From a virus: a DNA stretch of 64,000 nucleotides. Each line of letters begins with the position of its first letter. Position 1 is the first letter of the stretch. The stretch spans positions 1 to 64,000 of the IMG/VR virus record IMGVR_UViG_3300026484_000333. One strand, 5' to 3'. This document shows, in pieces, positions 1-64,000 of this stretch. The notes beneath the pieces were generated by a model. It worked only from the letters and a program-made list of their open reading frames with translations. It did no database searches and was not told the DNA's origin. The position numbers and the translations under genes are program-made.

Positions 1-652
1 TAAAATCATATAAATAAATTAAATATAATATTGCTGGTTTATTAATGTATTTTTCTCTTAATTTTTCTTGTCCACATAAAGGGCAACCATAGCCAGACAA
101 ATGGTCGTGAGCAACTTGTTTAAAAACACCATGTTTTTTACAAATTATATCTACTTTATTATATGTTCCTTGATAAACAGTTAAACTATAATCATATTTT
201 TCTCCATGAACTTCTTTGGCTCTTCTTATAAATTCTTCTGTTGTTATATATTTCCCTGCACAAAAAGGGCAACCTTGCCCTTGTAAATGTTTATCAATTC
301 TTTGTTCGAAAATACCATGCTTTGGACAAATAATTTTTATATATTGTTTATTGTTCTTATAAAAATCAACTAAGGAATAATCATATTTATTTTTATGTTT
401 TAAAGATGCTTTTTTCTTAAACTCCTCTAATGTATAAGCTTGTTTTTTACTTCTATTTTCAAAAGAACATTTCTTACACCCTCTTCCTGATAAATGTAAA
501 GTAGGTAATTGTTTGATTTCTCCATGTTTGGGACATATTATAATTATAGGTGTTTTACTGTTAATATACTTAACTTTGCTATAATCATATTTCTCTCCAT
601 GAACTTCTTTGGCTTTTTTTATAAATTCTTCAGTAGTTAAAAATTTACCCAT
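1..652 (-). CDS. Partial GIY-YIG-type endonuclease-like protein with treble-clef repeats
   Basis: The frame starts with ATG at 652 and runs off the left edge, so the C-terminus is missing. It holds three tandem units of about 68 residues, each with a TTEEFIRRAKEVHGEKYDYS-like helix, then an 'IICPKHG' turn and a 'GCPFC' knuckle. This is the DUF723-like zinc-finger arrangement often joined to phage GIY-YIG homing nucleases. The last visible residues (NKPAILYLIYL) look like the first strand of a GIY-YIG domain, but the catalytic part lies outside the window, so nuclease activity is inferred. It has its own host-type promoter at 689-717 and is probably a mobile or accessory gene. Confidence 0.75.
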   Translation of the reverse strand, partial: MGKFLTTEEFIKKAKEVHGEKYDYSKVKYINSKTPIIIICPKHGEIKQLPTLHLSGRGCKKCSFENRSKKQAYTLEEFKKKASLKHKNKYDYSLVDFYKNNKQYIKIICPKHGIFEQRIDKHLQGQGCPFCAGKYITTEEFIRRAKEVHGEKYDYSLTVYQGTYNKVDIICKKHGVFKQVAHDHLSGYGCPLCGQEKLREKYINKPAILYLIYLYDF

Positions 653-688
653 ATTTATCCTTAATCCTTTAAATTTTTAATTTTGAAA

Positions 689-717
689 ATTATAAACAAA
701 AAAGAAAAAGTTGTCAA
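689..717 (-). promoter_or_regulatory. Sigma-70-type promoter for the partial GIY-YIG-like gene
   Basis: On the minus strand TTGACA (717-712), a 17-nt spacer and TATAAT (694-689) lie about 37 nt before the ATG at 652. Both hexamers match the consensus and the spacing is optimal. Confidence 0.75.
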
Positions 718-724
718 GAATTTT

Positions 725-1708
725 TTATAAATTATTTAAAAAATTTAAGTATTCAACACCTTTTTCTATATCAAGAAATAATTTTATTTTGTCAAAAGAA
801 GTATCAGAAGGATTAATTACTGCGAGAACTGCAGGAGTTATATTAGTATCGTGTGTCATAAATTTTTTACCATACTCGTCAAATCTCTTATAACTACCAA
901 CTACAAAACAGTGACTTATTTTGTTGTCTGGCTGAACATACATTTGATAACCAAATTGATGGGTATGCCCCATACAAATAATATCATCAGGTTTATTAAA
1001 AATTGCCTGTTTTACTAGAGGAAACGCAGGATTATATTGACTTCTTCCTGTAAAACTATGACGCATTCTGATTGTAACATTTGTTTTATTAGGAAATTGT
1101 AAATTTAATCTAACATCTTCAGAGATTACACATTCTTCTCCTAAAACTTCTCTAAAATAAACTTCAAATAAATTCCACACGTCGTGGTTTCCTAAAACAC
1201 AAGCTAAAATATGTAAATCATCAAAATAATATTTTAATAATGCAAACGCTTCTTCTTGTGTTATAGAATGTTTTGCAAATAATTTTGAAAGATAACCAAC
1301 CCAATTATCCAAATAATCACCAAGACCAATTATAAAAACATTTTCATTTTTTCTTGCTAATTCTAAATGTTTTTCAAATAACTCTAAATCAGTTGATTGA
1401 TTATCTAAATGAGGGTCTCCCATAAATAAAATTGCAATTGCTTTGTCTTCTTTAAATTTTATAGGAACATTTGAAAAATACAAGTCTTTTTGTTTTTCAT
1501 ATTCAAAAATTTCCTTTTTAACTTTTATAATATCCTCAATCTCTCTATTTAATTGCGGAGGTTTTACTTGTTCATATTTTGCCTTTTTTCTCCACGTATA
1601 ATAAGTTCTTTCAGCTATACCTATTTCTGCAAGAATTTCATCTCTTTCTTTACCTTGTTCTAATAACTCACAAAATTTACTAAATTTTTCATAATCAAAC
1701 TTTGCCAT
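725..1708 (-). CDS. Metallophosphoesterase with N-terminal helix-turn-helix
   Basis: 327 residues. Residues 1-45 form a helix-turn-helix-like segment (EILAEIGIAERTYYTWRKKA). The rest has the calcineurin-like phosphoesterase motifs in order: GDPHLD near residue 97, GDYLDN near 131, GNHD near 174 and MGHTH near 247, which supply the two-metal site. Such enzymes cleave phosphomonoesters or phosphodiesters; the substrate cannot be told here. The DNA-binding-like N-terminus and a position at the end of the sigma/SbcCD operon favour a nucleic-acid role. It is a separate protein from the SbcD-like nuclease at 5542-6543. Confidence 0.85.
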   Translation of the reverse strand: MAKFDYEKFSKFCELLEQGKERDEILAEIGIAERTYYTWRKKAKYEQVKPPQLNREIEDIIKVKKEIFEYEKQKDLYFSNVPIKFKEDKAIAILFMGDPHLDNQSTDLELFEKHLELARKNENVFIIGLGDYLDNWVGYLSKLFAKHSITQEEAFALLKYYFDDLHILACVLGNHDVWNLFEVYFREVLGEECVISEDVRLNLQFPNKTNVTIRMRHSFTGRSQYNPAFPLVKQAIFNKPDDIICMGHTHQFGYQMYVQPDNKISHCFVVGSYKRFDEYGKKFMTHDTNITPAVLAVINPSDTSFDKIKLFLDIEKGVEYLNFLNNL

Positions 1709-1723
1709 TTTTAATTCCTTTCA

Positions 1724-3067
1724 TTAATTAAATTTTAATGGTAATTTAAATTGATATCCTTTTGGTAACAAACTATCATCTCTTATAAATTTCACATTTT
1801 TACCTCCTATACCATAAAGTTTATATTTTTCAACTTCTGTTTCAAAGTAATGATTTTTTATAAAATCAAATTGCTCTACAAATTCATTATCAATATTACT
1901 TATAGCAACTTCATAAAAATTTTTATAACACATAGGACATAATTGTTTTTTAAATTTAGAAAAATAATTACCACAACAAACACATTTTCTAAACATACCA
2001 ATTTGTAAATCAGCTATTTGTCTGTGTATCTCTTGATTATTAAAATAATAAATATTTTCTTGAATATATAAATGTTTCAAACCAAATGTTACAATTTCAT
2101 CAGTTATTTTATATTTGATTTTTTGCCCGTTTTCTAATATAAAACCGATAGGCAATAAATTTTCATCAAACCAATAATCTAAAACTTTAATAAAACTTTT
2201 TCTTGTTTTTAATTTTAGGGTTTTAATACCAAAATTATCAATAATTAAATGTTTTTTTATTAAATTTTTACCCAAATATTTTAAATCATAAAAAGTATTA
2301 ATTTCCTTTACAGTAGGATATTTTACATTTACACTATTAGTTTTTTTAAAACGAAAAGTTTTTATTTTTTTGCCGTTTTCAGTTGCAAATAAAGGCACTA
2401 AAACATCTTTTTCGTAAATAAAATAAAAAACTATATCATTTTTAAATTTTAAAGTTTCTTTTAGAAAATTTGTTATTTTTTTATTTTTTAAATTTGAATC
2501 AATTAAGTTTCCTTTTTTTACAAAATTATAAATTTTATATTCGTTTACTCCTTTAGGTAAAGTATAAAAATTAAAAGGATAATTTAATTTATCACCGACG
2601 CCTCTAATCAATTTAATTTTATAATCTTTTAAATCCAAATTTTCAATTTTTAATAAGGCATATAATTCCTCTTTTGTATATAATTTTTTCAAAACACTCA
2701 AAACAAAATCTTCTCCTACATTTAGAAATTTACCACTCAAGAACAATTTAATTATCCAAACTATTTTTTTATTAATACTTTTAGTATATTCTTTTAAAGT
2801 TGTTAAATCACCCTGTTCTATATATGAAAGAATCATACTTAATGCCAAAATCAAATCACCGCCTTCTGTTAATTCCCCTTCTCTTATAAAACTCAAAAAA
2901 TTTTTATTTTTTGGTGTCAGAGAGTAATATGCCGAAATTAATAATTCAAATTCTTTTCTAAATTTATTATAAGCAATTAAAAAAGCATTTTGTCTATTAT
3001 AATAACCTTTTTCAAAATAAAAGTCATTTACTAAATTAAAAAGAATTGTAATATTTTTTGACTTCAT
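1724..3067 (-). CDS. Unrecognised protein with C-terminal zinc ribbon
   Basis: 447 residues from the ATG at 3067; a TTG in frame at 3076 sits directly on the Shine-Dalgarno AAAGGA and is less likely. No family recognised. It is lysine- and aromatic-rich, mostly mixed alpha/beta, and ends with CVCCGN...CPMCYKNF at about residues 362-382, a four-cysteine zinc ribbon. Its start overlaps the end of the sigma-factor gene by 32 nt, so the two are probably translationally coupled. That position would fit a nucleic-acid-binding partner in transcription or replication, but nothing in the sequence proves it. Confidence 0.75.
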   Translation of the reverse strand: MKSKNITILFNLVNDFYFEKGYYNRQNAFLIAYNKFRKEFELLISAYYSLTPKNKNFLSFIREGELTEGGDLILALSMILSYIEQGDLTTLKEYTKSINKKIVWIIKLFLSGKFLNVGEDFVLSVLKKLYTKEELYALLKIENLDLKDYKIKLIRGVGDKLNYPFNFYTLPKGVNEYKIYNFVKKGNLIDSNLKNKKITNFLKETLKFKNDIVFYFIYEKDVLVPLFATENGKKIKTFRFKKTNSVNVKYPTVKEINTFYDLKYLGKNLIKKHLIIDNFGIKTLKLKTRKSFIKVLDYWFDENLLPIGFILENGQKIKYKITDEIVTFGLKHLYIQENIYYFNNQEIHRQIADLQIGMFRKCVCCGNYFSKFKKQLCPMCYKNFYEVAISNIDNEFVEQFDFIKNHYFETEVEKYKLYGIGGKNVKFIRDDSLLPKGYQFKLPLKFN

Positions 3068-3638
3068 CTTTATCAATCCTTTCTATTTTACCATACTGAA
3101 TTGAATTCCTAATAAATATAATACTTTTTACAATAATAAATTTAAGATTACTCAAAGGTATATCATTTATATTTGCAGTTTTTATTAAACCATAACCTTT
3201 TATAAAATAATCGTGTAGAATTTTAAGCTCAAAATTTGTAAAATAATCATTTAATAATTCTCTAATATCTTCTTGTAACATATATTTTTCAATATCTTCT
3301 GCATAATTTTCATTTATATGAAAATCCTCATAATCTTCTGGGGTAGCAGTTAACCACCCTTCTTTATCTTTTAAACTCTTTTTAATAGCACCATATTTAT
3401 TAAGACTATTTTTTGCCACCCAATCAAGCATTCGCCCGTAAACTTTTTTATAGGCAAAACCCATAAAATAATCATTTTTATCACTATCATAATTTTCTTT
3501 TGCTAAAAGATAACCTAAAACTCCCTCTTGAATCAAATCTTCTAAATCAATCCCTGCAAAGCTTTTTTCATATACTTTATACGCCAAACCCTCAATATGT
3601 TTATAATCCTTGTCCGGTATATTATATTTATTCGGCAT
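3036..3638 (-). CDS. Phage sigma-70-family factor (FliA-like)
   Basis: 200 residues from the ATG at 3638, chosen because AAGGAG lies 7 nt upstream; a longer frame to 3674 would run into the preceding gene without a site. Residues 15-80 resemble sigma region 2: DLEDLIQEGVLGYLLAKENY then FAYKKVYGRMLDWV, which parallels the FliA block DLIQ-G-GLLDA...RGAMLD. Residues 145-185 contain a region-4-like helix-turn-helix candidate. It should direct RNA polymerase to phage promoters. The natural target is the YYGATATAW element found before the structural genes, whose CGATA core resembles a sigma-28 -10 element. It is made within the early nucleic-acid operon, as expected for a late-switch factor. Confidence 0.75.
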   Translation of the reverse strand: MPNKYNIPDKDYKHIEGLAYKVYEKSFAGIDLEDLIQEGVLGYLLAKENYDSDKNDYFMGFAYKKVYGRMLDWVAKNSLNKYGAIKKSLKDKEGWLTATPEDYEDFHINENYAEDIEKYMLQEDIRELLNDYFTNFELKILHDYFIKGYGLIKTANINDIPLSNLKFIIVKSIIFIRNSIQYGKIERIDKDEVKKYYNSF

Positions 3639-5316
3639 TTGTAAGCTCCTTAATTTCCAAACTTGAAATACCATTTTCCTTTATAATAGTAAACAAATAA
3701 TCTGCAAAAGTTTCTTCAATTTCGTTATGATGTGTAATAATAAATATAGCTTTATCTTGTTTTAAATAATTTAAAACATTTTTCATAAATTCAATACCCT
3801 CATCGTCCAAAACGCCAAGCAACTCATCAATAACAAGAAAATTAATATTAATACCTATTAACTCTTCTAACGTTTTAATAGTAGCTAATAATAAAAGTAA
3901 ACTAACTCTTGTTTTTTCCCCGGAACTTAACTGATAAAAGGTCTTTTTAACCCCTTTATCTATAAACTTATAATCCAAACTGCCTTTATTTATTTTAATT
4001 TCAAAATCAAAATCAAATGCACTTTTATCTTTAAAAAACTCTACATTAAGTTTTAAAAGGCGCACATAATCTTTTAAAAACTCATTCATAATTACACCTT
4101 TTTTAAATAAAACCAATACCTCTTTATATGCGTCAATTTTTTTACTTAAATAAAGTCGTTTTTCTTTTAATTCTTCTAATTTCTCTTTTAGTTTATCAAT
4201 ATTGTCTTCAAGTTGTTTTTTAAGCTCTTTTTGCTTTATATACTCATCTTTTTTCACTTTTAATTTTTCAATCTGTAATAAAATATCTTTTTTCTTTTGT
4301 TCAAATTTGTTTTTCATTTCCTCGTATTTTTCTTTTAATGTTTCTACTTTATTTTTCTCTTTTTTATAATGTTCTTTAAACTCCTTAAATTCTTTATCCG
4401 CTTTTTTAAATTGTTCTTCATAAATTTTATACTTATCAGTAACAGAATTACCACAAATAGGACAAACCCCTTCTTTTAACTCTTCTTTCAATTTATATAA
4501 ATTTTCCGCCTTAATTTTTAATTCAACTGCCCTTTCTTTTAATTCATCTACTTTTTCTTTTTGAATTAAATACTCTTGTTCTCTTTGCTGAATTATTAAA
4601 ACCATTTCACTTGTTTCTAATTTATATAATTGTTCCTGTAATTTGTTTATCTCTTCCTCATAATTTATTTCTTCAATTTCTTCAAGTTTATCAAATAAAG
4701 ATAAATTATCTTGAATAGAATTGTATTGAACTAACAATAAATCATATTCCTTTTTCAATTCTCTTATTTGTTTTTGCACCGCCTCTTGATAGGCTAAAAC
4801 TCTTTCAACATTAAAAAATCTATAAACAATATTGTTTTTACCTGTAATTTCAATAATACTATCAAGAGAAGTTTGATTAAGATAAGTAAGAGAAGTAATT
4901 ACATCAAAATCATAATTAATAATTTCAGTTTTAATTAAATTTAATTGGTTTGTAATACCTTTGGGGCTTATAAATTCTCCGTTTTTGTAAATGTCAATTG
5001 ACATTTTATTTCTATCATTAATTATTGTAAACTCATTTTTACATTTTTTAAAATCAAGAGAAATAACATAAGGTTTTTTTGTATAAACATTATTAACAGA
5101 TTGAATGTTCCCTTTTTGGTCTTTAAGATTTTTATTAAAAAGACATTGATAAATTGCATTAAAAATACTTGTTTTACCCGCCCCGTTGCTTACTAATGTA
5201 TCACTTTTTATATCTTTATTAACACCTTTAACAAGATAAACCCCGTTTTTAAATTCAAACTCAACTTGCCCCAATGAATAAAAATTTTCTATCTTAATTT
5301 TCTTAAATTCATACAT
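3628..5316 (-). CDS. SbcC/Rad50-like recombination ATPase (gp46-like)
   Basis: 562 residues from the ATG at 5316, preceded by AAGGAG 7 nt upstream. Order: Walker A SNGAGKTS at about 43-50, a long lysine/glutamate-rich coiled coil, a zinc-hook CPIC near 287, a second coiled coil, the ABC signature LSSGEKTR near 470 and Walker B FLVIDELLGVLDDE. It is shorter than cellular SbcC (about 1000 residues) and matches the size of T4 gp46. With the SbcD-like nuclease two genes upstream it should form a DNA end-processing complex for recombination-dependent replication. It overlaps the sigma gene by 11 nt and the small gene upstream by 8 nt. Confidence 0.93.
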   Translation of the reverse strand: MYEFKKIKIENFYSLGQVEFEFKNGVYLVKGVNKDIKSDTLVSNGAGKTSIFNAIYQCLFNKNLKDQKGNIQSVNNVYTKKPYVISLDFKKCKNEFTIINDRNKMSIDIYKNGEFISPKGITNQLNLIKTEIINYDFDVITSLTYLNQTSLDSIIEITGKNNIVYRFFNVERVLAYQEAVQKQIRELKKEYDLLLVQYNSIQDNLSLFDKLEEIEEINYEEEINKLQEQLYKLETSEMVLIIQQREQEYLIQKEKVDELKERAVELKIKAENLYKLKEELKEGVCPICGNSVTDKYKIYEEQFKKADKEFKEFKEHYKKEKNKVETLKEKYEEMKNKFEQKKKDILLQIEKLKVKKDEYIKQKELKKQLEDNIDKLKEKLEELKEKRLYLSKKIDAYKEVLVLFKKGVIMNEFLKDYVRLLKLNVEFFKDKSAFDFDFEIKINKGSLDYKFIDKGVKKTFYQLSSGEKTRVSLLLLLATIKTLEELIGININFLVIDELLGVLDDEGIEFMKNVLNYLKQDKAIFIITHHNEIEETFADYLFTIIKENGISSLEIKELTNAE

Positions 5317-5542
5317 TGTGAAACTCCTTAAATAAAGAAACAAGCTTTTTGTGTTCAGTTTTTACTTCTTCATAATTTTTTGAAGCAATAGTTATTGTAT
5401 TGCCTCCTCTTAAATAAACATCAAAATAAAAAGATTGTTCTAATAAAACTACTCCTAAATGCCTTTTCTCATTTATCTTAAAAATATCTGAAAAACCTTG
5501 TATATCTTCTTTATTTATATAATAATCCCCAATTTTAACCAT
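5309..5542 (-). CDS. Small protein between SbcD- and SbcC-like genes
   Basis: 77 residues, no family recognised; a mostly beta-strand pattern with a conserved-looking VYLRGGNTITIASK hairpin. Its ATG overlaps the SbcD-like stop as TAATG and its end overlaps the SbcC-like start by 8 nt, so all three are co-translated. The position suggests an accessory of the end-processing complex. Confidence 0.75.
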   Translation of the reverse strand: MVKIGDYYINKEDIQGFSDIFKINEKRHLGVVLLEQSFYFDVYLRGGNTITIASKNYEEVKTEHKKLVSLFKEFHNV

Positions 5543-6543
5543 TATAAATCCTTTTCAATTAATTCAAGCTCATTAATAATTTCTTTTTTAAGTTCTTCAT
5601 CTTCCACTATTAAATGTTTTTTTACAATATCAGTTATAACTATTTGTTTATCATTATTTTTAATTTCTGAAATAACTTCTTTTTTTTCATTTTCAATCTC
5701 ATTAATATTTATAAAGGAATATCTTACAATTTTATCTCTATTATTTTCAATAAACTCAATTAGTTTGTCTGTTTTAATAGCTGAAACAACTTTAAAAACA
5801 TCTTTTTTATTCTGTTCTAAAATTAACTTTAATTTATCAATATCTTTTTCTCCTCTTATTGTAAATTTTACTAAATTAGGTAAATTTAATTGTTTCCATT
5901 TTACTTCGTAGTTTTTGTTCTCTACATTTAAAACTATATACCCAAAATCTTCTCTATCATCAAAAACAATTGAATAAGGACTTGAAGTATATTCTATATT
6001 AACAGCAGGTTTGTAATGTTGATGAATATCAGAAAGAATAGTGTAGTCAAAAGTCTTACTTACATAAACATTATCTATTTCATCAGTCATATAAGCATTA
6101 ACAGCACTTCTGTAATGAGAAAATAAAATATTAATATCAGTAAAAAACTCATTTTTAAGTTTATAAATTTCAAAAATTTTGTGATGAGAAACAAACCAAA
6201 GAGTTATATCATTTGTAATCCTCAAAAAACCTTTACCAACATATTCAAAATCTGTTTGAGGTAAATAATCATATAAACATTCATTTTTTGCCAAATCTTC
6301 GTGATTACCGCTAATTAAAACTATTTTATTTTTTACAAATTTCCTAATTCTACCAAGCCACTCATAGAATTTTTTTAATTCATACCAGCTTGGGTTTGCT
6401 TTATCTAAAATATCTCCATTTAAAATTAAAATATCAGGATTTTCTTTTTTTATAACTTGAACTAAATTGAAAAACCTACGTTCATAAAAATCATTAGGCT
6501 CTTTAATTTTTAAATGAATATCACCAAAAACAACTATTTTCAT
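5542..6543 (-). CDS. SbcD/Mre11-like nuclease (gp47-like)
   Basis: 333 residues. Metallophosphoesterase motifs of the Mre11/SbcD group are visible: GDIHLK at residues 7-12, NGDILDKA near 42, SGNHEDL near 80, FSHYR near 141 and SDIHQHY near 171, followed by the YTSSPYSIVF strand typical of the family. It is the nuclease partner of the SbcC-like ATPase, trimming DNA ends during recombination and replication. Start supported by AAAGGAAATT before the ATG and by an extended -10 promoter 20-30 nt upstream. First gene of the recombination/sigma operon. Confidence 0.93.
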   Translation of the reverse strand: MKIVVFGDIHLKIKEPNDFYERRFFNLVQVIKKENPDILILNGDILDKANPSWYELKKFYEWLGRIRKFVKNKIVLISGNHEDLAKNECLYDYLPQTDFEYVGKGFLRITNDITLWFVSHHKIFEIYKLKNEFFTDINILFSHYRSAVNAYMTDEIDNVYVSKTFDYTILSDIHQHYKPAVNIEYTSSPYSIVFDDREDFGYIVLNVENKNYEVKWKQLNLPNLVKFTIRGEKDIDKLKLILEQNKKDVFKVVSAIKTDKLIEFIENNRDKIVRYSFININEIENEKKEVISEIKNNDKQIVITDIVKKHLIVEDEELKKEIINELELIEKDL

Positions 6544-6563
6544 TATAATTTCCTTTTTAATAA

Positions 6564-6572
6564 ATTATAACA
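6564..6572 (-). promoter_or_regulatory. Probable extended -10 promoter for the SbcD-SbcC-sigma operon
   Basis: On the minus strand TGTTATAAT (6572-6564) is an extended -10 (TGnTATAAT) about 20 nt before the ATG at 6543. No convincing -35 is visible, which extended -10 promoters tolerate. Confidence 0.5.
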
Positions 6573-6606
6573 AAAATAGTTGAAAAAAGAAAGGAAAAAG
6601 AAGAAA

Positions 6607-7413
6607 TTAATAGGAAGTTTCCAAATCGTCATCATCCTCTTGCTCTGCAACTTCTTTTTCCGTTTCACTTGCTTTTGTTGGAGCTTTTGTTTTTACACCT
6701 GTTGATTCAACCCACTCATCCCATTTTTTAATAAGAGGAATTGTATCTTTAATTTTTGCTTGAAGCTCTTTTGCTTTTAAAGGCTCAATTTTTTCAATAT
6801 CATAAACCCAAATTGCTCTACCGTTTGTTACCTCTTTTCTTGTTTTTACATAAACATAGTATTTTAGAGGTAAATGGTCATCTCCTATCAACTCTTTTAC
6901 TTGCTCCCAAAATTTCATATAATTTACACCACGCAAATAAATCAAATAAGGATTTTCTTTTCCGTCTTCCTCAATTGTTACAAGTAAGATTTGATTGAAT
7001 GTTAATTTAACGCCCTTATCTTTTAAAGCACCTACTTTTTCGCCTGTTTTAGTTTCAACTACTTCTTTGCCTTCCATAATATTTGTAAATACAGGAGTTA
7101 TATGGCTATAACCATTTTTGGTAATATCATAAGCACTGTATTGGTAACCAACTGCAATAATTCTCATTTTAACAGGTTGTTTAAACACTTTTCCTTGTTT
7201 TTTAACTTCAAGGGTTTTTCTATCAATTTCCCAACCCGTAATAATTTCACCTTTTTTTACACCTTCATTGATAAGCACATCGTCTTTGTCATAGTTGATT
7301 TTTACAACATCAAATGGTAATCCACCACTTGTTTGCTCACCGCCTGTATTTTTTGCAATTAATCTTGCTTCTTCAGGGCTAACACCCATTGCTACTAATT
7401 CTTCGTAAGTCAT
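6607..7413 (-). CDS. Putative single-stranded-DNA-binding protein
   Basis: 268 residues, no exact family recognised. The middle is beta-rich, as in an OB-type fold, and the C-terminus ends in an acidic tail (EQEDDDDLETSY) after a flexible linker rich in K, T and E. That layout, abundance-type expression from a perfect host promoter, and a place between recombination and nucleotide genes are typical of phage ssDNA-binding proteins. The N-terminus (YEELVAMGVSPEEARLIAKN) looks like a short helical UBA-like or HTH segment. Function is inferred from architecture and context, not from a signature motif. Confidence 0.5.
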   Translation of the reverse strand: MTYEELVAMGVSPEEARLIAKNTGGEQTSGGLPFDVVKINYDKDDVLINEGVKKGEIITGWEIDRKTLEVKKQGKVFKQPVKMRIIAVGYQYSAYDITKNGYSHITPVFTNIMEGKEVVETKTGEKVGALKDKGVKLTFNQILLVTIEEDGKENPYLIYLRGVNYMKFWEQVKELIGDDHLPLKYYVYVKTRKEVTNGRAIWVYDIEKIEPLKAKELQAKIKDTIPLIKKWDEWVESTGVKTKAPTKASETEKEVAEQEDDDDLETSY

Positions 7414-7489
7414 ACTAATCTCCTTCTAATAAATTTACTAATTTTGTGGCTAATGATTTTGACTAATGTCTTAATCAATAACCACTAAA

Positions 7490-7518
7490 ATTATATAAAA
7501 AATTTTTTAAATTGTCAA
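7490..7518 (-). promoter_or_regulatory. Consensus sigma-70 promoter before the ssDNA-binding-like gene
   Basis: Minus strand TTGACA (7518-7513), 17-nt spacer, TATAAT (7495-7490). The leader of about 70 nt contains three CTAAT pentamers (read on the plus strand, about 7439-7468) spaced 12 nt apart, possibly a regulatory site. Confidence 0.8.
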
Positions 7519-7527
7519 GTATTTTTA

Positions 7528-8013
7528 TTAAATTTTTCTTTTATTAAAATAATGAGTCATATCTTCTACAATTTCACCGTTTTCTAACCTATAAAATCTT
7601 TGATTAGTAGTTTCTGAAGCTAATGCTCCTAATTTTTCTATATAACGCCCTACTTTAATATAGTCAAGTTTTTTTAAAAAATCTTTGGTAAATTTTGGAA
7701 AACCCAAATCCCTACCTGTGTACAAGGCTATTTTCAAATGTGAATAATTTTCTCTAATGTAATCTATTATACGGTTTAAATCTTCAAAATCCCATTCACC
7801 ACCATATAGTAATACACAACTTATGTGTTTGTGTCTTTTTAAAAGTTTATCTATAACTTCATTAGTCAAAGCACCTTTACCACCTTTTGGATTCCAAGTT
7901 TCTTTTGAATGACACCCTTTACAATGTAAATCACAACCAAAAAGAGAGATAGAAAGAGAAATTTCGTTGGGAACTTCTTGAAACTGTATTTGCTCGTAAT
8001 CATAATGTAACAT
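7528..8013 (-). CDS. nrdG: Anaerobic ribonucleotide reductase activating protein
   Basis: 161 residues. The radical-SAM cysteines are C27-X3-C31-X2-C34 (FGCDLHCKGC), which hold the 4Fe-4S cluster. The small size and the following VLLYGGEW segment match NrdG. It uses S-adenosylmethionine to create the glycyl radical on NrdD. It lies 9 nt downstream of nrdD, so the pair is one unit. A phage carrying this pair expects to replicate under anaerobic conditions. Confidence 0.93.
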   Translation of the reverse strand: MLHYDYEQIQFQEVPNEISLSISLFGCDLHCKGCHSKETWNPKGGKGALTNEVIDKLLKRHKHISCVLLYGGEWDFEDLNRIIDYIRENYSHLKIALYTGRDLGFPKFTKDFLKKLDYIKVGRYIEKLGALASETTNQRFYRLENGEIVEDMTHYFNKRKI

Positions 8014-8022
8014 TTTAATTCC

Positions 8023-9870
8023 TTATTTTACTTTCTCATAATATCTCAAAGTTTCTTCCTGTTGTCTTGCTTTACTAAATGAACTAACTCTTTTTAGATA
8101 ACCTATAACCCTTGTAGCCCAATCAACGTTTTTACTGCCACATACAGGACATTTATGGTAAGTTCTTTTGTCAATATGACCACAATCATTACAAATTGTA
8201 ATTTTTACATTATAAGTCCAATAATTACAACCTACTTTTCCAGCTACATTCATTAACTTTTTATATGATTCTTTTGTAGGATAATCAGCAAGATTCAAAT
8301 GAACTGCTTGTCCTCCATCCAAATAACGACTTGTTTCTTTACCGTGTAACTCTAATCTATCAAGAGCTGATAATGAATCATCTTCTGGTGCATAAATATA
8401 ACTTGAATATAAATTTCTCCAATTTGGTACCCAATAACCGTCTTCTTTATCCCACTTATAATTCTTAACTGCAAGATTTTCTGCTGGAACAAACTCGGTA
8501 TTAAACTTCACACCATAAATTTTTCTTGCTTTTTTATTTTCATTTGAAAAAGTTTTTAACACATCAGAAACCCATTTCATATACTTTTCGTTAGGGCTTA
8601 TTTCAAACCCCATAAACTCACTTGCCTCAACCAAACCATTTATGCCCAAAGTACTAAATTGTTTATCAAGAGTAATAAATCCAGCGTCATAGACAGGTAA
8701 CATTTTATTTTCATAATACCATTCTACAACTTTTCTATAACTATATTGATATTTATGAACTTTTTGTATATTTTCTTTTAAATAATCCAAAATTAATTCA
8801 TAATTTTCCTTTGGATTTTTTATATTATACTTCTTAATTGCGTCTTGAATTAATCTGTTTAGATTTAAAGTCATAACTCCAACACTTCCTGTTTGGACAC
8901 CTCCCGCACCTAATGTATAAGAAAATTCATTTTTCTGCTCTTCATCAATTTCATTTTTAAGCCTACAACAAGAACTTAAAGCTGAAACATCTTTATCCAT
9001 AAATAAAAAGAAACTATTACCTTTTGACATTTCTTCTGCAATAAAATCTTCATAATCTTTATCTTTTAATTCTCCGTTTTCGTCAATTAACAAAGCAACA
9101 GTTACAACAGGGAAAGTTAAAATTGCTTTTTTTCTTTCTTCATTAAACCATTGCATAAAGAATTTTTGTAGTTTGTCTACAGTTTCCCATTTTGGTTTTG
9201 ACATATCTGGGAAAACAAAATTACCAAACATTCCCTCAAAATAATGCTTATCATAAATACTAATATTCCAAAAAACACTTTGGTAATTTCTTGCAGAAGC
9301 TGGTTGGTTTATAGAATAAACCACTTGTTGAAAAGACTGTTCAATTGTTTTTTTATGTGTCTCTAAATAATTATCTCCATAATCTTTTCTGGCAAAATAA
9401 TCCATATACATCAACCACTCAACCGTAGCTACCGCACCTGCAAATTGAGAAGAAACTGCAAAAACAAAATTTATAAAACTCCCATTAAAACTTAAAAGAT
9501 GTTTAGGGGCTTTTGACTCTCCTCCTAATTTTGTAGTTCCATCTGTTAAAAGAGGATACATCGAAACTGATACGCAATAAGGTTTAAGAGATGTTTCATC
9601 GTGTTTATATATTTCGTGATTTTCTAATTGTCTAATATACTCTTGTGCCAACTCCTCACCAAAAATCTCTTTTATTTTTTCAACCAAAATTCTTCTGTTT
9701 AGTTGAATATTGAAATCTTTCCAAATTTCAGCTTCAAGAGTTGCTATATTCTTACTGTCAACATTAGCATTAGCATCAAATTTGCTTCCTTCTGCTGGAT
9801 TTTCTGCCTCAATATATTTATGAATAAATTTAACTTTTTCTTGTAGCTGTTTTTCATTTAATCTTGTCAT
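8023..9870 (-). CDS. nrdD: Class III anaerobic ribonucleoside-triphosphate reductase
   Basis: 615 residues, close to the T4 NrdD length. An early DANANVDSKN motif, the central SSCCRLKN cysteine segment, a C-terminal zinc site (CNDC...CPVC) and the glycyl-radical loop RVIGY about 28 residues from the end are all visible. The enzyme reduces ribonucleoside triphosphates to deoxynucleotides in the absence of oxygen. There is no obvious N-terminal ATP-cone, so allosteric control may be reduced, as in other phage enzymes. It supplies dNTPs for phage replication with NrdG immediately downstream. Confidence 0.95.
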   Translation of the reverse strand: MTRLNEKQLQEKVKFIHKYIEAENPAEGSKFDANANVDSKNIATLEAEIWKDFNIQLNRRILVEKIKEIFGEELAQEYIRQLENHEIYKHDETSLKPYCVSVSMYPLLTDGTTKLGGESKAPKHLLSFNGSFINFVFAVSSQFAGAVATVEWLMYMDYFARKDYGDNYLETHKKTIEQSFQQVVYSINQPASARNYQSVFWNISIYDKHYFEGMFGNFVFPDMSKPKWETVDKLQKFFMQWFNEERKKAILTFPVVTVALLIDENGELKDKDYEDFIAEEMSKGNSFFLFMDKDVSALSSCCRLKNEIDEEQKNEFSYTLGAGGVQTGSVGVMTLNLNRLIQDAIKKYNIKNPKENYELILDYLKENIQKVHKYQYSYRKVVEWYYENKMLPVYDAGFITLDKQFSTLGINGLVEASEFMGFEISPNEKYMKWVSDVLKTFSNENKKARKIYGVKFNTEFVPAENLAVKNYKWDKEDGYWVPNWRNLYSSYIYAPEDDSLSALDRLELHGKETSRYLDGGQAVHLNLADYPTKESYKKLMNVAGKVGCNYWTYNVKITICNDCGHIDKRTYHKCPVCGSKNVDWATRVIGYLKRVSSFSKARQQEETLRYYEKVK

Positions 9871-9881
9871 TAAAACTCCTT

Positions 9882-10802
9882 TTATTTTAATTTATAAAAC
9901 ACCTGTTCTTCTTTGGTAGGATAGTATAGCCTATCAAAAAGCTCTAAACTATCCTCAACTATTTTATCTGCACTCTTTGTAGGTTTAACTGCAATTTGTT
10001 CTTTCACCTCTTTTTGTTCATCCTCTTCTAAATCCTTAAACTCCAAAGGCTTAAACAACATCATATTATACCTAAACATTTCATCTAAATCAACAAACTT
10101 GTCGGGTATTTTATATCGGTTTTTCTCAACTAAATCAGCCAACCTATTCTTAATACAAGCTAATTCTCCCTTGCATTCGTTATAAATTTTCATATAAGAT
10201 TTATGACCCAAACCTTTCAACCCTTTTATATTCTCCTTCCCAACACCACAAAAACAATCTTCAACAACTTTGTCAAAACCTAATTTATAACCAAATTCCT
10301 GTTCTAACTCGCTTGAATGTAACAATTTGCCTCTATTTAAATGATAAAGCCACTGATTGCCCCAATTAGTGTTCATTTCATTAAAAAATTTGAGCCAATC
10401 ACTGTCACTTGTAAAATAAATAAGATTATCCCCTATAAGATAATCAGTTAGAACACTTGCTAAATCATCAGCCTCTAAACCCTTGACTGCTACAACCCTG
10501 CCAAAATTTCTTAAATAATTTTCAAGTTTTGAATAAAACTCATTTAATTTTTTAACCTTTATTTCGTAAGCCTCTCCTTGTTTTTTAATTAAATCTTTTC
10601 TCTGTGCTTTATATTCAGGTGCAATTTTAACTCTTTTACTTTGCCCTTTATCCATAACAAAAATAGGAATAACTTGATTGCCAAATTCTGTATTTAACAT
10701 TCTTTTAGCAATCAAATCGGTAAATTTCAACAAATTTGTTTCTTTTCTATGAAACAAATAATAAACCACAAGTTTACTGTCAATTATTAATACATTTTTC
10801 AT
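9882..10802 (-). CDS. 5'-3' exonuclease / flap endonuclease (RNase H-like)
   Basis: 306 residues with the FEN/PIN-like fold markers: an N-terminal acidic strand LIIDSKLV, the clamp YKAQRKDL, the metal ligands GLEADDLAS near residue 105 and FTSDSDWLKF near 130, and a helix-hairpin-helix GVGKENIKGLKGLGHKS near 187-203. It should remove RNA primers and 5' flaps at the replication fork, as T4 RNase H or T5 D15 do. It sits between the small upstream gene at 10805 and nrdD in the same operon. Confidence 0.9.
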   Translation of the reverse strand: MKNVLIIDSKLVVYYLFHRKETNLLKFTDLIAKRMLNTEFGNQVIPIFVMDKGQSKRVKIAPEYKAQRKDLIKKQGEAYEIKVKKLNEFYSKLENYLRNFGRVVAVKGLEADDLASVLTDYLIGDNLIYFTSDSDWLKFFNEMNTNWGNQWLYHLNRGKLLHSSELEQEFGYKLGFDKVVEDCFCGVGKENIKGLKGLGHKSYMKIYNECKGELACIKNRLADLVEKNRYKIPDKFVDLDEMFRYNMMLFKPLEFKDLEEDEQKEVKEQIAVKPTKSADKIVEDSLELFDRLYYPTKEEQVFYKLK

Positions 10803-10804
10803 TT

Positions 10805-11152
10805 TTAACCCTCTAAATCATTAAAAGTTTTAAGAAGAGTAGCAATATAAGCTAAATAGTGCGTCTTATCAACATTTTTTAATACCTCAATTAGTTTAAC
10901 AGTAGAATCAATTTTTACATTTTCCATTTCCTCTAAAAAAACAGCAAAACTGCTTACTAAATTTTCATTTTTATCTGCTATATTTGTAAATAAAATTAGT
11001 AAAGCAACTGTATCTTGCTCTAAAACAGCTTTATTAAACAATTCACGATTTGTTTGATATTGCTCTACTAAATTATCAAACTTTTCTTCACTAATACCAT
11101 AAACTTCCCAGATTTTTTCTGCATTTAAGTTTACTACTTTTAAATCTCTCAT
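10805..11152 (-). CDS. Unrecognised 115-residue protein, first gene of the replication operon
   Basis: Predicted all-helical and acidic; no family recognised. SD GGAGAG lies before the ATG and a host-type promoter is at 11183-11211. It ends 2 nt before the flap-endonuclease gene, so it is expressed with the DNA-metabolism genes. No function can be assigned. Confidence 0.75.
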   Translation of the reverse strand: MRDLKVVNLNAEKIWEVYGISEEKFDNLVEQYQTNRELFNKAVLEQDTVALLILFTNIADKNENLVSSFAVFLEEMENVKIDSTVKLIEVLKNVDKTHYLAYIATLLKTFNDLEG

Positions 11153-11182
11153 TTTTCTCTCCTTTGTTTTATTTGCATCAAA

Positions 11183-11211
11183 ATTATAAAATATTTTTTA
11201 CGAAAAGTCAA
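11183..11211 (-). promoter_or_regulatory. Sigma-70-type promoter for the replication operon
   Basis: Minus strand TTGACT (11211-11206), 17-nt spacer, TATAAT (11188-11183), about 30 nt before the ATG at 11152. A variant CTAATATAT at about 11232-11240 resembles the late element with one mismatch. Confidence 0.7.
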
Positions 11212-11252
11212 TATAAAATACATAGATTATCATATATTAGTCTAATATAAAG

Positions 11253-11274
11253 AAATCCCTAAATTTAGGGATTT
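11253..11274. terminator. Perfect 22-bp palindrome, probable terminator
   Basis: Arms AAATCCCTAAA and TTTAGGGATTT meet without a loop, flanked by A- and T-rich tracts. It lies between the resolvase gene and the replication operon and could stop minus-strand late transcripts. It is downstream of repeat copy 1, so any transcript starting within that repeat would cross it. Confidence 0.5.
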
Positions 11275-11281
11275 TAAAAGG

Positions 11282-11333
11282 ATTTTTGGTTGGATATAAA
11301 TAAAAACTTTAAGGCTCCGGACACTTTTGGACA
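11282..11333 (-). repeat. 52-bp intergenic repeat, copy 1
   Basis: One of four near-identical copies (also 26915-26966, 45988-46039, 54136-54186). Read on the minus strand it begins TGTCCAAAAGTGTCCGGAGC, a 10-bp direct repeat of TGTCC, and continues CTTAAAG then a TTTATAT-rich part ending CCAACC. All copies point toward the next gene cluster, here the replication operon. Confidence 0.8.
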
Positions 11334-11341
11334 AAAATTAA

Positions 11342-11821
11342 TTAGTTTAGAAGTCCATATAAAGCAAGAGCATAAGCATCAACTAAATCGTCTATTTTTT
11401 TATATTTATCAGAAAATCTTTTTATAATAAGCTCGGGAGTATTACTAATCATATCTTCTTTTTTAGCTCTTCCATTTTTAGTATAGAATTTTTTTAAAGT
11501 AGTTGGCGGAACTAAAACGATTTCATAATGTTTTTTAAGGCTGTAATAAACACTGCCAAGTAACATTGCTAAATCTACGACTTTGCCCTTTGAATGTAAA
11601 GAAATATCCTCTATAACTATTTTTGTAAAAACGTCTCTATGCTGTCTTATATATTTTTTAACTTCTCTACTAACAATATAAGCTCTTTCTTTAATATCTT
11701 TATTTTCGGGGGAAATTAATTTAAAATCTAATAAACCTCCAGAATTCGACAAAACCACAATTCCTGTATTTGTAGTAGATAAATCAACACCTATATAAAA
11801 ATATTTTTGTTGATTATTCAA
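11342..11821 (-). CDS. RuvC-like Holliday-junction resolvase
   Basis: 159 residues. RNase-H-fold motifs of the RuvC group: GVDLSTTNTG at residues 11-20, IEDIS near 70, and KKIDDLVDAYALALYG at the C-terminus, giving the acidic catalytic residues. It would resolve recombination junctions or trim branched DNA before packaging. It is the last gene of the minus-strand tail operon, 2 nt after a small virion-like gene, so it is probably expressed late, which suits a packaging role. Confidence 0.87.
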   Translation of the reverse strand: MNNQQKYFYIGVDLSTTNTGIVVLSNSGGLLDFKLISPENKDIKERAYIVSREVKKYIRQHRDVFTKIVIEDISLHSKGKVVDLAMLLGSVYYSLKKHYEIVLVPPTTLKKFYTKNGRAKKEDMISNTPELIIKRFSDKYKKIDDLVDAYALALYGLLN

Positions 11822-11823
11822 AT

Positions 11824-12063
11824 TTAACTCCCATAACTATTATCATAAACTATTTTAGCTTTTCCCCTTGCTTTTACATAAACTTTTTGAGTACCTGTGT
11901 ATTTAAAAAAATCTCCTACAATATAAGAATCAACACTATCATCATAAGCAGGGTCGTTGTCTCCTATAAAAACTAAAACCTCTCCTTGTTGAACTTGAAA
12001 AACACAAGCACCCGCCTTTAATAATTCCCAATTATCGCTTGTTAAAATTTTTGAAACAGTCAC
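11824..12063 (-). CDS. Small probable virion-associated protein
   Basis: 79 residues, beta-rich, no family recognised (FIGDNDPAYDDSVDSYIVGD core). It lies between the resolvase and a small fibre-like protein within the tail operon. This suggests a fibre tip or surface-binding accessory, by context only. Confidence 0.6.
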   Translation of the reverse strand: MTVSKILTSDNWELLKAGACVFQVQQGEVLVFIGDNDPAYDDSVDSYIVGDFFKYTGTQKVYVKARGKAKIVYDNSYGS

Positions 12064-12073
12064 TTTAAACTCC

Positions 12074-12415
12074 TTACACTAATTCTATTTGTAAATTTCC
12101 ACCATCTACATAGAGTCTGTATTTTTTAGTTGTATCACTTCTATCAACTAAAACTAAACCTTTTGTTTCATCTATATAAACTATATCTTCATTAACTTGT
12201 GTATTTGATAAATTACTTAAATCATTAGAAGCCAATCCTGCATTTTCACCTTTTGTTTTAAAATCTGTATCAGAAACATTAGATAGGTCTTTTTCTGCCT
12301 TATTATCAACTGTTGAAATTAAACTATTTAACATTTCAAAGTTATTATTACATATAATTCTCCAAGTTTTACTCCCTGCCTCGATTGTCTCGACATTATT
12401 AGATAAAATTGCCAT
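12074..12415 (-). CDS. Small tail-fibre-like protein
   Basis: 113 residues. The middle carries the KDLSNVS...NDLSNLSNTQV pattern common in phage fibre shafts, followed by a beta-rich C-terminus (YRLYVDGGNLQIELV) like a receptor-facing head. It is adjacent to the endolysin and tail tip genes. Probable minor fibre or base component; the receptor is unknown. Confidence 0.6.
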   Translation of the reverse strand: MAILSNNVETIEAGSKTWRIICNNNFEMLNSLISTVDNKAEKDLSNVSDTDFKTKGENAGLASNDLSNLSNTQVNEDIVYIDETKGLVLVDRSDTTKKYRLYVDGGNLQIELV

Positions 12416-12417
12416 TT

Positions 12418-12834
12418 TTAACCTTTCTTAATTAATTTTTGAAAATGACAAGTATCAGGTGTTTTCCAGAAACCACCCCATTTATTTAACGGGCTTAAAC
12501 TTTCCCAATAGTCACCAAAAACATCCAAATCTTTTTTATCATAAGTTAACATATATTCTCCTTGTACAGGTTTAAAAAAATTCAAATCAATTGCTAATCT
12601 TTGTAAATGTTTAGAACTTTTTGTCCAACTTACTTTCTTATCTTTCACTAAACAAATAGGTTTATCTGTATTTTCACATTCTTTTACTCTATAACCATAA
12701 TAATATAACAATTGCATATCATAAGGTCTATATAATTCACCACCTGTAACTATCCAACCTTTTTCTTGAACAAAATTTATCAATTTGCTTAAGTCTCTTA
12801 AAAAGTCATTTTGAATATAAATTAATTTTCTCAT
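12418..12834 (-). CDS. Endolysin, M15-family peptidase (L-Ala-D-Glu or D-Ala-D-Ala type)
   Basis: 138 residues. The zinc-peptidase motif SKHLQRLAIDLNF (S74, H76, D83) and the C-terminal PDTCHFQ (H130) match the VanY/T5-lysin group, supplying two His and one Asp as zinc ligands plus the acidic base region. It cleaves peptidoglycan cross-bridges for lysis. There is no signal peptide, so release needs a holin. The holin and spanins lie 25 kb away (36.8-37.5 kb), an unusual separation. A tail-associated role is less likely because it is a bare single domain. Confidence 0.88.
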   Translation of the reverse strand: MRKLIYIQNDFLRDLSKLINFVQEKGWIVTGGELYRPYDMQLLYYYGYRVKECENTDKPICLVKDKKVSWTKSSKHLQRLAIDLNFFKPVQGEYMLTYDKKDLDVFGDYWESLSPLNKWGGFWKTPDTCHFQKLIKKG

Positions 12835-12844
12835 TTAGTATCCT

Positions 12845-15061
12845 TTATAATAAAATAGCTTTTATTTTGTCACTTTTATAATCATTTTTATAAACAGATT
12901 CAACATATATATCGTTTAAATTATGCCCTGAAACATCAATAGTTATTGTTGTATCATATCTATCAGGAGTATATGTTGCAAATTTTGTATCTCCCTCATA
13001 AATATTAAACTGTAGGTAGTCTTCAGTTTGAGCTTCAGCGTCTCCTGCCACAACATCATCAGCAGATTGTAAATCTCCACTTAAAACACCTCTCAAACTA
13101 TAAGAAAAATACAATTTTCCCTCTGAATTTTCTACAAAAGGATTGACAGGATTAAAAGGTCTAAAAACATATTCATCACTGATAGTTTTTTGTAAGTTGG
13201 CGTTTGGAGATTTATTATATAAATTTTTAAAATAAAAATCATAATCTAAATCAAATTCTTTAGTGTTAATAATTTGGGCATTAGAAAAATAATCAAAAGT
13301 TATCCAAACATTACTATTTGCAGGATGATTTAATTTATGTCCGTTTAATCCCCTCATAATTCCTTTCAGAGTAAAAGTATTTGTATTACTATTATAAATA
13401 AGAGTTTTTATAGAAAACAATTCGCCATTAATTATCATTCCTATTTTTATTTTTTGCCATTCTTCATCTGATAAATCATAACTAAAAGTATCGCCTTGTA
13501 CATTTTTTATAATTATTTCCAAATCTCTATCAAAGTCTTTAATATAAGGTAAATCATCTTCTAGTTCACCATAAGTAAAAAGACTTGAATAATAAATATT
13601 TCCTGTTTTATTATTTTTCTCTCCTACACTATTAATAATAGCGTCAGTATTTCTGGCACACACAGGTAAAAGAGCATAAACTCTTTCACTGTTATTAGGG
13701 TCTAAAAATAAATTATTTAAAGCTATCATATCATAGTGTTCAGGAGCATCAGTTAAAATATAACTTTGTACTGTAGTATTTATACTACTTTTATATAATC
13801 CTGACATATTTGGTACTCTATAAATGTCTTCAATAGCCTCAATTTCAACATAAGATTGATATTCTTTGTCTCCCCCTATTTTTATTATTCTAAAATACAT
13901 TTCAGGAATATTTAATTCATCGCTTTTTATTTTTATTAATTTTCCTATATGCAAATCAGGAAAATCCAAGAAATTTAATTTACATTTTAATGTAGATAAA
14001 GGTTTACTGTTTTTTTCTACTATTTTATTTGCAATTTTACTCATTGTTTCTTCATTACTAATTAATTGAAAAGTATATGTTTTTGGTTTTTCATAACCTA
14101 AAATATTTATTAAAGCGTCGTTTTTGATAGTAAAACTGTTAGTATTACCTGTTTGTAAATCAGAAAATTTAAAAGTTAAAGTTGTAAAAACATTAGACCA
14201 ATCTCCTGTTTTAATAGAAATATCAGTTGCATTATAATCATTAATTTCATAAGCTACACTATCATCTTTTCTAATTAAATAAATTTTCCATTTACCATCA
14301 ATAATAGAGTAATATAAAGTTCCATCTATAACTCTTAAAACTTCTTTAATCCAATCTGTAACAGGTTTTTCTGTTGTCATAATAAAAGAAACGCCTATGC
14401 CTTCATTCTTACAGACATCAAAAGCTTCTTGAAAACTTGTCTCATCAATTTCAGAAGCAGGTATGTCAATAAAAGTCCTTAACAAATCATATATAACTGC
14501 AACAGGATTAATATCATAGCCTATTTTTGCATTTAAAGTGTTTAAATCATTTCCGGAATAAAAAGCACTTTTTAAAACCCAGCGACTCAATCTGAATTTA
14601 TAATTGGGTACTTGGGTGGTATTATCTCCTACAAAAGCATCTTCAAAGACAGCACAACAAATATCATTAATTTTAATTCTATCTAACATAGGATAATTAA
14701 AAGAGACTGTGTCTGACCTGCTTGATACAGGATAAGAAAGACCTTTAACTCTACTTGAAGAGGAATTTAAGCTGTTTGTATAAATTTTTACATAAGATTT
14801 TTCACTATAATCAGAAGAATATACATCTCCTTTTTTTCCTGTAACAACTTGTAATTCATATAACCCATCTTCTGGATTATCAATTACTAAAGCTCCTTCA
14901 TTTATATTGCCATTTCCATCTTCATTTTTTAAAAAATCAATATTATCATTCCAACTATAGCCAGATAACATATCACAATTTTCTACCAATGCATACACCA
15001 TTGATAAGGCATAACCATAACCTACTTTCTGACAGCCTCCTCCTCCTTTTCCACCACCCAT
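12845..15061 (-). CDS. Central tail-tip protein (gpJ-like host-specificity/hub protein)
   Basis: 738 residues. After a glycine-rich start (MGGGKGGGGCQKVGYGY) it has the hub-type segment CCAVFEDAFVGDN and a domain with TDWIKEVLRVIDGTLYYS, followed by a beta-barrel region (HIGKLIKIKSDEL...YQSYVEIEAIEDIY) as in gpJ/GTA tail-tip proteins. Shorter than lambda gpJ (1132), lacking long fibronectin repeats. It should close the distal tail tube and start adsorption or DNA ejection. It follows the DUF2163-like and GTA-like tip genes in the canonical order. Confidence 0.8.
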   Translation of the reverse strand: MGGGKGGGGCQKVGYGYALSMVYALVENCDMLSGYSWNDNIDFLKNEDGNGNINEGALVIDNPEDGLYELQVVTGKKGDVYSSDYSEKSYVKIYTNSLNSSSSRVKGLSYPVSSRSDTVSFNYPMLDRIKINDICCAVFEDAFVGDNTTQVPNYKFRLSRWVLKSAFYSGNDLNTLNAKIGYDINPVAVIYDLLRTFIDIPASEIDETSFQEAFDVCKNEGIGVSFIMTTEKPVTDWIKEVLRVIDGTLYYSIIDGKWKIYLIRKDDSVAYEINDYNATDISIKTGDWSNVFTTLTFKFSDLQTGNTNSFTIKNDALINILGYEKPKTYTFQLISNEETMSKIANKIVEKNSKPLSTLKCKLNFLDFPDLHIGKLIKIKSDELNIPEMYFRIIKIGGDKEYQSYVEIEAIEDIYRVPNMSGLYKSSINTTVQSYILTDAPEHYDMIALNNLFLDPNNSERVYALLPVCARNTDAIINSVGEKNNKTGNIYYSSLFTYGELEDDLPYIKDFDRDLEIIIKNVQGDTFSYDLSDEEWQKIKIGMIINGELFSIKTLIYNSNTNTFTLKGIMRGLNGHKLNHPANSNVWITFDYFSNAQIINTKEFDLDYDFYFKNLYNKSPNANLQKTISDEYVFRPFNPVNPFVENSEGKLYFSYSLRGVLSGDLQSADDVVAGDAEAQTEDYLQFNIYEGDTKFATYTPDRYDTTITIDVSGHNLNDIYVESVYKNDYKSDKIKAILL

Positions 15062-15071
15062 TTAAAATCCT

Positions 15072-15305
15072 TTAACTACAGGCTTTGATTTCTAAAGAAA
15101 TCAAATTATTATAATATAAAATATTACCTGAAACCCAAGATGTTCCATATAAAACAGGGACACTCCGCGAGTTAGAGTTTGTTGGAAAAGTAAAGTCGTT
15201 CAGACCAGCTTTTTCTGCGTTTGCATCCATATTAGGAGTAGGTACTAATAAATACACTAACAACAAAACAACAGTTACCACTACTAATAAAGTTATTGGG
15301 TCTAT
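15072..15305 (-). CDS. Tail-tip membrane-like protein with unusual start
   Basis: The reading frame ends at 15072 and contains a hydrophobic helix (LLVVVTVVLLLVYLLVP) followed by a domain with SRSVPVLYGTSWVSGNILYY, which resembles the N-terminal strand region of gpJ-type tip proteins. The upstream gene stops at TAAGGAGG, which is a perfect Shine-Dalgarno. The codon placed where ATG is expected is ATA (15305-15303). Other choices are GTG at 15281, or ATG at 15422, which would overlap the upstream gene by 107 nt and has no such site. I take 15305 as the functional boundary; the true initiation codon is uncertain. Confidence 0.6.
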   Translation of the reverse strand: MDPITLLVVVTVVLLLVYLLVPTPNMDANAEKAGLNDFTFPTNSNSRSVPVLYGTSWVSGNILYYNNLISLEIKACS

Positions 15306-15315
15306 TTTCTCCTCC

Positions 15316-16056
15316 TTAAAAACCTGATGTTGATATATTTTTTTGCGGTATAAAAGGAAAACCACCAAAATTATCCAAATTATTGTATTTTTCGCAACTA
15401 TCAGTGGTTTTACTACAACCATAATATACTGTTATATTATTTATATCGGTAAATAAAAGAGGTTTCAATAGCGTAATTATACCATTAGTTTTATCATAAT
15501 CGACAATATATTGGGTTTCATTTTTACTTGTAACTATATAACCTGAAACCAAATCATATTCTCTATTTTTTAATAAATTCGATTGTATATTAAAACCTTC
15601 TACAGAAAAAGTGCCGTTATCTAATAATATTTTAAAATCCTCTTGATTTAAACCACAATTTTCATCACAAAAATTAAAACTACATAATTTACTATAACTT
15701 CTTTTTGGTACAGTTACTTCTTTTAAATTATACTTTGACCCTATTGAAACTTTTACTTGTCTTTTAGTATAATCAAAATCACAACTAATAACTACACCTT
15801 TAAAAAAAACAAAACCCGCAGGATATTTTATTATTTTTATTTCTGGTAAAGAAACACTAGGGTTTGTCACCATATAAGCAAAGGGTTTTGTGTCTATAGG
15901 TGCAGTTATAATTGCACCATTCATATCAATATCTAAATTAATTTCATTTCTTTCTATCGGAACAGGAGTATAATGCTTTCCATTAAAGTCCACAGGCTCT
16001 GCTCCTGAAGTATAATAATAATATTTATTCATAAAATTAAGTTCATACAATTCCAT
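15316..16056 (-). CDS. Tail-tip protein, DUF2163/BR0599 family
   Basis: 246 residues. The C-terminal signature GCSKTTDSCEKYNNLDNFGG followed by FPFIP is diagnostic of the BR0599/DUF2163 family, equivalent to GTA Orfg13 and related to lambda gpL. Cysteines in LCSFNFCDENCG add to the pattern and may bind a metal or cluster. It forms part of the tail-tip hub just above gpJ. Its stop codon overlaps the Shine-Dalgarno of the next gene. Confidence 0.85.
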   Translation of the reverse strand: MELYELNFMNKYYYYTSGAEPVDFNGKHYTPVPIERNEINLDIDMNGAIITAPIDTKPFAYMVTNPSVSLPEIKIIKYPAGFVFFKGVVISCDFDYTKRQVKVSIGSKYNLKEVTVPKRSYSKLCSFNFCDENCGLNQEDFKILLDNGTFSVEGFNIQSNLLKNREYDLVSGYIVTSKNETQYIVDYDKTNGIITLLKPLLFTDINNITVYYGCSKTTDSCEKYNNLDNFGGFPFIPQKNISTSGF

Positions 16057-16059
16057 TTT

Positions 16060-16710
16060 CTATCCTTTAGTATATAGACCTAATTTTTCATAGTGTGCAA
16101 CTGTTATTTCTCTAAAATTAAAATTCACTTTTCCACGAAATAAATCAATAAATTCAAAAGTCAAATCATCTCTGCCTAATCTTCCTAAATGCGAAAAACA
16201 AATATTTTTACAATTTTCCTTTGTTAAATCTACAGGTAACGGGTCTTCTAAAATTATCTTTCCCATCTTTTTATAAGTAATTTCATTTGAATAAGCCTCG
16301 TCAACAGCTTTTATAATTTTTGTTATAAAACTTATTTCAGGAATATAAATGAAAACAGGACGCAAAGGAAGAACGTGGTTTAGTATAGGCATTTCTACCC
16401 TTAATGTTGTACTTCCTACATTAGCATTTTCTAATAAAATTATTTCATTAACATAACTATAAAACCAGAATAAGCTATTCATACCTTTCATTTGCAGAAA
16501 AAATTTTCTAATATTATCCATTTCTTCATAAGTATCAAATTTTATATCAACATTAGTTGTATAATACTCACTTTCATTATACAAATAATAATTATAATTA
16601 TAAGGTTTTCCTAAAATAATTCTATTGTGTGATATAGAATTATTTATTTTATCTAAAGGTAAAAACTCAAAAGGAAAAAGAGGATAACTTTTATATTCTA
16701 TTAAACTCAT
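16060..16710 (-). CDS. Probable tail-tip (distal tail) protein
   Basis: 216 residues, beta-rich. The segment EEMDNIRKFFLQMKGMNSLFWF resembles distal-tail proteins, where a loop of this type precedes the hub-binding barrel (DUF2460 or gpM-like). It lies directly upstream of the DUF2163-like gene, the position that GTA and siphophages use for such proteins. The assignment rests mainly on synteny. Confidence 0.55.
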   Translation of the reverse strand: MSLIEYKSYPLFPFEFLPLDKINNSISHNRIILGKPYNYNYYLYNESEYYTTNVDIKFDTYEEMDNIRKFFLQMKGMNSLFWFYSYVNEIILLENANVGSTTLRVEMPILNHVLPLRPVFIYIPEISFITKIIKAVDEAYSNEITYKKMGKIILEDPLPVDLTKENCKNICFSHLGRLGRDDLTFEFIDLFRGKVNFNFREITVAHYEKLGLYTKG

Positions 16711-17951
16711 ATCAACCCTTTAATAGGATTTACCGAACTCAAAAGCACATTATAATTATTATCATTATTATCTCTGTCTATAGAAGAATTAGATTTTTTC
16801 ATAACTTCAATTGCAGGAACAACTATTTGCCCTTTTTCATATAAAATTAATCCGTCAATTTCAATCATATTTGGCGGAATTATATTTTTAACATCTAGTA
16901 TGTATGCTTTAGTCTCGTCTTCAATTAAAAATACTTTGTTAAACTCTAATGTTTTTGGTATTTTTTCAACTTTTATTATACTAGTTCTTCCCGTTTTAAT
17001 AATTGTTTTTGTTGCTTCAGACCATAAAGGGAAATAATTTAAAAATCTTTCTGTTAGTATGTTAACATTCTCTAAAAATTTATGCTTATATAATTCCAAG
17101 GAAGTAAAAGAGGCATTAAAATTTATTTTTGGATTTTCCATTGTTAAATAAGAAGTTTCAACACCATTAATACTTTTAAAAAGTAAAGTATTAAAAAAGT
17201 AAGTTTCTGAATAAGTATTTTTATCAGGATACAAAACAAAACTGTTTGCCATAGGCATTCTTTTCAAATATATTTGGTACTTAATATAAAATTCTTTACC
17301 TCCAACAGAAACTTTAATTCCAACCCACCAACCATCTACAAATTGATATAAACTATTAACATCTACTACTAATTTAAAGCATAATTTGCCTCCCGCTGGA
17401 ATGACATCTCCCACTTCAATATCTTCAAATTCAATACCAAATAAAGAGTTTAATTCTAAAATTTCTACATCCTCGTTATAACTAGAAATTAAACAATAAT
17501 CAATTATAATTTTATTATAAACCGATGGATTAAAATAAAAAAAGGTAGTGGCATTTTCCCAGAAAGTATTTTGAGAATTATTATAAACCAACCAAAGTAG
17601 TTTATCAGTAAAAACTTTTGCTTTTCCTTCTGTACATTTACCTTCATTTTTACTAATACCAAAATTTTGTAAAAGAAACTTGTTGCCACTGAAGATTATA
17701 GGTTTTGTTTTTTGGGGAAAAACAATATCTTCAATAAAATAATTAACATAATAAGAACAACCTTGCTGAATACTTTTATTATTACAGAAAACAGTATTTT
17801 GGTTATACGCAGAAAAAGCTTTTAAGACTAAATAAGAAACATTTTCATTAATCTGCTCTGTTTCATTATTATAAACTCTTGCTTTTATGGGAACATAATT
17901 CTTATCTAGTATAGAGGCTTGTTCTTGGACATATTTATAAATTGTTCCCAT
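16707..17951 (-). CDS. Tail-associated protein, paralogue of 30095-31084
   Basis: 414 residues of no recognised family. The first 100 residues (MGTIYKYVQEQASI..., then VFPQKTKP) align with the product of 30095-31084 (MATIYKYIQEQTNI..., IIFPKKSKP), so the two are paralogues. Both are beta-rich and contain a conserved CN-rich segment. It overlaps the next gene by 4 nt. Likely a virion surface or tail-tip protein. Confidence 0.65.
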   Translation of the reverse strand: MGTIYKYVQEQASILDKNYVPIKARVYNNETEQINENVSYLVLKAFSAYNQNTVFCNNKSIQQGCSYYVNYFIEDIVFPQKTKPIIFSGNKFLLQNFGISKNEGKCTEGKAKVFTDKLLWLVYNNSQNTFWENATTFFYFNPSVYNKIIIDYCLISSYNEDVEILELNSLFGIEFEDIEVGDVIPAGGKLCFKLVVDVNSLYQFVDGWWVGIKVSVGGKEFYIKYQIYLKRMPMANSFVLYPDKNTYSETYFFNTLLFKSINGVETSYLTMENPKINFNASFTSLELYKHKFLENVNILTERFLNYFPLWSEATKTIIKTGRTSIIKVEKIPKTLEFNKVFLIEDETKAYILDVKNIIPPNMIEIDGLILYEKGQIVVPAIEVMKKSNSSIDRDNNDNNYNVLLSSVNPIKGLI

Positions 17952-17961
17952 AAACTAAATC

Positions 17962-18957
17962 CTAATATTTTTCTGAAATAATTTCAAAATCCTCTTCAGG
18001 AATTACTAAAGCATAATTGTATTTACTATAAAGGTCATTGACTTCAGGGAAAATATAACAAAGTTTTTGATTCCCTGTTTCATCTTGAATATTGACTACA
18101 TTAGGATGATAATAACTACTATAAGAATAATTTTCATAGCTATATCCTATAAATTTCCACTCATTGACAGAGGAATCTAAATTAGTATCAACAAAAAATG
18201 CAATAGGACTTGCACTTATACTTCCATTTGGTTGTGGATAATGCCTAAAACCAACTGATTTATCTACATCAAGTTTGTGTTTTCTTGTAAAAATACCCTC
18301 ATCAGTATCTCCCCACCAATAACCATCATAAAAGACAAGAGCTTTATCTGATGTTTCGTGAAAACCATTTGTTATATACATCCCTCCATTATCTTTATCA
18401 AGAGAATTGAAAATTTGAAATTTAAAAGGTTTATTAAAATAAACATAATCTTTTTTTTGAAAAAGAGTAGCTTCAAAATAATAAGGAAAAGTAAAACTAA
18501 TACTAAAATCAGTAATTAATAAATTAACTAAAAAGTTACTATAAATCTTTGGTTGAGGATTATAAGGAAAATTAACCATATTAGTTTTAAATGTTTCACA
18601 GTTAGTTCCATCACTAATTGCACCTTCTTGTTCACATAATTCTTTAGTATTGTCATAACTTTTACAAGGCATAAACTGTAAATACTGTTCATCATCACCA
18701 CTATCATAATAATATTTAAAAACCAAATGTGGCTCATAATTTAATCCGCTAATCTTATTCTTGGCAACCAATAAACTAATTCCGTTTCTTCCCCACTTAT
18801 CTGTTGCAGTTTGTGTATCAACTATCTCCCAAGCATTTGTATTATAATTAAATGCTTTATATAATTCATTTAATATGCTCCAATTTTCTTCTGGATTAGA
18901 TACTACACTATCTAACCCTATTGTCATATCTAGACTTTTAAAAAATTGTACCTTCAT
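17962..18957 (-). CDS. Probable minor tail protein
   Basis: 331 residues, rich in Y, W, F and G, with segments such as FYDGYWWGDTDEG and ASPIAFFVDTN that recall phage minor tail proteins with an aromatic jelly-roll-like fold. No exact family recognised. It is 3 nt after the 630-residue protein and 10 nt before the paralogous tail protein, all in one operon. Confidence 0.6.
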   Translation of the reverse strand: MKVQFFKSLDMTIGLDSVVSNPEENWSILNELYKAFNYNTNAWEIVDTQTATDKWGRNGISLLVAKNKISGLNYEPHLVFKYYYDSGDDEQYLQFMPCKSYDNTKELCEQEGAISDGTNCETFKTNMVNFPYNPQPKIYSNFLVNLLITDFSISFTFPYYFEATLFQKKDYVYFNKPFKFQIFNSLDKDNGGMYITNGFHETSDKALVFYDGYWWGDTDEGIFTRKHKLDVDKSVGFRHYPQPNGSISASPIAFFVDTNLDSSVNEWKFIGYSYENYSYSSYYHPNVVNIQDETGNQKLCYIFPEVNDLYSKYNYALVIPEEDFEIISEKY

Positions 18958-18960
18958 CTT

Positions 18961-20853
18961 TTACTCCTCATTTAACTCTATAAGATAATTATATGGTGCT
19001 TTTATGTGGTTATCTGGAATAACTATATGTTTTACACCATCAATATAAACCTCTGTTTCAGGTTGAATATCCGTGAAATTAACTAAATACATCCATTTTG
19101 GACTACCAAAATTTATAACCTTCAAATCATCAGCAATATTCTTATATTTATTTACTTTAATAACAGAAACACTTTGATTATCGTTTTTAATCTCTTGCCA
19201 ATTACCCGACAAGGCACCATCAGAAACATAATTATTAACCCAAGAAGTTCCATTCCAAAAACTTGTATTTTTACTATACATTAAACCAAATCTAAAATCA
19301 TCATTATTTATATCATAAGCATTATTTCCTCCCCAACCTAAAGCAAAAGGTAAATCATAGGCTTTATCTCCTTCTCCCCAACCAAAATAAAATATTTGAT
19401 AAGTTGGGTCATCAACAATAGTTGGGTCATATTTTTTTAATACAACTAAAATATCTGCTCCGTTAGTAATATACCAATATTTTTCAATCATTTCATCTTG
19501 CTTTCCCCAATAAAATTGAGGCATATAAAAAGACATATTATCAATAAAAGGAATATCAGCATTATATTCCTCTATATAATTCCACTTATCAATACTAATA
19601 TCAAAAACACTTGAATTTAAAGACTGTATATAATCTTCTATTTTACTTAACAGTTCAATAGTATTATTAAAAGCTAACTCACCATCTTTTAATTGTAAAA
19701 AACCGTTTTTATTTGTTTGAAGAATTACATTTTTAATTAATCCTGTATTATTTAAAATAGAAACATAAAAATCATTTAATTCTTTTGGTGGAAAACCGTT
19801 TTCATTAAAACTATTAATTTCTTCTTCTGTTAAAATTCTATCCCAAATATAATAACCACTTGCATAAACAGGATTATCAATCTGTTTTCCAAATAATCCC
19901 TCAAAATTCTTCCATTTATCATTTTGTAAATTATCAACAACTTTTACACCATCAACATATACATTTAATTTTCCTTCTGTATTATTAATAGTAATAACCA
20001 ATGTAACAATACCCCTGCCTTCTACTATATCCATAATATTACATAGTATCACATCATCAAAATATAAATTACCATTGTTTAAATCTGTAAAAATAGACAT
20101 TGTTGTTTCATTTGTATAATAATCTGATGTATAATTATAAATAAACATTTTATTAATTTTACCTGAACAACGAGCTTTTACTAATTCAGAAAATTGAGCT
20201 GTTAAAACAATTGAAACATCACCATTTATCTTATGAGAGGAAGAAGATATTGAATTACACACAATTCTACTATTTAAATAAGGAGCAGTTCTTCCGTATG
20301 CATTATAATTCCCTCCTCCACAACCTGTGTTTCCTCCTCCTTCAAAAAATACTTTATCTTTCTTTTTAGCAAATCGATGTATATTTCCTCCAAACGAGAT
20401 AATATAAGTAAAATCCACATCATACCCATAACTTCCTTGTATCCAAGCTTTATTGTTTTCAATGGTATTTTCTAAATAATTTGCCAAAACCCTCATAGGT
20501 TTTGCACTACCCTTTTTCACATCAATTGTAACAATATCTCCGTCTTGCCAAGCATTATCTCCTTGTCTAATTGTAAAGCTAATAATGCCATTATCATAAG
20601 CTTGGTCAATTTGTGCATCATCTTTTGCCCCACTAACACTGCCTGTTACTTTAAAAACATCGTTAGTACCATCGTATCTTAATTCCCAAGTTTCTGTTTG
20701 AACTGTATTTTGATTAAAAGTAATATTTTCAATATTTCCATCACCTTGTGCTAAATCATAACTTGTTTCCATACTAACAGGGTTACTTAAAAATTCTACT
20801 AAATTATCAATAGCCTCTTTTACTGTCTTCTTGCACTCAACTCTATATGCCAT
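18961..20853 (-). CDS. Multidomain minor tail protein with LamG-like domain
   Basis: 630 residues. Residues 30-110 carry a module (TETWEL...VTGSVSGAKDDA...DNGIISFTI...GDIVTIDV) also found in the tail tube (28722-30047) and in 31084-32805. Residues 130-350 look like a LamG/concanavalin jelly roll ending with YIWDRILTEEEI. The C-terminus has a YWYITNGADILVVLKK...YQIFYFGWG pattern that I recall from siphophage minor tail proteins. It probably binds carbohydrate or the host surface. A late element lies 34 nt upstream. Confidence 0.65.
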   Translation of the reverse strand: MAYRVECKKTVKEAIDNLVEFLSNPVSMETSYDLAQGDGNIENITFNQNTVQTETWELRYDGTNDVFKVTGSVSGAKDDAQIDQAYDNGIISFTIRQGDNAWQDGDIVTIDVKKGSAKPMRVLANYLENTIENNKAWIQGSYGYDVDFTYIISFGGNIHRFAKKKDKVFFEGGGNTGCGGGNYNAYGRTAPYLNSRIVCNSISSSSHKINGDVSIVLTAQFSELVKARCSGKINKMFIYNYTSDYYTNETTMSIFTDLNNGNLYFDDVILCNIMDIVEGRGIVTLVITINNTEGKLNVYVDGVKVVDNLQNDKWKNFEGLFGKQIDNPVYASGYYIWDRILTEEEINSFNENGFPPKELNDFYVSILNNTGLIKNVILQTNKNGFLQLKDGELAFNNTIELLSKIEDYIQSLNSSVFDISIDKWNYIEEYNADIPFIDNMSFYMPQFYWGKQDEMIEKYWYITNGADILVVLKKYDPTIVDDPTYQIFYFGWGEGDKAYDLPFALGWGGNNAYDINNDDFRFGLMYSKNTSFWNGTSWVNNYVSDGALSGNWQEIKNDNQSVSVIKVNKYKNIADDLKVINFGSPKWMYLVNFTDIQPETEVYIDGVKHIVIPDNHIKAPYNYLIELNEE

Positions 20854-20886
20854 TAATTAACCTTTTTTAATGAATTTTACTATAAT

Positions 20887-20895
20887 TTATATCGG
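20887..20895 (-). promoter_or_regulatory. Late promoter element, CCGATATAA
   Basis: Minus-strand CCGATATAA, 34 nt before the ATG at 20853. It lies within one arm of a hairpin (20894-20903 pairing with 20913-20922) made at the end of the tape-measure gene. Confidence 0.65.
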
Positions 20896-20913
20896 AAAGT
20901 AAGTCTCGCCTAC

Positions 20914-23900
20914 TTACCTTCCTACAACATTCTTAATTATTTCTCTACCACTTCTACTTGTTAAATAATCTTCAAAAGCTTTAGTATCTACACTGTTTAA
21001 TATTACAATTTCTGGTGTAGGAGCGGTTACGTTCACTTGTGGTGTTGTGTTACCACTTGCTTTAATTGCTTTAACCTCTTCTTTGCTTAATACATACTCA
21101 CCTTTTTGTAGAATAGCTGGAATTTCATCATCTTTCAAACCACCCATTTGTTTATTGGCAGTCTTTCTATCAACATAACCTCCTGTATGATATTTTTGAG
21201 CTTTTATAACTGCTACTCTCATCATACCTGTAGCAATAGCCAACCCAGCCGCCACGAAGTTTATTGGAGGAGGCAAGGTTGCCATAGCTTGTTGTGCAGA
21301 AGTATAAGTGTCTATAATGGCTTGGGCAACTCTCATAGCTTTATAAACCCTAAACCATTTTTTCTGTTTTAACAGTCCTGCCCTCATCATATCATCTAAA
21401 GCACTTGCAAATTGTCCTATATAACCACTTACAGCACTTAAAGAGGCATTAAGACTTGCTGTCTCCATTGCCTTTCTTTTTTCAACTTCAGCTTTAATAA
21501 TTTCAGTCTTCAACTGTTCAATCTGTTTTAGACCTTCAATTTCAGACATTCTTCCAGCCATAACTGCTTGTTGTATTTCAAGTTCTTTTGCTTGAATTAA
21601 AGCTTTTTTCTCATCATAATACTGTTTTATCAACTCAATCTGTTGTTGATATTGTTGATAAGCATTTATAGCTCCTGCAGTTCCGCTATCCAACTGTCCT
21701 GCTTTTATACCTTCTTGGACTTGTTGTTGTTTTTGTTTTAATTCCTTCTCTTTAACACCAATATATGCACTTATATTAGCAAAATAGGCATCTAATTTTG
21801 CTTTATCTTGTTCAGTGTTAAAATTAACAATACTTAATTTCTGTCTATTTTCATACATTTTATTTTGAATATCAAATAAAATATTATTTGCAGGATTGTT
21901 CATAGATTTTGTTTCTCTATTCATTTCAGCAATTATTGCTAACATCTTCTGTTTCAATTTTACTTCTTTTATTTCCGCTTTTAAAGTACTTTTCTTTAAT
22001 TCTTCTTCTTTTTGATACAGACCTTTTATTTCGTTTTCTAATTGTTTTTTTCTTTCTAATAATTGAGTTCTTTGTTCTTCATCTTTATAACCTGTCGTTC
22101 TTAAGGCTTTTATTTGCATAATCAAATTATAATATTCTCTTTCTTTTGTAACTCTTTGATTATAATAAGTTTTATATAAACTATCTAATCTTTGTACTTC
22201 TTTTTGGGCTTCAAGCAAATCATCTTTAATAGGTAATCTGCCTGTTTGACTGATTTGTTTTAGTTCATTAAAAGACTGTCTTAATTTATCTGCAAGTTTT
22301 GTTATCTCGCTTTCAACAATCCCAAAATCTTTAAAATTAAAAATATCTTTTATCTGATAATCTACACTCTTAACAGCTATTGGTTGTTTATTTGTTTTTG
22401 GCAATAAAGAATTAGTGCTTTCTATTCTTGCTTTTAAAATACCCTCTAAATTAGCAAAATCTTTATCTAATCCGCTTAAATAAGCTTTTAATGACTGATA
22501 AACATTTTTATCCAAACTATCTTTCATTTTATCTAAAAGCAATTTAAGCTTCAAAAATTCTGCTTCTAATTTTACAACATCTTTAGGATTAGTTGCATTT
22601 TTCATCATATTTTTAAATTTATCAAGTTCTCTATTTAAATCTTGAGGTAAAACATCTTTAGAAATTTTTGCTTGTTTAAAACTTATTTCCATTGATTTTA
22701 CTAAACCGTCCATTGTATTTTTAAAGGCTTTGTCTATTTCTTGATTTAGATTTCTACTTAAATCAGAAACATCTAACCCTTGTTTTAGAAAATATTTTAT
22801 CTTTTCTGCTATTTGTTGAAATCTTTGTACTTCTTCTTTTGAAACAATTTTTATTAAACCTTTTTTTGTTTTTTCTTTCATATTTTTTATACTAACACCA
22901 AATTTATTCTCAAAATCTTTTATATCTCTATTAAGTTGTTCTAACGGATTGACATCAAATTCCATTAGATTTAGATTTTGTTTCATTTTTTCTATTTCTT
23001 GGTTAAGAGTTTTACTTTGAGTAACAGCTTTTGAGAAATCAGGCTGTAAATTTTCCCAAGTCACATTTCCCTTCACAGCTTGAGTAACCACAGGAGTTTT
23101 TTCCTGATAAGGCTCAAACACACTAATAGGTTTTTGTGTTTGATTTTTCGGTTTATAATTAGCAAATTGTTTTAATTTTTCTAATTGCTTTTCTAATAAG
23201 TCTATTTGTTTAGAAATTTCTTCTGAATTAGTTTTATTATATTCAATTTTTAATCTCTCAAGTTTGGCACTTAATAGCTGGTATTCTATATATTTTTGTG
23301 CTTTATCTATCTCTTCTTGTTTTTGTTTTACAACTTGTTCTTGCTGACCTACAATTTTTTTATAAACTTCTAATTGTTGTTCTATTTTATTTAACTCATT
23401 AGTCAGAATCTTAACTCTTTCTTGGTCATTATTTACCAATGCTTCTGCTAACTGTTTTTTAAATTGTTGTTTTTTGGCTATCAAACTATCATATTGTGAA
23501 ACCAAACTATTTAATTTTTGTTGTTCAGCTAAAAGACCATTGCTTCTAGCAATTTCTTCATTTACATTTTTAACAGTCATAAATAATTTTACAAAAGCCC
23601 CAACAGCCAAAGTTGCCAATAAAACATAAGGATTTCTCAAGGCAATCGCTCCTATTGCTGTTAAAGCACTCATTATTTTCTTTAATACTCCTACTAACCC
23701 TAAACCTGCCACACTTGCACTACTAAATATACTTACTAAATTTTTTATACCCCTAAAAACAACCAAACCGCCTAAAGTAACCCCTATACCTTTTATTATA
23801 GTCCAAATATTACTTAAATCCTTTTGAATTTGTGGCATTGCATTATTAATTGCATTAATCCATTCAGTTGTTTTAGTAATCATTCTTTCTAATACAGGCA

Positions 23901-26835
23901 AGGCATTTTGCATTAAACCGCTAAAGGCTAAACCTAAACTATTTTTTAATTGTTCCCATTTAGTTATATAGGTTTCAAGCATAACATTAGATTTCTCTAA
24001 TTCACCATTAACACCATTATTTAACACTTTTAACTGTTCTAAAATAGCAGAGGCTTGGTTTCTCATAGCACTCAAGGTCTGCCTTGCCAACACCTCCATA
24101 CCGCCAACCGCTTGTTGAAACTCTTGGTCACTCATATTCTTCAGTCTTTTAACAAGCCAGACCATCATTCTTTCACTATCTTTTGCACTTTTACTTACTT
24201 GTTGTGCAAACAATTGCTGATTAACACCAAGACTTTTAAAGAATTGCTGAACAGCCCCAGAATTATCTTGTAATATAATTCCTAATCTTCTTATGCTTGT
24301 ACCTATTGTACTAGCCTCAAAACCTGCGTTTGAAAAAGCAATAGCCAACGCTTCAATAAAATGTCTTGTAATATTAGCACTTTTGGCAGTTGCTAGAGCG
24401 TAGTTTGAGAACACATTAATATCTTCTGTTGATAACTTACTTGCATTTGCTACATAAGTCAATTCATCCGCTAATTGCTTGATACTAACTCCCGCCTGAT
24501 TATAGTTATGAATATAAGTAATCAAGGCATTTGCAGTTGTTTCAAATTGGTCACCTGTTAATTTTGACATTTTAATTACATATTCAGTAACTTTAACTAA
24601 TTTATCACTCTCAATTCCAGCCCTACCAAGAGCCATTGCTACTTCATTAATTGATTTAATATCTCCGCCATAAGCAATACCAAGTCTTACCAATCTTTCT
24701 TCTAAATGTTTTGCTTTACTTGCACTAATATCAAAAACAGCACTCATTTTACCAACAGCTTCATTCATTTGAACAATAAAACCAAAACCTCTTTGAATAA
24801 CATTTATAACTTGATAAATACTCATATATAAAGCACTATACCCAAGTGCCATTTTAGTGATATGTTTAATAAATTTAGTAAACGAAGTTTCCTGTAATTT
24901 GGCTTTTATTTTTGTTAAAGACAAATCAAGTTTATTTAACTGTTTTACTGACTCATCAGCACCTTTTTTAATATTTGCAAAAATATTGGTGTTAAAAGTC
25001 CCCGTTCTCATACTTATTTTTAACTGTTCTTGTGCCTTTGACAATTCTTCTAATTTTTTAGTATATTGTTCAATTAATTTTTGGGCTTCTTTAATATCTT
25101 TTTCATTTGCAAATTCTTTTCTACTACTAATTTGTGTTTGTAAATTTTGAATAATTTTCATATACCTATTTTTAACTCTTTCAAGCTCTTTAATAAATCT
25201 GTTGGCATCTTTATACAAACCGTCAAACAATTTTATTTCTTGTGGATTTGATTTTTTAACAGATTCCATAAATTTATCAAAAGCATTTTTATCTGAAAAT
25301 AAAACTTCTCTTAAATTTTTAGAACTTAATACGATAGCATTCAATCTTTTTTCAAAATCTTTTAAAGCTGTTACATCTCCCGTTTTTTTAATTTCATTAC
25401 TTAAAATATTAAACTCATTCGTTAATTCCCTTATTGTATCTCTTGGAACTCCATAACCACTTAAAATTTTTAAAGTATCTTTTAAAGTCTTTAATTTCCT
25501 TTCAGTCTCTGATAAATTTTTGGTTTCTTTTTTTAGTTCTCTCATATCTTTTAACAACAAGCCTAAGTATGTAGTTTTACCTAAACTTTTGCTTTCTTCT
25601 GCTAATTTTTGAAAATCTTGTTCAAATTTTCTTAAAACAACTTCATTTACTCCAAGTTTTTTCAAATCATTTTTTAATCTTTCAAAAGCGTCACTTGCTT
25701 TAACCAAACCTAAACTATTATTAACTAACTGTTTTATTTCTTTATTCAATAAAGCTAATGGCTGACTGTTCCCTGTTTTAACTGCCAAATCGTATAACTG
25801 TTTGATTTCATTACCATATTGAGCTATTTTATTACTATCAATAAAAGGCAACCTACTTGCTTTGTGTATATTCTCTAAAGCCTGTAAATAGAGAGTACTG
25901 TACTTTTGTGCATTTTTAAATGTAATCTGTGCTTCATTGCTAAACTTAACTAAATCTGCTTCTAATTTATCAAACACTCTTGCGTTTTTTAATTTTATAC
26001 CCTCTTTAAACAATTCATCAATTTTCTGTTTTAGTTTATTTATCTCCTCTTCACTTTTTCCTAAAATTCTTAAATCAAACAAACTTGACATTAATTTTTT
26101 TCTTTTTTCTATTAAAAGACCAAAATCTTTATATTCTTTTTCAAGTTCATTTAATTTTTCATTCAATTTATCAACAGGATAAGAAGCATTTTGCACTGCT
26201 TTTCTGAAACTATCTAAAGGTTTAATAAGCTCTTTTTCTAAATTACTATCTAATTTAAACTCTTTAATTTCTTTTAATTTTGTTTTATAAAAATTCAAAG
26301 CATTTATTCTATTTTCAATAGCCTTGTTAAATAAAGCTAAATTACCGATTCGTTCATTTTTTTCTTTAATTGCAATAAGTTTTTTATACTCTTCTTCTAA
26401 ACCTTTTATTAAAGTTTTACTTCTTGTATAAGCTTTTAAATTTTCTAAATTAGCTTGAACAAGAGCTTTAATTCCTTTTTCGGTTTGACCTATCGACTGT
26501 GTTAAAATATCATAGTCTTTTTTTAAAACTCCTACCTGTTTTGTAATATCTAACAAGGTTTTTCTGACAATATCAAAATCTTTTGGTGTAATTTTCTGTT
26601 CTTGTAATGCTTTTAATTTGTTTTTAAACTGTAAAATTTTATCATTAATATTTTGAATTTCTTTATTTAAAACACTGAATCTATTTATAAAATTAGGTTT
26701 TAATTCAAGGTTTTCAATAACTTTTTTTAAATTTACAAGTTCACTATCAAGACTTTTAATTGTATCTTCAATCCCTTTAATACCAACTTGTTTAAACTCA
26801 ATTAAAATTTCAGCTTTATTGTTTCTATAAGCCAT
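20914..26835 (-). CDS. Tail tape measure protein
   Basis: 1973 residues. A long N-terminal helical and coiled-coil region precedes a TP901-type tape-measure domain at about 690-960 (MNEAVGKMSAVFDISASKAK..., DINVFSNYALATAKSANITR). Hydrophobic segments follow at about 1030-1085, then more coiled coil, and a glycine/alanine-rich membrane-like segment near 1855-1890. It sets tail length; at roughly 0.15 nm per residue the tail would be near 300 nm. It lies after the two chaperone-like genes, as usual. It has its own late element at 26871 and a 52-bp repeat upstream. Confidence 0.95.
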   Translation of the reverse strand: MAYRNNKAEILIEFKQVGIKGIEDTIKSLDSELVNLKKVIENLELKPNFINRFSVLNKEIQNINDKILQFKNKLKALQEQKITPKDFDIVRKTLLDITKQVGVLKKDYDILTQSIGQTEKGIKALVQANLENLKAYTRSKTLIKGLEEEYKKLIAIKEKNERIGNLALFNKAIENRINALNFYKTKLKEIKEFKLDSNLEKELIKPLDSFRKAVQNASYPVDKLNEKLNELEKEYKDFGLLIEKRKKLMSSLFDLRILGKSEEEINKLKQKIDELFKEGIKLKNARVFDKLEADLVKFSNEAQITFKNAQKYSTLYLQALENIHKASRLPFIDSNKIAQYGNEIKQLYDLAVKTGNSQPLALLNKEIKQLVNNSLGLVKASDAFERLKNDLKKLGVNEVVLRKFEQDFQKLAEESKSLGKTTYLGLLLKDMRELKKETKNLSETERKLKTLKDTLKILSGYGVPRDTIRELTNEFNILSNEIKKTGDVTALKDFEKRLNAIVLSSKNLREVLFSDKNAFDKFMESVKKSNPQEIKLFDGLYKDANRFIKELERVKNRYMKIIQNLQTQISSRKEFANEKDIKEAQKLIEQYTKKLEELSKAQEQLKISMRTGTFNTNIFANIKKGADESVKQLNKLDLSLTKIKAKLQETSFTKFIKHITKMALGYSALYMSIYQVINVIQRGFGFIVQMNEAVGKMSAVFDISASKAKHLEERLVRLGIAYGGDIKSINEVAMALGRAGIESDKLVKVTEYVIKMSKLTGDQFETTANALITYIHNYNQAGVSIKQLADELTYVANASKLSTEDINVFSNYALATAKSANITRHFIEALAIAFSNAGFEASTIGTSIRRLGIILQDNSGAVQQFFKSLGVNQQLFAQQVSKSAKDSERMMVWLVKRLKNMSDQEFQQAVGGMEVLARQTLSAMRNQASAILEQLKVLNNGVNGELEKSNVMLETYITKWEQLKNSLGLAFSGLMQNALPVLERMITKTTEWINAINNAMPQIQKDLSNIWTIIKGIGVTLGGLVVFRGIKNLVSIFSSASVAGLGLVGVLKKIMSALTAIGAIALRNPYVLLATLAVGAFVKLFMTVKNVNEEIARSNGLLAEQQKLNSLVSQYDSLIAKKQQFKKQLAEALVNNDQERVKILTNELNKIEQQLEVYKKIVGQQEQVVKQKQEEIDKAQKYIEYQLLSAKLERLKIEYNKTNSEEISKQIDLLEKQLEKLKQFANYKPKNQTQKPISVFEPYQEKTPVVTQAVKGNVTWENLQPDFSKAVTQSKTLNQEIEKMKQNLNLMEFDVNPLEQLNRDIKDFENKFGVSIKNMKEKTKKGLIKIVSKEEVQRFQQIAEKIKYFLKQGLDVSDLSRNLNQEIDKAFKNTMDGLVKSMEISFKQAKISKDVLPQDLNRELDKFKNMMKNATNPKDVVKLEAEFLKLKLLLDKMKDSLDKNVYQSLKAYLSGLDKDFANLEGILKARIESTNSLLPKTNKQPIAVKSVDYQIKDIFNFKDFGIVESEITKLADKLRQSFNELKQISQTGRLPIKDDLLEAQKEVQRLDSLYKTYYNQRVTKEREYYNLIMQIKALRTTGYKDEEQRTQLLERKKQLENEIKGLYQKEEELKKSTLKAEIKEVKLKQKMLAIIAEMNRETKSMNNPANNILFDIQNKMYENRQKLSIVNFNTEQDKAKLDAYFANISAYIGVKEKELKQKQQQVQEGIKAGQLDSGTAGAINAYQQYQQQIELIKQYYDEKKALIQAKELEIQQAVMAGRMSEIEGLKQIEQLKTEIIKAEVEKRKAMETASLNASLSAVSGYIGQFASALDDMMRAGLLKQKKWFRVYKAMRVAQAIIDTYTSAQQAMATLPPPINFVAAGLAIATGMMRVAVIKAQKYHTGGYVDRKTANKQMGGLKDDEIPAILQKGEYVLSKEEVKAIKASGNTTPQVNVTAPTPEIVILNSVDTKAFEDYLTSRSGREIIKNVVGR

Positions 26836-26870
26836 TATAAAATCCTTTGAAACTTATTATTACTAATAGA

Positions 26871-26878
26871 TATATCAG
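26871..26878 (-). promoter_or_regulatory. Late promoter element, CTGATATA
   Basis: Minus-strand CTGATATA, 36 nt before the tape-measure ATG, and 37 nt downstream of 52-bp repeat copy 2. Confidence 0.6.
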
Positions 26879-26914
26879 ATAAGATTAATATAGATAGAAT
26901 AAAAAATTAAATGA

Positions 26915-26966
26915 ATTTTTGGTTGGATATAAATATAAACTTTAAGGCTCCGGACACTTTCGGACA
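26915..26966 (-). repeat. 52-bp intergenic repeat, copy 2
   Basis: Minus strand begins TGTCCGAAAGTGTCCGGAGC and ends TATATCCAACCAAAAAT. Identical in most positions to copy 3. It points toward the tape-measure gene. Confidence 0.85.
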
Positions 26967-26971
26967 GCTTT

Positions 26972-26996
26972 AAAACCCCCTAAAATTCGGGATTTT
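26972..26996 (-). terminator. Probable terminator after 27077-27574
   Basis: AAAACCC and GGGATTTT arms form an imperfect GC-capped stem around an AT-rich loop, followed on the minus strand by a T-rich stretch. It would end transcripts of the tail-tube to 27077 unit before repeat copy 2. Confidence 0.4.
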
Positions 26997-27030
26997 AAAT
27001 TTTAAACGTAAAAAATCTTTTACAAAAATC

Positions 27031-27056
27031 GCCAAAACTCTTGTATAAAATCCTTT
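27031..27056 (-). repeat. 26-bp companion repeat of the control block, copy A
   Basis: Minus strand AAAGGATTTTATACAAGAG followed by TTTTGGC. It recurs at 46116-46141 and 54034-54059, each time upstream of the 52-bp repeat and in the same direction. It could carry a promoter (TTTATAC) or bind a regulator. Confidence 0.75.
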
Positions 27057-27076
27057 ATAAAAAGAGGAAAGAAGTA

Positions 27077-27574
27077 TTAAACTCCAACGAAAGAATGGTT
27101 GATGAAAACTATTAATTGGTCACTATCAGTTACGTCAAAAGCAGAATCAAATAAAAAGTGATTTAAGGCTACTGTAGGAGAATTAGGGTCATCAACTAAA
27201 GCACCTTCAGAAATATTGTTTGCAACAACATCACCAACCTCATAAGTTATTCTGTATGTTATAACATTCTCACCACCGTTTGTATTACCCTCGTCTGTAT
27301 AATTTCTTTGAGGAAAACCTGAATCTACTTGTCTGGCACTAGGGTCTATATAGTTGTTAACATCTGTATCGTCTTTTGTAGGGTTGTCAGTACCCGTACC
27401 GAGTCTTAAATATAAAGTATCAAGATTACTTGTTTCATTCATTACTTTTTTAGCATAATGAATATCACCTGCATTTGTTACTATATTATGACCTTTAATA
27501 ATCTTTTCTTTTCCTGTTTTTTTATTAACTATTTTTACTAAAATATTATCTTTTACAATTCCCTTAATCAGCAT
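27077..27574 (-). CDS. Probable virion protein of 165 residues
   Basis: Beta-rich, with LYLRLGTGTDNPTKDDTDV and a C-terminal FINHSFVGV. No family recognised. It lies between the tail chaperones and the tape measure and has a late element 27 nt upstream, so it is expressed with the structural genes. A minor tail or decoration protein is plausible. Confidence 0.6.
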   Translation of the reverse strand: MLIKGIVKDNILVKIVNKKTGKEKIIKGHNIVTNAGDIHYAKKVMNETSNLDTLYLRLGTGTDNPTKDDTDVNNYIDPSARQVDSGFPQRNYTDEGNTNGGENVITYRITYEVGDVVANNISEGALVDDPNSPTVALNHFLFDSAFDVTDSDQLIVFINHSFVGV

Positions 27575-27600
27575 AAAAACTCCTTATTATTCTTTATAAA

Positions 27601-27608
27601 TATATCAG
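27601..27608 (-). promoter_or_regulatory. Late promoter element, CTGATATA
   Basis: Minus-strand CTGATATA, 27 nt before the ATG at 27574. The TGA inside it is also the stop codon of the preceding gene (27605). Confidence 0.55.
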
Positions 27609-28270
27609 AAATTAATTTCTTTATTCTTTTGTAACTCTTTCATCTCTTCTTGTTGTATTTTATCATAAAGTTTTAAACTTGCTAAATAAAAAAATTTAGT
27701 TTGGTCATACAATCCTCCTTCATCAGGAAGAAAGCCTTTTTCAAAAGCATTATAGCACTCAATAGCCTCTGCAATTAAATTCTTATCAACATCATAAATA
27801 GGACAATAAGTATAAACTTTATCTCCTACATAAACTTTAAAATCTTTTTTCTTATTTTTCTCTCCTCTGTATCCACAATTTCTAACCCTGTCAAGTCTTT
27901 TTGCTCTACAAACCTCACACTTCCAAGTTTCTGCTTTAAATTTGTTATCAAAATAAATTTCTATACTATCATATAAACGATTTAAAACTTCTAAAGTAAC
28001 ATCACTTTTTTCAAAAATTTCTTTTCCAACTTCTTTTATAGTTTCCGCTGATAAAAAAGAAAAAGGAAGTTCTACTCCTCTTTTATCTTCTATTTTAATT
28101 AAAGCAAACTTTAAAGCATAATAATATAACTTTAAAACCTCTCCATTTAACATATACTTTTCAAGAGAGTTTATTTCCCTATATGATAGAGTTCTTGCCA
28201 TAATTTCAATAAAGGGTTGGGTAGAGGGAGTAATAAAATGAATTACTTTATGACTTCTTACTTCATTCAT
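27605..28270 (-). CDS. Putative tail assembly chaperone (second of pair)
   Basis: 221 residues; helical with a CEVC...CG cysteine cluster near 118-131 that may bind zinc. It lies directly between the first chaperone-like gene and the tape measure, where siphophages place the gpT-like partner. Its ATG overlaps the previous stop by 8 nt. I looked for a slippery heptamer for a gpG-gpT style fusion and saw none, so it is likely translated separately by coupling. Confidence 0.55.
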   Translation of the reverse strand: MNEVRSHKVIHFITPSTQPFIEIMARTLSYREINSLEKYMLNGEVLKLYYYALKFALIKIEDKRGVELPFSFLSAETIKEVGKEIFEKSDVTLEVLNRLYDSIEIYFDNKFKAETWKCEVCRAKRLDRVRNCGYRGEKNKKKDFKVYVGDKVYTYCPIYDVDKNLIAEAIECYNAFEKGFLPDEGGLYDQTKFFYLASLKLYDKIQQEEMKELQKNKEINF

Positions 28271-28673
28271 CGCTTTCTATATCACCCAAATACATTTTTG
28301 CATTTTCTGGGTCTTTAGAAACTCCAACAATTACATTTGCAATTTCCGCAATATAAGATACAGGCAAATAATTTAAAGTCTCATCAGAAATACCTATTTC
28401 ATCTCTTATAATAGGAATTTCCCTATTTCTTTCGTCTAATAGGTTTCTCCAATCAACAATTCCTCTTTTACAAACCTCCCAATTGTACGACCCTGTTGAA
28501 ACACTTACACTTTCATCTTTGTTAAGTCTAACCATTTTATCTTCAATTTCAATAAGTTCTTTTGGGGTTAAAGGTCTGATTTCAACTGTAAAAGGGTCTT
28601 TTTCGTCCCTTTGTAGAATAGGAATGTATCTATAAGTGATATCTTTTTTTGTTCTATCAATTTTAATTGCCAT
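28263..28673 (-). CDS. Putative tail assembly chaperone (first of pair)
   Basis: 136 residues with EIRPLTPKELIEIEDKMVRL and a helical C-terminal half, the pattern of gpG-like tail assembly chaperones that bind the tape measure. It follows the tail-tube gene and precedes the second chaperone and tape measure, the standard order. Assignment is by synteny plus general architecture. Confidence 0.65.
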   Translation of the reverse strand: MAIKIDRTKKDITYRYIPILQRDEKDPFTVEIRPLTPKELIEIEDKMVRLNKDESVSVSTGSYNWEVCKRGIVDWRNLLDERNREIPIIRDEIGISDETLNYLPVSYIAEIANVIVGVSKDPENAKMYLGDIESDE

Positions 28674-28710
28674 TTTTGATTCCTTTCATTGATTTATTTT
28701 TAATTAATAA

Positions 28711-28734
28711 AGCACACAAAATTATTTGTGTGCT
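28711..28734 (-). terminator. Hairpin terminator overlapping the tail-tube stop codon
   Basis: AGCACACAAA and TTTGTGTGCT form a 10-bp stem with a 4-nt ATTA loop; on the minus strand a TTTATT tract follows. The tail-tube stop lies inside the loop region. It should attenuate rather than fully block transcripts into the chaperone genes. Confidence 0.7.
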
Positions 28735-30047
28735 AGATAAAATGCTTCACCTAAAACAGGATGTTCATATGCTTCAAACTCAAGTTTGTTAGCAAGAACA
28801 CCATCATCATCTTCAACACTAACACTTGTATATTTGATGTATGGTAACCAAATTGCAAATTTATGTTTTTGTGTTTCATCATCAGTTTCAGTTCTCATTT
28901 CAAGGAAAAACTCTGCTGTTTGATTGTTTTTAAATTTGTTAAGTTCATCCCAATTTTCAAAAGTAACAGTCATTGTTCCTTTGATTGTTTTTTTAGTAAT
29001 AATTTTTTTCATAATACCAGAAGAAGTAATTGCTTCTCTGTCAGATACCTGATTTTCAATAGTTATTTCGACATCTTTTCCTTCGTAAGTTTTATTATCA
29101 ACTGTTAAAATCGCATTTTTACCTACATAAGGAATTGTTGTTAAATATTGATTTGAAAGTAAAGGCTCATTTTCATTAGTTTCAAAAGAACTTGCTCCTA
29201 AATCAATTGACAATGTTGCAATATCAGCAACAGGGAAACTAAACTTAACTGAATTAGGAACTGCACCTTTTAGTGTTAGACTTCTACTATCAGTATCATC
29301 ACAACCATACATTAGTTTAACTGCTAATGACTGTTCCTCACCACAAGGTTTAGCAAGTTTGTAAAGGACTGCGTCCCCCTCTTCACCATCTTGAACTTCA
29401 TAAATTTTATATGCAACGTGTGAAACAACATCAATTGTGAATTTATCTCCTACTGCAAAATCAGTTGTACCACTCTCAATTTTAAACTTAATTATTCCAT
29501 TGTCATAATCTGTACTTGTTGTGGCGTCTTCTTTTGTACCACTAACACTACCTGTTACACTCCAAACTTCTGCACCAGCAGTGTCAGCATTTGTACATTC
29601 AATTGTCCAAGTTTCCGTTACTATAGTGTCCTCATTGTAACCAAAATTAGTTAAATTACCATCACCTGTATTACCACTATCAGCAGTAATTGTGCTTTCA
29701 ACTTGTGGAGCTGAATCTGCTCTAATAACTGCTCCTGTTCCTACTCCAGCCTCTTCTCTTATGCCAAGTGCTACTTCAAGAACAACATTACCTGCAAGGT
29801 CATTACTACCGTTTCCAAGTGGTATTAACTCAAAAGCAAGAGTACCGCTACCAAACTCTTTACCCGGTAATGCAGGGGCTGTAATGTAGGAATTTCTTAC
29901 AACTTTTCTTTCAATAACATCAATCTCTGGTTTTAACGCACTATCAGAGGTAACTTCAACTACATCATTGTCTGTAAAATTTCCTCCCTTGTTAAATTCC
30001 GCTTCCTTAATAACCGCATATAGCGTAGAAAGTGTTTTATATGCCAT
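28722..30047 (-). CDS. Major tail (tube) protein with inserted module
   Basis: 441 residues. The N-terminus (KEAEFNKGG...VIERKVVRNSYITAPALPGKE) has the tail-tube pattern in which a beta-barrel subunit forms a ring. Residues 115-210 are a module (TETWTI...VTGSVSGTKEDA...DNGIIKFKI...GDKFTIDV) shared with two other virion proteins; the tube fold resumes after it. The C-terminus (KKTIKGTMTVTFENWDELNKF) is also typical. It sits ahead of the chaperones and tape measure with a late element 34 nt upstream. Confidence 0.82.
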   Translation of the reverse strand: MAYKTLSTLYAVIKEAEFNKGGNFTDNDVVEVTSDSALKPEIDVIERKVVRNSYITAPALPGKEFGSGTLAFELIPLGNGSNDLAGNVVLEVALGIREEAGVGTGAVIRADSAPQVESTITADSGNTGDGNLTNFGYNEDTIVTETWTIECTNADTAGAEVWSVTGSVSGTKEDATTSTDYDNGIIKFKIESGTTDFAVGDKFTIDVVSHVAYKIYEVQDGEEGDAVLYKLAKPCGEEQSLAVKLMYGCDDTDSRSLTLKGAVPNSVKFSFPVADIATLSIDLGASSFETNENEPLLSNQYLTTIPYVGKNAILTVDNKTYEGKDVEITIENQVSDREAITSSGIMKKIITKKTIKGTMTVTFENWDELNKFKNNQTAEFFLEMRTETDDETQKHKFAIWLPYIKYTSVSVEDDDGVLANKLEFEAYEHPVLGEAFYLAHK

Positions 30048-30080
30048 TCTAATATCCTTTCAACAATATTCTTACAAAGA

Positions 30081-30089
30081 TTATATCGG
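30081..30089 (-). promoter_or_regulatory. Late promoter element, CCGATATAA
   Basis: Minus-strand CCGATATAA, 34 nt before the tail-tube ATG. No -35 hexamer is evident. Confidence 0.65.
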
Positions 30090-30094
30090 ATTAT

Positions 30095-31084
30095 CTATTC
30101 TTCCGCTTCTATCACACCTTCTCCTGCAAATTTAATAGGACTTTGTGTTAAAGGATTTAATACTCTGTATTTGACATTTAATTTATCTAAATTATTTTCA
30201 TTAATTATTTTTGCGTCTATAATTTCTATTTCTGGTAACTCTAAACCAAAGCTAAATTGAACATTTTTATTATTAATTTCAAAAAACGAAACCTCTTTAT
30301 ATAATAATGAAATTTCCCCAACAGATAAAATACGATTAAAAAATCTTGTTTGGTCAAATAAAGTCTTTTGATAATTTCTATTGCCTGTAGGAGGGAGAAA
30401 AGTAAAGTTTCTTTTTAAACACAATCTATAAGAAATTTTTACACCGTTTTCAAATTCAATAGTCAATTTATTTTTATATAATTCTTTAACACCAAAAGGA
30501 TATAAAAATTTTACATTAAATAATTTGGTTTCATTTGGGGCTATTTCTTGTCCTATTTCTAAATCTATTATTTTAATACCATAAGTATTTAAAAATATAA
30601 TATCTTTAATTTTTAAATTTTCTTTATAACCATTTGTAAAGCCTAATTCTAATATTTTATTCTCATCATCAGTTAAATCAACATAAACCCAAAAATTATC
30701 ATTATATGGATTTTTTGCCCAGATTAAATTATTTTTGATTGATATGTCTTTAATATCATATTTATTATAGCTTTGTTTAGTATTATAAACATAAAATGAA
30801 GATTTAATATCTGTATAATATGCTTTTGGTTTGGATTTTTTTGGAAAAATAATATCCCCTGAAAAACTAATATCATTAAAATAAATACAAAAGTTTTTAT
30901 TAACAAAAGCACTATTACAATAATTCTTACTGCTTACTATACCTTTAATAGCTTGTTTAATAACAACAACAGAATTATCTGTAATTGATTCTTCTTCTGT
31001 ATAATATATTCTTAAAAGTATAGGGGTAAAACTTTTATCTCCTATATTTGTTTGTTCTTGTATATATTTATAAATCGTAGCCAT
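30095..31084 (-). CDS. Tail-associated protein, paralogue of 16707-17951
   Basis: 329 residues. MATIYKYIQEQTNIGDKSF, then IIFPKKSKPK and FLKRNFTFLPP-like segments, align with the 414-residue paralogue; beta-rich. It starts at the ATG overlapping the previous stop and lies between two tail-tube-like genes. Function unknown, presumably a structural or adhesion subunit. Confidence 0.65.
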   Translation of the reverse strand: MATIYKYIQEQTNIGDKSFTPILLRIYYTEEESITDNSVVVIKQAIKGIVSSKNYCNSAFVNKNFCIYFNDISFSGDIIFPKKSKPKAYYTDIKSSFYVYNTKQSYNKYDIKDISIKNNLIWAKNPYNDNFWVYVDLTDDENKILELGFTNGYKENLKIKDIIFLNTYGIKIIDLEIGQEIAPNETKLFNVKFLYPFGVKELYKNKLTIEFENGVKISYRLCLKRNFTFLPPTGNRNYQKTLFDQTRFFNRILSVGEISLLYKEVSFFEINNKNVQFSFGLELPEIEIIDAKIINENNLDKLNVKYRVLNPLTQSPIKFAGEGVIEAEE

Positions 31085-32805
31085 TAAACAATCCTTGTAA
31101 AGTTACCTATTTTAAATATCTTATCTGCTAAATCATTTTCTGGTAAATATCCCCATAATACTTTTAGACCGTTTAAATAAATTTCTACATAATTATTTTC
31201 TTTATCATAATTTAAAGCATAAAATATCCATTCTAATAAATTATATTGATTGTCTGTAATAGTTTTACCGTCTAAATACTCATAATTACCGTCTTTTAAC
31301 ATATAAAAATAAATTTTCCCATTTGGATGAATTCCTAAACCTATTCCATTATTTGCTTCATAATCACTAATAAGCAATCTTTCATAATCTTCTAAATAAA
31401 ACCAACCACTAACTGCAAAACTTGAATTTGGTGTAGGAACATTAGTTTTAACTCCTGAAAAATCTTCTAAAACAACTGCTTTATGTAAATAGCCATCTGT
31501 ATAATAACCTTGATACTCTGAATTAGTCCATTCCCCTAAATAAACTTCCTCTTCATCGTTTAAATTTTCTTCAAATCTAAATAACCCTATACAACTACCA
31601 TCACCAAAAATATCTTTTACTTTTTCAGTTCCATCTTGTTTATAATGCCCTACTAAAACATTTGAACTAATACCGTAATACAACGAAGCTACGTAATCAT
31701 TATCAAGAGCTTTTTGGATTAAATCAAAACATTTAATATCAGTTACAAATTCACCATAAGCAATTTTATCTACTACTTCAAAATCTTTTATACCTGTTTT
31801 ACTGTTTAAAGTATTTATTTCTTTTAATTTGTTTTCTAGAGTAAATTGGAATTTATCAACAAAAAACTTTTCCCCTTCAATAGAAAAACAACCCCATTGA
31901 GGATAAACTTCAGTTAAAAATACTTCTCTAAAAGGCTCTCTCAAAAAATTATCTTTATGAAAAATATAATTTGGAGATTTCAATTCAAAAGCAATTTCAG
32001 GAGATTTTTCAACACTAAAAGCCATTGTCATTTTAGAAACAATTGCTCTGTCTAATTCAATGGCACAAGTATCTTCCCCACAATAATAGCCCATTAATAA
32101 ATCAACTCTTGGTAATTCACTGCATTTCAGCGAAGGTTTATATAAAAAGGCACTTCCTAACTCCCCTCCTTGTACCTCATAAATCTGACAAGCCACATTA
32201 GAAGTTATATTTATTGTAAAATAATCGCCAACATTATATTCATACTCGTCTGAAATCAAAACTTTTATAATTTCATTAAAATATTCTTTTCCTGTTATGG
32301 CATTATGTTTCCAACCGCTTTCACTGCCGTAAACAGACCATTTTTTATCCCCTAAATATTCAAACGTCCAAAGTTCAGTTTTTATATTAAAAGCGACATA
32401 ATCTAATAATTGAACTTTTTTATTAATGCCTTCTATTGTATCACTCTCTACTTTATATTCAATTCTCGGATATTTACTTGCATTTAAAATTGCTCCGCTA
32501 CCAACTTGTGGTAATTCCATTTTCCCAAAAGCACTATAAAAAAGTTCATTATTTATATTTTTAAAAACTTTGCTATAAACAAAGGGCAATAAAGATGTTT
32601 TAATAACAGCAGTCCCGCTTATTTTACCAAGCACCCTTTTTTTATCAAAAAAATAAGTTTTACTTTTATTTCTGTCTATTTTTTCAAAGTCTATATTTAG
32701 TAAACTACCACTTTTGAACTCAATTAAATCATTAGGAACAAAATAATCATTATCAATGCTTCCACTTTTTTTAACCGCTATTATTTTAACATTTTCTTTT
32801 TTCAA
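31084..32805 (-). CDS. Tail-tube-like protein with C-terminal LamG lectin domain
   Basis: 573 residues. The central part is a divergent copy of the tail-tube protein: the shared module (TELWTFEYLGDKKWSVYGSE..., GDYFTINI) and the following CQIYEVQGGELGSAFLYK strand match YKIYEVQDGEEGDAVLYK in the tube protein. Residues 400-570 add a LamG/concanavalin domain (FAVSGWFYLED...YVEIYLNGLKV). It may be a minor tube ring or a surface-binding tail decoration. Made adjacent to the true tube gene. Confidence 0.65.
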   Translation of the reverse strand: MKKENVKIIAVKKSGSIDNDYFVPNDLIEFKSGSLLNIDFEKIDRNKSKTYFFDKKRVLGKISGTAVIKTSLLPFVYSKVFKNINNELFYSAFGKMELPQVGSGAILNASKYPRIEYKVESDTIEGINKKVQLLDYVAFNIKTELWTFEYLGDKKWSVYGSESGWKHNAITGKEYFNEIIKVLISDEYEYNVGDYFTINITSNVACQIYEVQGGELGSAFLYKPSLKCSELPRVDLLMGYYCGEDTCAIELDRAIVSKMTMAFSVEKSPEIAFELKSPNYIFHKDNFLREPFREVFLTEVYPQWGCFSIEGEKFFVDKFQFTLENKLKEINTLNSKTGIKDFEVVDKIAYGEFVTDIKCFDLIQKALDNDYVASLYYGISSNVLVGHYKQDGTEKVKDIFGDGSCIGLFRFEENLNDEEEVYLGEWTNSEYQGYYTDGYLHKAVVLEDFSGVKTNVPTPNSSFAVSGWFYLEDYERLLISDYEANNGIGLGIHPNGKIYFYMLKDGNYEYLDGKTITDNQYNLLEWIFYALNYDKENNYVEIYLNGLKVLWGYLPENDLADKIFKIGNFTRIV

Positions 32806-32807
32806 AA

Positions 32808-33215
32808 TTAAATCCTTTTTATATACCTAACTTCAATGTCTATTTTAGCAATAGCGTGAGGATGGACAACACCTCCTTCTCTTTTCATACTACTAACAGT
32901 CATATCAACAACACCCATAGGTTGCCATCTTATATCTTCTACAACCTCATACACAGCCTCAATCAAATCACTTAAAATATCCTCATACTGATTTCTTGCC
33001 TGTTTATTAAAAACATAAACACTTATATTTCCAACATAATAAGCTTTTCTATTTGTTAAATTATCCCTCTCTTTTTCTTCACTCTCATACATAACACTAA
33101 CAGCAGGAAACCTATCAATTTGAGTCCACAAAGGAACAATATTTTTATAAATTTTTACAAAAATATTCTTATCTCTTAAACCATCTATTAATTTTTCTAC
33201 AATTTCTTTTCTCAT
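32808..33215 (-). CDS. Probable tail terminator protein
   Basis: 135 residues with alternating alpha/beta pattern (KLIDGLRDKNIFVKIYKN..., AVSVMYESEEKERD, IAKIDIEVRYIKRI), like lambda gpU-type tail terminators. It lies between the HK97 gp10-like gene and the tail-tube block, the expected place. Its ATG overlaps the stop of the tiny upstream gene (ATGA). Confidence 0.65.
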   Translation of the reverse strand: MRKEIVEKLIDGLRDKNIFVKIYKNIVPLWTQIDRFPAVSVMYESEEKERDNLTNRKAYYVGNISVYVFNKQARNQYEDILSDLIEAVYEVVEDIRWQPMGVVDMTVSSMKREGGVVHPHAIAKIDIEVRYIKRI

Positions 33216-33298
33216 ACCGACAATCCTTTTGCTAATTCAACTAATAAGAGTAACATAATAATTACATAATAAATTCCAATACTATTTTGTACAGTCAT
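33212..33298 (-). CDS. 28-residue membrane peptide between neck genes
   Basis: ATG at 33298, TGA at 33214-33212. Both ends are ATGA overlaps with the neighbouring genes (33295 stop and 33215 start), so it is locked into the translational coupling. The product has one predicted membrane helix (YYVIIMLLLLVELA) after a short polar start. It is too short for automatic callers. No function is known; it may be a membrane peptide acting during lysis or assembly. Confidence 0.6.
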   Translation of the reverse strand: MTVQNSIGIYYVIIMLLLLVELAKGLSV

Positions 33299-33780
33299 AC
33301 TGCTTCCTTTGTTTCTTTTAGTAATAATTCAAATAAATCATTTACTGATATAATACCATCTCTGCCTTTGTCAAACAAAACATCATACATCCAATCTTTC
33401 CAAGCAGGTGTTTTTCCATCTGCTCTTTTTGGTTTTGCCATATCTGTATATTTAGCATAAGGAACGCCTATTTCTGCCCAGCTATGAATTACAAAACCCT
33501 GACCTTTCTTATAAGCATTTACTTTTGTCTTAATATGTTCTAACTGTTGTCCACTGACTTTATAAGTAAAACGCCTATGAGACGGTCTTCTTCTATGTAA
33601 ATATTTAACAGGAATAGGTGTTCCCAATGCTTTTTTAATAGCTTTTTCCCAAGATTTTAAATCACTATCAAGTTTTTTAGCTAAAAACTCTAATCTATGT
33701 ATTCCTAAAAGAGGAAGTTCTTTTTTAAAATTTTTCCAGGATTCCCCTATAGGTTTTTTGATTTTAACCACTGCTATCAT
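33295..33780 (-). CDS. Neck / head-tail joining protein (HK97 gp10-like)
   Basis: 161 residues, basic, with a central RRRPSHRRF cluster and a C-terminal domain with AEIGVPYAKYTDM. Position between the connector-like gene (33777) and the tail terminator (32808) matches HK97 gp10-type tail-completion proteins. It overlaps both neighbours by 4 nt. Assignment mainly by synteny. Confidence 0.5.
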   Translation of the reverse strand: MIAVVKIKKPIGESWKNFKKELPLLGIHRLEFLAKKLDSDLKSWEKAIKKALGTPIPVKYLHRRRPSHRRFTYKVSGQQLEHIKTKVNAYKKGQGFVIHSWAEIGVPYAKYTDMAKPKRADGKTPAWKDWMYDVLFDKGRDGIISVNDLFELLLKETKEAV

Positions 33781-34334
33781 AATCTAAACATCCTAAAAGA
33801 ACTTAATAAATTTTCTACCATAGGAGGAACATCGTCAATCACTTTTACTTGCTCTTTAATACCTGTTGACATAGAAACAATACTATCCGTGTCTTTTGTA
33901 ATATCATTATAAACTTTTTTACCTAACATATATAAACCTGAAACCAAACCTTCGGGAATTAAATCAATATCATTATAACCTACTTTATATTCAATTCTCA
34001 TAATTTGATTATCAGTAATTGTAAATAAAGGAGGTAAATAAATACGATTATTTTCCCCAACTTCAAATTCAAGCAGAGTATTGTTATCTATACTCTCACC
34101 GTCAATTTTTACATCAACTAAATCAGAAACAATACCTTTTTTAGTATAAATCGAATTGCCATAAATTTTATTAATTCTTTCAACCAAATCTCTCTCAAAA
34201 ATGGCGACGTTATAATAATCATAAATATAACTTTCACTGATTTTCAAGACATCTTTTAAAAGGTCATCAATCAAATCATCTTGAATATCTAAAATCTTTT
34301 TAAACTCTACTAATAAATCATCTATAAGAGCCAT
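33777..34334 (-). CDS. Head-tail connector (HK97 gp6-like adaptor)
   Basis: 185 residues. A helical N-terminus (LIDDLLVEFKKILDIQDDLIDDLLKDVLKI...YYNV) and a hairpin with RIEYKVGYNDIDLIPEGLVSG are typical for gp6-type adaptors that form a ring under the portal. It is followed by the neck gene. Confident that it is a head-tail protein, less so of the exact subtype. Confidence 0.7.
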   Translation of the reverse strand: MALIDDLLVEFKKILDIQDDLIDDLLKDVLKISESYIYDYYNVAIFERDLVERINKIYGNSIYTKKGIVSDLVDVKIDGESIDNNTLLEFEVGENNRIYLPPLFTITDNQIMRIEYKVGYNDIDLIPEGLVSGLYMLGKKVYNDITKDTDSIVSMSTGIKEQVKVIDDVPPMVENLLSSFRMFRL

Positions 34335-34374
34335 AACTTATCCTTTTATAAAACTTACAATTTTAAACCAAAAA

Positions 34375-34713
34375 TCAACTATTTTCTTTTTTAGACTCTG
34401 TTTTTCTTCTCTTTGTTTGGTTTTTAATATGTAATTCGCTTGTGGTTTCTCTTTTGACTTCTGTCCTTCTCCTCGTTTTACTTTTGGTATGTAATTCGCT
34501 TGTGGTTTCCCTCTCTTTACGAAGTAACTCCTTTTTAGGGTTTTTAGCAGTATCCTTAATTTTTTCTATTAAAACAAATTCTTTTGGAAAAGTGTTTATA
34601 AGATAATCGCCGAACTCTTTATCTACAACATATAATCCATCATATCTATCAGGGCTAAATAAAATTCCTCTTACCATAATTCCATTTCCAACAACTTTAA
34701 TTTTATATTTCAT
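34375..34713 (-). CDS. Small protein with 20-residue tandem repeat in a basic tail
   Basis: 112 residues. Residues 1-60 form a compact domain (KYKIKVVGNGIMVRGILFSP...). The rest is a lysine/arginine-rich tail with two copies of a 20-residue unit (RETTSELHxKxxTKRRxTE). Late element 31 nt upstream, so it is made with the head genes. Charge suggests DNA or capsid-interior binding; no family recognised. Confidence 0.65.
   Translation of the reverse strand: MKYKIKVVGNGIMVRGILFSPDRYDGLYVVDKEFGDYLINTFPKEFVLIEKIKDTAKNPKKELLRKERETTSELHTKSKTRRRTEVKRETTSELHIKNQTKRRKTESKKENS
34401..34520. repeat. Two 60-bp tandem repeats within 34375-34713
   Basis: The stretches 34401-34460 and 34461-34520 share the block TATGTAATTCGCTTGTGGTT at exactly 60-bp spacing, so the reading frame is kept. 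Recent duplication is likely. Confidence 0.8.
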
Positions 34714-34743
34714 ATCAAAACTCCTATAATAAGTATTTTAATA

Positions 34744-34751
34744 TATATCAG
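34744..34751 (-). promoter_or_regulatory. Late promoter element, CTGATATA
   Basis: Minus-strand CTGATATA, 31 nt before the ATG at 34713. Confidence 0.6.
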
Positions 34752-34937
34752 TTTTACATCTTATTTATTAATAGCTTTATCTATACAAATCTGTAATGAA
34801 AAATAAAAATTAAAATAACGAATTAATAGAAATTTTCAAAATAAAAAGTTAATAATTTATATATTAAAGTATAGTTTTTTATCAAATTCCAAGCAAGAAT
34901 ACTCCATCCAAATTACAAAGTAATTAGGCAGAGAGGT
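34752..34937. other. Gene-free AT-rich gap
   Basis: 186 bp with no convincing gene, promoter or hairpin. It flanks the small accessory pair at 34938-35431. Confidence 0.5.
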
Positions 34938-35228
34938 TCACATTAATTCATTTATAAATTTTTCAAATTCTTTTTCTTTTTCAGAAGAATTGTTATTTGT
35001 GATTTTAAATGAATCTATTATGTCATTTTCATAAGTCAACAAACTACCTCTATATATAATAACCCCATTTACTTGATGTCTATTAAAATCCGGAAATGAT
35101 TTTATCTTATCACCAATATCTTCTATTCTAATATTTCTAAACGCGTCAGCCATCATATTACTAATTTCTAAACCAAATATTTCTTCTTCTTTTAACATTT
35201 CTAAAGTAGGATTTCTTAATAAATCCAT
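34938..35228 (-). CDS. Unrecognised 96-residue protein in head module
   Basis: Acidic, with helix-rich N-terminus (LEMLKEEEIFGLEISNMMADAF) and a QVNGVIIYRG strand. SD AGGAAGGA precedes the ATG. No family recognised. It stands alone between capsid and connector genes without a late element, so it may be an inserted accessory gene. Confidence 0.5.
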   Translation of the reverse strand: MDLLRNPTLEMLKEEEIFGLEISNMMADAFRNIRIEDIGDKIKSFPDFNRHQVNGVIIYRGSLLTYENDIIDSFKITNNNSSEKEKEFEKFINELM

Positions 35229-35431
35229 ATCGTATCCTTCCTCATTATAGTATCATCCATATGCTTTACAGAATCTATATAGTTTTTGATTATCATATCT
35301 TCGTCAAATAGCACTTCTATAATGTGAAAATAAAATATTAATATTAGCATCATATTATTAGTTTCATTCAAAGATTCTTTATAAAACTTTGGACAGTCTC
35401 GAAGAATAATATAAAGAGAAAAATCACTCAT
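35216..35431 (-). CDS. Doubtful 71-residue reading frame after the capsid gene
   Basis: The ATG at 35431 lies inside the capsid terminator hairpin and has no Shine-Dalgarno. Overlaps the 96-residue gene by 13 nt. The composition is hydrophobic and Met-rich, unlike its neighbours. It could be a remnant or chance frame; kept only because it fills a 200-bp gap. Confidence 0.25.
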   Translation of the reverse strand: MSDFSLYIILRDCPKFYKESLNETNNMMLILIFYFHIIEVLFDEDMIIKNYIDSVKHMDDTIMRKDTIWIY

Positions 35432-35447
35432 TAGAGTGAGTGATTTT
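35420..35447 (-). terminator. Hairpin terminator at the end of the major capsid gene
   Basis: AAAATCACTCA and TGAGTGATTTT make an 11-bp stem with a 6-nt loop; the capsid stop codon begins at the stem base. On the minus strand a TTTTTCTC tract follows. It should end or reduce the abundant capsid transcript. Confidence 0.75.
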
Positions 35448-36654
35448 AGTTAGAAGCTACATTAACAATTGCAGATACAGGAGTTGAGTTCACACAAAGT
35501 TTTTTGAAGTCAATATCTCTATATCCAACATATAGAGTTGTTGAACTTACAGCTTTTCTTTCAGTTTCGATTCCAATGTTTCCTCTGTCTGCAACACCAA
35601 AGTATGCTTTGTTAACAAGAAGAACTGCTGTTTTATCTCCGTTTGTTTCGTCAACATCACCATTAGCGTCAAGATTGTCAGGGATGTATTCAGTTACAAT
35701 AATAGGCATACCAAATAGTTTTCCGATTTCACCTACCATAATAGTTGCTTTAGCACCATATTTGTCAACAGTTAAAACTTCAGGTAATTCAAGCATTTGA
35801 TATGCTACATTTACAGGAGCTACAATAGCAAGGTCACTTAAATTAATACCATAAACGCCAAGTAGTCTTCTTGCTTGTGCAATTAGTGAAGCAGTTACTG
35901 CATTTCCACCTGCGTCAACTTTGTTACCAGCACCTTTTGCATATTTTAAAAGACCGTCAAATGCTTTTTTAACATCGTTAACGTCAGCAATAGCTGTGTC
36001 ACCCATTACAAGTGCATCCTCTGTTGCTCTTGCAAGTGATTTTACAAGTTCTTGTCTTACAAGCTGTGTAATCGCCGTTACCATTTCTTGGTCAGCTTGG
36101 TCAGTTACTGCAAGTAGTGTTTTAAATCTTGAAGTTGCAAAACTTACTTTTGCACCATTAATTGCACTTTCAATTGCGTCATCACCCGGAGCAATTAAAT
36201 ATGCTTTTGCTTTGTCCGTTTTTGCTGGAATAGAAAATGTGCTTCTATTTTCAGGCATTCTAAATCTTTGGAATAATCCCTCAACTTTAAGGTCAAGTTC
36301 TAGTTCTTCCATTACCCTGTTAGAAAACTCTTCTGCCAACCAACTTGCAATGTCTGCTGGTTTAATTGCTTTTTCAACAACAGGAGCGATTTCTTTAAAT
36401 TCTGCAAAACTATCGGCAGGTCTTCCAAGAAGTTTTGACTTAATATGCAAATCAACTGCTTTTTCTCTTGCTTTTGCTACTTCTTTGTCATCAACAGATT
36501 TTTCTTCAAATTGTGTTTTTCTTTCAGTCCATTTGTCTTCAAATTCTTTTTTAAGTTCTTCTACTTTTTTTTCTGATTCAGTTTTTGTACTGTCAAGCTC
36601 TTTTTTAAGCTCTTCTACTTGTTTTTGTAGAGTTGAAATTACTTCAATTCCCAT
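35446..36654 (-). CDS. Major capsid protein, HK97 fold
   Basis: 402 residues from the ATG at 36654, preferred over one at 36660 that sits too close to the SD AAAGGA. Residues 1-95 are a lysine/glutamate-rich coiled coil typical of the scaffolding delta domain that the protease removes; the remainder has HK97 capsid features (FSIPAKTDKAKAYLIAPGDD, SRFKTLLAVTDQADQEMV, LARATEDALVMGD). It assembles the icosahedral head. Late element 33 nt upstream and a terminator at its end. Confidence 0.93.
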   Translation of the reverse strand: MGIEVISTLQKQVEELKKELDSTKTESEKKVEELKKEFEDKWTERKTQFEEKSVDDKEVAKAREKAVDLHIKSKLLGRPADSFAEFKEIAPVVEKAIKPADIASWLAEEFSNRVMEELELDLKVEGLFQRFRMPENRSTFSIPAKTDKAKAYLIAPGDDAIESAINGAKVSFATSRFKTLLAVTDQADQEMVTAITQLVRQELVKSLARATEDALVMGDTAIADVNDVKKAFDGLLKYAKGAGNKVDAGGNAVTASLIAQARRLLGVYGINLSDLAIVAPVNVAYQMLELPEVLTVDKYGAKATIMVGEIGKLFGMPIIVTEYIPDNLDANGDVDETNGDKTAVLLVNKAYFGVADRGNIGIETERKAVSSTTLYVGYRDIDFKKLCVNSTPVSAIVNVASN

Positions 36655-36686
36655 AACCATTTCCTTTCAATGTTATTTTACAAAAG

Positions 36687-36695
36687 TTATATCGG
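36687..36695 (-). promoter_or_regulatory. Late promoter element, CCGATATAA, for the capsid gene
   Basis: Minus-strand CCGATATAA, 33 nt before the ATG at 36654. A TAAA lies 16 nt before its CGATAT, the closest match here to a sigma-28-type spacing. The TAA is also the stop of the upstream 59-residue gene. Confidence 0.7.
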
Positions 36696-36866
36696 AAAGT
36701 TGTAGTTTGTTTTATCATTAGCAAACTTTTTATTATATTCTAATATTTGTTTATTTAGAAAATCGTTAATTTTTTTTAAATCATCACGTTCTTTGACACA
36801 AAGTTTATAGCGGTTTAAAAGCTCCTCAAACTCATCTTGAGGAATTTCTATCATTTTCTTTTCCAT
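36687..36866 (-). CDS. 59-residue charged helical protein after the spanins
   Basis: ATG at 36866 with SD AAAGG 6 nt upstream, stop at 36687; overlaps the lipoprotein gene by 35 nt. Sequence is mostly charged helix (EFEELLNRYKLCVKERDDL), no membrane segment. Function unknown; its place in the lysis cassette suggests a lysis accessory. Confidence 0.6.
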   Translation of the reverse strand: MEKKMIEIPQDEFEELLNRYKLCVKERDDLKKINDFLNKQILEYNKKFANDKTNYNFPI

Positions 36867-37038
36867 TTTTTACCTTTATATGTAATGTAAGAGGTTTTGT
36901 TTTTGTTATATTATAATCATAAGTTTGCAATTTAGGACAATTTGTTTTTAGATAAACATATTTTATTTTTTCTTTACAAGCACAACCATTAAGGAATAGT
37001 GATATTAATATCACGCTCAATAGTAATATTTTTTTCAT
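36832..37038 (-). CDS. o-spanin lipoprotein (Rz1-like)
   Basis: 68 residues. The signal peptide ends in a lipobox LFLNGC with Cys19 as the lipidated residue, then a short hydrophilic tail. It starts inside the coiled-coil gene in another frame (overlap 50 nt), the usual Rz/Rz1 arrangement. In the outer membrane it should bridge to the i-spanin to fuse membranes at lysis, which indicates a Gram-negative host. Confidence 0.8.
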   Translation of the reverse strand: MKKILLLSVILISLFLNGCACKEKIKYVYLKTNCPKLQTYDYNITKTKPLTLHIKVKNGKENDRNSSR

Positions 37039-37312
37039 CTTTGTTTCCTTTTATTTGCTTTACTACATTAATCTTTTCTTTGAGAATTTTATTTTCAAAA
37101 TTAATATTTTTTAATGTGTCCTTAATTTGTAAAAATGTTTGTTTTAGGTTATTATTTTCAAGTTCTAAATCTTTAATTTTCATTTCTTGCTTAATCACAG
37201 TATTTTCAAGCTCTTTTTTATATAAATAAGATTTAAAAGAAAAAACACCTAAAACAACAAATAAAACTGCCAATACTACATTTAACATTTTATCTCTAAA
37301 AAAATTAAACAT
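36989..37312 (-). CDS. i-spanin (Rz-like), membrane-anchored coiled coil
   Basis: 107 residues from the ATG at 37312, chosen because AAGGA lies 8 nt upstream and it overlaps the holin stop by 8 nt. One N-terminal membrane helix (LNVVLAVLFVVLGVFSF) followed by a long coiled coil (LENTVIKQEMKIKDLELENN). With the overlapping lipoprotein it forms the spanin pair. Confidence 0.75.
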   Translation of the reverse strand: MFNFFRDKMLNVVLAVLFVVLGVFSFKSYLYKKELENTVIKQEMKIKDLELENNNLKQTFLQIKDTLKNINFENKILKEKINVVKQIKGNKDEKNITIERDINITIP

Positions 37313-37526
37313 ATTCATCTTCCTTTTTTTTAATTTTTTCATAAGTTCTACCTGCTATCCAAGCTATAGGAATACCAACTGCAAGAGTTGACCAAAGTTC
37401 TATAAATTCTTTTTTAATATCTAATATGTGTAAACCGCTTAAAATTGTAATCAATGAAGTAAAAAATAAAACATACCACGCCATTGAAGGACGTGATATC
37501 CTTCTAAATATAGTAACCCTACTCAT
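37305..37526 (-). CDS. Holin, GTA 3TM-like
   Basis: 73 residues from the ATG at 37526 that overlaps the protease stop (ATGAGTAG). RRISRPSMAWYVLFF resembles the RP-x-x-a motif of GTA-type holins and the C-terminal GRTYEKIKKK matches their cytoplasmic end. Two hydrophobic segments (WYVLFFTSLITILSGL and WSTLAVGIPIAWIAG) are visible. It would permeabilise the inner membrane for the endolysin (12418-12834). Confidence 0.65.
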   Translation of the reverse strand: MSRVTIFRRISRPSMAWYVLFFTSLITILSGLHILDIKKEFIELWSTLAVGIPIAWIAGRTYEKIKKKEDEYV

Positions 37527-39045
37527 CTTCTTCTTTTTGTAAATGTTCTGTAAGTTTTTCATTTATGATTTTTTCAAGTTCACCATAAACATTTAAAAGA
37601 TAATCAAGTCCTTCAACATCATTTGCTTTTTCTTTTAATTGCTCTAACAAATCAGGCTGGTTTTCTTCCGTTTTTTGTTCAGTTACATTTTCTTCTTTAT
37701 TTTCTTCTTTTCCTGCTTGGTTGCTATCATTATCTAATTCTTTTTTATTGTCTGGCTCTTGTTCTTTTTTTACTCCGTTATCATCTCTATCTTGGAAGTA
37801 ATCTTTCATAAATGCCAAAAGTTTTGCAACCTCGCTTCTGCCTATAACAAAATCATAAACATTACCATCGTCTTTTACATATCTTCTAATTCTATAACCT
37901 AAAGGCGGATTAGGATAAGCAGTTAATACACTTTCGCTTGTAACATTAACAATAAGTTCGCCATTATCTCCGCCTTGGACTTGGTCACCTTCTTTTAAAC
38001 CTTGACTTGATTCAATAATTTGATTTACCTTATCTTTTCCAAGATTAGTTGTCCCACCCCTACTAGCTTTTGTTTCTATAGCAGTCAATTCCTTAATTTC
38101 TGAATAAATTTTTTCAACTTGTGCTTCAAATTCTTTTGCCATTTCTTCTAAATCAGCTGGAATTTCACTTATCATTTCTTGTTTTAACATTTCTCTATAA
38201 TGTTTTAATAAATGCCTACTTGCATCTCTTTTTTCCACAGCACTAATATTAGGATTATTCCTTGCTCCTCTTAAAGCCTGATAAGCACTTATAACACCGT
38301 TTTTATTAACAACTAAATCTTCGCCTTGTAGTTCGTGATGGGGGAATTTCCAAGTACTTCTCTTTTCAACATCGCCTACAACTAAATAGCATTCTTTGAT
38401 ATAATTTTCTTTCCCTAAATCTGCCAACTTTTGCCCGAGAGCTGTTTTATCAACATCTCCCCACGCTTTATCACTAATTACATTGTTTTTAATTGCTTTT
38501 TCTATACCCATTTCTACATATCCTTTCGTAATTAAATTTTGTCTTGTTGATAATAAGCACACACCATTTTCACAAGGACTATTTTCTAAAACCGTAAATA
38601 AACTTTCCTGATTATCTGGTATTGAAACAATACTAACCTCATAAAGTTCAATTTTAGTCCAATACCAAACACCATTCATTTCTTTATAATCTATGCCTTT
38701 AAAGCCGATAGAAAATGCTTTTAAAATACCTTCTTTTACTGCAAAATAAACTTTTGGATTTAATGCCTCATAAACTACAGCCTCAATTTCAAGACCTTTT
38801 GAAGTTAGATTAATGTTTGTGACTTTACCTACAATTTCATCTTGCCTGTGTTGATAAAGTAAAACAGGATTTTTCATAAAATTAGTTAAATCATAGCTTT
38901 CAGGCAAAACGCTCTCATCACTTCTATCAACAACCAAATTTCCGTTATCATCAAGATAACGGTTTGCAAAACCTTTGATAGTTATTTGTCCATCACCTGC
39001 TTCTGTTGTAAAATTTTTTATAACCAAATTTAAAGTTTTATCCAT
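37519..39045 (-). CDS. Prohead protease (HK97-type, U35) with long C-terminal extension
   Basis: 508 residues, about twice the usual size. Residues 1-155 are the serine protease: His66 in LLYQHRQDE, Ser112 in LKAFSIGF and ELYEVSIVSIP. Residues 195-320 hold a second domain (TWKFPHHEL..., KRDASRHLLKHY) that I recall fused to other phage proteases. The acidic C-terminus (about 395-508) is coiled and may act as scaffold. It cleaves the capsid delta domain during maturation. Confidence 0.9.
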   Translation of the reverse strand: MDKTLNLVIKNFTTEAGDGQITIKGFANRYLDDNGNLVVDRSDESVLPESYDLTNFMKNPVLLYQHRQDEIVGKVTNINLTSKGLEIEAVVYEALNPKVYFAVKEGILKAFSIGFKGIDYKEMNGVWYWTKIELYEVSIVSIPDNQESLFTVLENSPCENGVCLLSTRQNLITKGYVEMGIEKAIKNNVISDKAWGDVDKTALGQKLADLGKENYIKECYLVVGDVEKRSTWKFPHHELQGEDLVVNKNGVISAYQALRGARNNPNISAVEKRDASRHLLKHYREMLKQEMISEIPADLEEMAKEFEAQVEKIYSEIKELTAIETKASRGGTTNLGKDKVNQIIESSQGLKEGDQVQGGDNGELIVNVTSESVLTAYPNPPLGYRIRRYVKDDGNVYDFVIGRSEVAKLLAFMKDYFQDRDDNGVKKEQEPDNKKELDNDSNQAGKEENKEENVTEQKTEENQPDLLEQLKEKANDVEGLDYLLNVYGELEKIINEKLTEHLQKEEDE

Positions 39046-39071
39046 TACTTCTCCTTAAACTTTCTTTAAAA

Positions 39072-39080
39072 TTATATCGG
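39072..39080 (-). promoter_or_regulatory. Late promoter element, CCGATATAA
   Basis: Minus-strand CCGATATAA, 27 nt before the protease ATG. A TTAAAAG lies 8-14 nt upstream of it, too near for a -35. Confidence 0.65.
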
Positions 39081-40439
39081 CTAAACTTTTAAGTCGGGAC
39101 TGCCCCCTAATGGGTCTGTACTTCCCATACTGCTTGGTTTATTGTTACTTTGGTTTTCAGAATTATTAGTATTATTTTCTGAATTATTTTGGCTCATTGC
39201 AACTAAATCTTGAAAGAATTGTGCTTCACTACCTGTTAAGAAGGCAGGTACAATATTCTTATCTGCACCTTCAAAATCCATTTCCGGTAAATCAACCAAA
39301 TCCCTTGCTTCATTTAATGTAGCAAGTCCTGTTGCAAACAATGTTCTTGCACTGTCAGCTTTTACATCTAAAGCAGTATCAAGTTCAGTAATTCTTCCAA
39401 AGTCAAATTCAAAATGATATTTTCCATAACCAAATTGTTTTCCTAAAAATAAATTAATTTGGTCTTGTATTCTATAAAGATAAGGTCTAACTGCGGTATT
39501 AAACACAACTTTCATTAATTCCTGTGGTTTTCCAGCACTGTTTGCCTCACCGCCTAAAACAAGTGCGTTTAGTTTGAAAACTCTTAAAACTCTTTTTTCA
39601 CTTATATTCATACTATCTAAAAGCATTGCGTCTTTAGGACTTGCTTGAACGGTTTTATAATCCATTTTGGCGGGTAAGACTGCTATACCTCTCCTCTCAC
39701 TACCGCCTTTTCCATATAAAGCGTTAAATTGTTCTCTCAATTCTTCAATTTGTTGTGGAGTTAAGGCATATTCGGCTTTTAAAATACCAGCTAAAATTAC
39801 ACTGCCCTCATAAAACTCTTGTAGGCTATCAATTGCATTTTTTTCCAACTTTAATGTATCAAGCAAAGGTGCTACGCTTGGTAGTCCATAATAAGCATTG
39901 TTTAGAGTTGGATTTATAATCCAAATAAGTTCGTTTTCTTTATAAGCAATCTTATCATTATAAATATAGCCTTTTATAAATTTAGTAGCGTCTGGAACAA
40001 CTTTAACATTATGAGGTTGAGTTAAAAACCAAGTTTCATAACTTCCTTTTACATTTTCAAAGGTTAAAGGGGCTACACCTGAAAGCAACAAACCTTGAAT
40101 TGCAAGTTCAATTGTTGTTCCCCAAGACCAAAATGGATTAGGTCTATATTCCCATTCTCTTAATTTTTTGTCTTTAACAGGAAGTTTTTTACCTGATTTA
40201 TCTAATTGATATAAGCGTGGAACTGCTTGTCCTCCTGCTTTAGCAATATAATCAACTGCACTAAAAACAAGTTCAGTTGTATGGAATGTATTTTCCATAG
40301 CACTTGTAGCTAATACACCGTTTCCATCTTTATAATCTTCAATGATTTTTTTGTTTGCTTTTGTAGCTTTAGTGTCCATATAAATTAACGTTTCTTTATT
40401 TTGTTGAGGCTGTTTTTTAAAAAAATCAAAAAAACCCAT
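39081..40439 (-). CDS. Portal protein (HK97 family)
   Basis: 452 residues. HK97-portal segments: a TTELVFSAVDYIAKAGGQAVPR helix start, WNxxPNPF-like EYRPNPFWSWGTTIE, NAYYGLPSVAPLLDTL, and FNALYGKGGSERRGIAVLPAKMDYK, followed by LVLGGEANS. The low-complexity Asn/Ser C-terminus is typical. It forms the dodecameric DNA entry ring. Late element 31 nt upstream; just beyond lies the hairpin array at 40535-40654. Confidence 0.93.
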   Translation of the reverse strand: MGFFDFFKKQPQQNKETLIYMDTKATKANKKIIEDYKDGNGVLATSAMENTFHTTELVFSAVDYIAKAGGQAVPRLYQLDKSGKKLPVKDKKLREWEYRPNPFWSWGTTIELAIQGLLLSGVAPLTFENVKGSYETWFLTQPHNVKVVPDATKFIKGYIYNDKIAYKENELIWIINPTLNNAYYGLPSVAPLLDTLKLEKNAIDSLQEFYEGSVILAGILKAEYALTPQQIEELREQFNALYGKGGSERRGIAVLPAKMDYKTVQASPKDAMLLDSMNISEKRVLRVFKLNALVLGGEANSAGKPQELMKVVFNTAVRPYLYRIQDQINLFLGKQFGYGKYHFEFDFGRITELDTALDVKADSARTLFATGLATLNEARDLVDLPEMDFEGADKNIVPAFLTGSEAQFFQDLVAMSQNNSENNTNNSENQSNNKPSSMGSTDPLGGSPDLKV

Positions 40440-40469
40440 TTGTTTTCCTTTTTAATTTATTATATAACA

Positions 40470-40477
40470 TATATCAG
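40470..40477 (-). promoter_or_regulatory. Late promoter element, CTGATATA, for the portal gene
   Basis: Minus-strand CTGATATA, 31 nt before the portal ATG at 40439. Confidence 0.65.
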
Positions 40478-40534
40478 CTTAAAGGAAAACAATAAAAACA
40501 AAGGAGAGAAAAATGAATAGATTGATTGAATTAT

Positions 40535-40654
40535 GAGCTGGAAGCTCAATTGAAGTTTATACAGAAATAAACTTCAATTGAACGCCCATCTCAGGCGTTC
40601 TATATTTAACACCCACATCAGGTGTTATAAATTGAACGCCCACATCAGGCGTTC
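40535..40654 (-). ncRNA. Candidate structured RNA with three tandem 27-nt-period hairpins
   Basis: Three 21-nt hairpins at 40634-40654, 40607-40627 and 40580-40600, exactly 27 nt apart. Each has a 7-bp stem and a 7-nt loop (TGATGTG, TGATGTG, TGAGATG on the minus strand). Stems are GAACGCC/GGCGTTC in the outer two and TAACACC/GGTGTTA in the middle one: two base pairs change on both sides, which is compensatory. Next come a 14-bp stem (40547-40560 with 40567-40580) and a 5-bp stem (40535-40547). The late element at 40660-40668 would start transcription at about the first hairpin base. No reading frame fits. It could instead be a DNA site such as pac; RNA is inferred. Confidence 0.6.
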
Positions 40655-40659
40655 TACTG

Positions 40660-40668
40660 TTATATCGG
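40660..40668 (-). promoter_or_regulatory. Late promoter element, CCGATATAA, facing the hairpin array
   Basis: Minus-strand CCGATATAA directly after the stop of the gene at 40673. Unlike other copies, no ATG follows within 40 nt; the first thing downstream is the hairpin array. Confidence 0.65.
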
Positions 40669-40672
40669 AAAA

Positions 40673-41722
40673 TCACACAAGTCTTGTTGAAATATAAACG
40701 CCTTTGTATGTTCTTTCACTTAAAGTTGCATTAGTAGTAAATAAAGGAAAATGTTTAATACTTACAGTTTCTTTGAAAAATTCACTGAAATAAACTTTTC
40801 CATCTGATGTTTCTTGTCTAAATCTAAATTTTAGTTGATTTACTCTTCCCCATTGTGGATTTGAACTTGAAAAGTCAAGTGATATTTTATTGCTTGTGAA
40901 TTTACCAATAGGATAATAGGTACTTCTTCTTGATTTTGACCTTCCTCCGGTATTTCCGTGATTATTAAAGTTGGTAACTTTATCATAGCCCCACATCTCA
41001 AGAACTAAATCTTCTGGGAAAGCTTGTCCAAAAACAAAACCGCCTACTGAAATTGTATTAAAAAATTTCTTGTTTAATTGCATAGTGTCAGTTCCGTTAA
41101 ACTGCCTATATGTTACCGTCCAATCCGTTGGGTCATCATTATTCATAACTGCACTTTCTAAATACATACTCTGCTTTGTATTATCCCATAAAGTAGTAGG
41201 TATCATAGCATTTCTTGCTTTTACTCTTGTACTACCTTCATATCTATCTAATCTTATATTATACATTCCACCGAATTTAATCGGCTCTTTATAAATAATT
41301 TTAATTGTTCCTGATGGATAGCCGTTAGGGAAACTAATATGCTGGGTGTAACCCGCAGGATTTGCAAATTGTATTCCAAATTCCCAATCATCAAACAACG
41401 TTTCATTGATATAGATTCTTACTAAATCTTTATTTGGAAAAATTAATTGTCTTAACCATAATAAGTTATGGGGTGAAATATTATCTGTATGTGAATACAT
41501 AATTATTTTTTCTTCTCTTATATTATTGCCTCCAAACGGAATTAAATATCCATTTGTAATTGCATCGTTTACATTGCTTGAAGCCACTGAATTATCCGCC
41601 ACAACATAATAACCATAATCACCTGAATCCACAATAACCAGCTGATTTAATTCATAATTTTTTAACATAATTGTGTCAGTTGTTTTTAACACAGGTATTT
41701 TATAATGTGTGTAAACTGCCAT
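40673..41722 (-). CDS. Tail-fibre or virion adhesion protein, paralogue of 41732-43603
   Basis: 349 residues. The N-terminal 65 residues (MAVYTHYKIPVL..., DAITNGYLIPFGGN) match the start of the fibre at 52398-53960 and probably serve as an attachment module. The remaining 270 residues align with the C-terminal part of 41732-43603 (LLWLRQLIFPNKDLVRIYIN..., PIGKFTSNKIS, FPLFTT). Beta-rich; surface adhesion is the likely role. Confidence 0.65.
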   Translation of the reverse strand: MAVYTHYKIPVLKTTDTIMLKNYELNQLVIVDSGDYGYYVVADNSVASSNVNDAITNGYLIPFGGNNIREEKIIMYSHTDNISPHNLLWLRQLIFPNKDLVRIYINETLFDDWEFGIQFANPAGYTQHISFPNGYPSGTIKIIYKEPIKFGGMYNIRLDRYEGSTRVKARNAMIPTTLWDNTKQSMYLESAVMNNDDPTDWTVTYRQFNGTDTMQLNKKFFNTISVGGFVFGQAFPEDLVLEMWGYDKVTNFNNHGNTGGRSKSRRSTYYPIGKFTSNKISLDFSSSNPQWGRVNQLKFRFRQETSDGKVYFSEFFKETVSIKHFPLFTTNATLSERTYKGVYISTRLV

Positions 41723-41731
41723 TTTTACTCC

Positions 41732-43603
41732 TTATATAAGTTTCATTAATTTGTAGTTTCCTACAAATTTGTTTTCATTATCTTCTGCATCTGTAGTAAA
41801 TATCGGAAAAGTCCTTATGCTAATAACCGTTGACAACCATTGACTAAAAAATACATTTCCTTCATCATCTTTTCTGCCTAGCCTAACATAATATAAACCA
41901 CAATCATATAAACCTGAAATTTTATTTTTTGTCATTTTTCCAATCGGAACTAAACGTCCTTGTGCTTCTTTATTTTTTGGAATATGCTTACTATTTGGAG
42001 ATTTAACATCAGACGCTCTCCATAGCTCAATCCAATAATTATCAGGTAATACTTCTTCTTTTGGAAATTCAGCTATATAACCAAAATTAGCACTTGCTTT
42101 TTCTACGTCTATTGTTATATTTGAATTATCCACACGCTTATAGTGGCACATATAACGTCCGAAATCCATATAATTATTTAATAAATCAACAGAATCCAAA
42201 TAGAATCTATTGCCCTGACTATCGGTGATAAATTTGGTAATTAATTTTGACCTTACCATTACATCAGTACTGCCTTCTTTTCTATATAAAACAATTTTAT
42301 AATCACCTAAAGCAATCGGCTCAACATATTCAATTTTGATAACATCATCGTCATTTAAACTTGTATTAAATTTCAAATGTGTTGTATAATCGCTGTTTAA
42401 ACTTTGGACTTGGTCGCCAAAATCCCAATCTGTATATTCAGCATCATTTACCCAAACTCTAAACAAATTCTTATCTTTATAAACATAGCGTTTTAAGAAC
42501 AACAAACTTTTACCTGAAATATTACTGCCTTTTCTATAAATAAAAACACGATTTAAACTGTCGGCAGTAGCATTAAAACTAAAAAGCTCTCCCGTACTAA
42601 TATCAACACCTATAACATAAGAATTTTCTGGTTTTTGTTTAGGTGTTTTTCCATAACTATAAAAAATAGGATTATCTTTTTTAAAATCAAATTTATCTTT
42701 AGTTACAGACATATAAGCTTCAATTGAGGCAAAATCATCACCTAATGCTACATCAAATTGTGCTGTATCTCCATAAGCACCGACTGCCAATTGCTTATCA
42801 CTAAAGTTACCGCCTTTTCCAGCCAAATAGGTTTGATAAAAACTTGAAGGATACATTGTTAGAAAGACTTGGTCTTTATATGGGTCAGTTGAAGTAGAGG
42901 CAGTAAAACTTGCCCCAGCATAATTATCAGAATTATTTGTATTTGTTACATTTACTTCAACAATTCCATATACATTTTTACTAATTTGAATTTTTTGAAC
43001 ATCGTTTGCAGTTTGGTCGCTTGGGGTTAAAGTTTTACCTATTCCTGTATCTGCATCTTCTTTTTGCCAATAGTTCTTTCCATCAATTATATCACACAAA
43101 TCTTTTGGCGTATATCTTCTAACTTCATTAACATCACAAGGGTGGGTTTTTTCTTCATCAGATATTTTATGAATATTAACTCCCAAATAAAACCAATTTG
43201 GATTGCCTTCTTCATCGCTTCTTGCTTCATACAAACCAGCTTTTTTTCTATTAAATAAAACCCAAGTTCCTGTTGCTTTTTGAACTAACCATTGTTCTCC
43301 AAGATGGTCGGCTGGGTCTGGTAAATCAGCATAAGTTTCAACTTCGCCTTCCCAACCGTCAAAATTAGAACTGCCTCCTCCTAAATTAACCTCAACCCAA
43401 TCAACAAGATTATCCTGTAATTGCCAAAATTTTTGGTCTTCTTGGTTATAAACAACCATTCCCGCTTTTCTTCTCAAATCAGGAATGTTATCACGCTCTT
43501 CAGTTGTGGCTACAACACGAAACCCGCCTTCTAAATGGATATCCTTAATTAAAGGAAAATCCCCATTAGGATAAAATAAACCCGTTATTTTTATACCAGC
43601 CAT
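41732..43603 (-). CDS. Large virion fibre-like protein
   Basis: 623 residues. The N-terminal region has a fibre-entry pattern (YNQEDQKFWQLQDNLVDWVEVNLGGGS) found in many phage fibres. The last 270 residues match 40673-41722, so one has arisen from the other. It overlaps the 23-residue upstream gene as TAATG. Located between portal/hairpin array and TerL; probable head or tail fibre. Confidence 0.65.
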   Translation of the reverse strand: MAGIKITGLFYPNGDFPLIKDIHLEGGFRVVATTEERDNIPDLRRKAGMVVYNQEDQKFWQLQDNLVDWVEVNLGGGSSNFDGWEGEVETYADLPDPADHLGEQWLVQKATGTWVLFNRKKAGLYEARSDEEGNPNWFYLGVNIHKISDEEKTHPCDVNEVRRYTPKDLCDIIDGKNYWQKEDADTGIGKTLTPSDQTANDVQKIQISKNVYGIVEVNVTNTNNSDNYAGASFTASTSTDPYKDQVFLTMYPSSFYQTYLAGKGGNFSDKQLAVGAYGDTAQFDVALGDDFASIEAYMSVTKDKFDFKKDNPIFYSYGKTPKQKPENSYVIGVDISTGELFSFNATADSLNRVFIYRKGSNISGKSLLFLKRYVYKDKNLFRVWVNDAEYTDWDFGDQVQSLNSDYTTHLKFNTSLNDDDVIKIEYVEPIALGDYKIVLYRKEGSTDVMVRSKLITKFITDSQGNRFYLDSVDLLNNYMDFGRYMCHYKRVDNSNITIDVEKASANFGYIAEFPKEEVLPDNYWIELWRASDVKSPNSKHIPKNKEAQGRLVPIGKMTKNKISGLYDCGLYYVRLGRKDDEGNVFFSQWLSTVISIRTFPIFTTDAEDNENKFVGNYKLMKLI

Positions 43604-43674
43604 TATGCTACTCCTTCTAATTCCGCACGTTCTCTCACATTTCTTCTCTGTGCTAATACTCTTTTATTATTCAT
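43603..43674 (-). CDS. 23-residue basic peptide gene
   Basis: ATG at 43674 with AAAGGG 8 nt upstream; TAA shares its last A with the ATG of the next gene (TAATG at 43603). Product is short and arginine-rich (RVLAQRRNVRERAELEGVA). Good signals but very short; may serve as a translation-coupling leader. Confidence 0.5.
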   Translation of the reverse strand: MNNKRVLAQRRNVRERAELEGVA

Positions 43675-43684
43675 CACAAACCCT

Positions 43685-44503
43685 TTAAGATAACTCTACA
43701 CAAGCACTGCCTGTTTGCTTGTAAGTAGTTCTTAATAATTTATAAGTTATAGTTGCACCATAAGAGTTAGTAACATCAATATCCCCGGCATAAGAAATAT
43801 CCCAACCAAAACCATTATCACAATCAACTGCTTGATTTACTTCTCCCCATTCAGTAGGATAAACAATATAATAATACAAACCTTCTCCGTTAGGGTTATC
43901 AAAACTATAATGTTCAGCATATCCACTTTTCAAAGCACTATTTTCAAGATTTTTAACTTCATTTTCCGTTAACGTATCATTCACTGAAGTTCCCCAATAA
44001 ACTCTTGCCCTCCAATAAACACGAAAATCACGGCTAAATGTTTGACCTTTTGTGTTAACTCCGCTAATTCGCCAAGTATAATAGCTGTTAATTCCGTTTG
44101 AAGTTTTATCACTGCCTATGTCCAAGTCTTCTTGTCCGTCATTAGCCAAGTTCTGTCCTAAAACTTGATTGGCATTCACATCTTTAATGCTAATTGAATT
44201 TTCCTGTATGTTTTCAGGACGGCTTGTAGTCCATTTGAGTGTTCTAACTCCTCCGCTTATAACTTGACCTACTTCTAACTGTGTTGCCTGTCCGTCAATA
44301 TAAAAACTTGTAAAAGCAGGATATTGATAAGGAAACAAAATCATTTTCAAAACATCACAAGGTTGCATTCCGTTGATGTCAGTTCCAGCTTCCAAACCTC
44401 CGTGCGTTTCAGGAACTGCATCTTCAGTTTGCATAACACAACCGCCAGACCCTCCACCAGCTCCTATGTCAGGATAAATCACAGAAAACTTATTATTTGC
44501 CAT
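43685..44503 (-). CDS. Virion structural protein
   Basis: 272 residues, beta-rich; no exact family recognised. Glycine-rich start (IGAGGGSGG), then an Ig-like-looking central part (LKWTTSRPENIQENSISIKDVN, YYTWRISGVNTKGQTFSRDF). Late element 27 nt upstream. Encoded just after TerL, with fibre-like genes, so a decoration or fibre-base role is plausible. Confidence 0.6.
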   Translation of the reverse strand: MANNKFSVIYPDIGAGGGSGGCVMQTEDAVPETHGGLEAGTDINGMQPCDVLKMILFPYQYPAFTSFYIDGQATQLEVGQVISGGVRTLKWTTSRPENIQENSISIKDVNANQVLGQNLANDGQEDLDIGSDKTSNGINSYYTWRISGVNTKGQTFSRDFRVYWRARVYWGTSVNDTLTENEVKNLENSALKSGYAEHYSFDNPNGEGLYYYIVYPTEWGEVNQAVDCDNGFGWDISYAGDIDVTNSYGATITYKLLRTTYKQTGSACVELS

Positions 44504-44529
44504 TTTCTTCCTTTATAAGCATTTATACA

Positions 44530-44537
44530 TATATCAG
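44530..44537 (-). promoter_or_regulatory. Late promoter element, CTGATATA
   Basis: Minus-strand CTGATATA, 27 nt before the ATG at 44503 and just after the TerL stop. Confidence 0.6.
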
Positions 44538-44541
44538 TTAT

Positions 44542-45900
44542 TTATACAACTTGGATTTGTAAATTTTGTAGCTTCCACCAACCGCTTGTCAAATAACGCA
44601 AGGCACCAACCGCCAAGTCAAAATGCCCGTCTTTGTTTCTTTCTATTGTTTTTCCGTTTCCATTTTCTTTCCAATGAGCCAATTTTAATTCTTCAATCAA
44701 CTGCATACAATTTTCTGATATGAACAATTTTCCTTTTTGAAATGCCGTATTAATATCACGTATGCTTTCTACTAATTGAATCGGTGCTGGTTGTGTATAA
44801 TAATTATGGCTATATGCCATATCAGCCATCGTCAAACTTGCACTCGGGTCACAAAACCTTACAATTTGCATATCAGGATTTTCACAATATCTTTGTTCTA
44901 TTTCCTTAAAATGTTTTAAATGCCATTCAATAGGCATTTGTCCAGCCATATATTCATCTAAAACATAAATATTGCCCGTCATCGGCTCAATCCAAGCTAT
45001 AACAAAGCTTGTATTATCTCTAAAACCGATATCAATTCCTACTGCAAACGTATCTTTTGTTGTCATTTTGTTTTTTAAATCATTAACTCTAAACACATTT
45101 TTTTCTAAATCAAAAGCATAAAATACTTGTAAATCCTCGCTAAATCCGCTCTGGAATTCACATAGATATTCCTGTTCAAAACTTCTTTTATCAAGTTTGG
45201 CTTTAATTGCCTCAATCATTTCTTTTGTTATCATAGGATTATCATAAACCGTAACTTTTTTACAAAAATAATCATCACGTTCTCCGCACCTTTTCCATAA
45301 TTTATAAAAATCATTGTCAAAAGTTCTTGGCGTTCCTATAAAATAAGTTTTGGAAAACATAAATCCGTTTTCATCAGTTCCATAATCGTTTTGTGCAGGT
45401 GAAATATAAGTTTCCCAAATTTCAAGAACATTATTTATACTTGCAGTTTCATCAAAAATAACCAAACTAAATTTATCACCAAGTGCATTTTCATAATTTT
45501 TCTCTGTAACCACACGAAATTTGGCACCATTTTCTAATGTAAATGTCAAGCCTTTCATATCTTTTGATTTAAAAGGCAACTGTAATTTATTTACATCTTT
45601 TTCAACATTACTAAAAATAGCTTGAGCATTTGCAAAAGTCGGCGTTACTAATAATATACTTGCATTCGGAATTAAAAGTTCTGACAATGCGATTTTTGAC
45701 ATAATTGTAGATTTACCAGCCCTTCTTGACATTAAGAAAACACCAACATTAAAATCCGCTTTTTGAATTCTGTCAATTATTTCTTGTTGATATTTTGTAG
45801 GTGTAAACTCTAACAATCTTAAAACTTTATTATAATCAATTTTTCTTTTTACTTTTTTATAAATTTCAATTTCTTGATTTACAGGTTTAAATTCAGACAT
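44542..45900 (-). CDS. terL: Terminase large subunit
   Basis: 452 residues. ATPase: Walker A SRRAGKST at 58-65, Walker B LVIFDETA near 150, coupling motif FIGTPR. Nuclease: GIDIGFRDNTS near 290, CDPSA near 350 and HFDLAVGALRY at the C-terminus give the acidic metal ligands. It packages DNA through the portal. TerS is 2.2 kb away across an inserted plus-strand cassette. Late element 35 nt upstream and 52-bp repeat copy 3 further upstream. Confidence 0.96.
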   Translation of the reverse strand: MSEFKPVNQEIEIYKKVKRKIDYNKVLRLLEFTPTKYQQEIIDRIQKADFNVGVFLMSRRAGKSTIMSKIALSELLIPNASILLVTPTFANAQAIFSNVEKDVNKLQLPFKSKDMKGLTFTLENGAKFRVVTEKNYENALGDKFSLVIFDETASINNVLEIWETYISPAQNDYGTDENGFMFSKTYFIGTPRTFDNDFYKLWKRCGERDDYFCKKVTVYDNPMITKEMIEAIKAKLDKRSFEQEYLCEFQSGFSEDLQVFYAFDLEKNVFRVNDLKNKMTTKDTFAVGIDIGFRDNTSFVIAWIEPMTGNIYVLDEYMAGQMPIEWHLKHFKEIEQRYCENPDMQIVRFCDPSASLTMADMAYSHNYYTQPAPIQLVESIRDINTAFQKGKLFISENCMQLIEELKLAHWKENGNGKTIERNKDGHFDLAVGALRYLTSGWWKLQNLQIQVV

Positions 45901-45934
45901 TAAATTATCCTTTTTAATGAATTGTAATTTTAAG

Positions 45935-45943
45935 TTATATCAG
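45935..45943 (-). promoter_or_regulatory. Late promoter element, CTGATATAA, for TerL
   Basis: Minus-strand CTGATATAA, 35 nt before the TerL ATG. Confidence 0.65.
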
Positions 45944-45987
45944 ATTTGATAGAGGTATAAAAAGAAAGTATAAAAGAATTATAAGGA

Positions 45988-46039
45988 ATTTTTGGTTGGA
46001 TATAAATATAAACTTTAAGGCTCCGGACACTTTCGGACA
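45988..46039 (-). repeat. 52-bp intergenic repeat, copy 3
   Basis: Minus strand TGTCCGAAAGTGTCCGGAGC through TATATCCAACCAAAAAT, pointing toward TerL. Homology to copy 4 extends about 20 bp further upstream (CGGACTTTTGTAAATTG), so copies 3 and 4 form a longer inverted pair around 46.2-54 kb. Confidence 0.85.
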
Positions 46040-46115
46040 ATTTACAAAAGTCCGAATTTTCGGTAGTTTTGTCGATTTTAATATAAAGAATTTTTTATAA
46101 AATAACTAAAATTTT

Positions 46116-46141
46116 GTCAAAACTCTTGTATAAAATCCTTT
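46116..46141 (-). repeat. 26-bp companion repeat, copy B
   Basis: Minus strand AAAGGATTTTATACAAGAG plus TTTTGAC; it runs into a TTGACA with a TATAAAA 16 nt later on the minus strand, a possible host promoter toward TerL. Confidence 0.7.
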
Positions 46142-46147
46142 ACGCTA

Positions 46148-46176
46148 TTGACAAAATGTAAAAAATCCTTTATAAT
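46148..46176 (+). promoter_or_regulatory. Consensus sigma-70 promoter for the plus-strand cassette
   Basis: TTGACA (46148-46153), 17-nt spacer, TATAAT (46171-46176), about 31 nt before the ATG at 46208. Perfect hexamers. Confidence 0.85.
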
Positions 46177-46207
46177 TTCAATATAAATAAAAACAAAGGA
46201 GAATAAA

Positions 46208-46855
46208 ATGGCATATTTTGATGGGATTAAAGTAGGTGATAAAGTTTGGCATTTTGAATATGGATGGGGAACAGTTGTAGAGTTGTTAAAAGCTTCTGAT
46301 TTAGATGGAAAAAATTTTAATCCTTTAAATGATTTTGATTTAATAGAAATTAAATTTGATAATGTTTATTTTGGGTGTGGGTATTTTGATTTGAATGGAG
46401 TGGCTTTTTACTCCAATGGTAATCAAACATTATTTTGGGGTGAAGTTAAATTTGAAATCCCAAAAAAGCCTAAAATTGAATTAAGAAAAGAAGAATATCT
46501 TATAGATGTTGTATACAATAAAATTCATTATGATAAAGATTTTAAAATGTTTGATAATTTTAACCATTCTTTAACAAGGAATGATAAAGAAACAGCTGAA
46601 AAAGCTTTTAGAACTATTAAAAGATTTACAAGACTTTTGGCTCTTCGTGACCAAGAATGCCCTAATAGTAAAGGCTATGAATTTAAGCCTAATAAAGAAA
46701 ATTATTATATTTTTTACAATGAATTAGAGAATAAGTATGAATATGATTATGAATGTATTTATAATCATTTAGATGTTTACTTTAATACAGGAGGAGATGC
46801 CCAAAAAATTTGTAATATTTTGAATTCAGGAAAATTTAATTTAGAAGGAAAATAA
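46208..46855 (+). CDS. Unrecognised protein of the TerL-TerS cassette
   Basis: 215 residues. The start IKVGDKVWHFEYGWGTVVEL and TLFWGEVKFEIP resemble small SH3-like proteins I have seen encoded in prophages of several gut and marine bacteria, without known function. The rest is charged with many aromatic residues. SD AAGGAG 5-6 nt upstream. First gene of a host-promoter-driven cassette, so probably expressed early. Confidence 0.75.
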   Translation: MAYFDGIKVGDKVWHFEYGWGTVVELLKASDLDGKNFNPLNDFDLIEIKFDNVYFGCGYFDLNGVAFYSNGNQTLFWGEVKFEIPKKPKIELRKEEYLIDVVYNKIHYDKDFKMFDNFNHSLTRNDKETAEKAFRTIKRFTRLLALRDQECPNSKGYEFKPNKENYYIFYNELENKYEYDYECIYNHLDVYFNTGGDAQKICNILNSGKFNLEGK

Positions 46856-46856
46856 A

Positions 46857-47060
46857 ATGGATAAAGAACTCATTTTAGAAAAAATAAAAGATGTGGAAAA
46901 GGAATATGAAGATATTAGAAAATTAGTAAATTGGGATTTTAATGGATTAACAACAAGTGAATTGAAAGAAATTAAAGAAGCATTCAGCAATACAATAATT
47001 GAATTTGAATACCTTAAAGACGTGCTAATTGAGCAATTAGAATTAGAGTTGGAAGATTAA
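46857..47060 (+). CDS. Small acidic helical protein
   Basis: 67 residues, strongly acidic and helical (LILEKIKDVEKEYEDIRKL..., LEDVLIEQLELELED-like end). Starts 1 nt after the previous stop, preceded by AAGGAAA. No family recognised. Confidence 0.65.
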   Translation: MDKELILEKIKDVEKEYEDIRKLVNWDFNGLTTSELKEIKEAFSNTIIEFEYLKDVLIEQLELELED

Positions 47061-47071
47061 AAGGAGAAAAA

Positions 47072-47749
47072 ATGACAAGAGAAGAAGCTTTAATGGAAAT
47101 TTTAAAAAGAAGAGGCGAGGGAGATAAAATACATTATTCAGTTGCATATGATGTTATAAATGAAATTTTTGATGATTTAGAAAGCAGAACTTGTAAAAAT
47201 TGCAAATATAATTTTTGTGGTTGTTCTATTCAAGATATGATATTGGAGTTTAAAGATAAATACGGAATTGAGCCATTAAATTTTGATGATTTTGGGTGTA
47301 ATAGATTTGAAAAGAAAAAGAAAGAAATTAAGAAAAATGAATTTATGATTGTTGAGTTTTTATCTGAAGATACATTTAAAGTATTGTTTGTGTTTGATAA
47401 AGAAAAAGCGAAAAAAGAATATAATAAAACATTCACTTTAGGTGAATCCTATGAAATAGGCAATGAAGTAACTCTTTCTGGTATAAGAAAAAAATATAAT
47501 TGGAAAGATGTTCCATACAATGAAAAGCATAAATTATGGGACGGACAGCCTGTATTTGTTCGTGGAAACGATACTCCATTTTTAAGAGTTGTCAGATTTT
47601 ACAGTGCAGTAAATAATAGTTTCTTTTATGATAATATAGGAAAAAGGAATGTTACTCCTAATTTGATTGATGATGAGTACAGTTGGGAGCCGTATCCGCA
47701 CTTAAATGACGAATGGGTTATTAAAGCATATAGACAACTTAAATTTTAA
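47072..47749 (+). CDS. Unrecognised protein with N-terminal zinc-ribbon cysteines
   Basis: 225 residues. CKNCKYNFCGC near residues 40-50 plus a later Cys suggest a zinc knuckle similar to that in the next gene. The C-terminal half (LWDGQPVFVRGNDTPFLRVVRF) is globular. SD AAGGAG. Function unknown. Confidence 0.7.
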   Translation: MTREEALMEILKRRGEGDKIHYSVAYDVINEIFDDLESRTCKNCKYNFCGCSIQDMILEFKDKYGIEPLNFDDFGCNRFEKKKKEIKKNEFMIVEFLSEDTFKVLFVFDKEKAKKEYNKTFTLGESYEIGNEVTLSGIRKKYNWKDVPYNEKHKLWDGQPVFVRGNDTPFLRVVRFYSAVNNSFFYDNIGKRNVTPNLIDDEYSWEPYPHLNDEWVIKAYRQLKF

Positions 47750-47761
47750 AAAGGAATAAAA

Positions 47762-47983
47762 ATGAAAGATTTAGATAGTTTATGCAATGAAAATTTTGAT
47801 TACATAGTTAGTTGTAAAAATTGTAAATATAATGAGGAATACAAAGCTGGTAAAACTATAAGAATTTGTAAAAAACTTACAAAACATATCCCAAAATACT
47901 TCGGAAATGAGGTATTTAAAATAATTGATGAAGATTGGTTTTGTCCATATTTTGAAAAAAAGGAACAAAATGTTAAAAATTAA
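47762..47983 (+). CDS. Small cysteine-rich protein
   Basis: 73 residues with CKNCKYN near 19-25, a further Cys near 39 and CPYF near 64, a likely zinc or metal-binding mini-domain. It shares CKNCKYN with the preceding gene. Preceded by AAAAAGGA. Function unknown. Confidence 0.65.
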   Translation: MKDLDSLCNENFDYIVSCKNCKYNEEYKAGKTIRICKKLTKHIPKYFGNEVFKIIDEDWFCPYFEKKEQNVKN

Positions 47984-48107
47984 AAAACGTGATTATAATA
48001 TTTTAAAAATTTATCGTAGGGAAATAAACTGCCGACCAAAAGTTGTTAAAAATAAAAAGAAATATACAAGAAAAATAAAACACAAAAATCAATCTTTTAT
48101 GACTTGA
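47970..48107 (+). CDS. Small highly basic protein
   Basis: 45 residues from the ATG at 47970, chosen for its AAGGAAC site; an earlier in-frame start at 47925 has none. It overlaps the previous gene by 14 nt and the convergent TerS gene by 19 nt. Very rich in Lys and Arg (KPKVVKNKKKYTRKIKHKN), so it may bind nucleic acid. Its end inside terS suggests the cassette was added there. Confidence 0.5.
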   Translation: MLKIKKRDYNILKIYRREINCRPKVVKNKKKYTRKIKHKNQSFMT

Positions 48108-48607
48108 TTTAGAATGTTTACAAAAACATTTCCTGTTGTTCCTAATTTTTTTCTTTCTTCTTCTTTCATAACATCATCAAGCATTTTGGCAACATCTAAA
48201 ATATCCTTGTCAGTAGCGTTGGCAAAATCACCGCCCTGTTTTTCAATTTGTTCAATTTTATCTTCTAATGTCCGCATAACAACCGAAACTACAACATTTT
48301 TGGCGTTTTCTTTTATTTCCTTCATAATTGCATTGTAGAAATCTTTAACATAAGGTTTTGATAAAGTTCTGCTAATATATTGATAAGGAAGACCAAGTTC
48401 TTTTGCTATTCTTTTATTGCTATATCCACGAACTTTCATTTCAACTACATATCTTTCGATTGTAGATAAAGGTTTGTCAAAATCAACATTTGTAAATTCA
48501 AGCAGTTCTGTTTTTATTTCTCCTTTAACATTAGCATCAGGCAAGTTGGAAACTTCATCTTGGCTAACAACAGGAACTGCTTCAATTTCCTTTATTTTTT
48601 CAGACAT
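48089..48607 (-). CDS. Terminase small subunit (probable)
   Basis: 172 residues from the ATG at 48607 with AAAAGGAAAA upstream. A helix-turn-helix (GYSNKRIAKELGLPYQYISR, near 78-97) followed by an oligomerisation-type helical part and a flexible C-terminus is the usual TerS architecture. It would bind the packaging site and TerL. It is expressed from a host-type promoter (48866-48893) with the upstream zinc protein, whereas TerL has a late element. Confidence 0.65.
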   Translation of the reverse strand: MSEKIKEIEAVPVVSQDEVSNLPDANVKGEIKTELLEFTNVDFDKPLSTIERYVVEMKVRGYSNKRIAKELGLPYQYISRTLSKPYVKDFYNAIMKEIKENAKNVVVSVVMRTLEDKIEQIEKQGGDFANATDKDILDVAKMLDDVMKEEERKKLGTTGNVFVNILNQVIKD

Positions 48608-48830
48608 CAATTTTCCTTTTCTCTAATGATTCAGTAAATTTTAACACCAAATCATTTTTTTCATCTTCATTTATTTCTGCTATTTTATTTTCACATTGCT
48701 CACATCTGCTTTTGTTTTCTAATTCATCTAAATCATCAACATAAAAAACATTAGAACAAGTACAAATAACTTCATATTTACTAAAATCTTCTAAATAATT
48801 GTAGTCCAACATTGGATTTATTTTTTTCAT
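48600..48830 (-). CDS. Small zinc-ribbon protein upstream of TerS
   Basis: 76 residues. CTC near 24 and CEQC near 43 form a four-cysteine knuckle; the rest is acidic. It overlaps TerS by 8 nt and starts 36 nt after a host-type promoter with two operator-like repeats. It may be a regulator or packaging accessory; no family recognised. Confidence 0.65.
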   Translation of the reverse strand: MKKINPMLDYNYLEDFSKYEVICTCSNVFYVDDLDELENKSRCEQCENKIAEINEDEKNDLVLKFTESLEKRKIDV

Positions 48831-48850
48831 TTTATTTTCCTTGTTGTATA

Positions 48851-48893
48851 AAATTTAATCAATTTATTATATCAAATTTAATCAATTTGTCAA
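48851..48893 (-). promoter_or_regulatory. Sigma-70 promoter with two operator-like repeats
   Basis: Minus-strand TTGACA (48893-48888), 16-nt spacer, TATAAT (48871-48866). The 15-mer AAATTGATTAAATTT occurs at 48888-48874 and again at 48865-48851, 23 bp apart, on either side of the -10. Each 15-mer is an imperfect palindrome (AAATT...AATTT), as expected for a dimeric repressor. Confidence 0.7.
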
Positions 48894-48896
48894 AAT

Positions 48897-49211
48897 TTAT
48901 AATTTTGTTTTTACTTTTTTTACAAGTTCAACCTCAATTAAATATAAGAAATTTGCTCCTTTGTGTGCCATAATTCCTCCAATAGCACTTGCCCCGTAAA
49001 TACTGACATTAAGCATATCGTAAGCAAGAATAAAACCTATCAAACCTAAAAAACCAGCATATAACAAATCTAATAAATATAACATTATTCTTGTTTTGAT
49101 AGGTTTGTTTTTTAAGTCGCGTTGAGTAAAATTAACTGAAGTTGCCCAAATTATAAAAACTGCCAAAAGCACAAAAGCTTTTAAAGTTATTTCATCCCAC
49201 TTACTTTTCAT
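48897..49211 (-). CDS. Putative second holin (three membrane helices)
   Basis: 104 residues with hydrophobic segments FVLLAVFIIWATSV, LLDLLYAGFLGLIGFILAY and AIGGIMAHKGANFLYLI and basic C-terminal KKVKTKL. The pattern resembles LydA/holin superfamily III. It has a late element 29 nt upstream (CGATATATA). It may be a holin or antiholin partner of the 37.3 kb lysis cassette; membrane localisation is clear, the role inferred. Confidence 0.5.
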   Translation of the reverse strand: MKSKWDEITLKAFVLLAVFIIWATSVNFTQRDLKNKPIKTRIMLYLLDLLYAGFLGLIGFILAYDMLNVSIYGASAIGGIMAHKGANFLYLIEVELVKKVKTKL

Positions 49212-49239
49212 TTTTTACCTTTTTATATAATATTACTTA

Positions 49240-49247
49240 TATATCGA
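49240..49247 (-). promoter_or_regulatory. Late promoter element, TCGATATA
   Basis: Minus-strand TCGATATA, 29 nt before the ATG at 49211. Confidence 0.55.
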
Positions 49248-49274
49248 AAAATCAAGACTTATAAATTATTGTTC

Positions 49275-49303
49275 TTGACATAATATAAGGAATATCTTAT
49301 AAT
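49275..49303 (+). promoter_or_regulatory. Consensus sigma-70 promoter for 49335-49838
   Basis: TTGACA (49275-49280), 17-nt spacer, TATAAT (49298-49303). It starts about 28 nt from the divergent late element, making a compact switch region. Confidence 0.8.
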
Positions 49304-49334
49304 TTTAATATGAACAAAATTAAAAGGGGAAAAA

Positions 49335-49838
49335 ATGAAAAAACATATAATTGAAAATTTTAAAAAATATAAAGAAACTAACGATATTAGATATTTATTG
49401 GAGTGCAAAAAATTAATTTCTGAAGATGGTTTTATTGTTAAGGTTGAAAATAATGAGGGTTACTGTTCTGGTAGGCTTAAATCATTAAACAATAATAATG
49501 CTTTTTATTTTACTCATAGCCAAGAGGAATATGTATTAATTCGACTTATAGAAGAATATTTTGAAATTTTTAATCCATTAAAAAATATTGTTTTATTAAT
49601 CAGAGATAAAGATGCTTTAGAAGAAGCCATACAAATTTTTCCTGTTTATTTAAAAGAAGAAGATTTTTCTTATTATATTAATGGGAAGTATCATTTTCCT
49701 TTATTAATTTGGGATATAACTTCTAACCATCTTTATCACCAAGGTTTACCAGATATCTCTTTTGATTGGGATGAATATATCCCTTTAATTAAAAGAGCAA
49801 TTACTTGGGGAGACTTCAAAAAACAAAATCAAAGCTGA
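49335..49838 (+). CDS. Single-gene plus-strand accessory insert
   Basis: 167 residues, no family recognised; acidic, with aromatic-rich C-terminal half (LLIWDITSNHLYHQGLP). It has its own promoter and ends in a two-way terminator shared with the convergent DUF1353 gene, so it is an independent unit (a moron-like gene). Confidence 0.65.
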   Translation: MKKHIIENFKKYKETNDIRYLLECKKLISEDGFIVKVENNEGYCSGRLKSLNNNNAFYFTHSQEEYVLIRLIEEYFEIFNPLKNIVLLIRDKDALEEAIQIFPVYLKEEDFSYYINGKYHFPLLIWDITSNHLYHQGLPDISFDWDEYIPLIKRAITWGDFKKQNQS

Positions 49839-49849
49839 TTTTGTTTTTT
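49818..49849. terminator. Bidirectional terminator with 14-bp stem
   Basis: AAAAAACAAAATCA and TGATTTTGTTTTTT pair perfectly around an AAGC loop. Both convergent genes (49838 and 49829 stops) end within it and T-runs occur in both directions. Confidence 0.85.
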
Positions 49850-50200
49850 AATTGCTTTTGGTAATTTATATTTAAAGAAATGATATATTTTTACAGCATA
49901 ATAAAAAAGATAGCTTGTAAATTTTCCAACTTTTAAATCAAGTAAGCAATTTAGAAAGCATTTGTCCGCTTTATCATAAAGCTCTAAATCACATAAATAA
50001 TCGTGTAAAATGGCACAAGGCAAATAATCAGGTCGATATTTTGTATAATTAAACAAATAAGCTATATAAGGCACAGAAGCCCCGTCGCTTACAAAACCTT
50101 CAGGAATTATAATATCTTTATATTTAACTTTCTTTTTAAGTTTTACCTTATTATTTTTAAGTGGTTGAAATATAAAGTCACTGTATTTTAATCTGCCCAA
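49829..50200 (-). CDS. DUF1353 family protein
   Basis: 123 residues. IIPEGFVSDGASVP and LPCAILHDYLCDL match the DUF1353 signature; the domain is frequent in phage lysis or tail regions but its function is unknown. It overlaps the HNH gene by 13 nt upstream and ends in the two-way terminator. Confidence 0.75.
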   Translation of the reverse strand: MGRLKYSDFIFQPLKNNKVKLKKKVKYKDIIIPEGFVSDGASVPYIAYLFNYTKYRPDYLPCAILHDYLCDLELYDKADKCFLNCLLDLKVGKFTSYLFYYAVKIYHFFKYKLPKAIKKQNQL

Positions 50201-50820
50201 GTTTCCCCCTTTAACATTCTACATATAGTAGAATGTTGTGTATTAAATATTCTGGCTAATTTACAACAAGAATATCCTAAATTATGCAAATCTCTAATAG
50301 CGTTGTTTCTTTCTTCATTTAACACATTAATTCTTGTGTTTCTTGCTTGTAATTTATAAGTTGCCAACCTGCAATTGTTTGGCTCATAATTACCGTTAAC
50401 ATTTATTCTATCAATACTTAACTTTTTTGCAATTTGTAATTTTTCATCTTCCGATAAATTTTCTTTAATATTGTTTTTTACATAATTATCAAGTTCTTTT
50501 AAAAACCATTTTTTAAATAATAAATAATTATTTTTCCATTCATCACAAATTTTAATACCCCTTCCTCCATAATTTTTATAAGCTTTACTTTTTGTATTGT
50601 AACACCTCTTTAAAATATCTTTATATCTACTATAAATAAAATGATATTTGGAGCTACTAACACTATCCCCTTCAACAGAACTATTACTCTTTATACAACC
50701 ACAAGAATATCTTTTCTCACCATAATCTTTTCTAACTTGAATTACTTTTCCACAAAAAGGACATTTAAAATCACTATAAATTTTACCTTTTTTTCTAATA
50801 TCATTTCCAACATATATCAT
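50188..50820 (-). CDS. HNH-type homing endonuclease-like protein
   Basis: 210 residues. An N-terminal zinc ribbon (CPFC...CGC), then the phage HNH pattern YKDILKRCYN...NYGGRGIKICDEW...SIDRINVNGNYEPNNCRLAT, and a C-terminal helix-turn-helix (GYSCCKLARIFNTQHSTICR). Such proteins cut DNA at specific sites and spread within phage genomes. It appears free-standing between tail genes. A weak late-like element lies 50 nt upstream. Confidence 0.85.
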   Translation of the reverse strand: MIYVGNDIRKKGKIYSDFKCPFCGKVIQVRKDYGEKRYSCGCIKSNSSVEGDSVSSSKYHFIYSRYKDILKRCYNTKSKAYKNYGGRGIKICDEWKNNYLLFKKWFLKELDNYVKNNIKENLSEDEKLQIAKKLSIDRINVNGNYEPNNCRLATYKLQARNTRINVLNEERNNAIRDLHNLGYSCCKLARIFNTQHSTICRMLKGETWAD

Positions 50821-50869
50821 AACACAATCCTTATTAATTAAATCTATGATTTTTTAAAAGTTGTAACCA

Positions 50870-50877
50870 TATATCAC
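50870..50877 (-). promoter_or_regulatory. Weak late-like element, GTGATATA
   Basis: Minus-strand GTGATATA, 50 nt before the ATG at 50820; first base and spacing deviate from the consensus. Confidence 0.3.
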
Positions 50878-50889
50878 TATATCTTAACA

Positions 50890-51408
50890 TTATTCCTCCC
50901 AATTTATAGCGTCAAGTTCTTCTAAACTTACCGCTTTTTTTGCTTTTTTTCTTAATGCTATTTTTTTATTCCATAATGTTGAATAATTAACACCAAGTTC
51001 TGTTAGCATTTTTTTAATTTCATCAACTTCTACTTCGTGGTCTTCATCATAAAAATCACCGACAATTGTTACTTTTAAACCTAAATCAAGTGCCAATTCA
51101 TATCCGGCTTTTAATTTTTGAATATCATCAAAATCTGCGTCCATTGTAATTCCATTTGAACAAGTAAAACCATTTTTTATAAAATAATTAAAAGCAGATT
51201 TTATTTCTTCAATTTTCAATTCTTTTGCTTTTTCTAAAATTAGTTCTTCATCAGGAATAATATTTCCATTTTCATCAAGTTTATAAAAAGGAAATCTTGC
51301 TTCTGGCAGTTTATTTGTTAAAACAAAACCTTCCCTATCTTTATAATCTTCTTCGTTTTCAACTTCAACAGGTATTAATCTTCTTTCTTCATTTATAAAA
51401 AATAACAT
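50890..51408 (-). CDS. DUF4376-like tail-fibre-associated protein
   Basis: 172 residues. The C-terminal pattern (NGITMDADFDDIQKLKAGYE..., VEVDEIKKMLTELGVNYSTLWNKKIALR) matches DUF4376, usually found after tail fibres and thought to assist their assembly. It overlaps the LamG protein stop by one base. Confidence 0.7.
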   Translation of the reverse strand: MLFFINEERRLIPVEVENEEDYKDREGFVLTNKLPEARFPFYKLDENGNIIPDEELILEKAKELKIEEIKSAFNYFIKNGFTCSNGITMDADFDDIQKLKAGYELALDLGLKVTIVGDFYDEDHEVEVDEIKKMLTELGVNYSTLWNKKIALRKKAKKAVSLEELDAINWEE

Positions 51409-52385
51409 TATTTTCCTCCTTCGGCTTGATAAATTAAATTAGCTTCGCTTTCTGTCAAGTTTCTTGTAAAAATTCTCAAATTATCAACTGCTCCTGCTTT
51501 TCTATAACCACTGCTTCTGCCCCAACCAAAAACGCATAGATAATTAGTAAAATACATATTATATTTTGCAATTTTACTGCAATTTTGTTTTAAAGTTTGT
51601 TTTTTTCCATTAATAAAAATATCACCATATTCAAATTTTCTAAAATTTACTGAAACGTGAATCCATTTATTTTTATATTTATTAATATCAACTCCAAAAT
51701 TATCGCCATTGGCGGAATTGAATCCAAGTTTTCCACTGCTACAAACATATAAATCGCAATTATAAAAGCCAATAGGCATTTGATAATTTACTCCATTCCA
51801 TTTAAACCAAAAGCTGATATTTAATTCTTTTGTATCTTTATTAAAAGGTAATTTATTAATTTTAAGCTGTCCTCCGTTAGAATAAACAGCTAATTTTTCT
51901 TTGCCTTCTACATATGTTATGCTTCCGCTTTTTGTAGCTTCATATTTTCCGCTTACATCAACCAAGCTACTATTAAATTTAAACAAGGCAATTCCGCTTT
52001 TATCATCAAAAAAATCAACTTTATCAGCTGGGGGAATATTCATAATTACCGTGCCTTTATCACCAATCCAAACATTATCATCTTTATCATTTTTTAAACA
52101 TTCAAATTTTTCTAAAGTTTTAATATTTAACCAAACAAAACCTTTAAATAAAGGATTGGTTGTTACCTGCGGATTATTTAAGCCGATAACATTTGCTATA
52201 TTTTTAGGAAATTTGTCAGCAATTTTTAATTTGCCTTGATTTATTAAATCACGAATTTTTTGATTTTCTACATTTTCTTTTAAAAAGCACTTATAAATAA
52301 AATTTTGTTTATCAACATTTAAAACTACAATTAAATCATCTTTTTTACCTGAAACTTTACTATCTAAATTTTCTACTAACATCAA
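51408..52385 (-). CDS. LamG/concanavalin-like tail protein
   Basis: 325 residues. Residues 140-315 form a LamG jelly roll (ELNISFWFKWNG..., KWIHVSVNFRKFEYGDIFING, AGAVDNLRIFTRNLTESEAN), a carbohydrate-binding fold. It is coupled to the fibre gene upstream and the DUF4376 gene downstream, so it is likely a receptor-binding subunit. Confidence 0.75.
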   Translation of the reverse strand: MMLVENLDSKVSGKKDDLIVVLNVDKQNFIYKCFLKENVENQKIRDLINQGKLKIADKFPKNIANVIGLNNPQVTTNPLFKGFVWLNIKTLEKFECLKNDKDDNVWIGDKGTVIMNIPPADKVDFFDDKSGIALFKFNSSLVDVSGKYEATKSGSITYVEGKEKLAVYSNGGQLKINKLPFNKDTKELNISFWFKWNGVNYQMPIGFYNCDLYVCSSGKLGFNSANGDNFGVDINKYKNKWIHVSVNFRKFEYGDIFINGKKQTLKQNCSKIAKYNMYFTNYLCVFGWGRSSGYRKAGAVDNLRIFTRNLTESEANLIYQAEGGK

Positions 52386-52397
52386 AACTCCTTATTT

Positions 52398-53960
52398 TTA
52401 ATTAATTTGGTATCCCCAAAGTTCGTCTTTATAAACATTGCCGTTTCCGTCCGTCCAATAAACAACAAAACTTGAATTATCGCTTTCTTTCACCCCGCCT
52501 ATAACAAATGCAGGTTTATCTAATGGCTCTAGCAATGCAGTAGCATTATCATCATTTGCTATAAAATTGATAAACAGCATATTTCTTTTTGTATCATTGC
52601 CATCACCATCATTATTAATTAATTTTAATCCATTAGGCAAGTTGTAAAATTTAATGCTGTCCTCGTCGCAATCAACTTCCATTCTTGTTGCGTCAGCTAT
52701 GCTTGTATATTTGGAACTTGTAGCTCTGATATGTAGATGTTTTTTGCCGTTTGAATCGTTATACCAATCAATTCTGGCTTGTGCTGGATAAGCACTACCC
52801 AAACCAAAATTATAACCCACCCAATTATCTGCACTTGTTGTGTTTTTGTAAGCTTGATATGTTCCCATATCACCAGCCACAATATCATAAACATTAATAT
52901 TTGAGCTTGTAACATCAACGCCTAAACCAAGCGTTCCTGTAGTCCAATTATATTTTAAGCTTTTTCCTAATGTGGAACTTCCGTTATAGTTATCATCTTG
53001 GCTTACAACAACATCATAATTTACATAATCATTAGTTTTAACAACTAACGTTTTCCATTCGTTTGAATTGCCTTTTCTTCTAACAATAATTTCTTCTGCG
53101 GAATTATCATAAATTAACTGCCCACCTTTTGGGTATTCATTGATATCGTTTTTCCAATCTTCAATTTTTTGGTGAACAACATCTTGTGAATTTGCAGGTA
53201 AATAAATCCAGCTATCGCTCCATAAAACAAAACCTGAATATTTAATTTCTTTATTTGCTATTAATGAGGTTTTACCTTTAAACCAACCAAAATGCCCGTT
53301 TGAATTATAAATAGCAAGATTTTGATTTTCATAATCAATCCAATAATATCCATCTTCGGGCGTTCCTTGTCCTGTAGCCGGGTATCCTGTAACATAATTA
53401 ATGCGGTTTTCTATAGAACGATTAATATCCCAACCAAAACTACCACGAGCTTTAATCGCATTTGAGCGTCCACAATATAAAGTATAATTGTTTGTATTAC
53501 CATCAATAGCTATACCAGCTCCAATAACGCCATATTGATTAACAACAAATTGTACTGATGATGTATAAGCTTGTATAACTTTTTCGCTATGTGTAAAAAT
53601 TCTCAACGGCGTAACACCCTTGTTATCTACAGTTGTATCAATATTTAATGCTGAATTTGTGCCTTGTGGGTTATGTTGTAAATAAGGGCTTGTTGTTGCT
53701 TTATCACCATTAATTTTGTATAAAAACTTTCCATTTTCACCTTCAATCGTTGTTCCATATTTTAATTTTAAAAGCTGTCCGTTATCAATCGCATCCGTTA
53801 CGCTTACCCCGACAACATCAGCAGGATTAGCTACCAAGACATAATGCTCAAATTCATCTTGGTCAACCTCAACTTTTATAATGTCACCTTTTTTAAATTT
53901 ATCAAGTTCTTCAGATTGAATATCAACCACAGCTATTTCTGTGTGAGTAAAAATTGCCAT
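52398..53960 (-). CDS. Tail fibre protein
   Basis: 520 residues. The N-terminal 70 residues (MAIFTHTEIAVV..., TDAIDNGQLLKLKYG) are shared with 40673-41722. A repeat-rich shaft (HNPQGTNSALNIDTTVDNKG, YTLYCGRSNAIKARGSFGWD) leads to a beta-rich tip ending VYKDELWGYQIN. Late element 32 nt upstream. Probable receptor-binding fibre. Confidence 0.75.
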   Translation of the reverse strand: MAIFTHTEIAVVDIQSEELDKFKKGDIIKVEVDQDEFEHYVLVANPADVVGVSVTDAIDNGQLLKLKYGTTIEGENGKFLYKINGDKATTSPYLQHNPQGTNSALNIDTTVDNKGVTPLRIFTHSEKVIQAYTSSVQFVVNQYGVIGAGIAIDGNTNNYTLYCGRSNAIKARGSFGWDINRSIENRINYVTGYPATGQGTPEDGYYWIDYENQNLAIYNSNGHFGWFKGKTSLIANKEIKYSGFVLWSDSWIYLPANSQDVVHQKIEDWKNDINEYPKGGQLIYDNSAEEIIVRRKGNSNEWKTLVVKTNDYVNYDVVVSQDDNYNGSSTLGKSLKYNWTTGTLGLGVDVTSSNINVYDIVAGDMGTYQAYKNTTSADNWVGYNFGLGSAYPAQARIDWYNDSNGKKHLHIRATSSKYTSIADATRMEVDCDEDSIKFYNLPNGLKLINNDGDGNDTKRNMLFINFIANDDNATALLEPLDKPAFVIGGVKESDNSSFVVYWTDGNGNVYKDELWGYQIN

Positions 53961-53991
53961 TTTTATTTTCTCCTTCTTATAGCTTTACTTA

Positions 53992-53999
53992 TATATCAG
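53992..53999 (-). promoter_or_regulatory. Late promoter element, CTGATATA, for the fibre operon
   Basis: Minus-strand CTGATATA, 32 nt before the ATG at 53960. Confidence 0.65.
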
Positions 54000-54033
54000 C
54001 TTTATAAATTGATTAAAAAATTTACAATTTTGT

Positions 54034-54059
54034 AAAGGATTTTATACAAGAGTTTTGGC
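54034..54059 (+). repeat. 26-bp companion repeat, copy C
   Basis: AAAGGATTTTATACAAGAG plus TTTTGGC on the plus strand. A degenerate second copy (TCTTTTATACAAAAATTGCTC) follows at about 54085-54105. Confidence 0.7.
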
Positions 54060-54135
54060 AAAATTTCACACATTTTATAAAAAATCTTTTATACAAAAAT
54101 TGCTCAAATGCCCATAAATTCGGACTTTTGTAAAT

Positions 54136-54186
54136 TGTCTGAAAGTGTCCGGAGCCTTAAAGTTTATATTTATATCCAACAAAAAT
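54136..54186 (+). repeat. 52-bp intergenic repeat, copy 4 (plus orientation)
   Basis: TGTCTGAAAGTGTCCGGAGC on the plus strand, one base shorter (CCAAC instead of CCAACC). It points toward the plus-strand genes from 54339, the only copy on this strand. Confidence 0.85.
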
Positions 54187-54208
54187 TTCATTTTTTTTAT
54201 TCTATAAA

Positions 54209-54216
54209 CTGATATA
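54209..54216 (+). promoter_or_regulatory. Plus-strand CTGATATA element
   Basis: 23 nt downstream of repeat copy 4, in the same direction, but 123 nt before the next ATG; the only late-type element seen on the plus strand. Confidence 0.4.
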
Positions 54217-54284
54217 TAAATAAAGTTATAAAAATAAACAAATTCATAATTTATGTTTTATGTTTTATAATTTATATTTTAATC

Positions 54285-54313
54285 TTGACAATAGATGGAT
54301 TTTTAGGTAGAAT
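54285..54313 (+). promoter_or_regulatory. Sigma-70 promoter for the plus-strand orphan block
   Basis: TTGACA (54285-54290), 17-nt spacer, TAGAAT (54308-54313), 25 nt before the ATG at 54339. Confidence 0.75.
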
Positions 54314-54338
54314 TAAATAAAAAAAGAAAGGAGCATAA

Positions 54339-56207
54339 ATGAATAGAATGAATAAATTGATTGAATTAATCGAAAAAGAAAAAAAAGAAAGAAAAAAAAT
54401 TGAAAAAATTTTGATAAAAAGAAAAGATAAAAAAGTTGCAATCAAGCCAAACTCATTTAATGAATTAGCTCAATTGCTTAAAAATTATACAATAATTTTA
54501 TATCAAATGTCAAGAGTTTTATCAAATTTTTCTAACAAAAATTCAGGAATTCTTAACAATTTGTTATTTTTGTTAGAAAAATTTAACAATTCGTCAAGTT
54601 TTTATAGAAATTATAAACATTTTGTTATGGCAATAATCGAAGGAAAAATCGAGCCACAATTTGTTGCCCAAAATTTCGCTCAATTTTATATTGCCCTTAC
54701 TTCAACGCATTTTGAAACCAAAGGTTTGAGCTTTGTTGCAAATCCTTATCAAGCTACGCAAATTGATAAAGCAAGACCGAATACAAAATATGGAAAATTC
54801 AGCTATATTAGAAAACAGGGATATGAGCAGAATTTAGGTCTGACTTTTGACAGTGAAAGCTATGATGTTGTTGAATATTTTAAAATGATAACAAATGACA
54901 AATGTGCGTTTTTTACACCAAACAACAAATATTCTAAAAATTCATTAAGATTTGATGTTGATGATAAAACTTTGAATATGGATGAAATGGAAATTTTGAT
55001 TAGAACTGCGATGGACAAATTGAACATAAACGGTGAAGTCGAAATCGTCGAAACAACGAAAGGTTGGCAGTTTGCTGTTTATGTTCCGTTGTTTTTCGTT
55101 AAAACTTTTTATGATAAAAATGATTATGTTGTTGAGCAGATTTTCGTTAGTGATAGAAAAACAACAAAAGCATTTAAGGCATATCAAAAATTCAACGAAA
55201 AATTTGTTGAGATTTTAGAAAATTTGGCGGTTGAGCTTTTTAATGTCAAATTAGAAATTGACAAATTTGCAGTAGAACAAGAAAAAGTTAGAATTTGGAG
55301 AAATGCAAAAGCCCACAATCATCGCTATTTTTCGGTGGTTGAAAACGAAAAATCAACGATTTTAGAAATGATTGATTTGCCAAAATTAGAACAAAAAGAA
55401 AATTTTGTCAATCATTTTGAAGCCAAAAAAGCAAATGAAATTGAACTCCGCAACAAAATGCCGAATGTTTATAAGTTCTTTAAAAAACACAACTTTTCAA
55501 TGCCGAAAATCAAATGCGGATTGATTGGCAAAATGAGCGAAAATACCGAAAGTTTTTATCTTACAAAAGCAATTGTTCACAAATTTATAATTGATTATAA
55601 TCATTTAGAAAATTTTGATGTTTTGTTGTTGGATTTGGCAGAAATGATAGAACTTGATTTTAGGAATATTTATCAAGAAGAAAAATCAATTGAAAATATA
55701 AATGTTGTGATTGATTATTATTTAGAAAATTTTGATGTTTATTTAACCGCCCAGAAAACCGCAAGAAGCCGAATGTTTGTTAAAAGTGCGAAAGCACTTG
55801 ATAACATAAGAAAAAATAGAAATAATTTAGATGAAATGAAACAAAAAATTGAAAAAAGCAAAAATGAACTTGAAAAATTTAAAAATAACGATGAAAATAA
55901 ATTGTCAATTAGGAAAATGTCCGAAGAATTGAAGAAAATTGCTTTTGATTTGCCAAAATCAACGCTTTATGAATATATCAAAAAAGAAAATGTTGATATT
56001 TTAGTTGAAATGATTGAAATGTTGTATAGATATGTTATAATTTTAATGAACGGCAGTGAAAAAGAACAGCAAAAAGCAATTCAATTGTTCGAAATTATCG
56101 AACAGTTACAAGGTGCGGTCAATTATGTTATAGCTATGATGAAGTTTGATTTGGTTGAAAATGAAAAATTACGAAAATTTTTTTATGTTGAAAAACGGAA
56201 GGAATAA
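54339..56207 (+). CDS. Candidate replication initiator/primase-like protein
   Basis: 622 residues, no family firmly recognised. LRFDVDDKTLN near residue 208 resembles the D-x-D motif I of archaeo-eukaryotic-type primases, followed by an EIVETTKGWQFAVYVPLFF strand that fits their fold; a RNAKAHNHRYF segment near 320 could supply a histidine. The remainder is helical with a coiled-coil part near 485-520. As the first and largest gene of the block leading to the origin-like region it may initiate replication. SD AAAGGAG. The primase idea is weak and rests on short motifs. Confidence 0.35.
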   Translation: MNRMNKLIELIEKEKKERKKIEKILIKRKDKKVAIKPNSFNELAQLLKNYTIILYQMSRVLSNFSNKNSGILNNLLFLLEKFNNSSSFYRNYKHFVMAIIEGKIEPQFVAQNFAQFYIALTSTHFETKGLSFVANPYQATQIDKARPNTKYGKFSYIRKQGYEQNLGLTFDSESYDVVEYFKMITNDKCAFFTPNNKYSKNSLRFDVDDKTLNMDEMEILIRTAMDKLNINGEVEIVETTKGWQFAVYVPLFFVKTFYDKNDYVVEQIFVSDRKTTKAFKAYQKFNEKFVEILENLAVELFNVKLEIDKFAVEQEKVRIWRNAKAHNHRYFSVVENEKSTILEMIDLPKLEQKENFVNHFEAKKANEIELRNKMPNVYKFFKKHNFSMPKIKCGLIGKMSENTESFYLTKAIVHKFIIDYNHLENFDVLLLDLAEMIELDFRNIYQEEKSIENINVVIDYYLENFDVYLTAQKTARSRMFVKSAKALDNIRKNRNNLDEMKQKIEKSKNELEKFKNNDENKLSIRKMSEELKKIAFDLPKSTLYEYIKKENVDILVEMIEMLYRYVIILMNGSEKEQQKAIQLFEIIEQLQGAVNYVIAMMKFDLVENEKLRKFFYVEKRKE

Positions 56208-56209
56208 AA

Positions 56210-56467
56210 ATGAAAAAGCTAAATTATAACAAAGCAAGAAAATTTTATAATGAAGCAAAATTGTTTGTAAAAGAAAATGGTTATCCTACAAATGTTCCAA
56301 AAGCATTTTGGGAACTTTATGTTATGGTTGGACATTTTTCTGTTAAATTTAAAAGAACGCCAAATGAAGACGAATATGAATTAATGATTAGTTTATTTCC
56401 TGAAGAAGAACAAAAGGAAATTAGGAAATTTTCGCTTTTAGTCCAAGAAACATTAGATGGAGAATAA
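56210..56467 (+). CDS. Unrecognised 85-residue protein
   Basis: Helical, mixed charge (ARKFYNEAKLFVKENG..., VKFKRTPNEDEYELMISLFP). SD GGAAGGA, 2 nt after the preceding stop. Co-transcribed with the candidate replication gene. No family recognised. Confidence 0.65.
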   Translation: MKKLNYNKARKFYNEAKLFVKENGYPTNVPKAFWELYVMVGHFSVKFKRTPNEDEYELMISLFPEEEQKEIRKFSLLVQETLDGE

Positions 56468-56469
56468 AA

Positions 56470-56715
56470 ATGCAAGTTACAAAATCAAATCTTTATAATT
56501 TAATAGCAAATGATTTTATGTTATCAAAGCTTTGGGAAGAAAATTTGGCTTGGTATCAATATTATAAAAGCAAAAATGAAGAAAATGGAATGAGCTATAC
56601 AAAATATATGGCTTATTTGGATTTGCACCAAAAATGCGTTGAACTGAAAAAAGAAAAATTAGACAAACAAGAAGAAAAAATAATAAAAGATTTTGTTAAT
56701 TTTTATTTTAGTTGA
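56470..56715 (+). CDS. Unrecognised 81-residue protein
   Basis: Helical with many aromatics (KLWEENLAWYQYYKSKNEENG). Starts 2 nt after the preceding stop; coupled. No function assigned. Confidence 0.65.
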   Translation: MQVTKSNLYNLIANDFMLSKLWEENLAWYQYYKSKNEENGMSYTKYMAYLDLHQKCVELKKEKLDKQEEKIIKDFVNFYFS

Positions 56716-56726
56716 AAAGGAAAAAT

Positions 56727-57212
56727 ATGAAATTAATAAAAGCTGATTGGTCGTTTGGGCTTGAAAATATAAAAGAAAAATTAGAAAAGCAGAAAATTCA
56801 TCTTACCGAAAAGCAATATGACGTTATAACGCCCGTTGCCTTGCCCTCAAAAAATTATGATGAATTAAGAAATGCTTATATGAAATCGGTGCAAAAATTA
56901 AGAAGATATTATCATATTCCTGCATTTAGCAATGTTAAAATGGTATATTTTAACAATATGAGTTGGTTTGTTTATTCTAAAGCTTATTTAGAAGAATGGT
57001 TGGCGTTTATTTTGCGTGAGGCAAATATTAAACTGCCCGATTATATTTTTGAGCCTCATAAATTATCCGATAAAGTTATCGACAAGGAACTTAAGTTTTT
57101 TATTAAACCAAAAGAAAAAGCTCAATTTGATTTGGTCAAAGTTTTCTATGAAAATAAAGCAATCGGTTATAATGCAATTAATGAAATTTTAAATTTTAAG
57201 GAAATTAGATGA
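56727..57212 (+). CDS. Unrecognised 161-residue protein
   Basis: ATG at 56727 with AAAAGGA 6 nt upstream; a TTG in frame at 56712 precedes the ribosome site and is rejected. Helical, contains RNAYMKSVQKLRRYYHIP. Overlaps the next gene by 4 nt. No family recognised. Confidence 0.6.
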   Translation: MKLIKADWSFGLENIKEKLEKQKIHLTEKQYDVITPVALPSKNYDELRNAYMKSVQKLRRYYHIPAFSNVKMVYFNNMSWFVYSKAYLEEWLAFILREANIKLPDYIFEPHKLSDKVIDKELKFFIKPKEKAQFDLVKVFYENKAIGYNAINEILNFKEIR

Positions 57213-57463
57213 TGTTAAAAAGAAAAATAAATTTTGACAGGCTGAAATTTATTTTAGATAATTTGAATAAAAATGTTGAGGTTGTCGGTTATGTTTATTC
57301 TCCTTCTTATAAAATTGAAGTTAAAATTGGAGTAATTTGCTATGAAATTTTGCTAAAAACATTAAAATTTTTAAATAAAAATAAAGAATTTTACGAAATT
57401 GTTGGTTTTTTACATAAAAAACAAATAAAAATCGTCGAATTTTATGAAAATGACAAAATTTAA
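57209..57463 (+). CDS. Unrecognised 84-residue protein
   Basis: Starts at ATGATG overlapping the previous stop. Basic start, then alternating strands (VEVVGYVYSPSYKIEVKIGV). No function assigned. Confidence 0.6.
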   Translation: MMLKRKINFDRLKFILDNLNKNVEVVGYVYSPSYKIEVKIGVICYEILLKTLKFLNKNKEFYEIVGFLHKKQIKIVEFYENDKI

Positions 57464-57472
57464 AGGAAAAAA

Positions 57473-58012
57473 ATGCAAAAAAACGAAAAAAATTTGCTAA
57501 TTTTGCCGATTTTTGAGCTATTTCCTTCAAAAAATATTGAAAGTTGGTTTGGAACGTTAACTTTTCAACGTTTAGCGAACTTATTTTATTATATAAAGCA
57601 AAAAGAACTTGGGGATTTAGCTGAAGATTTAAACGAAATTAGCAAGGAATTGGCATTTGCAAGTTATCTCAAAACTTATAAAACTTTGGATTATTTTTAT
57701 GTTTTAATTAAAAATGATAAATTTGTTGGCGTGATTAGCTTTGATATTTCACAAGAAAATATATATTTTAAGCAAGGCAAATATTTGATATTCGCCCAAA
57801 CAGGATTAGTTACAAACGAAATTTCGGATTTTTGGTTTTTGATGCGGAATTTACGTAATTTGACGGATAAAATTATAGAAAAAGAACAACCTAATTTTGC
57901 AATTGCTTATTTAAAAAATGTAAGTCATAATAAACGATTTTTAAATTATGTAGAAAAAGAACATAATTTAAAAGTAAATTTGGTTTATAATTTAACTTAT
58001 GGAGCATTTTAA
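57473..58012 (+). CDS. Unrecognised 179-residue protein
   Basis: Middle part (DYFYVLIKNDKFVGVISFDI...FAQTGLVTNEIS) has the strand pattern of a GNAT-like acetyltransferase fold but lacks a clear acetyl-CoA loop, so this is not claimed. SD AAAGGA. The TAATG junction couples it to the next gene. Confidence 0.6.
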   Translation: MQKNEKNLLILPIFELFPSKNIESWFGTLTFQRLANLFYYIKQKELGDLAEDLNEISKELAFASYLKTYKTLDYFYVLIKNDKFVGVISFDISQENIYFKQGKYLIFAQTGLVTNEISDFWFLMRNLRNLTDKIIEKEQPNFAIAYLKNVSHNKRFLNYVEKEHNLKVNLVYNLTYGAF

Positions 58013-58290
58013 TGAAAACAAATTTGATTTTATCCGATAAAAAGCTCGGCAAGGAAAACGACCAAAAAATTGTTGATTTGATTCGAGAAGTTTATCCTTA
58101 TTTATCATTAGACGCAGTAGCAAAACTTACAGGATTATCAAAAACAAAAGTTAAAGAAATTTTAAAAGCGAATAATATAAACAAGGAAAACGACCCGAGC
58201 TGGTATAATAATGTTCCGATTGTTATTTGGCTACCAAGCGAATTTTATGATAAAGTTGATGTAGAAAATTTGAAATTTATTGAAAAATAG
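58012..58290 (+). CDS. Helix-turn-helix DNA-binding protein
   Basis: 92 residues. LSLDAVAKLTGLSKTKVKEI (about 37-56) is a clear helix-turn-helix. It ends just before a promoter at 58292-58321, so it could regulate that promoter or the block. TAATG overlap with the preceding gene. Confidence 0.65.
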   Translation: MKTNLILSDKKLGKENDQKIVDLIREVYPYLSLDAVAKLTGLSKTKVKEILKANNINKENDPSWYNNVPIVIWLPSEFYDKVDVENLKFIEK

Positions 58291-58291
58291 C

Positions 58292-58321
58292 TTGACATAT
58301 GCAATGATAAAATGTTATAAT
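58292..58321 (+). promoter_or_regulatory. Sigma-70 promoter inside the orphan block
   Basis: TTGACA (58292-58297), 18-nt spacer, TATAAT (58316-58321), 31 nt before the ATG at 58353. Confidence 0.75.
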
Positions 58322-58352
58322 TTATTGATGAAAAATTTAAAAGGAGCGACAA

Positions 58353-58802
58353 ATGAACGAAATTAGCTTATCTGCTTATTTAAAGCAAATGCTTGAGCCG
58401 GAAATTGCAATTGCAATTTGTAACCACAAATTTGGTAAAGATTTTAAGGAAGATTTAAAAAAAGAAAAATTATTGCAATATTTGCTTGATAGGTTGCTTG
58501 TAAATGAAGATTTATCAGCAAATATGTATGATTTTGTTGAGGTTGTTGGTTATATTATGCAACAGGAATTCAAAAATTATGGGCAATTTTATATTGAAGT
58601 TGACGAACTTGATAATGTTTTTTATGTTTTGGTCGGTAAAATGGCACAAGCAGGAATACCAAAAGCTTATGTTAAACAATTTTTGGTTGATTGCTTCAAA
58701 TCGTTTTATGGTTTGATTAATAAAAAAATTCCTGATTTGGTATTTGAATACCAAAATAAAAAAGAACAATTGCCAAATCAACTTTCAGGATTTGACAAAT
58801 GA
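58353..58802 (+). CDS. Unrecognised 149-residue protein
   Basis: Acidic and helical (LKQMLEPEIAIAICNHKFGKD...). SD AAAAGGAG. Overlaps the next gene by 4 nt (ATGA). First gene behind the internal promoter. No family recognised. Confidence 0.65.
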   Translation: MNEISLSAYLKQMLEPEIAIAICNHKFGKDFKEDLKKEKLLQYLLDRLLVNEDLSANMYDFVEVVGYIMQQEFKNYGQFYIEVDELDNVFYVLVGKMAQAGIPKAYVKQFLVDCFKSFYGLINKKIPDLVFEYQNKKEQLPNQLSGFDK

Positions 58803-59104
58803 TTGAAAGAAAATTAAGTTGCCATCAAGTTCAGAAAGTTATGGATTTGTTTTATTTTAAAAAAGCAACCATAACTAAAATTGCCCAATATTATAAAGTT
58901 GGTTATAAAACGATTCAATATATTGTACAAGGCAAAACTTATCGTGATTGTTGGCGTTATGATAGATACAGCTGGGAAAATGAAAACGATTTCAAACTTG
59001 CTTATCAGCATAGAAAACGTGAAAACATCAAAAATTTTGGAAACGGTAGGAAATCGCAAAAAATTGAATTCCTGTTAGAAGAACTAAAAAAAGGAAATGT
59101 TTGA
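58799..59104 (+). CDS. Helix-turn-helix protein
   Basis: 101 residues; KKATITKIAQYYKVGYKTIQ near 25-44 is a typical helix-turn-helix, followed by a WRYDRYSW segment and a basic tail. Probably a DNA-binding regulator of the block. Confidence 0.6.
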   Translation: MIERKLSCHQVQKVMDLFYFKKATITKIAQYYKVGYKTIQYIVQGKTYRDCWRYDRYSWENENDFKLAYQHRKRENIKNFGNGRKSQKIEFLLEELKKGNV

Positions 59105-59340
59105 AAACAATTTGGCTTGTCAAATGCCTAAAATGCAATGATGAAGTTGAAAATGGAAAATGCAAATGCGGAAATGTTGGCGTTAGAAAAAAAGGAAACC
59201 AAATTTTGGCTTTGTTTTGTGATGATTTGCGAACTTGTAATTTGAAAAAAATTATAAAATACAAAAATTTGATAATAAAGGAAAAAAGCTGGTTTCCTTT
59301 TAGCTTTGCCAAAATTGAAAAAGTTGAAATGGAGGTATGA
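59101..59340 (+). CDS. Small zinc-ribbon protein with TTG start
   Basis: 79 residues. No ATG is available; TTG at 59101 overlaps the previous stop (TTGA) with AAGGAAA 5 nt upstream. CLKC near 9 and CKCG near 20 form a four-cysteine ribbon. Basic C-terminus. Function unknown. Confidence 0.55.
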   Translation: MKTIWLVKCLKCNDEVENGKCKCGNVGVRKKGNQILALFCDDLRTCNLKKIIKYKNLIIKEKSWFPFSFAKIEKVEMEV

Positions 59341-59415
59341 ATGGATTTTTATTTTAGCTTTATTTTAGTTGGTTTTATTTATTTGTTTTCACTTTTAATT
59401 TTAAAGGAACTTTGA
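59341..59415 (+). CDS. 24-residue membrane peptide
   Basis: ATG at 59341 immediately after the previous TGA, GGAGG 5 nt upstream. One hydrophobic helix (FSFILVGFIYLFSLLIL) fills most of it. Followed directly by another membrane peptide gene. Function unknown. Confidence 0.55.
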   Translation: MDFYFSFILVGFIYLFSLLILKEL

Positions 59416-59496
59416 ATGCTTGAGGAAATAATTTTTCTGGTTAGTTTTTTTATGTTTTTAATTATTGTAGTTGTTGAACTTAAGAATAAAAAATAA
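59416..59496 (+). CDS. 26-residue membrane peptide
   Basis: ATG directly after the previous stop with AAAGGAA 7 nt upstream. Sequence EEIIFLVSFFMFLIIVVVEL then KNKK: a single helix with basic end, inner-membrane-type. Pair with the 24-residue peptide. Confidence 0.55.
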   Translation: MLEEIIFLVSFFMFLIIVVVELKNKK

Positions 59497-59508
59497 AGGA
59501 GTTTTTAA

Positions 59509-59763
59509 ATGAAAATAAAAATACAAAGTTTTTTAAGTGCGGTGGCGTTTGTTAGCTTTACGATTGCGAGTTTGTATATTAGCACGGTTTTAGGTTATAT
59601 TGCATTTCTTTTTGGCGGATTTTTTGTAGATGGTATGGAAGTTTTTATGAAAGCAAATTGGGCGTTGTTTAGCAAGGAGCTTGTTTTGGCAATTGCTTCA
59701 TTAATTGTAGGTGGAATTGCTGTTTTTTTGGCTTTTTGGATGGAGGATTGGAATGAAAGCTAA
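59509..59763 (+). CDS. Membrane protein with two or three helices
   Basis: 84 residues with segments SAVAFVSFTIASLYISTVLG, IAFLFGGFFV and LVLAIASLIVGGIAVFLAFW. SD AAAGGAG. It follows the two membrane peptides, forming a three-gene membrane cassette; might alter the envelope or exclude other phages. Confidence 0.65.
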   Translation: MKIKIQSFLSAVAFVSFTIASLYISTVLGYIAFLFGGFFVDGMEVFMKANWALFSKELVLAIASLIVGGIAVFLAFWMEDWNES

Positions 59764-59938
59764 TTTGTACCTTGAAAAATACAAATTTGATGAAATAAGT
59801 TCAATTATTTATGATGATAAAAACAAAATCATTCAATTTTGGTATAATGGCAGGAAAGTTGTTGGAAAGCTCCAAACAATTTTACAGGATAAAAATGAAA
59901 TAATAATCGAGAAAGGAAATTATGATGGTTTGGCTTAA
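59753..59938 (+). CDS. Unrecognised 61-residue protein
   Basis: ATG at 59753 (GGAGG 6 nt upstream) overlaps the preceding gene by 11 nt. Beta-rich (IIQFWYNGRKVVGKLQTIL). No function assigned. Confidence 0.6.
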   Translation: MKANLYLEKYKFDEISSIIYDDKNKIIQFWYNGRKVVGKLQTILQDKNEIIIEKGNYDGLA

Positions 59939-60167
59939 AATTGAAAATGTAGGTTTTTTAAAAGTTAGCGATATTAGTTATGTTGGCGAAGTTGATTTAG
60001 TTGAAATTGATGATTTGACTAACAAAAATTTATATGGATTTGAATTGGTAGTCGGCGGTGAGCTTTTACCTTTGGTTTATGATAGCAGAGAAAAAGCAAT
60101 TAAGGTAAATGATGCAATTAAAAAGCAACTTTTGATGAGTGCTAAAATTATAAAATTGGAGGTGTAA
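59922..60167 (+). CDS. Unrecognised 81-residue protein
   Basis: ATG at 59922 or 59925 with AAAGGA upstream; overlaps the preceding gene. Alternating strands (WLKIENVGFLKVSDISYVGE). No function assigned. Confidence 0.6.
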   Translation: MMVWLKIENVGFLKVSDISYVGEVDLVEIDDLTNKNLYGFELVVGGELLPLVYDSREKAIKVNDAIKKQLLMSAKIIKLEV

Positions 60168-60168
60168 A

Positions 60169-60468
60169 ATGAACGAATGTAGAATTTATAGCTTTATGGA
60201 TTTGTTTGTAGAAATGGTGGATAATGTTGAAAATGATGAAATTAAAAGCAAAGGAATCCAAAAAATTTTGCTTGAGGTTACGGGGCAGGTACTTGAAATT
60301 GAAGAAGAAATAAGCGAAGGTTGTAAGCAATTGAAAATAAATGATAACTTGGTTTATGAAAAAGGAATGTATTTTATTCCTGTTAAAAATGTTGGTGTTG
60401 TAGTTGTAAATGAAGAAGATTTGAGTAAAATTGCAGAGCTTTTAAATAAGGAGGAAAGCGATGGTTAA
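60169..60468 (+). CDS. Unrecognised acidic 99-residue protein
   Basis: Helical start (FMDLFVEMVDNVENDEIKSK), then strands. GGAGGT 7 nt upstream of the ATG. Overlaps the next gene by 8 nt. No family recognised. Confidence 0.6.
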   Translation: MNECRIYSFMDLFVEMVDNVENDEIKSKGIQKILLEVTGQVLEIEEEISEGCKQLKINDNLVYEKGMYFIPVKNVGVVVVNEEDLSKIAELLNKEESDG

Positions 60469-60820
60469 GTTTATAAAGCGATACGTTTGCCAAGGCAAAG
60501 TTCAAAATGATTATGAAAACAAAGTTGATTTTTTTCAGGTGATTGTTGAAAAGGAAAACGGCGGTTTGGAATGGAATGATATTGTTGTTAAAGGTTTCTT
60601 GGTTTTTCTAAAGGGCGGTAGATATGACCGCTTGATTCGCGGGATGTATAAAATAAAAGAAGAAAAATGGAAAGAACTTGAAAGCAAGTTGTTTGACAAA
60701 GTTGAAGCCATTGATTGCGAGAAAGAAACCGAACTTGAAGTTTATGAACTTGCTTTGGCTGGTGTTAGTTTGCCAGAAGTGCAAAAATTTTTAGAAGAAA
60801 ATGCGGAGAAGGTCAAATGA
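60461..60820 (+). CDS. Unrecognised 119-residue protein
   Basis: Strand-rich N-terminus (FIKRYVCQGKVQ..., FQVIVEKENG), helical C-terminus (LEVYELALAGVSLPEVQKFL). AAGGAGGAAA upstream. Overlaps the next gene by 4 nt. No family recognised. Confidence 0.6.
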   Translation: MVKFIKRYVCQGKVQNDYENKVDFFQVIVEKENGGLEWNDIVVKGFLVFLKGGRYDRLIRGMYKIKEEKWKELESKLFDKVEAIDCEKETELEVYELALAGVSLPEVQKFLEENAEKVK

Positions 60821-61134
60821 AACTTTTGCTCCGCTTGTTGATAGCTGGTTTGATGGTTTCGCAGTTGTTTGGCTGGGAATTGCTGTGCTTGGTCGGAAAG
60901 GAAAATGACAAATGGTTGAATGTTGAAAAGCAGGTAAGTTTACGTTGTAGTAGTGGGAAATTGAAAGCAAGTGCGGTTGGGGTTAGGAAAGTTGGCGATA
61001 TGTTTGTTTATAAAATGCCAAATGGCGAGGCGTTGTATTGCGAAGAAGATTGGGTGTGGAGTTTTAGAAAGCTTGTTGTAGTAGGCGGGAAAAATTTTAA
61101 AAGCAGAAGTTGTAAGGTTTACTATAAAAGGTAA
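60817..61134 (+). CDS. Secreted or periplasmic small protein
   Basis: 105 residues. A signal peptide (KLLLRLLIAGLMVSQLFG) with a cut likely near residue 20, then a domain with cysteines near 25, 44, 74 and 98 that could form disulfides. It is the last gene before the origin-like region. Function unknown; exclusion or envelope modification are possibilities. Confidence 0.65.
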   Translation: MKLLLRLLIAGLMVSQLFGWELLCLVGKENDKWLNVEKQVSLRCSSGKLKASAVGVRKVGDMFVYKMPNGEALYCEEDWVWSFRKLVVVGGKNFKSRSCKVYYKR

Positions 61135-61825
61135 GGCAGTTGGTTGCCTGTTGGTTTGGTTTTTGCAGGTTTAGGGTCAGGTACTTTTTAGTAAATAGCT
61201 AAAATCTTGTTAGTTATATGCCAAGCTATTTGTGAGTAATTGTTAGGTGTTTTAGAGTCAGCAACTTTTTGAGTGCTTTTCGCTCAACCAACCTCCCCCG
61301 TTGTTATTCACAACTACCTGTGAATAACTTGTTTTGGTGTCAAACACTTATTTTTTACTTAACATAATGCATATTCTCGGGAAAATTTAAATGGGAAAAA
61401 TGTGAATAACTCGGCGAATAGTTGTTCAGTTTTAAGTGAATATTAAGGATTCTTTACAAAACAGTGAAAATTTAGTGCCAGACACCATAAAGGATTTTTA
61501 ACGCTAGGTAGTTTATAGAATAAGCGTCTGACACTATTTTATCGGGATTTGGAGGAAGTTATTTATCTGGCTATAAAAAAAGGGCGAAAAATGGTGCGTT
61601 TTATGGGTCACATTGTAGACTTAAAATTTTTTAGTAATTATTTTATAATCACTTGGCAATTTTTTAGTAATTATTTTATAATCACTTGGCAATTTTTTAG
61701 TAATTATTTTGTAATTACTTGGCAATCATTTTTATAATCATTTGGCGGTTATCTGTTATTCATTTTATAATTATCTACCTGTTATTTATTTATAAAATAG
61801 TGCCAGACACTTATTTTTATTTAAT
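61135..61825. other. Gene-free origin-like region
   Basis: About 690 bp with no credible gene. It holds TTATTCACA (61304-61312), TGTGAATAA (61319-61327, inverted, and 61401-61409) and a GTGAA core at 61436. These match DnaA boxes with the TTCAC core described for epsilonproteobacteria. Four palindrome-like GTGYCARACRC sites occur at 61337, 61475, 61524 (inverted) and 61800, and 33-bp AT-rich tandem repeats at 61625. This is the standard content of a replication origin: initiator sites, iterons and an unwinding element. Confidence 0.6.
61625..61746. repeat. Three 33-bp tandem repeats plus a degenerate fourth
   Basis: Units at 61625-61657, 61658-61690 and 61691-61723 (AATTTTTTAGTAATTATTTT then ATAATCACTTGGC) with a partial copy to 61746. 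Units 1 and 2 are identical; unit 3 has small changes. AT-rich, period three helical turns. Confidence 0.9.
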
Positions 61826-61853
61826 AGCAAAAAGGATAATTATCCTTTTTGCT
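61826..61853. terminator. Perfect 28-bp palindrome, bidirectional terminator
   Basis: Arms AGCAAAAAGGATAA and TTATCCTTTTTGCT join without a loop, overlapping the end of the minus-strand gene at 61840. It separates that operon from the origin-like region. Confidence 0.75.
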
Positions 61854-62178
61854 CCTCGAAAATCTTACTCCATAATTCTTCTTCTGTTTCCACTGTTTCT
61901 ATATTTCCTTTCTTTATTTCTTGCTCTATTGCTTTTCTTCTTCCATCTTTAAAAAAACAAAAATCTTCCAAAAAAATTCTCAAATACTTGGACGTTGTAA
62001 TGGAAAAATTATAAGCATCTTTTAAGAGATAAATTTTTCTTTTCTTTGTTATAACTCCATTTTTTTCTTCTTTAATATAAGTCTTCCCTGCAATAAGTGT
62101 ATTATAACTCTGAAAAATAACTCCAAAATCATTACCAATTAAAAACTGATTTTTTTGAATCTGTCTTACTTTTAGCAT
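61840..62178 (-). CDS. Small conserved-type phage protein
   Basis: 112 residues from the ATG at 62178 (AGGAGGTAC site). IFQSYNTLIA and SITTSKYLRIFLEDF are a pattern I recall from short, uncharacterised proteins in many phages. The end lies in the terminator palindrome. Last gene of the right-end operon. Confidence 0.65.
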   Translation of the reverse strand: MLKVRQIQKNQFLIGNDFGVIFQSYNTLIAGKTYIKEEKNGVITKKRKIYLLKDAYNFSITTSKYLRIFLEDFCFFKDGRRKAIEQEIKKGNIETVETEEELWSKIFEEQKG

Positions 62179-62191
62179 TATGTACCTCCTC

Positions 62192-62749
62192 TTAATGTTT
62201 TTTAATCCACAAACTGAATCCAGTTTCAAAGGGATGAATATAATTAATTTTAAATAAAAAATCGTCTTTTATATTTTTAGTAATTTCCCCAGGGATATCT
62301 TGTTTATCATAATAACCGTTGGCATAATCTCCTATTTTTTCCCATCCGACGTTATTTAGCCATTCCTCTGGTACCCACTCAGGTACCGCTATATTTACCT
62401 GATTTACAAATAAATCTAAAAAATCGGAGATTAATTCCTTATTTTTATTTAATTTTTCAAAATAATAAAAATCTCCCTTATTATTAATAAAAATTTCATC
62501 AATATGTTTAATTATGGGTAATTCCTCACCACTTTCACACTTAACAGAAAAATCGAAGTCGATTATATGATTATCACTATAAGCATAATTATAAACTTCA
62601 TTTTTTTCTAAAATTTCACTTAATTCGTAATTTTCTTCATAATTAATCAGAAAAAACACTTCACCATCTAAACAACCTATATCAATGTCGCCATTTTCAA
62701 GTGCTTTTTTTATTTTTTCATTTTTTAAAATTTTTTCAAGTTCTTTCAT
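62192..62749 (-). CDS. Unrecognised acidic 185-residue protein
   Basis: Acidic, with a Trp/Pro-rich part (VPEWVPEEWLNNVGWEKIG) in the second half. GGAGGTAC 5 nt before the ATG. No family recognised. Confidence 0.65.
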   Translation of the reverse strand: MKELEKILKNEKIKKALENGDIDIGCLDGEVFFLINYEENYELSEILEKNEVYNYAYSDNHIIDFDFSVKCESGEELPIIKHIDEIFINNKGDFYYFEKLNKNKELISDFLDLFVNQVNIAVPEWVPEEWLNNVGWEKIGDYANGYYDKQDIPGEITKNIKDDFLFKINYIHPFETGFSLWIKKH

Positions 62750-62760
62750 TGTGTACCTCC

Positions 62761-63177
62761 TTAATTTATTCTATAAATATAATGAGTTTTGCCATTAATA
62801 GTAATTTCTCTCTCATCACCATCGTACGAAGCAATAACGTTTCCTGCCCCGTCGTTTCTCAAAACATCATCTACCCACTGCTCCACATCTACATAACAAC
62901 GTAAATTTTCAGGTATGTTCGGCTCATAGCATTCTTCATAAATATTGTATAATTCATTTTTTGCATATTCTTCTACATCATCGTAATCATCAAAAATTAA
63001 AAATTCATAACAATCACAATCAGCAAAAATGTAATTATCTTCTTTTTTGAATTCACAATCCTTTATATCCTGAGGAAATACCTCAAGTGTTTCCGATAAA
63101 ACTTTTAAATCGTGTTTATTTTTAATATTAAAATAATTTAACACTTCTTTAAAAGTTAATTCACTGTCGTATAGCAT
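62761..63177 (-). CDS. Unrecognised acidic 138-residue protein
   Basis: Very acidic in the middle (FDDYDDVEEYAKNELYNIYEE), beta-rich end (REITINGKTHYIYRIN). AGGAGGTAC site before the ATG. No family recognised. Confidence 0.65.
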   Translation of the reverse strand: MLYDSELTFKEVLNYFNIKNKHDLKVLSETLEVFPQDIKDCEFKKEDNYIFADCDCYEFLIFDDYDDVEEYAKNELYNIYEECYEPNIPENLRCYVDVEQWVDDVLRNDGAGNVIASYDGDEREITINGKTHYIYRIN

Positions 63178-63191
63178 TTTGTACCTCCTTT

Positions 63192-63532
63192 TTAAATTTC
63201 ATAAAAAATACAAATTTTTTGTTTGTTAAATCTGTTAATTTTTTCTTTAAATCTTTTTAAAAAAGTTACCATATCTTCAAAAATTTCAAAATCTAAATTA
63301 TAAAATTTTGTATTATATTTATACTTTAAATAAGTTTCTATATCGTCCCTTAATCCAGTTAAAAAGACATTATTAAGGGTATATTCAACGTTGTTTATAA
63401 TAATACCCTCTTTATTCGTTTTGAAATTGTTTTCTTCTTCATAAACGGAAAAAAACTCTTTTTCCGTTATTTCTTTTTCGTTTAATTTTACTTCAATTAC
63501 TTTTTTTCAAAAACTTTTGTTTCTATTAACAT
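63192..63532 (-). CDS. Protein of 113 residues requiring a -1 frameshift (or broken gene)
   Basis: ATG at 63532 with GGAGGTGC upstream. Frame 0 stops after 11 codons at TAA (63499-63497), directly after the slippery heptamer A-AAA-AAG (63506-63500). The -1 frame then stays open for 102 codons to a TAA ending at 63192, giving 113 residues. A hairpin (ACGGAAAAA / TTTTTTCCGT) starts about 32 nt past the stop. A programmed frameshift, a real one-base deletion in the A-run, or a sequencing error in it all fit. No family recognised. Confidence 0.55.
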
Positions 63533-63544
63533 TTTGCACCTCCT

Positions 63545-64000
63545 TTAATCTTCTAAATCTTCTATAATAGCATCAAAAAAAACATCTTCATCAAATTCTA
63601 ATAAAATTTTGATGAAATTGTCAAATTTATCATAATTTACAATTAAATGATAAATAAATTCGTCTTCAGCCCAATTGAATAAATTTTCAAATAGTTCTTT
63701 TTTTGTTTGTTTTTTATTGCAATTTTCACAATCTTTATAATAATCTTCATAAATTTCAATTAATTCCTCTTTTTTTATTTTTTTAAGAAGTACATCAATC
63801 AATTTGTCTTCCCTGTATTTAATCATATCTGTTATAATCCAGCTTAAAGTCTCATAATCTAAATTGTCGTAATATTTAATTTCCTTTAAATATTCCCTTA
63901 TGTCGTCTATCAATTCATAATAATTCCTACCATCGTGGTGAATTATTATTACCTCAATTTTTTTGTATTTTTCACAATCAAAAACTTCCACCTCAATATC
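63545..64000 (-). CDS. Acidic protein, probably cut by the right edge
   Basis: At least 148 residues from a possible GTG at 63991, but the frame stays open to the window end and the GTG has only a weak ribosome site, so the true start is probably outside. Acidic, with a CENC pair near residue 92 (DCENCNKKQ). No family recognised. Confidence 0.55.
   Translation of the reverse strand, partial: DIEVEVFDCEKYKKIEVIIIHHDGRNYYELIDDIREYLKEIKYYDNLDYETLSWIITDMIKYREDKLIDVLLKKIKKEELIEIYEDYYKDCENCNKKQTKKELFENLFNWAEDEFIYHLIVNYDKFDNFIKILLEFDEDVFFDAIIEDLED

Follow-up and report, generated by a model that had tools for sequence, protein, structure and literature searches.

The window analysed here comprises bases 1 to 64,000 of a virus record totalling 83,931 bp. 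On its minus strand, positions 3036 to 3638 encode a phage sigma factor of 200 aa, made of a region 2 (about residues 15-90) followed by a degenerate, region-4-like C-terminus. Directly upstream of this gene lies that of an SbcC/gp46-like ATPase (3628..5316, minus strand; Pfam AAA_23, 2e-13). Another conserved neighbour (5542..6543, minus strand; Pfam Metallophos, 8e-14) encodes an SbcD/gp47-like metallophosphoesterase, and a TATAAT is found 20 nt before its start. The 3' end of the sigma gene is overlapped by the gene of a ligase-fold-like protein of 447 aa (1724..3067, minus strand), characterised by alignment, motif scan and Foldseek and present in 6 of the 7 long contigs described below. 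This protein carries a C-terminal clamp-binding-like motif, Q[LMF]xLP[FL], and a zinc-ribbon CxxC pair. It was considered as a T4 gp33-like coactivator and rejected because its structure model, itself weak, matches ATP-dependent DNA ligases in Foldseek, so that ligase-clamp binding accounts better for the C-terminal motif. A distinct, standard ATP-dependent ligase is encoded at positions 65924-67288 of the record. For the 268-aa product of the gene at 6607-7413 (minus strand), the idea of a sliding clamp was likewise discarded, as the DEDxIxF closing its acidic C-terminus points rather to a single-stranded DNA binding protein. This protein, found in 7 of the 7 long contigs with acidic C-termini such as DEDEIPF and DIDEDDIQF and without any library match, is likely to be such a predicted single-stranded DNA binding protein. 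No clamp or gp33 homologue was recognised in the window phage.

The sigma factor was identified by several profile and structure searches. It matches Pfam Sigma70_r2 at 9.3e-07 with 29 bits against a gathering score of 24, which places it in the sigma-70 family, and its PHROG assignment is phrog_351, sigma factor. The matches listed by Foldseek for its predicted structure are sigma factors, the model being of moderate quality (pLDDT 74) with a poorly modelled C-terminal half. With a profile built from 7 orthologues, the best PDB match is FliA (9wsf, 1.7e-12; 6pmi, 4e-11), to which the region-2 and region-4 parts both align. FliA is also the best NCBIfam family, yet the scores of 46.9 and 42.8 bits fall far below the curated cut-offs of 201 and 189.6. 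The initial annotation had described the factor as FliA-like; this description holds as a resemblance and fails as a family membership, and judged by the curated cut-offs the protein is not a FliA.

Residues 81 and 84 of FliA (Asp and Arg, region 2.4) reportedly read the CG of the -10 sequence GCCGATAA, while Arg91 in domain 3 is said to read its upstream GC. E. coli FliA Asp81 aligns with D72 in the window sigma and with an aspartate in 7 out of 7 phage sigmas. In place of Arg84 these sigmas have Ala or Gly, and their domain 3 is short or missing. The C-terminal half of the window sigma appears degenerate and helical, both in the alignment and in the structure model. No match at E<=0.01 was retrieved by tblastn in 50,697 phage records, and homology to the phiEco32 sigma was thus not found.

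Relatives of the window phage were collected by capsid and portal protein searches: IMG/VR yielded about 19 of them, and a bacterial MAG contained one contig. In cultivated phages, portal identity was only about 22-26% among the best-listed records. A sigma orthologue was detected in all 7 contigs of at least 69 kb (the window record, G001, G002, G006, G012, G013 and G014), always directly downstream of the SbcC/gp46-like gene and in the same cluster. Shorter contigs lack the sigma gene. One of them, G018 (57.6 kb), carries the cluster up to SbcD, and sigma is missing there because the contig ends just before its expected place. Elsewhere in these genomes, the DNA polymerase gene (L011 8656-11632, corresponding to positions 72656-75632 of the record) consists of two ORFs in both the window phage and G001 and is whole in G002. 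The two ORFs are separated by about 230 bp, which may be a small intron and contain GATATAGTCC within a stretch rich in GC and in hairpins; an Rfam scan of the phage, including this insert, gave nothing above the gathering threshold.

A short element, C[CT]GATATA[AT], precedes 12 virion or packaging genes of the window phage by 25-34 nt. The initial annotation had reported it 27-36 nt before twelve ATGs; it was found at each of them, with a measured gap close to that range. All these sites lie on the minus strand. The form CCGATATAA is found at 20887..20895 (33 nt before 20853), at 30081..30089 (33 nt before 30047, encoding a tail protein with a minor tail PHROG match), at 36687..36695 (32 nt before 36654, major head protein) and at 39072..39080 (26 nt before 39045, head maturation protease). 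The form CTGATATAT is found at 26870..26878 (34 nt before 26835, tape measure), 27600..27608 (25 nt before 27574), 34743..34751 (29 nt before 34713), 40469..40477 (29 nt before 40439, portal), 44529..44537 (25 nt before 44503) and 53991..53999 (30 nt before 53960). The large terminase gene, starting at 45900, is preceded by CTGATATAA (45935..45943, 34 nt) and the gene starting at 49211, with a weak holin match, by TCGATATAT (49239..49247, 27 nt). One more site, a CCGATATAA at 40660..40668 on the minus strand, precedes no ORF and stands, as had been noted, before an array of tandem hairpins.

Counted over the whole window, YYGATATAW occurs 25 times versus 8.8 +/- 2.8 in dinucleotide shuffles, none of the 100 shuffles reaching 25. 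Eleven of the remaining 12 matches are located within genes or distant from any same-strand start. The twelfth, TTGATATAA at 48867-48875, lies 36 nt before 48830 and can also be read as an extended sigma-70 -10 (TGATATAAT), a TGNTATAAT sequence. An intergenic CTGATATAT on the plus strand (54209..54217), 121 nt before 54339, is a possible additional site of doubtful value. Within windows of 22-50 nt before gene starts, the YGATATA core was found 14 times versus 0.6 expected from the genome remainder (p=8e-14, an optimistic value like the other p-values for spelling patterns, which were derived from the genomes in which they were counted). The reversed-sequence control gave 1 versus 0.6. The motif precedes 13 of the 37 genes of the structural (late) block and none of the 78 other genes (p=7e-8), in agreement with its reported absence before replication genes. 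TATAAT is also enriched before starts in this genome (24 versus 5.4) and is equally common in both gene blocks. No late element was detected on the sigma strand within 4 kb upstream of the sigma gene in any of the 7 long contigs (that of G001 ending before 4 kb), which fits an expression of sigma from host-type promoters.

To describe the element, we compared the sites of the window phage with those of its two closest relatives (G000-G002; 33 sites in all). An EM motif search on all upstream regions had degenerated to AT-rich patterns and an ortholog-anchored comparison was used instead. The only informative columns are C, Y, G, A, T, A, T, A and the final W. The 45 nt upstream show no conservation besides A/T richness, with no -35, and thus without a conserved FliA-type -35 (TAAAGTTT, spaced 11 nt from GCCGATAA). 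Downstream, 26 of 27 distinct sites have a purine as the sixth base past the 9-mer. A purine also occupies this position at 30/34, 32/33 and 20/20 sites of three other groups of relatives, and it is not enriched there in a small group of phages using ACGATTTT (8/13 sites). This purine is predicted to be the transcript start, since it stands where a -10 element would place it.

At the orthologous late genes of the relatives, the element is found at the same place with the CGA core kept and a clade-specific spelling. The spelling enriched before starts is YGATATA in the window phage, G001, G002, G007-G009, G015 and L088-L091 (for instance, 13 versus 0.3 expected in G001 and 10 versus 0.5 in G002), ACGATWAT in G003 and G011-G014, and ACGATTTT in G016 and G017. 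In G006, CGA(TAGC/AACA/CAC) was counted 15 times versus 0.1 expected (p=4e-23); several spellings (GCGATAGC, GCGACAC, CGAAACA) precede different genes of this phage (L033-L036) and are possibly promoter subclasses. Foreign spellings are generally not enriched, the exception being a minor YGATATA signal in G011 (3 versus 0.2) besides the 6 occurrences of its own spelling. On the portal tree, the four spelling groups need three changes, the minimum possible. This specificity across clades, which is the stronger argument, and the start-site purine do not rest on the optimistic p-values.

In some relatives, the upstream region is not entirely devoid of signal. A C exactly 18 nt upstream of the element was observed at 24 of 34 sites in the YGATATA phages outside the window sub-clade (p=1.3e-11 before correction for the several hundred columns tested), concentrated in the related phages L089-L091 (15/15) and in G007-G008 (7/9). 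It is weak in the ACGATWAT phages (13/33, p=8e-4) and absent from the sites of G010, G015, G016 and G017. Thus the initial statement that the sites share no -35 is valid for the window phage and its two closest relatives and does not extend to those relatives with the lone C. Such -35-like upstream conservation is missing in the window sub-clade and in two other small groups. Region 4 looks intact in the sigmas of the ACGATWAT phages, which score 55-73 bits with a full-length sigma model including this region, and degenerate in the window sigma, which scores 42 bits, just under the cut-off. These observations suggest that upstream recognition was lost together with the decay of region 4 in the window sub-clade; this is only a lead, as no sigma gene is present on the contigs of those phages in which the C is strongest.

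Taken with the neighbourhood and profile data, these patterns make it highly probable that the gene at 3036-3638 encodes a phage late sigma using minimal -10 promoters (CYGATATAW), in the manner of T4 gp55 or of the phiEco32 sigma. The pairing of the sigma with the late promoters, already put forward in the initial annotation, is supported by the presence of sigma in all 7 long contigs, the clade-wise spellings, the purine at a fixed distance and the FliA profile match. We infer that the sigma reads these sites, that it binds the host core polymerase and that expression follows a temporal order. A sigma of the FliA-like branch would be made together with the replication genes from host-type (TATAAT) promoters. 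It would join the host core RNA polymerase and direct it to minimal promoters consisting of one -10 element with a C/T-G-A core, with the purine 6 nt farther on as the transcript start, some 20-30 nt ahead of the start codons. The genes served would be those for the virion, packaging and probably lysis, and in the window sub-clade no -35 contact would be needed. Other phage factors for late transcription may be encoded among the many unnamed genes.

The elements could alternatively be read by the host flagellar sigma-28 (FliA), the phage sigma doing something else. The -10 element of sigma-28 is indeed of the CGAT type attributed to it in the initial annotation: it is CGATwt in C. jejuni, located 6-8 nt upstream of mapped starts (PMC3847290), and GCCGATAA in E. 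coli (PMC2859248). In addition, one portal-bearing contig of the family (L088, 5,244 bp) was binned with a MAG labelled Desulfurellales, a Campylobacterota order. This contig bears the family genes for terminase, portal and protease; ACGATATAC and CCGATATAA occur there some 24-28 nt ahead of starts. This MAG is however a weak pointer to the host, since the portal was found in no other of 25 genomes searched in the phylum of the MAG. Moreover, the phage elements keep the G and A of the CGA core without the upstream GC of GCCGATAA, no TAAA-type -35 exists at the sigma-28 spacing in the window sub-clade, the spelling varies by phage clade up to CGAAACA and GCGACAC, and every long contig keeps a phage sigma. 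We thus regard a reading by host sigma-28 as improbable.

Slightly less credit is given to the possibility that the element serves another phage factor as a site in DNA or RNA (an activator, RNA processing or a translation signal) and is not a -10. The element is always found near a start codon and many phage genes are unnamed, as such a site would allow. On the other hand, its spacing to the start codon varies from 25 to 34 nt while the distance to the purine is fixed, one element precedes a non-coding hairpin array and not an ORF, and the base fixed 18 nt upstream in some relatives has a -35-like spacing. It is very improbable that the elements represent extended -10 promoters of the ordinary host sigma-70 type (TGnTATAAT): CTGATATAW does contain TGATATAW, near TGNTATAAT, and the TATAAT enriched before starts accompanies the element at 4 late genes, but the late sites do not conserve the final T of TATAAT (10 A, 8 C, 9 T, 6 G at this column), CCG or TCG replaces CTG at 11/33 sites, and the same genes in related phages carry ACGATTAT, ACGATTTT or GCGATAGC without any TATAAT-like sequence. 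A phage RNA polymerase was also considered as the reader and set aside, none being recognised among the large genes searched with Pfam, in a genome where many genes are unnamed.

Returning to the late sigma reading, we propose that, within the phage family, the sigma diversified jointly with its -10 element. A more specific scenario, to which we give a little more credence than to its negation, is that one orthologous sigma changed its -10 specificity at least three times (YGATATA, ACGATWAT, ACGATTTT, CGA(T/A/C)A(G/C)), every late promoter of each phage matching. The window sub-clade would also have lost upstream recognition while region 4 decayed, some relatives still using the single C 18 nt upstream. 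In the ACGATTTT group and in the YGATATA group beyond G000-G002, no contig bears the sigma gene and the pairing of sigma and spelling is assumed. If true, the family would offer a natural series for reading the sigma-DNA code, in which the set predicts, in a testable manner, which sigma residues read which bases. It would bear on how a regulator changes target when a dozen promoters must follow and on how -35 recognition can be lost, and it offers a simple means of annotating the late genes of the family and their transcript starts.

Late sigmas that use short promoters have been described in a few model phages, each investigated separately. In T4, the late sigma gene lies near the gp46/gp47-type recombination genes, the late promoter sequence is TATAAATA and late transcription requires gp33 and the gp45 clamp. 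The window sigma similarly adjoins gp46/gp47-type recombination genes, whereas its family uses a CGA core in place of TATAAATA, no equivalents of gp33 or of the gp45 clamp were found in the window phage, and no sequence relation between the two sigmas emerged. A T4-like clamp-coupled mechanism was rejected, given that the protein overlapping sigma, with its clamp-binding-like motif, resembles a DNA ligase. As stated in the initial annotation, T4 gp55 is a late-gene sigma whose promoters have a -10 only and no -35 (PMC2988020), and the late promoters of the window sub-clade are also -10-only. Phages phiEco32 and 7-11 encode a sigma and bear a TAATGTATA-type motif before structural genes, the early genes being transcribed from host promoters, and phiEco32-related phages have related but shifted motifs (PMC4331800). 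The window family too combines a phage sigma with a short motif before structural genes that shifts between clades. It differs from phiEco32 by an unrelated motif, by a window sigma unmatched in the phage records and by the host shut-off anti-sigma, which was not identified in the window phage.

The SPO1-type phages (Herelleviridae) also possess late-gene sigma factors, gp34/gp33. The SPO1 late -10 is GATATT and its late promoters have a -35, unlike those of the window sub-clade. A clade-II sigma of the family gave a weak match (3e-3) to the sigma of Bacillus phage Moonbeam, too weak for membership. FliA/sigma-28 itself is the closest profile and shares the CGAT-core -10 and the conserved aligned Asp81; the phage sigma is however shorter, with about 200 aa versus about 240-254 aa, and the window promoters lack the TAAAGTTT -35 and the conserved upstream GC of GCCGATAA. 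By these comparisons, a phage late sigma with minimal -10 promoters would belong to a known kind (T4 gp55, phiEco32, SPO1), here in a FliA-like form found only in uncultivated phages (the IMG/VR relatives, after tblastn of the 50,697 phage records). What is new here is the series of orthologous sigmas with matching changes of promoter spelling, all in uncultivated phages.

Some features of individual sites were also recorded. Positions 2 and 9 of the element covary in the window phage, giving either CCGATATAA or CTGATATAT (sites 20887 to 53999), and this choice is kept at the orthologous genes of G001 and G002. The two forms may mark two promoter strengths. The pairing of CC..A and CT..T at these positions was rejected as a general rule, as relatives have CCGATATAT.

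In G001 (L012-L016), a cassette of ~50 nt, TATTATAATAGA...TTTTACTTTTATTTTATACTGATATAW, carries a TATAAT-like box together with the late element and is repeated before four late genes (upstream of 17339-23263, 35207-35485, 41906-43264 and 44810-45121), as if these promoters had spread by copying. Finally, the array that follows the CCGATATAA site at 40660 consists of tandem hairpins GAACGCC-TGATGT-GGGCGTTC and variants (40535-40656, minus strand), strongly folded as RNA with an energy of -54.2 kcal/mol and a z of -8.9. G001 and G002 also have the site and a comparable hairpin sequence, in which the changes are paired (GAACACC...GGGTGTTC), and the array resembles a structured non-coding RNA transcribed from a predicted late promoter.
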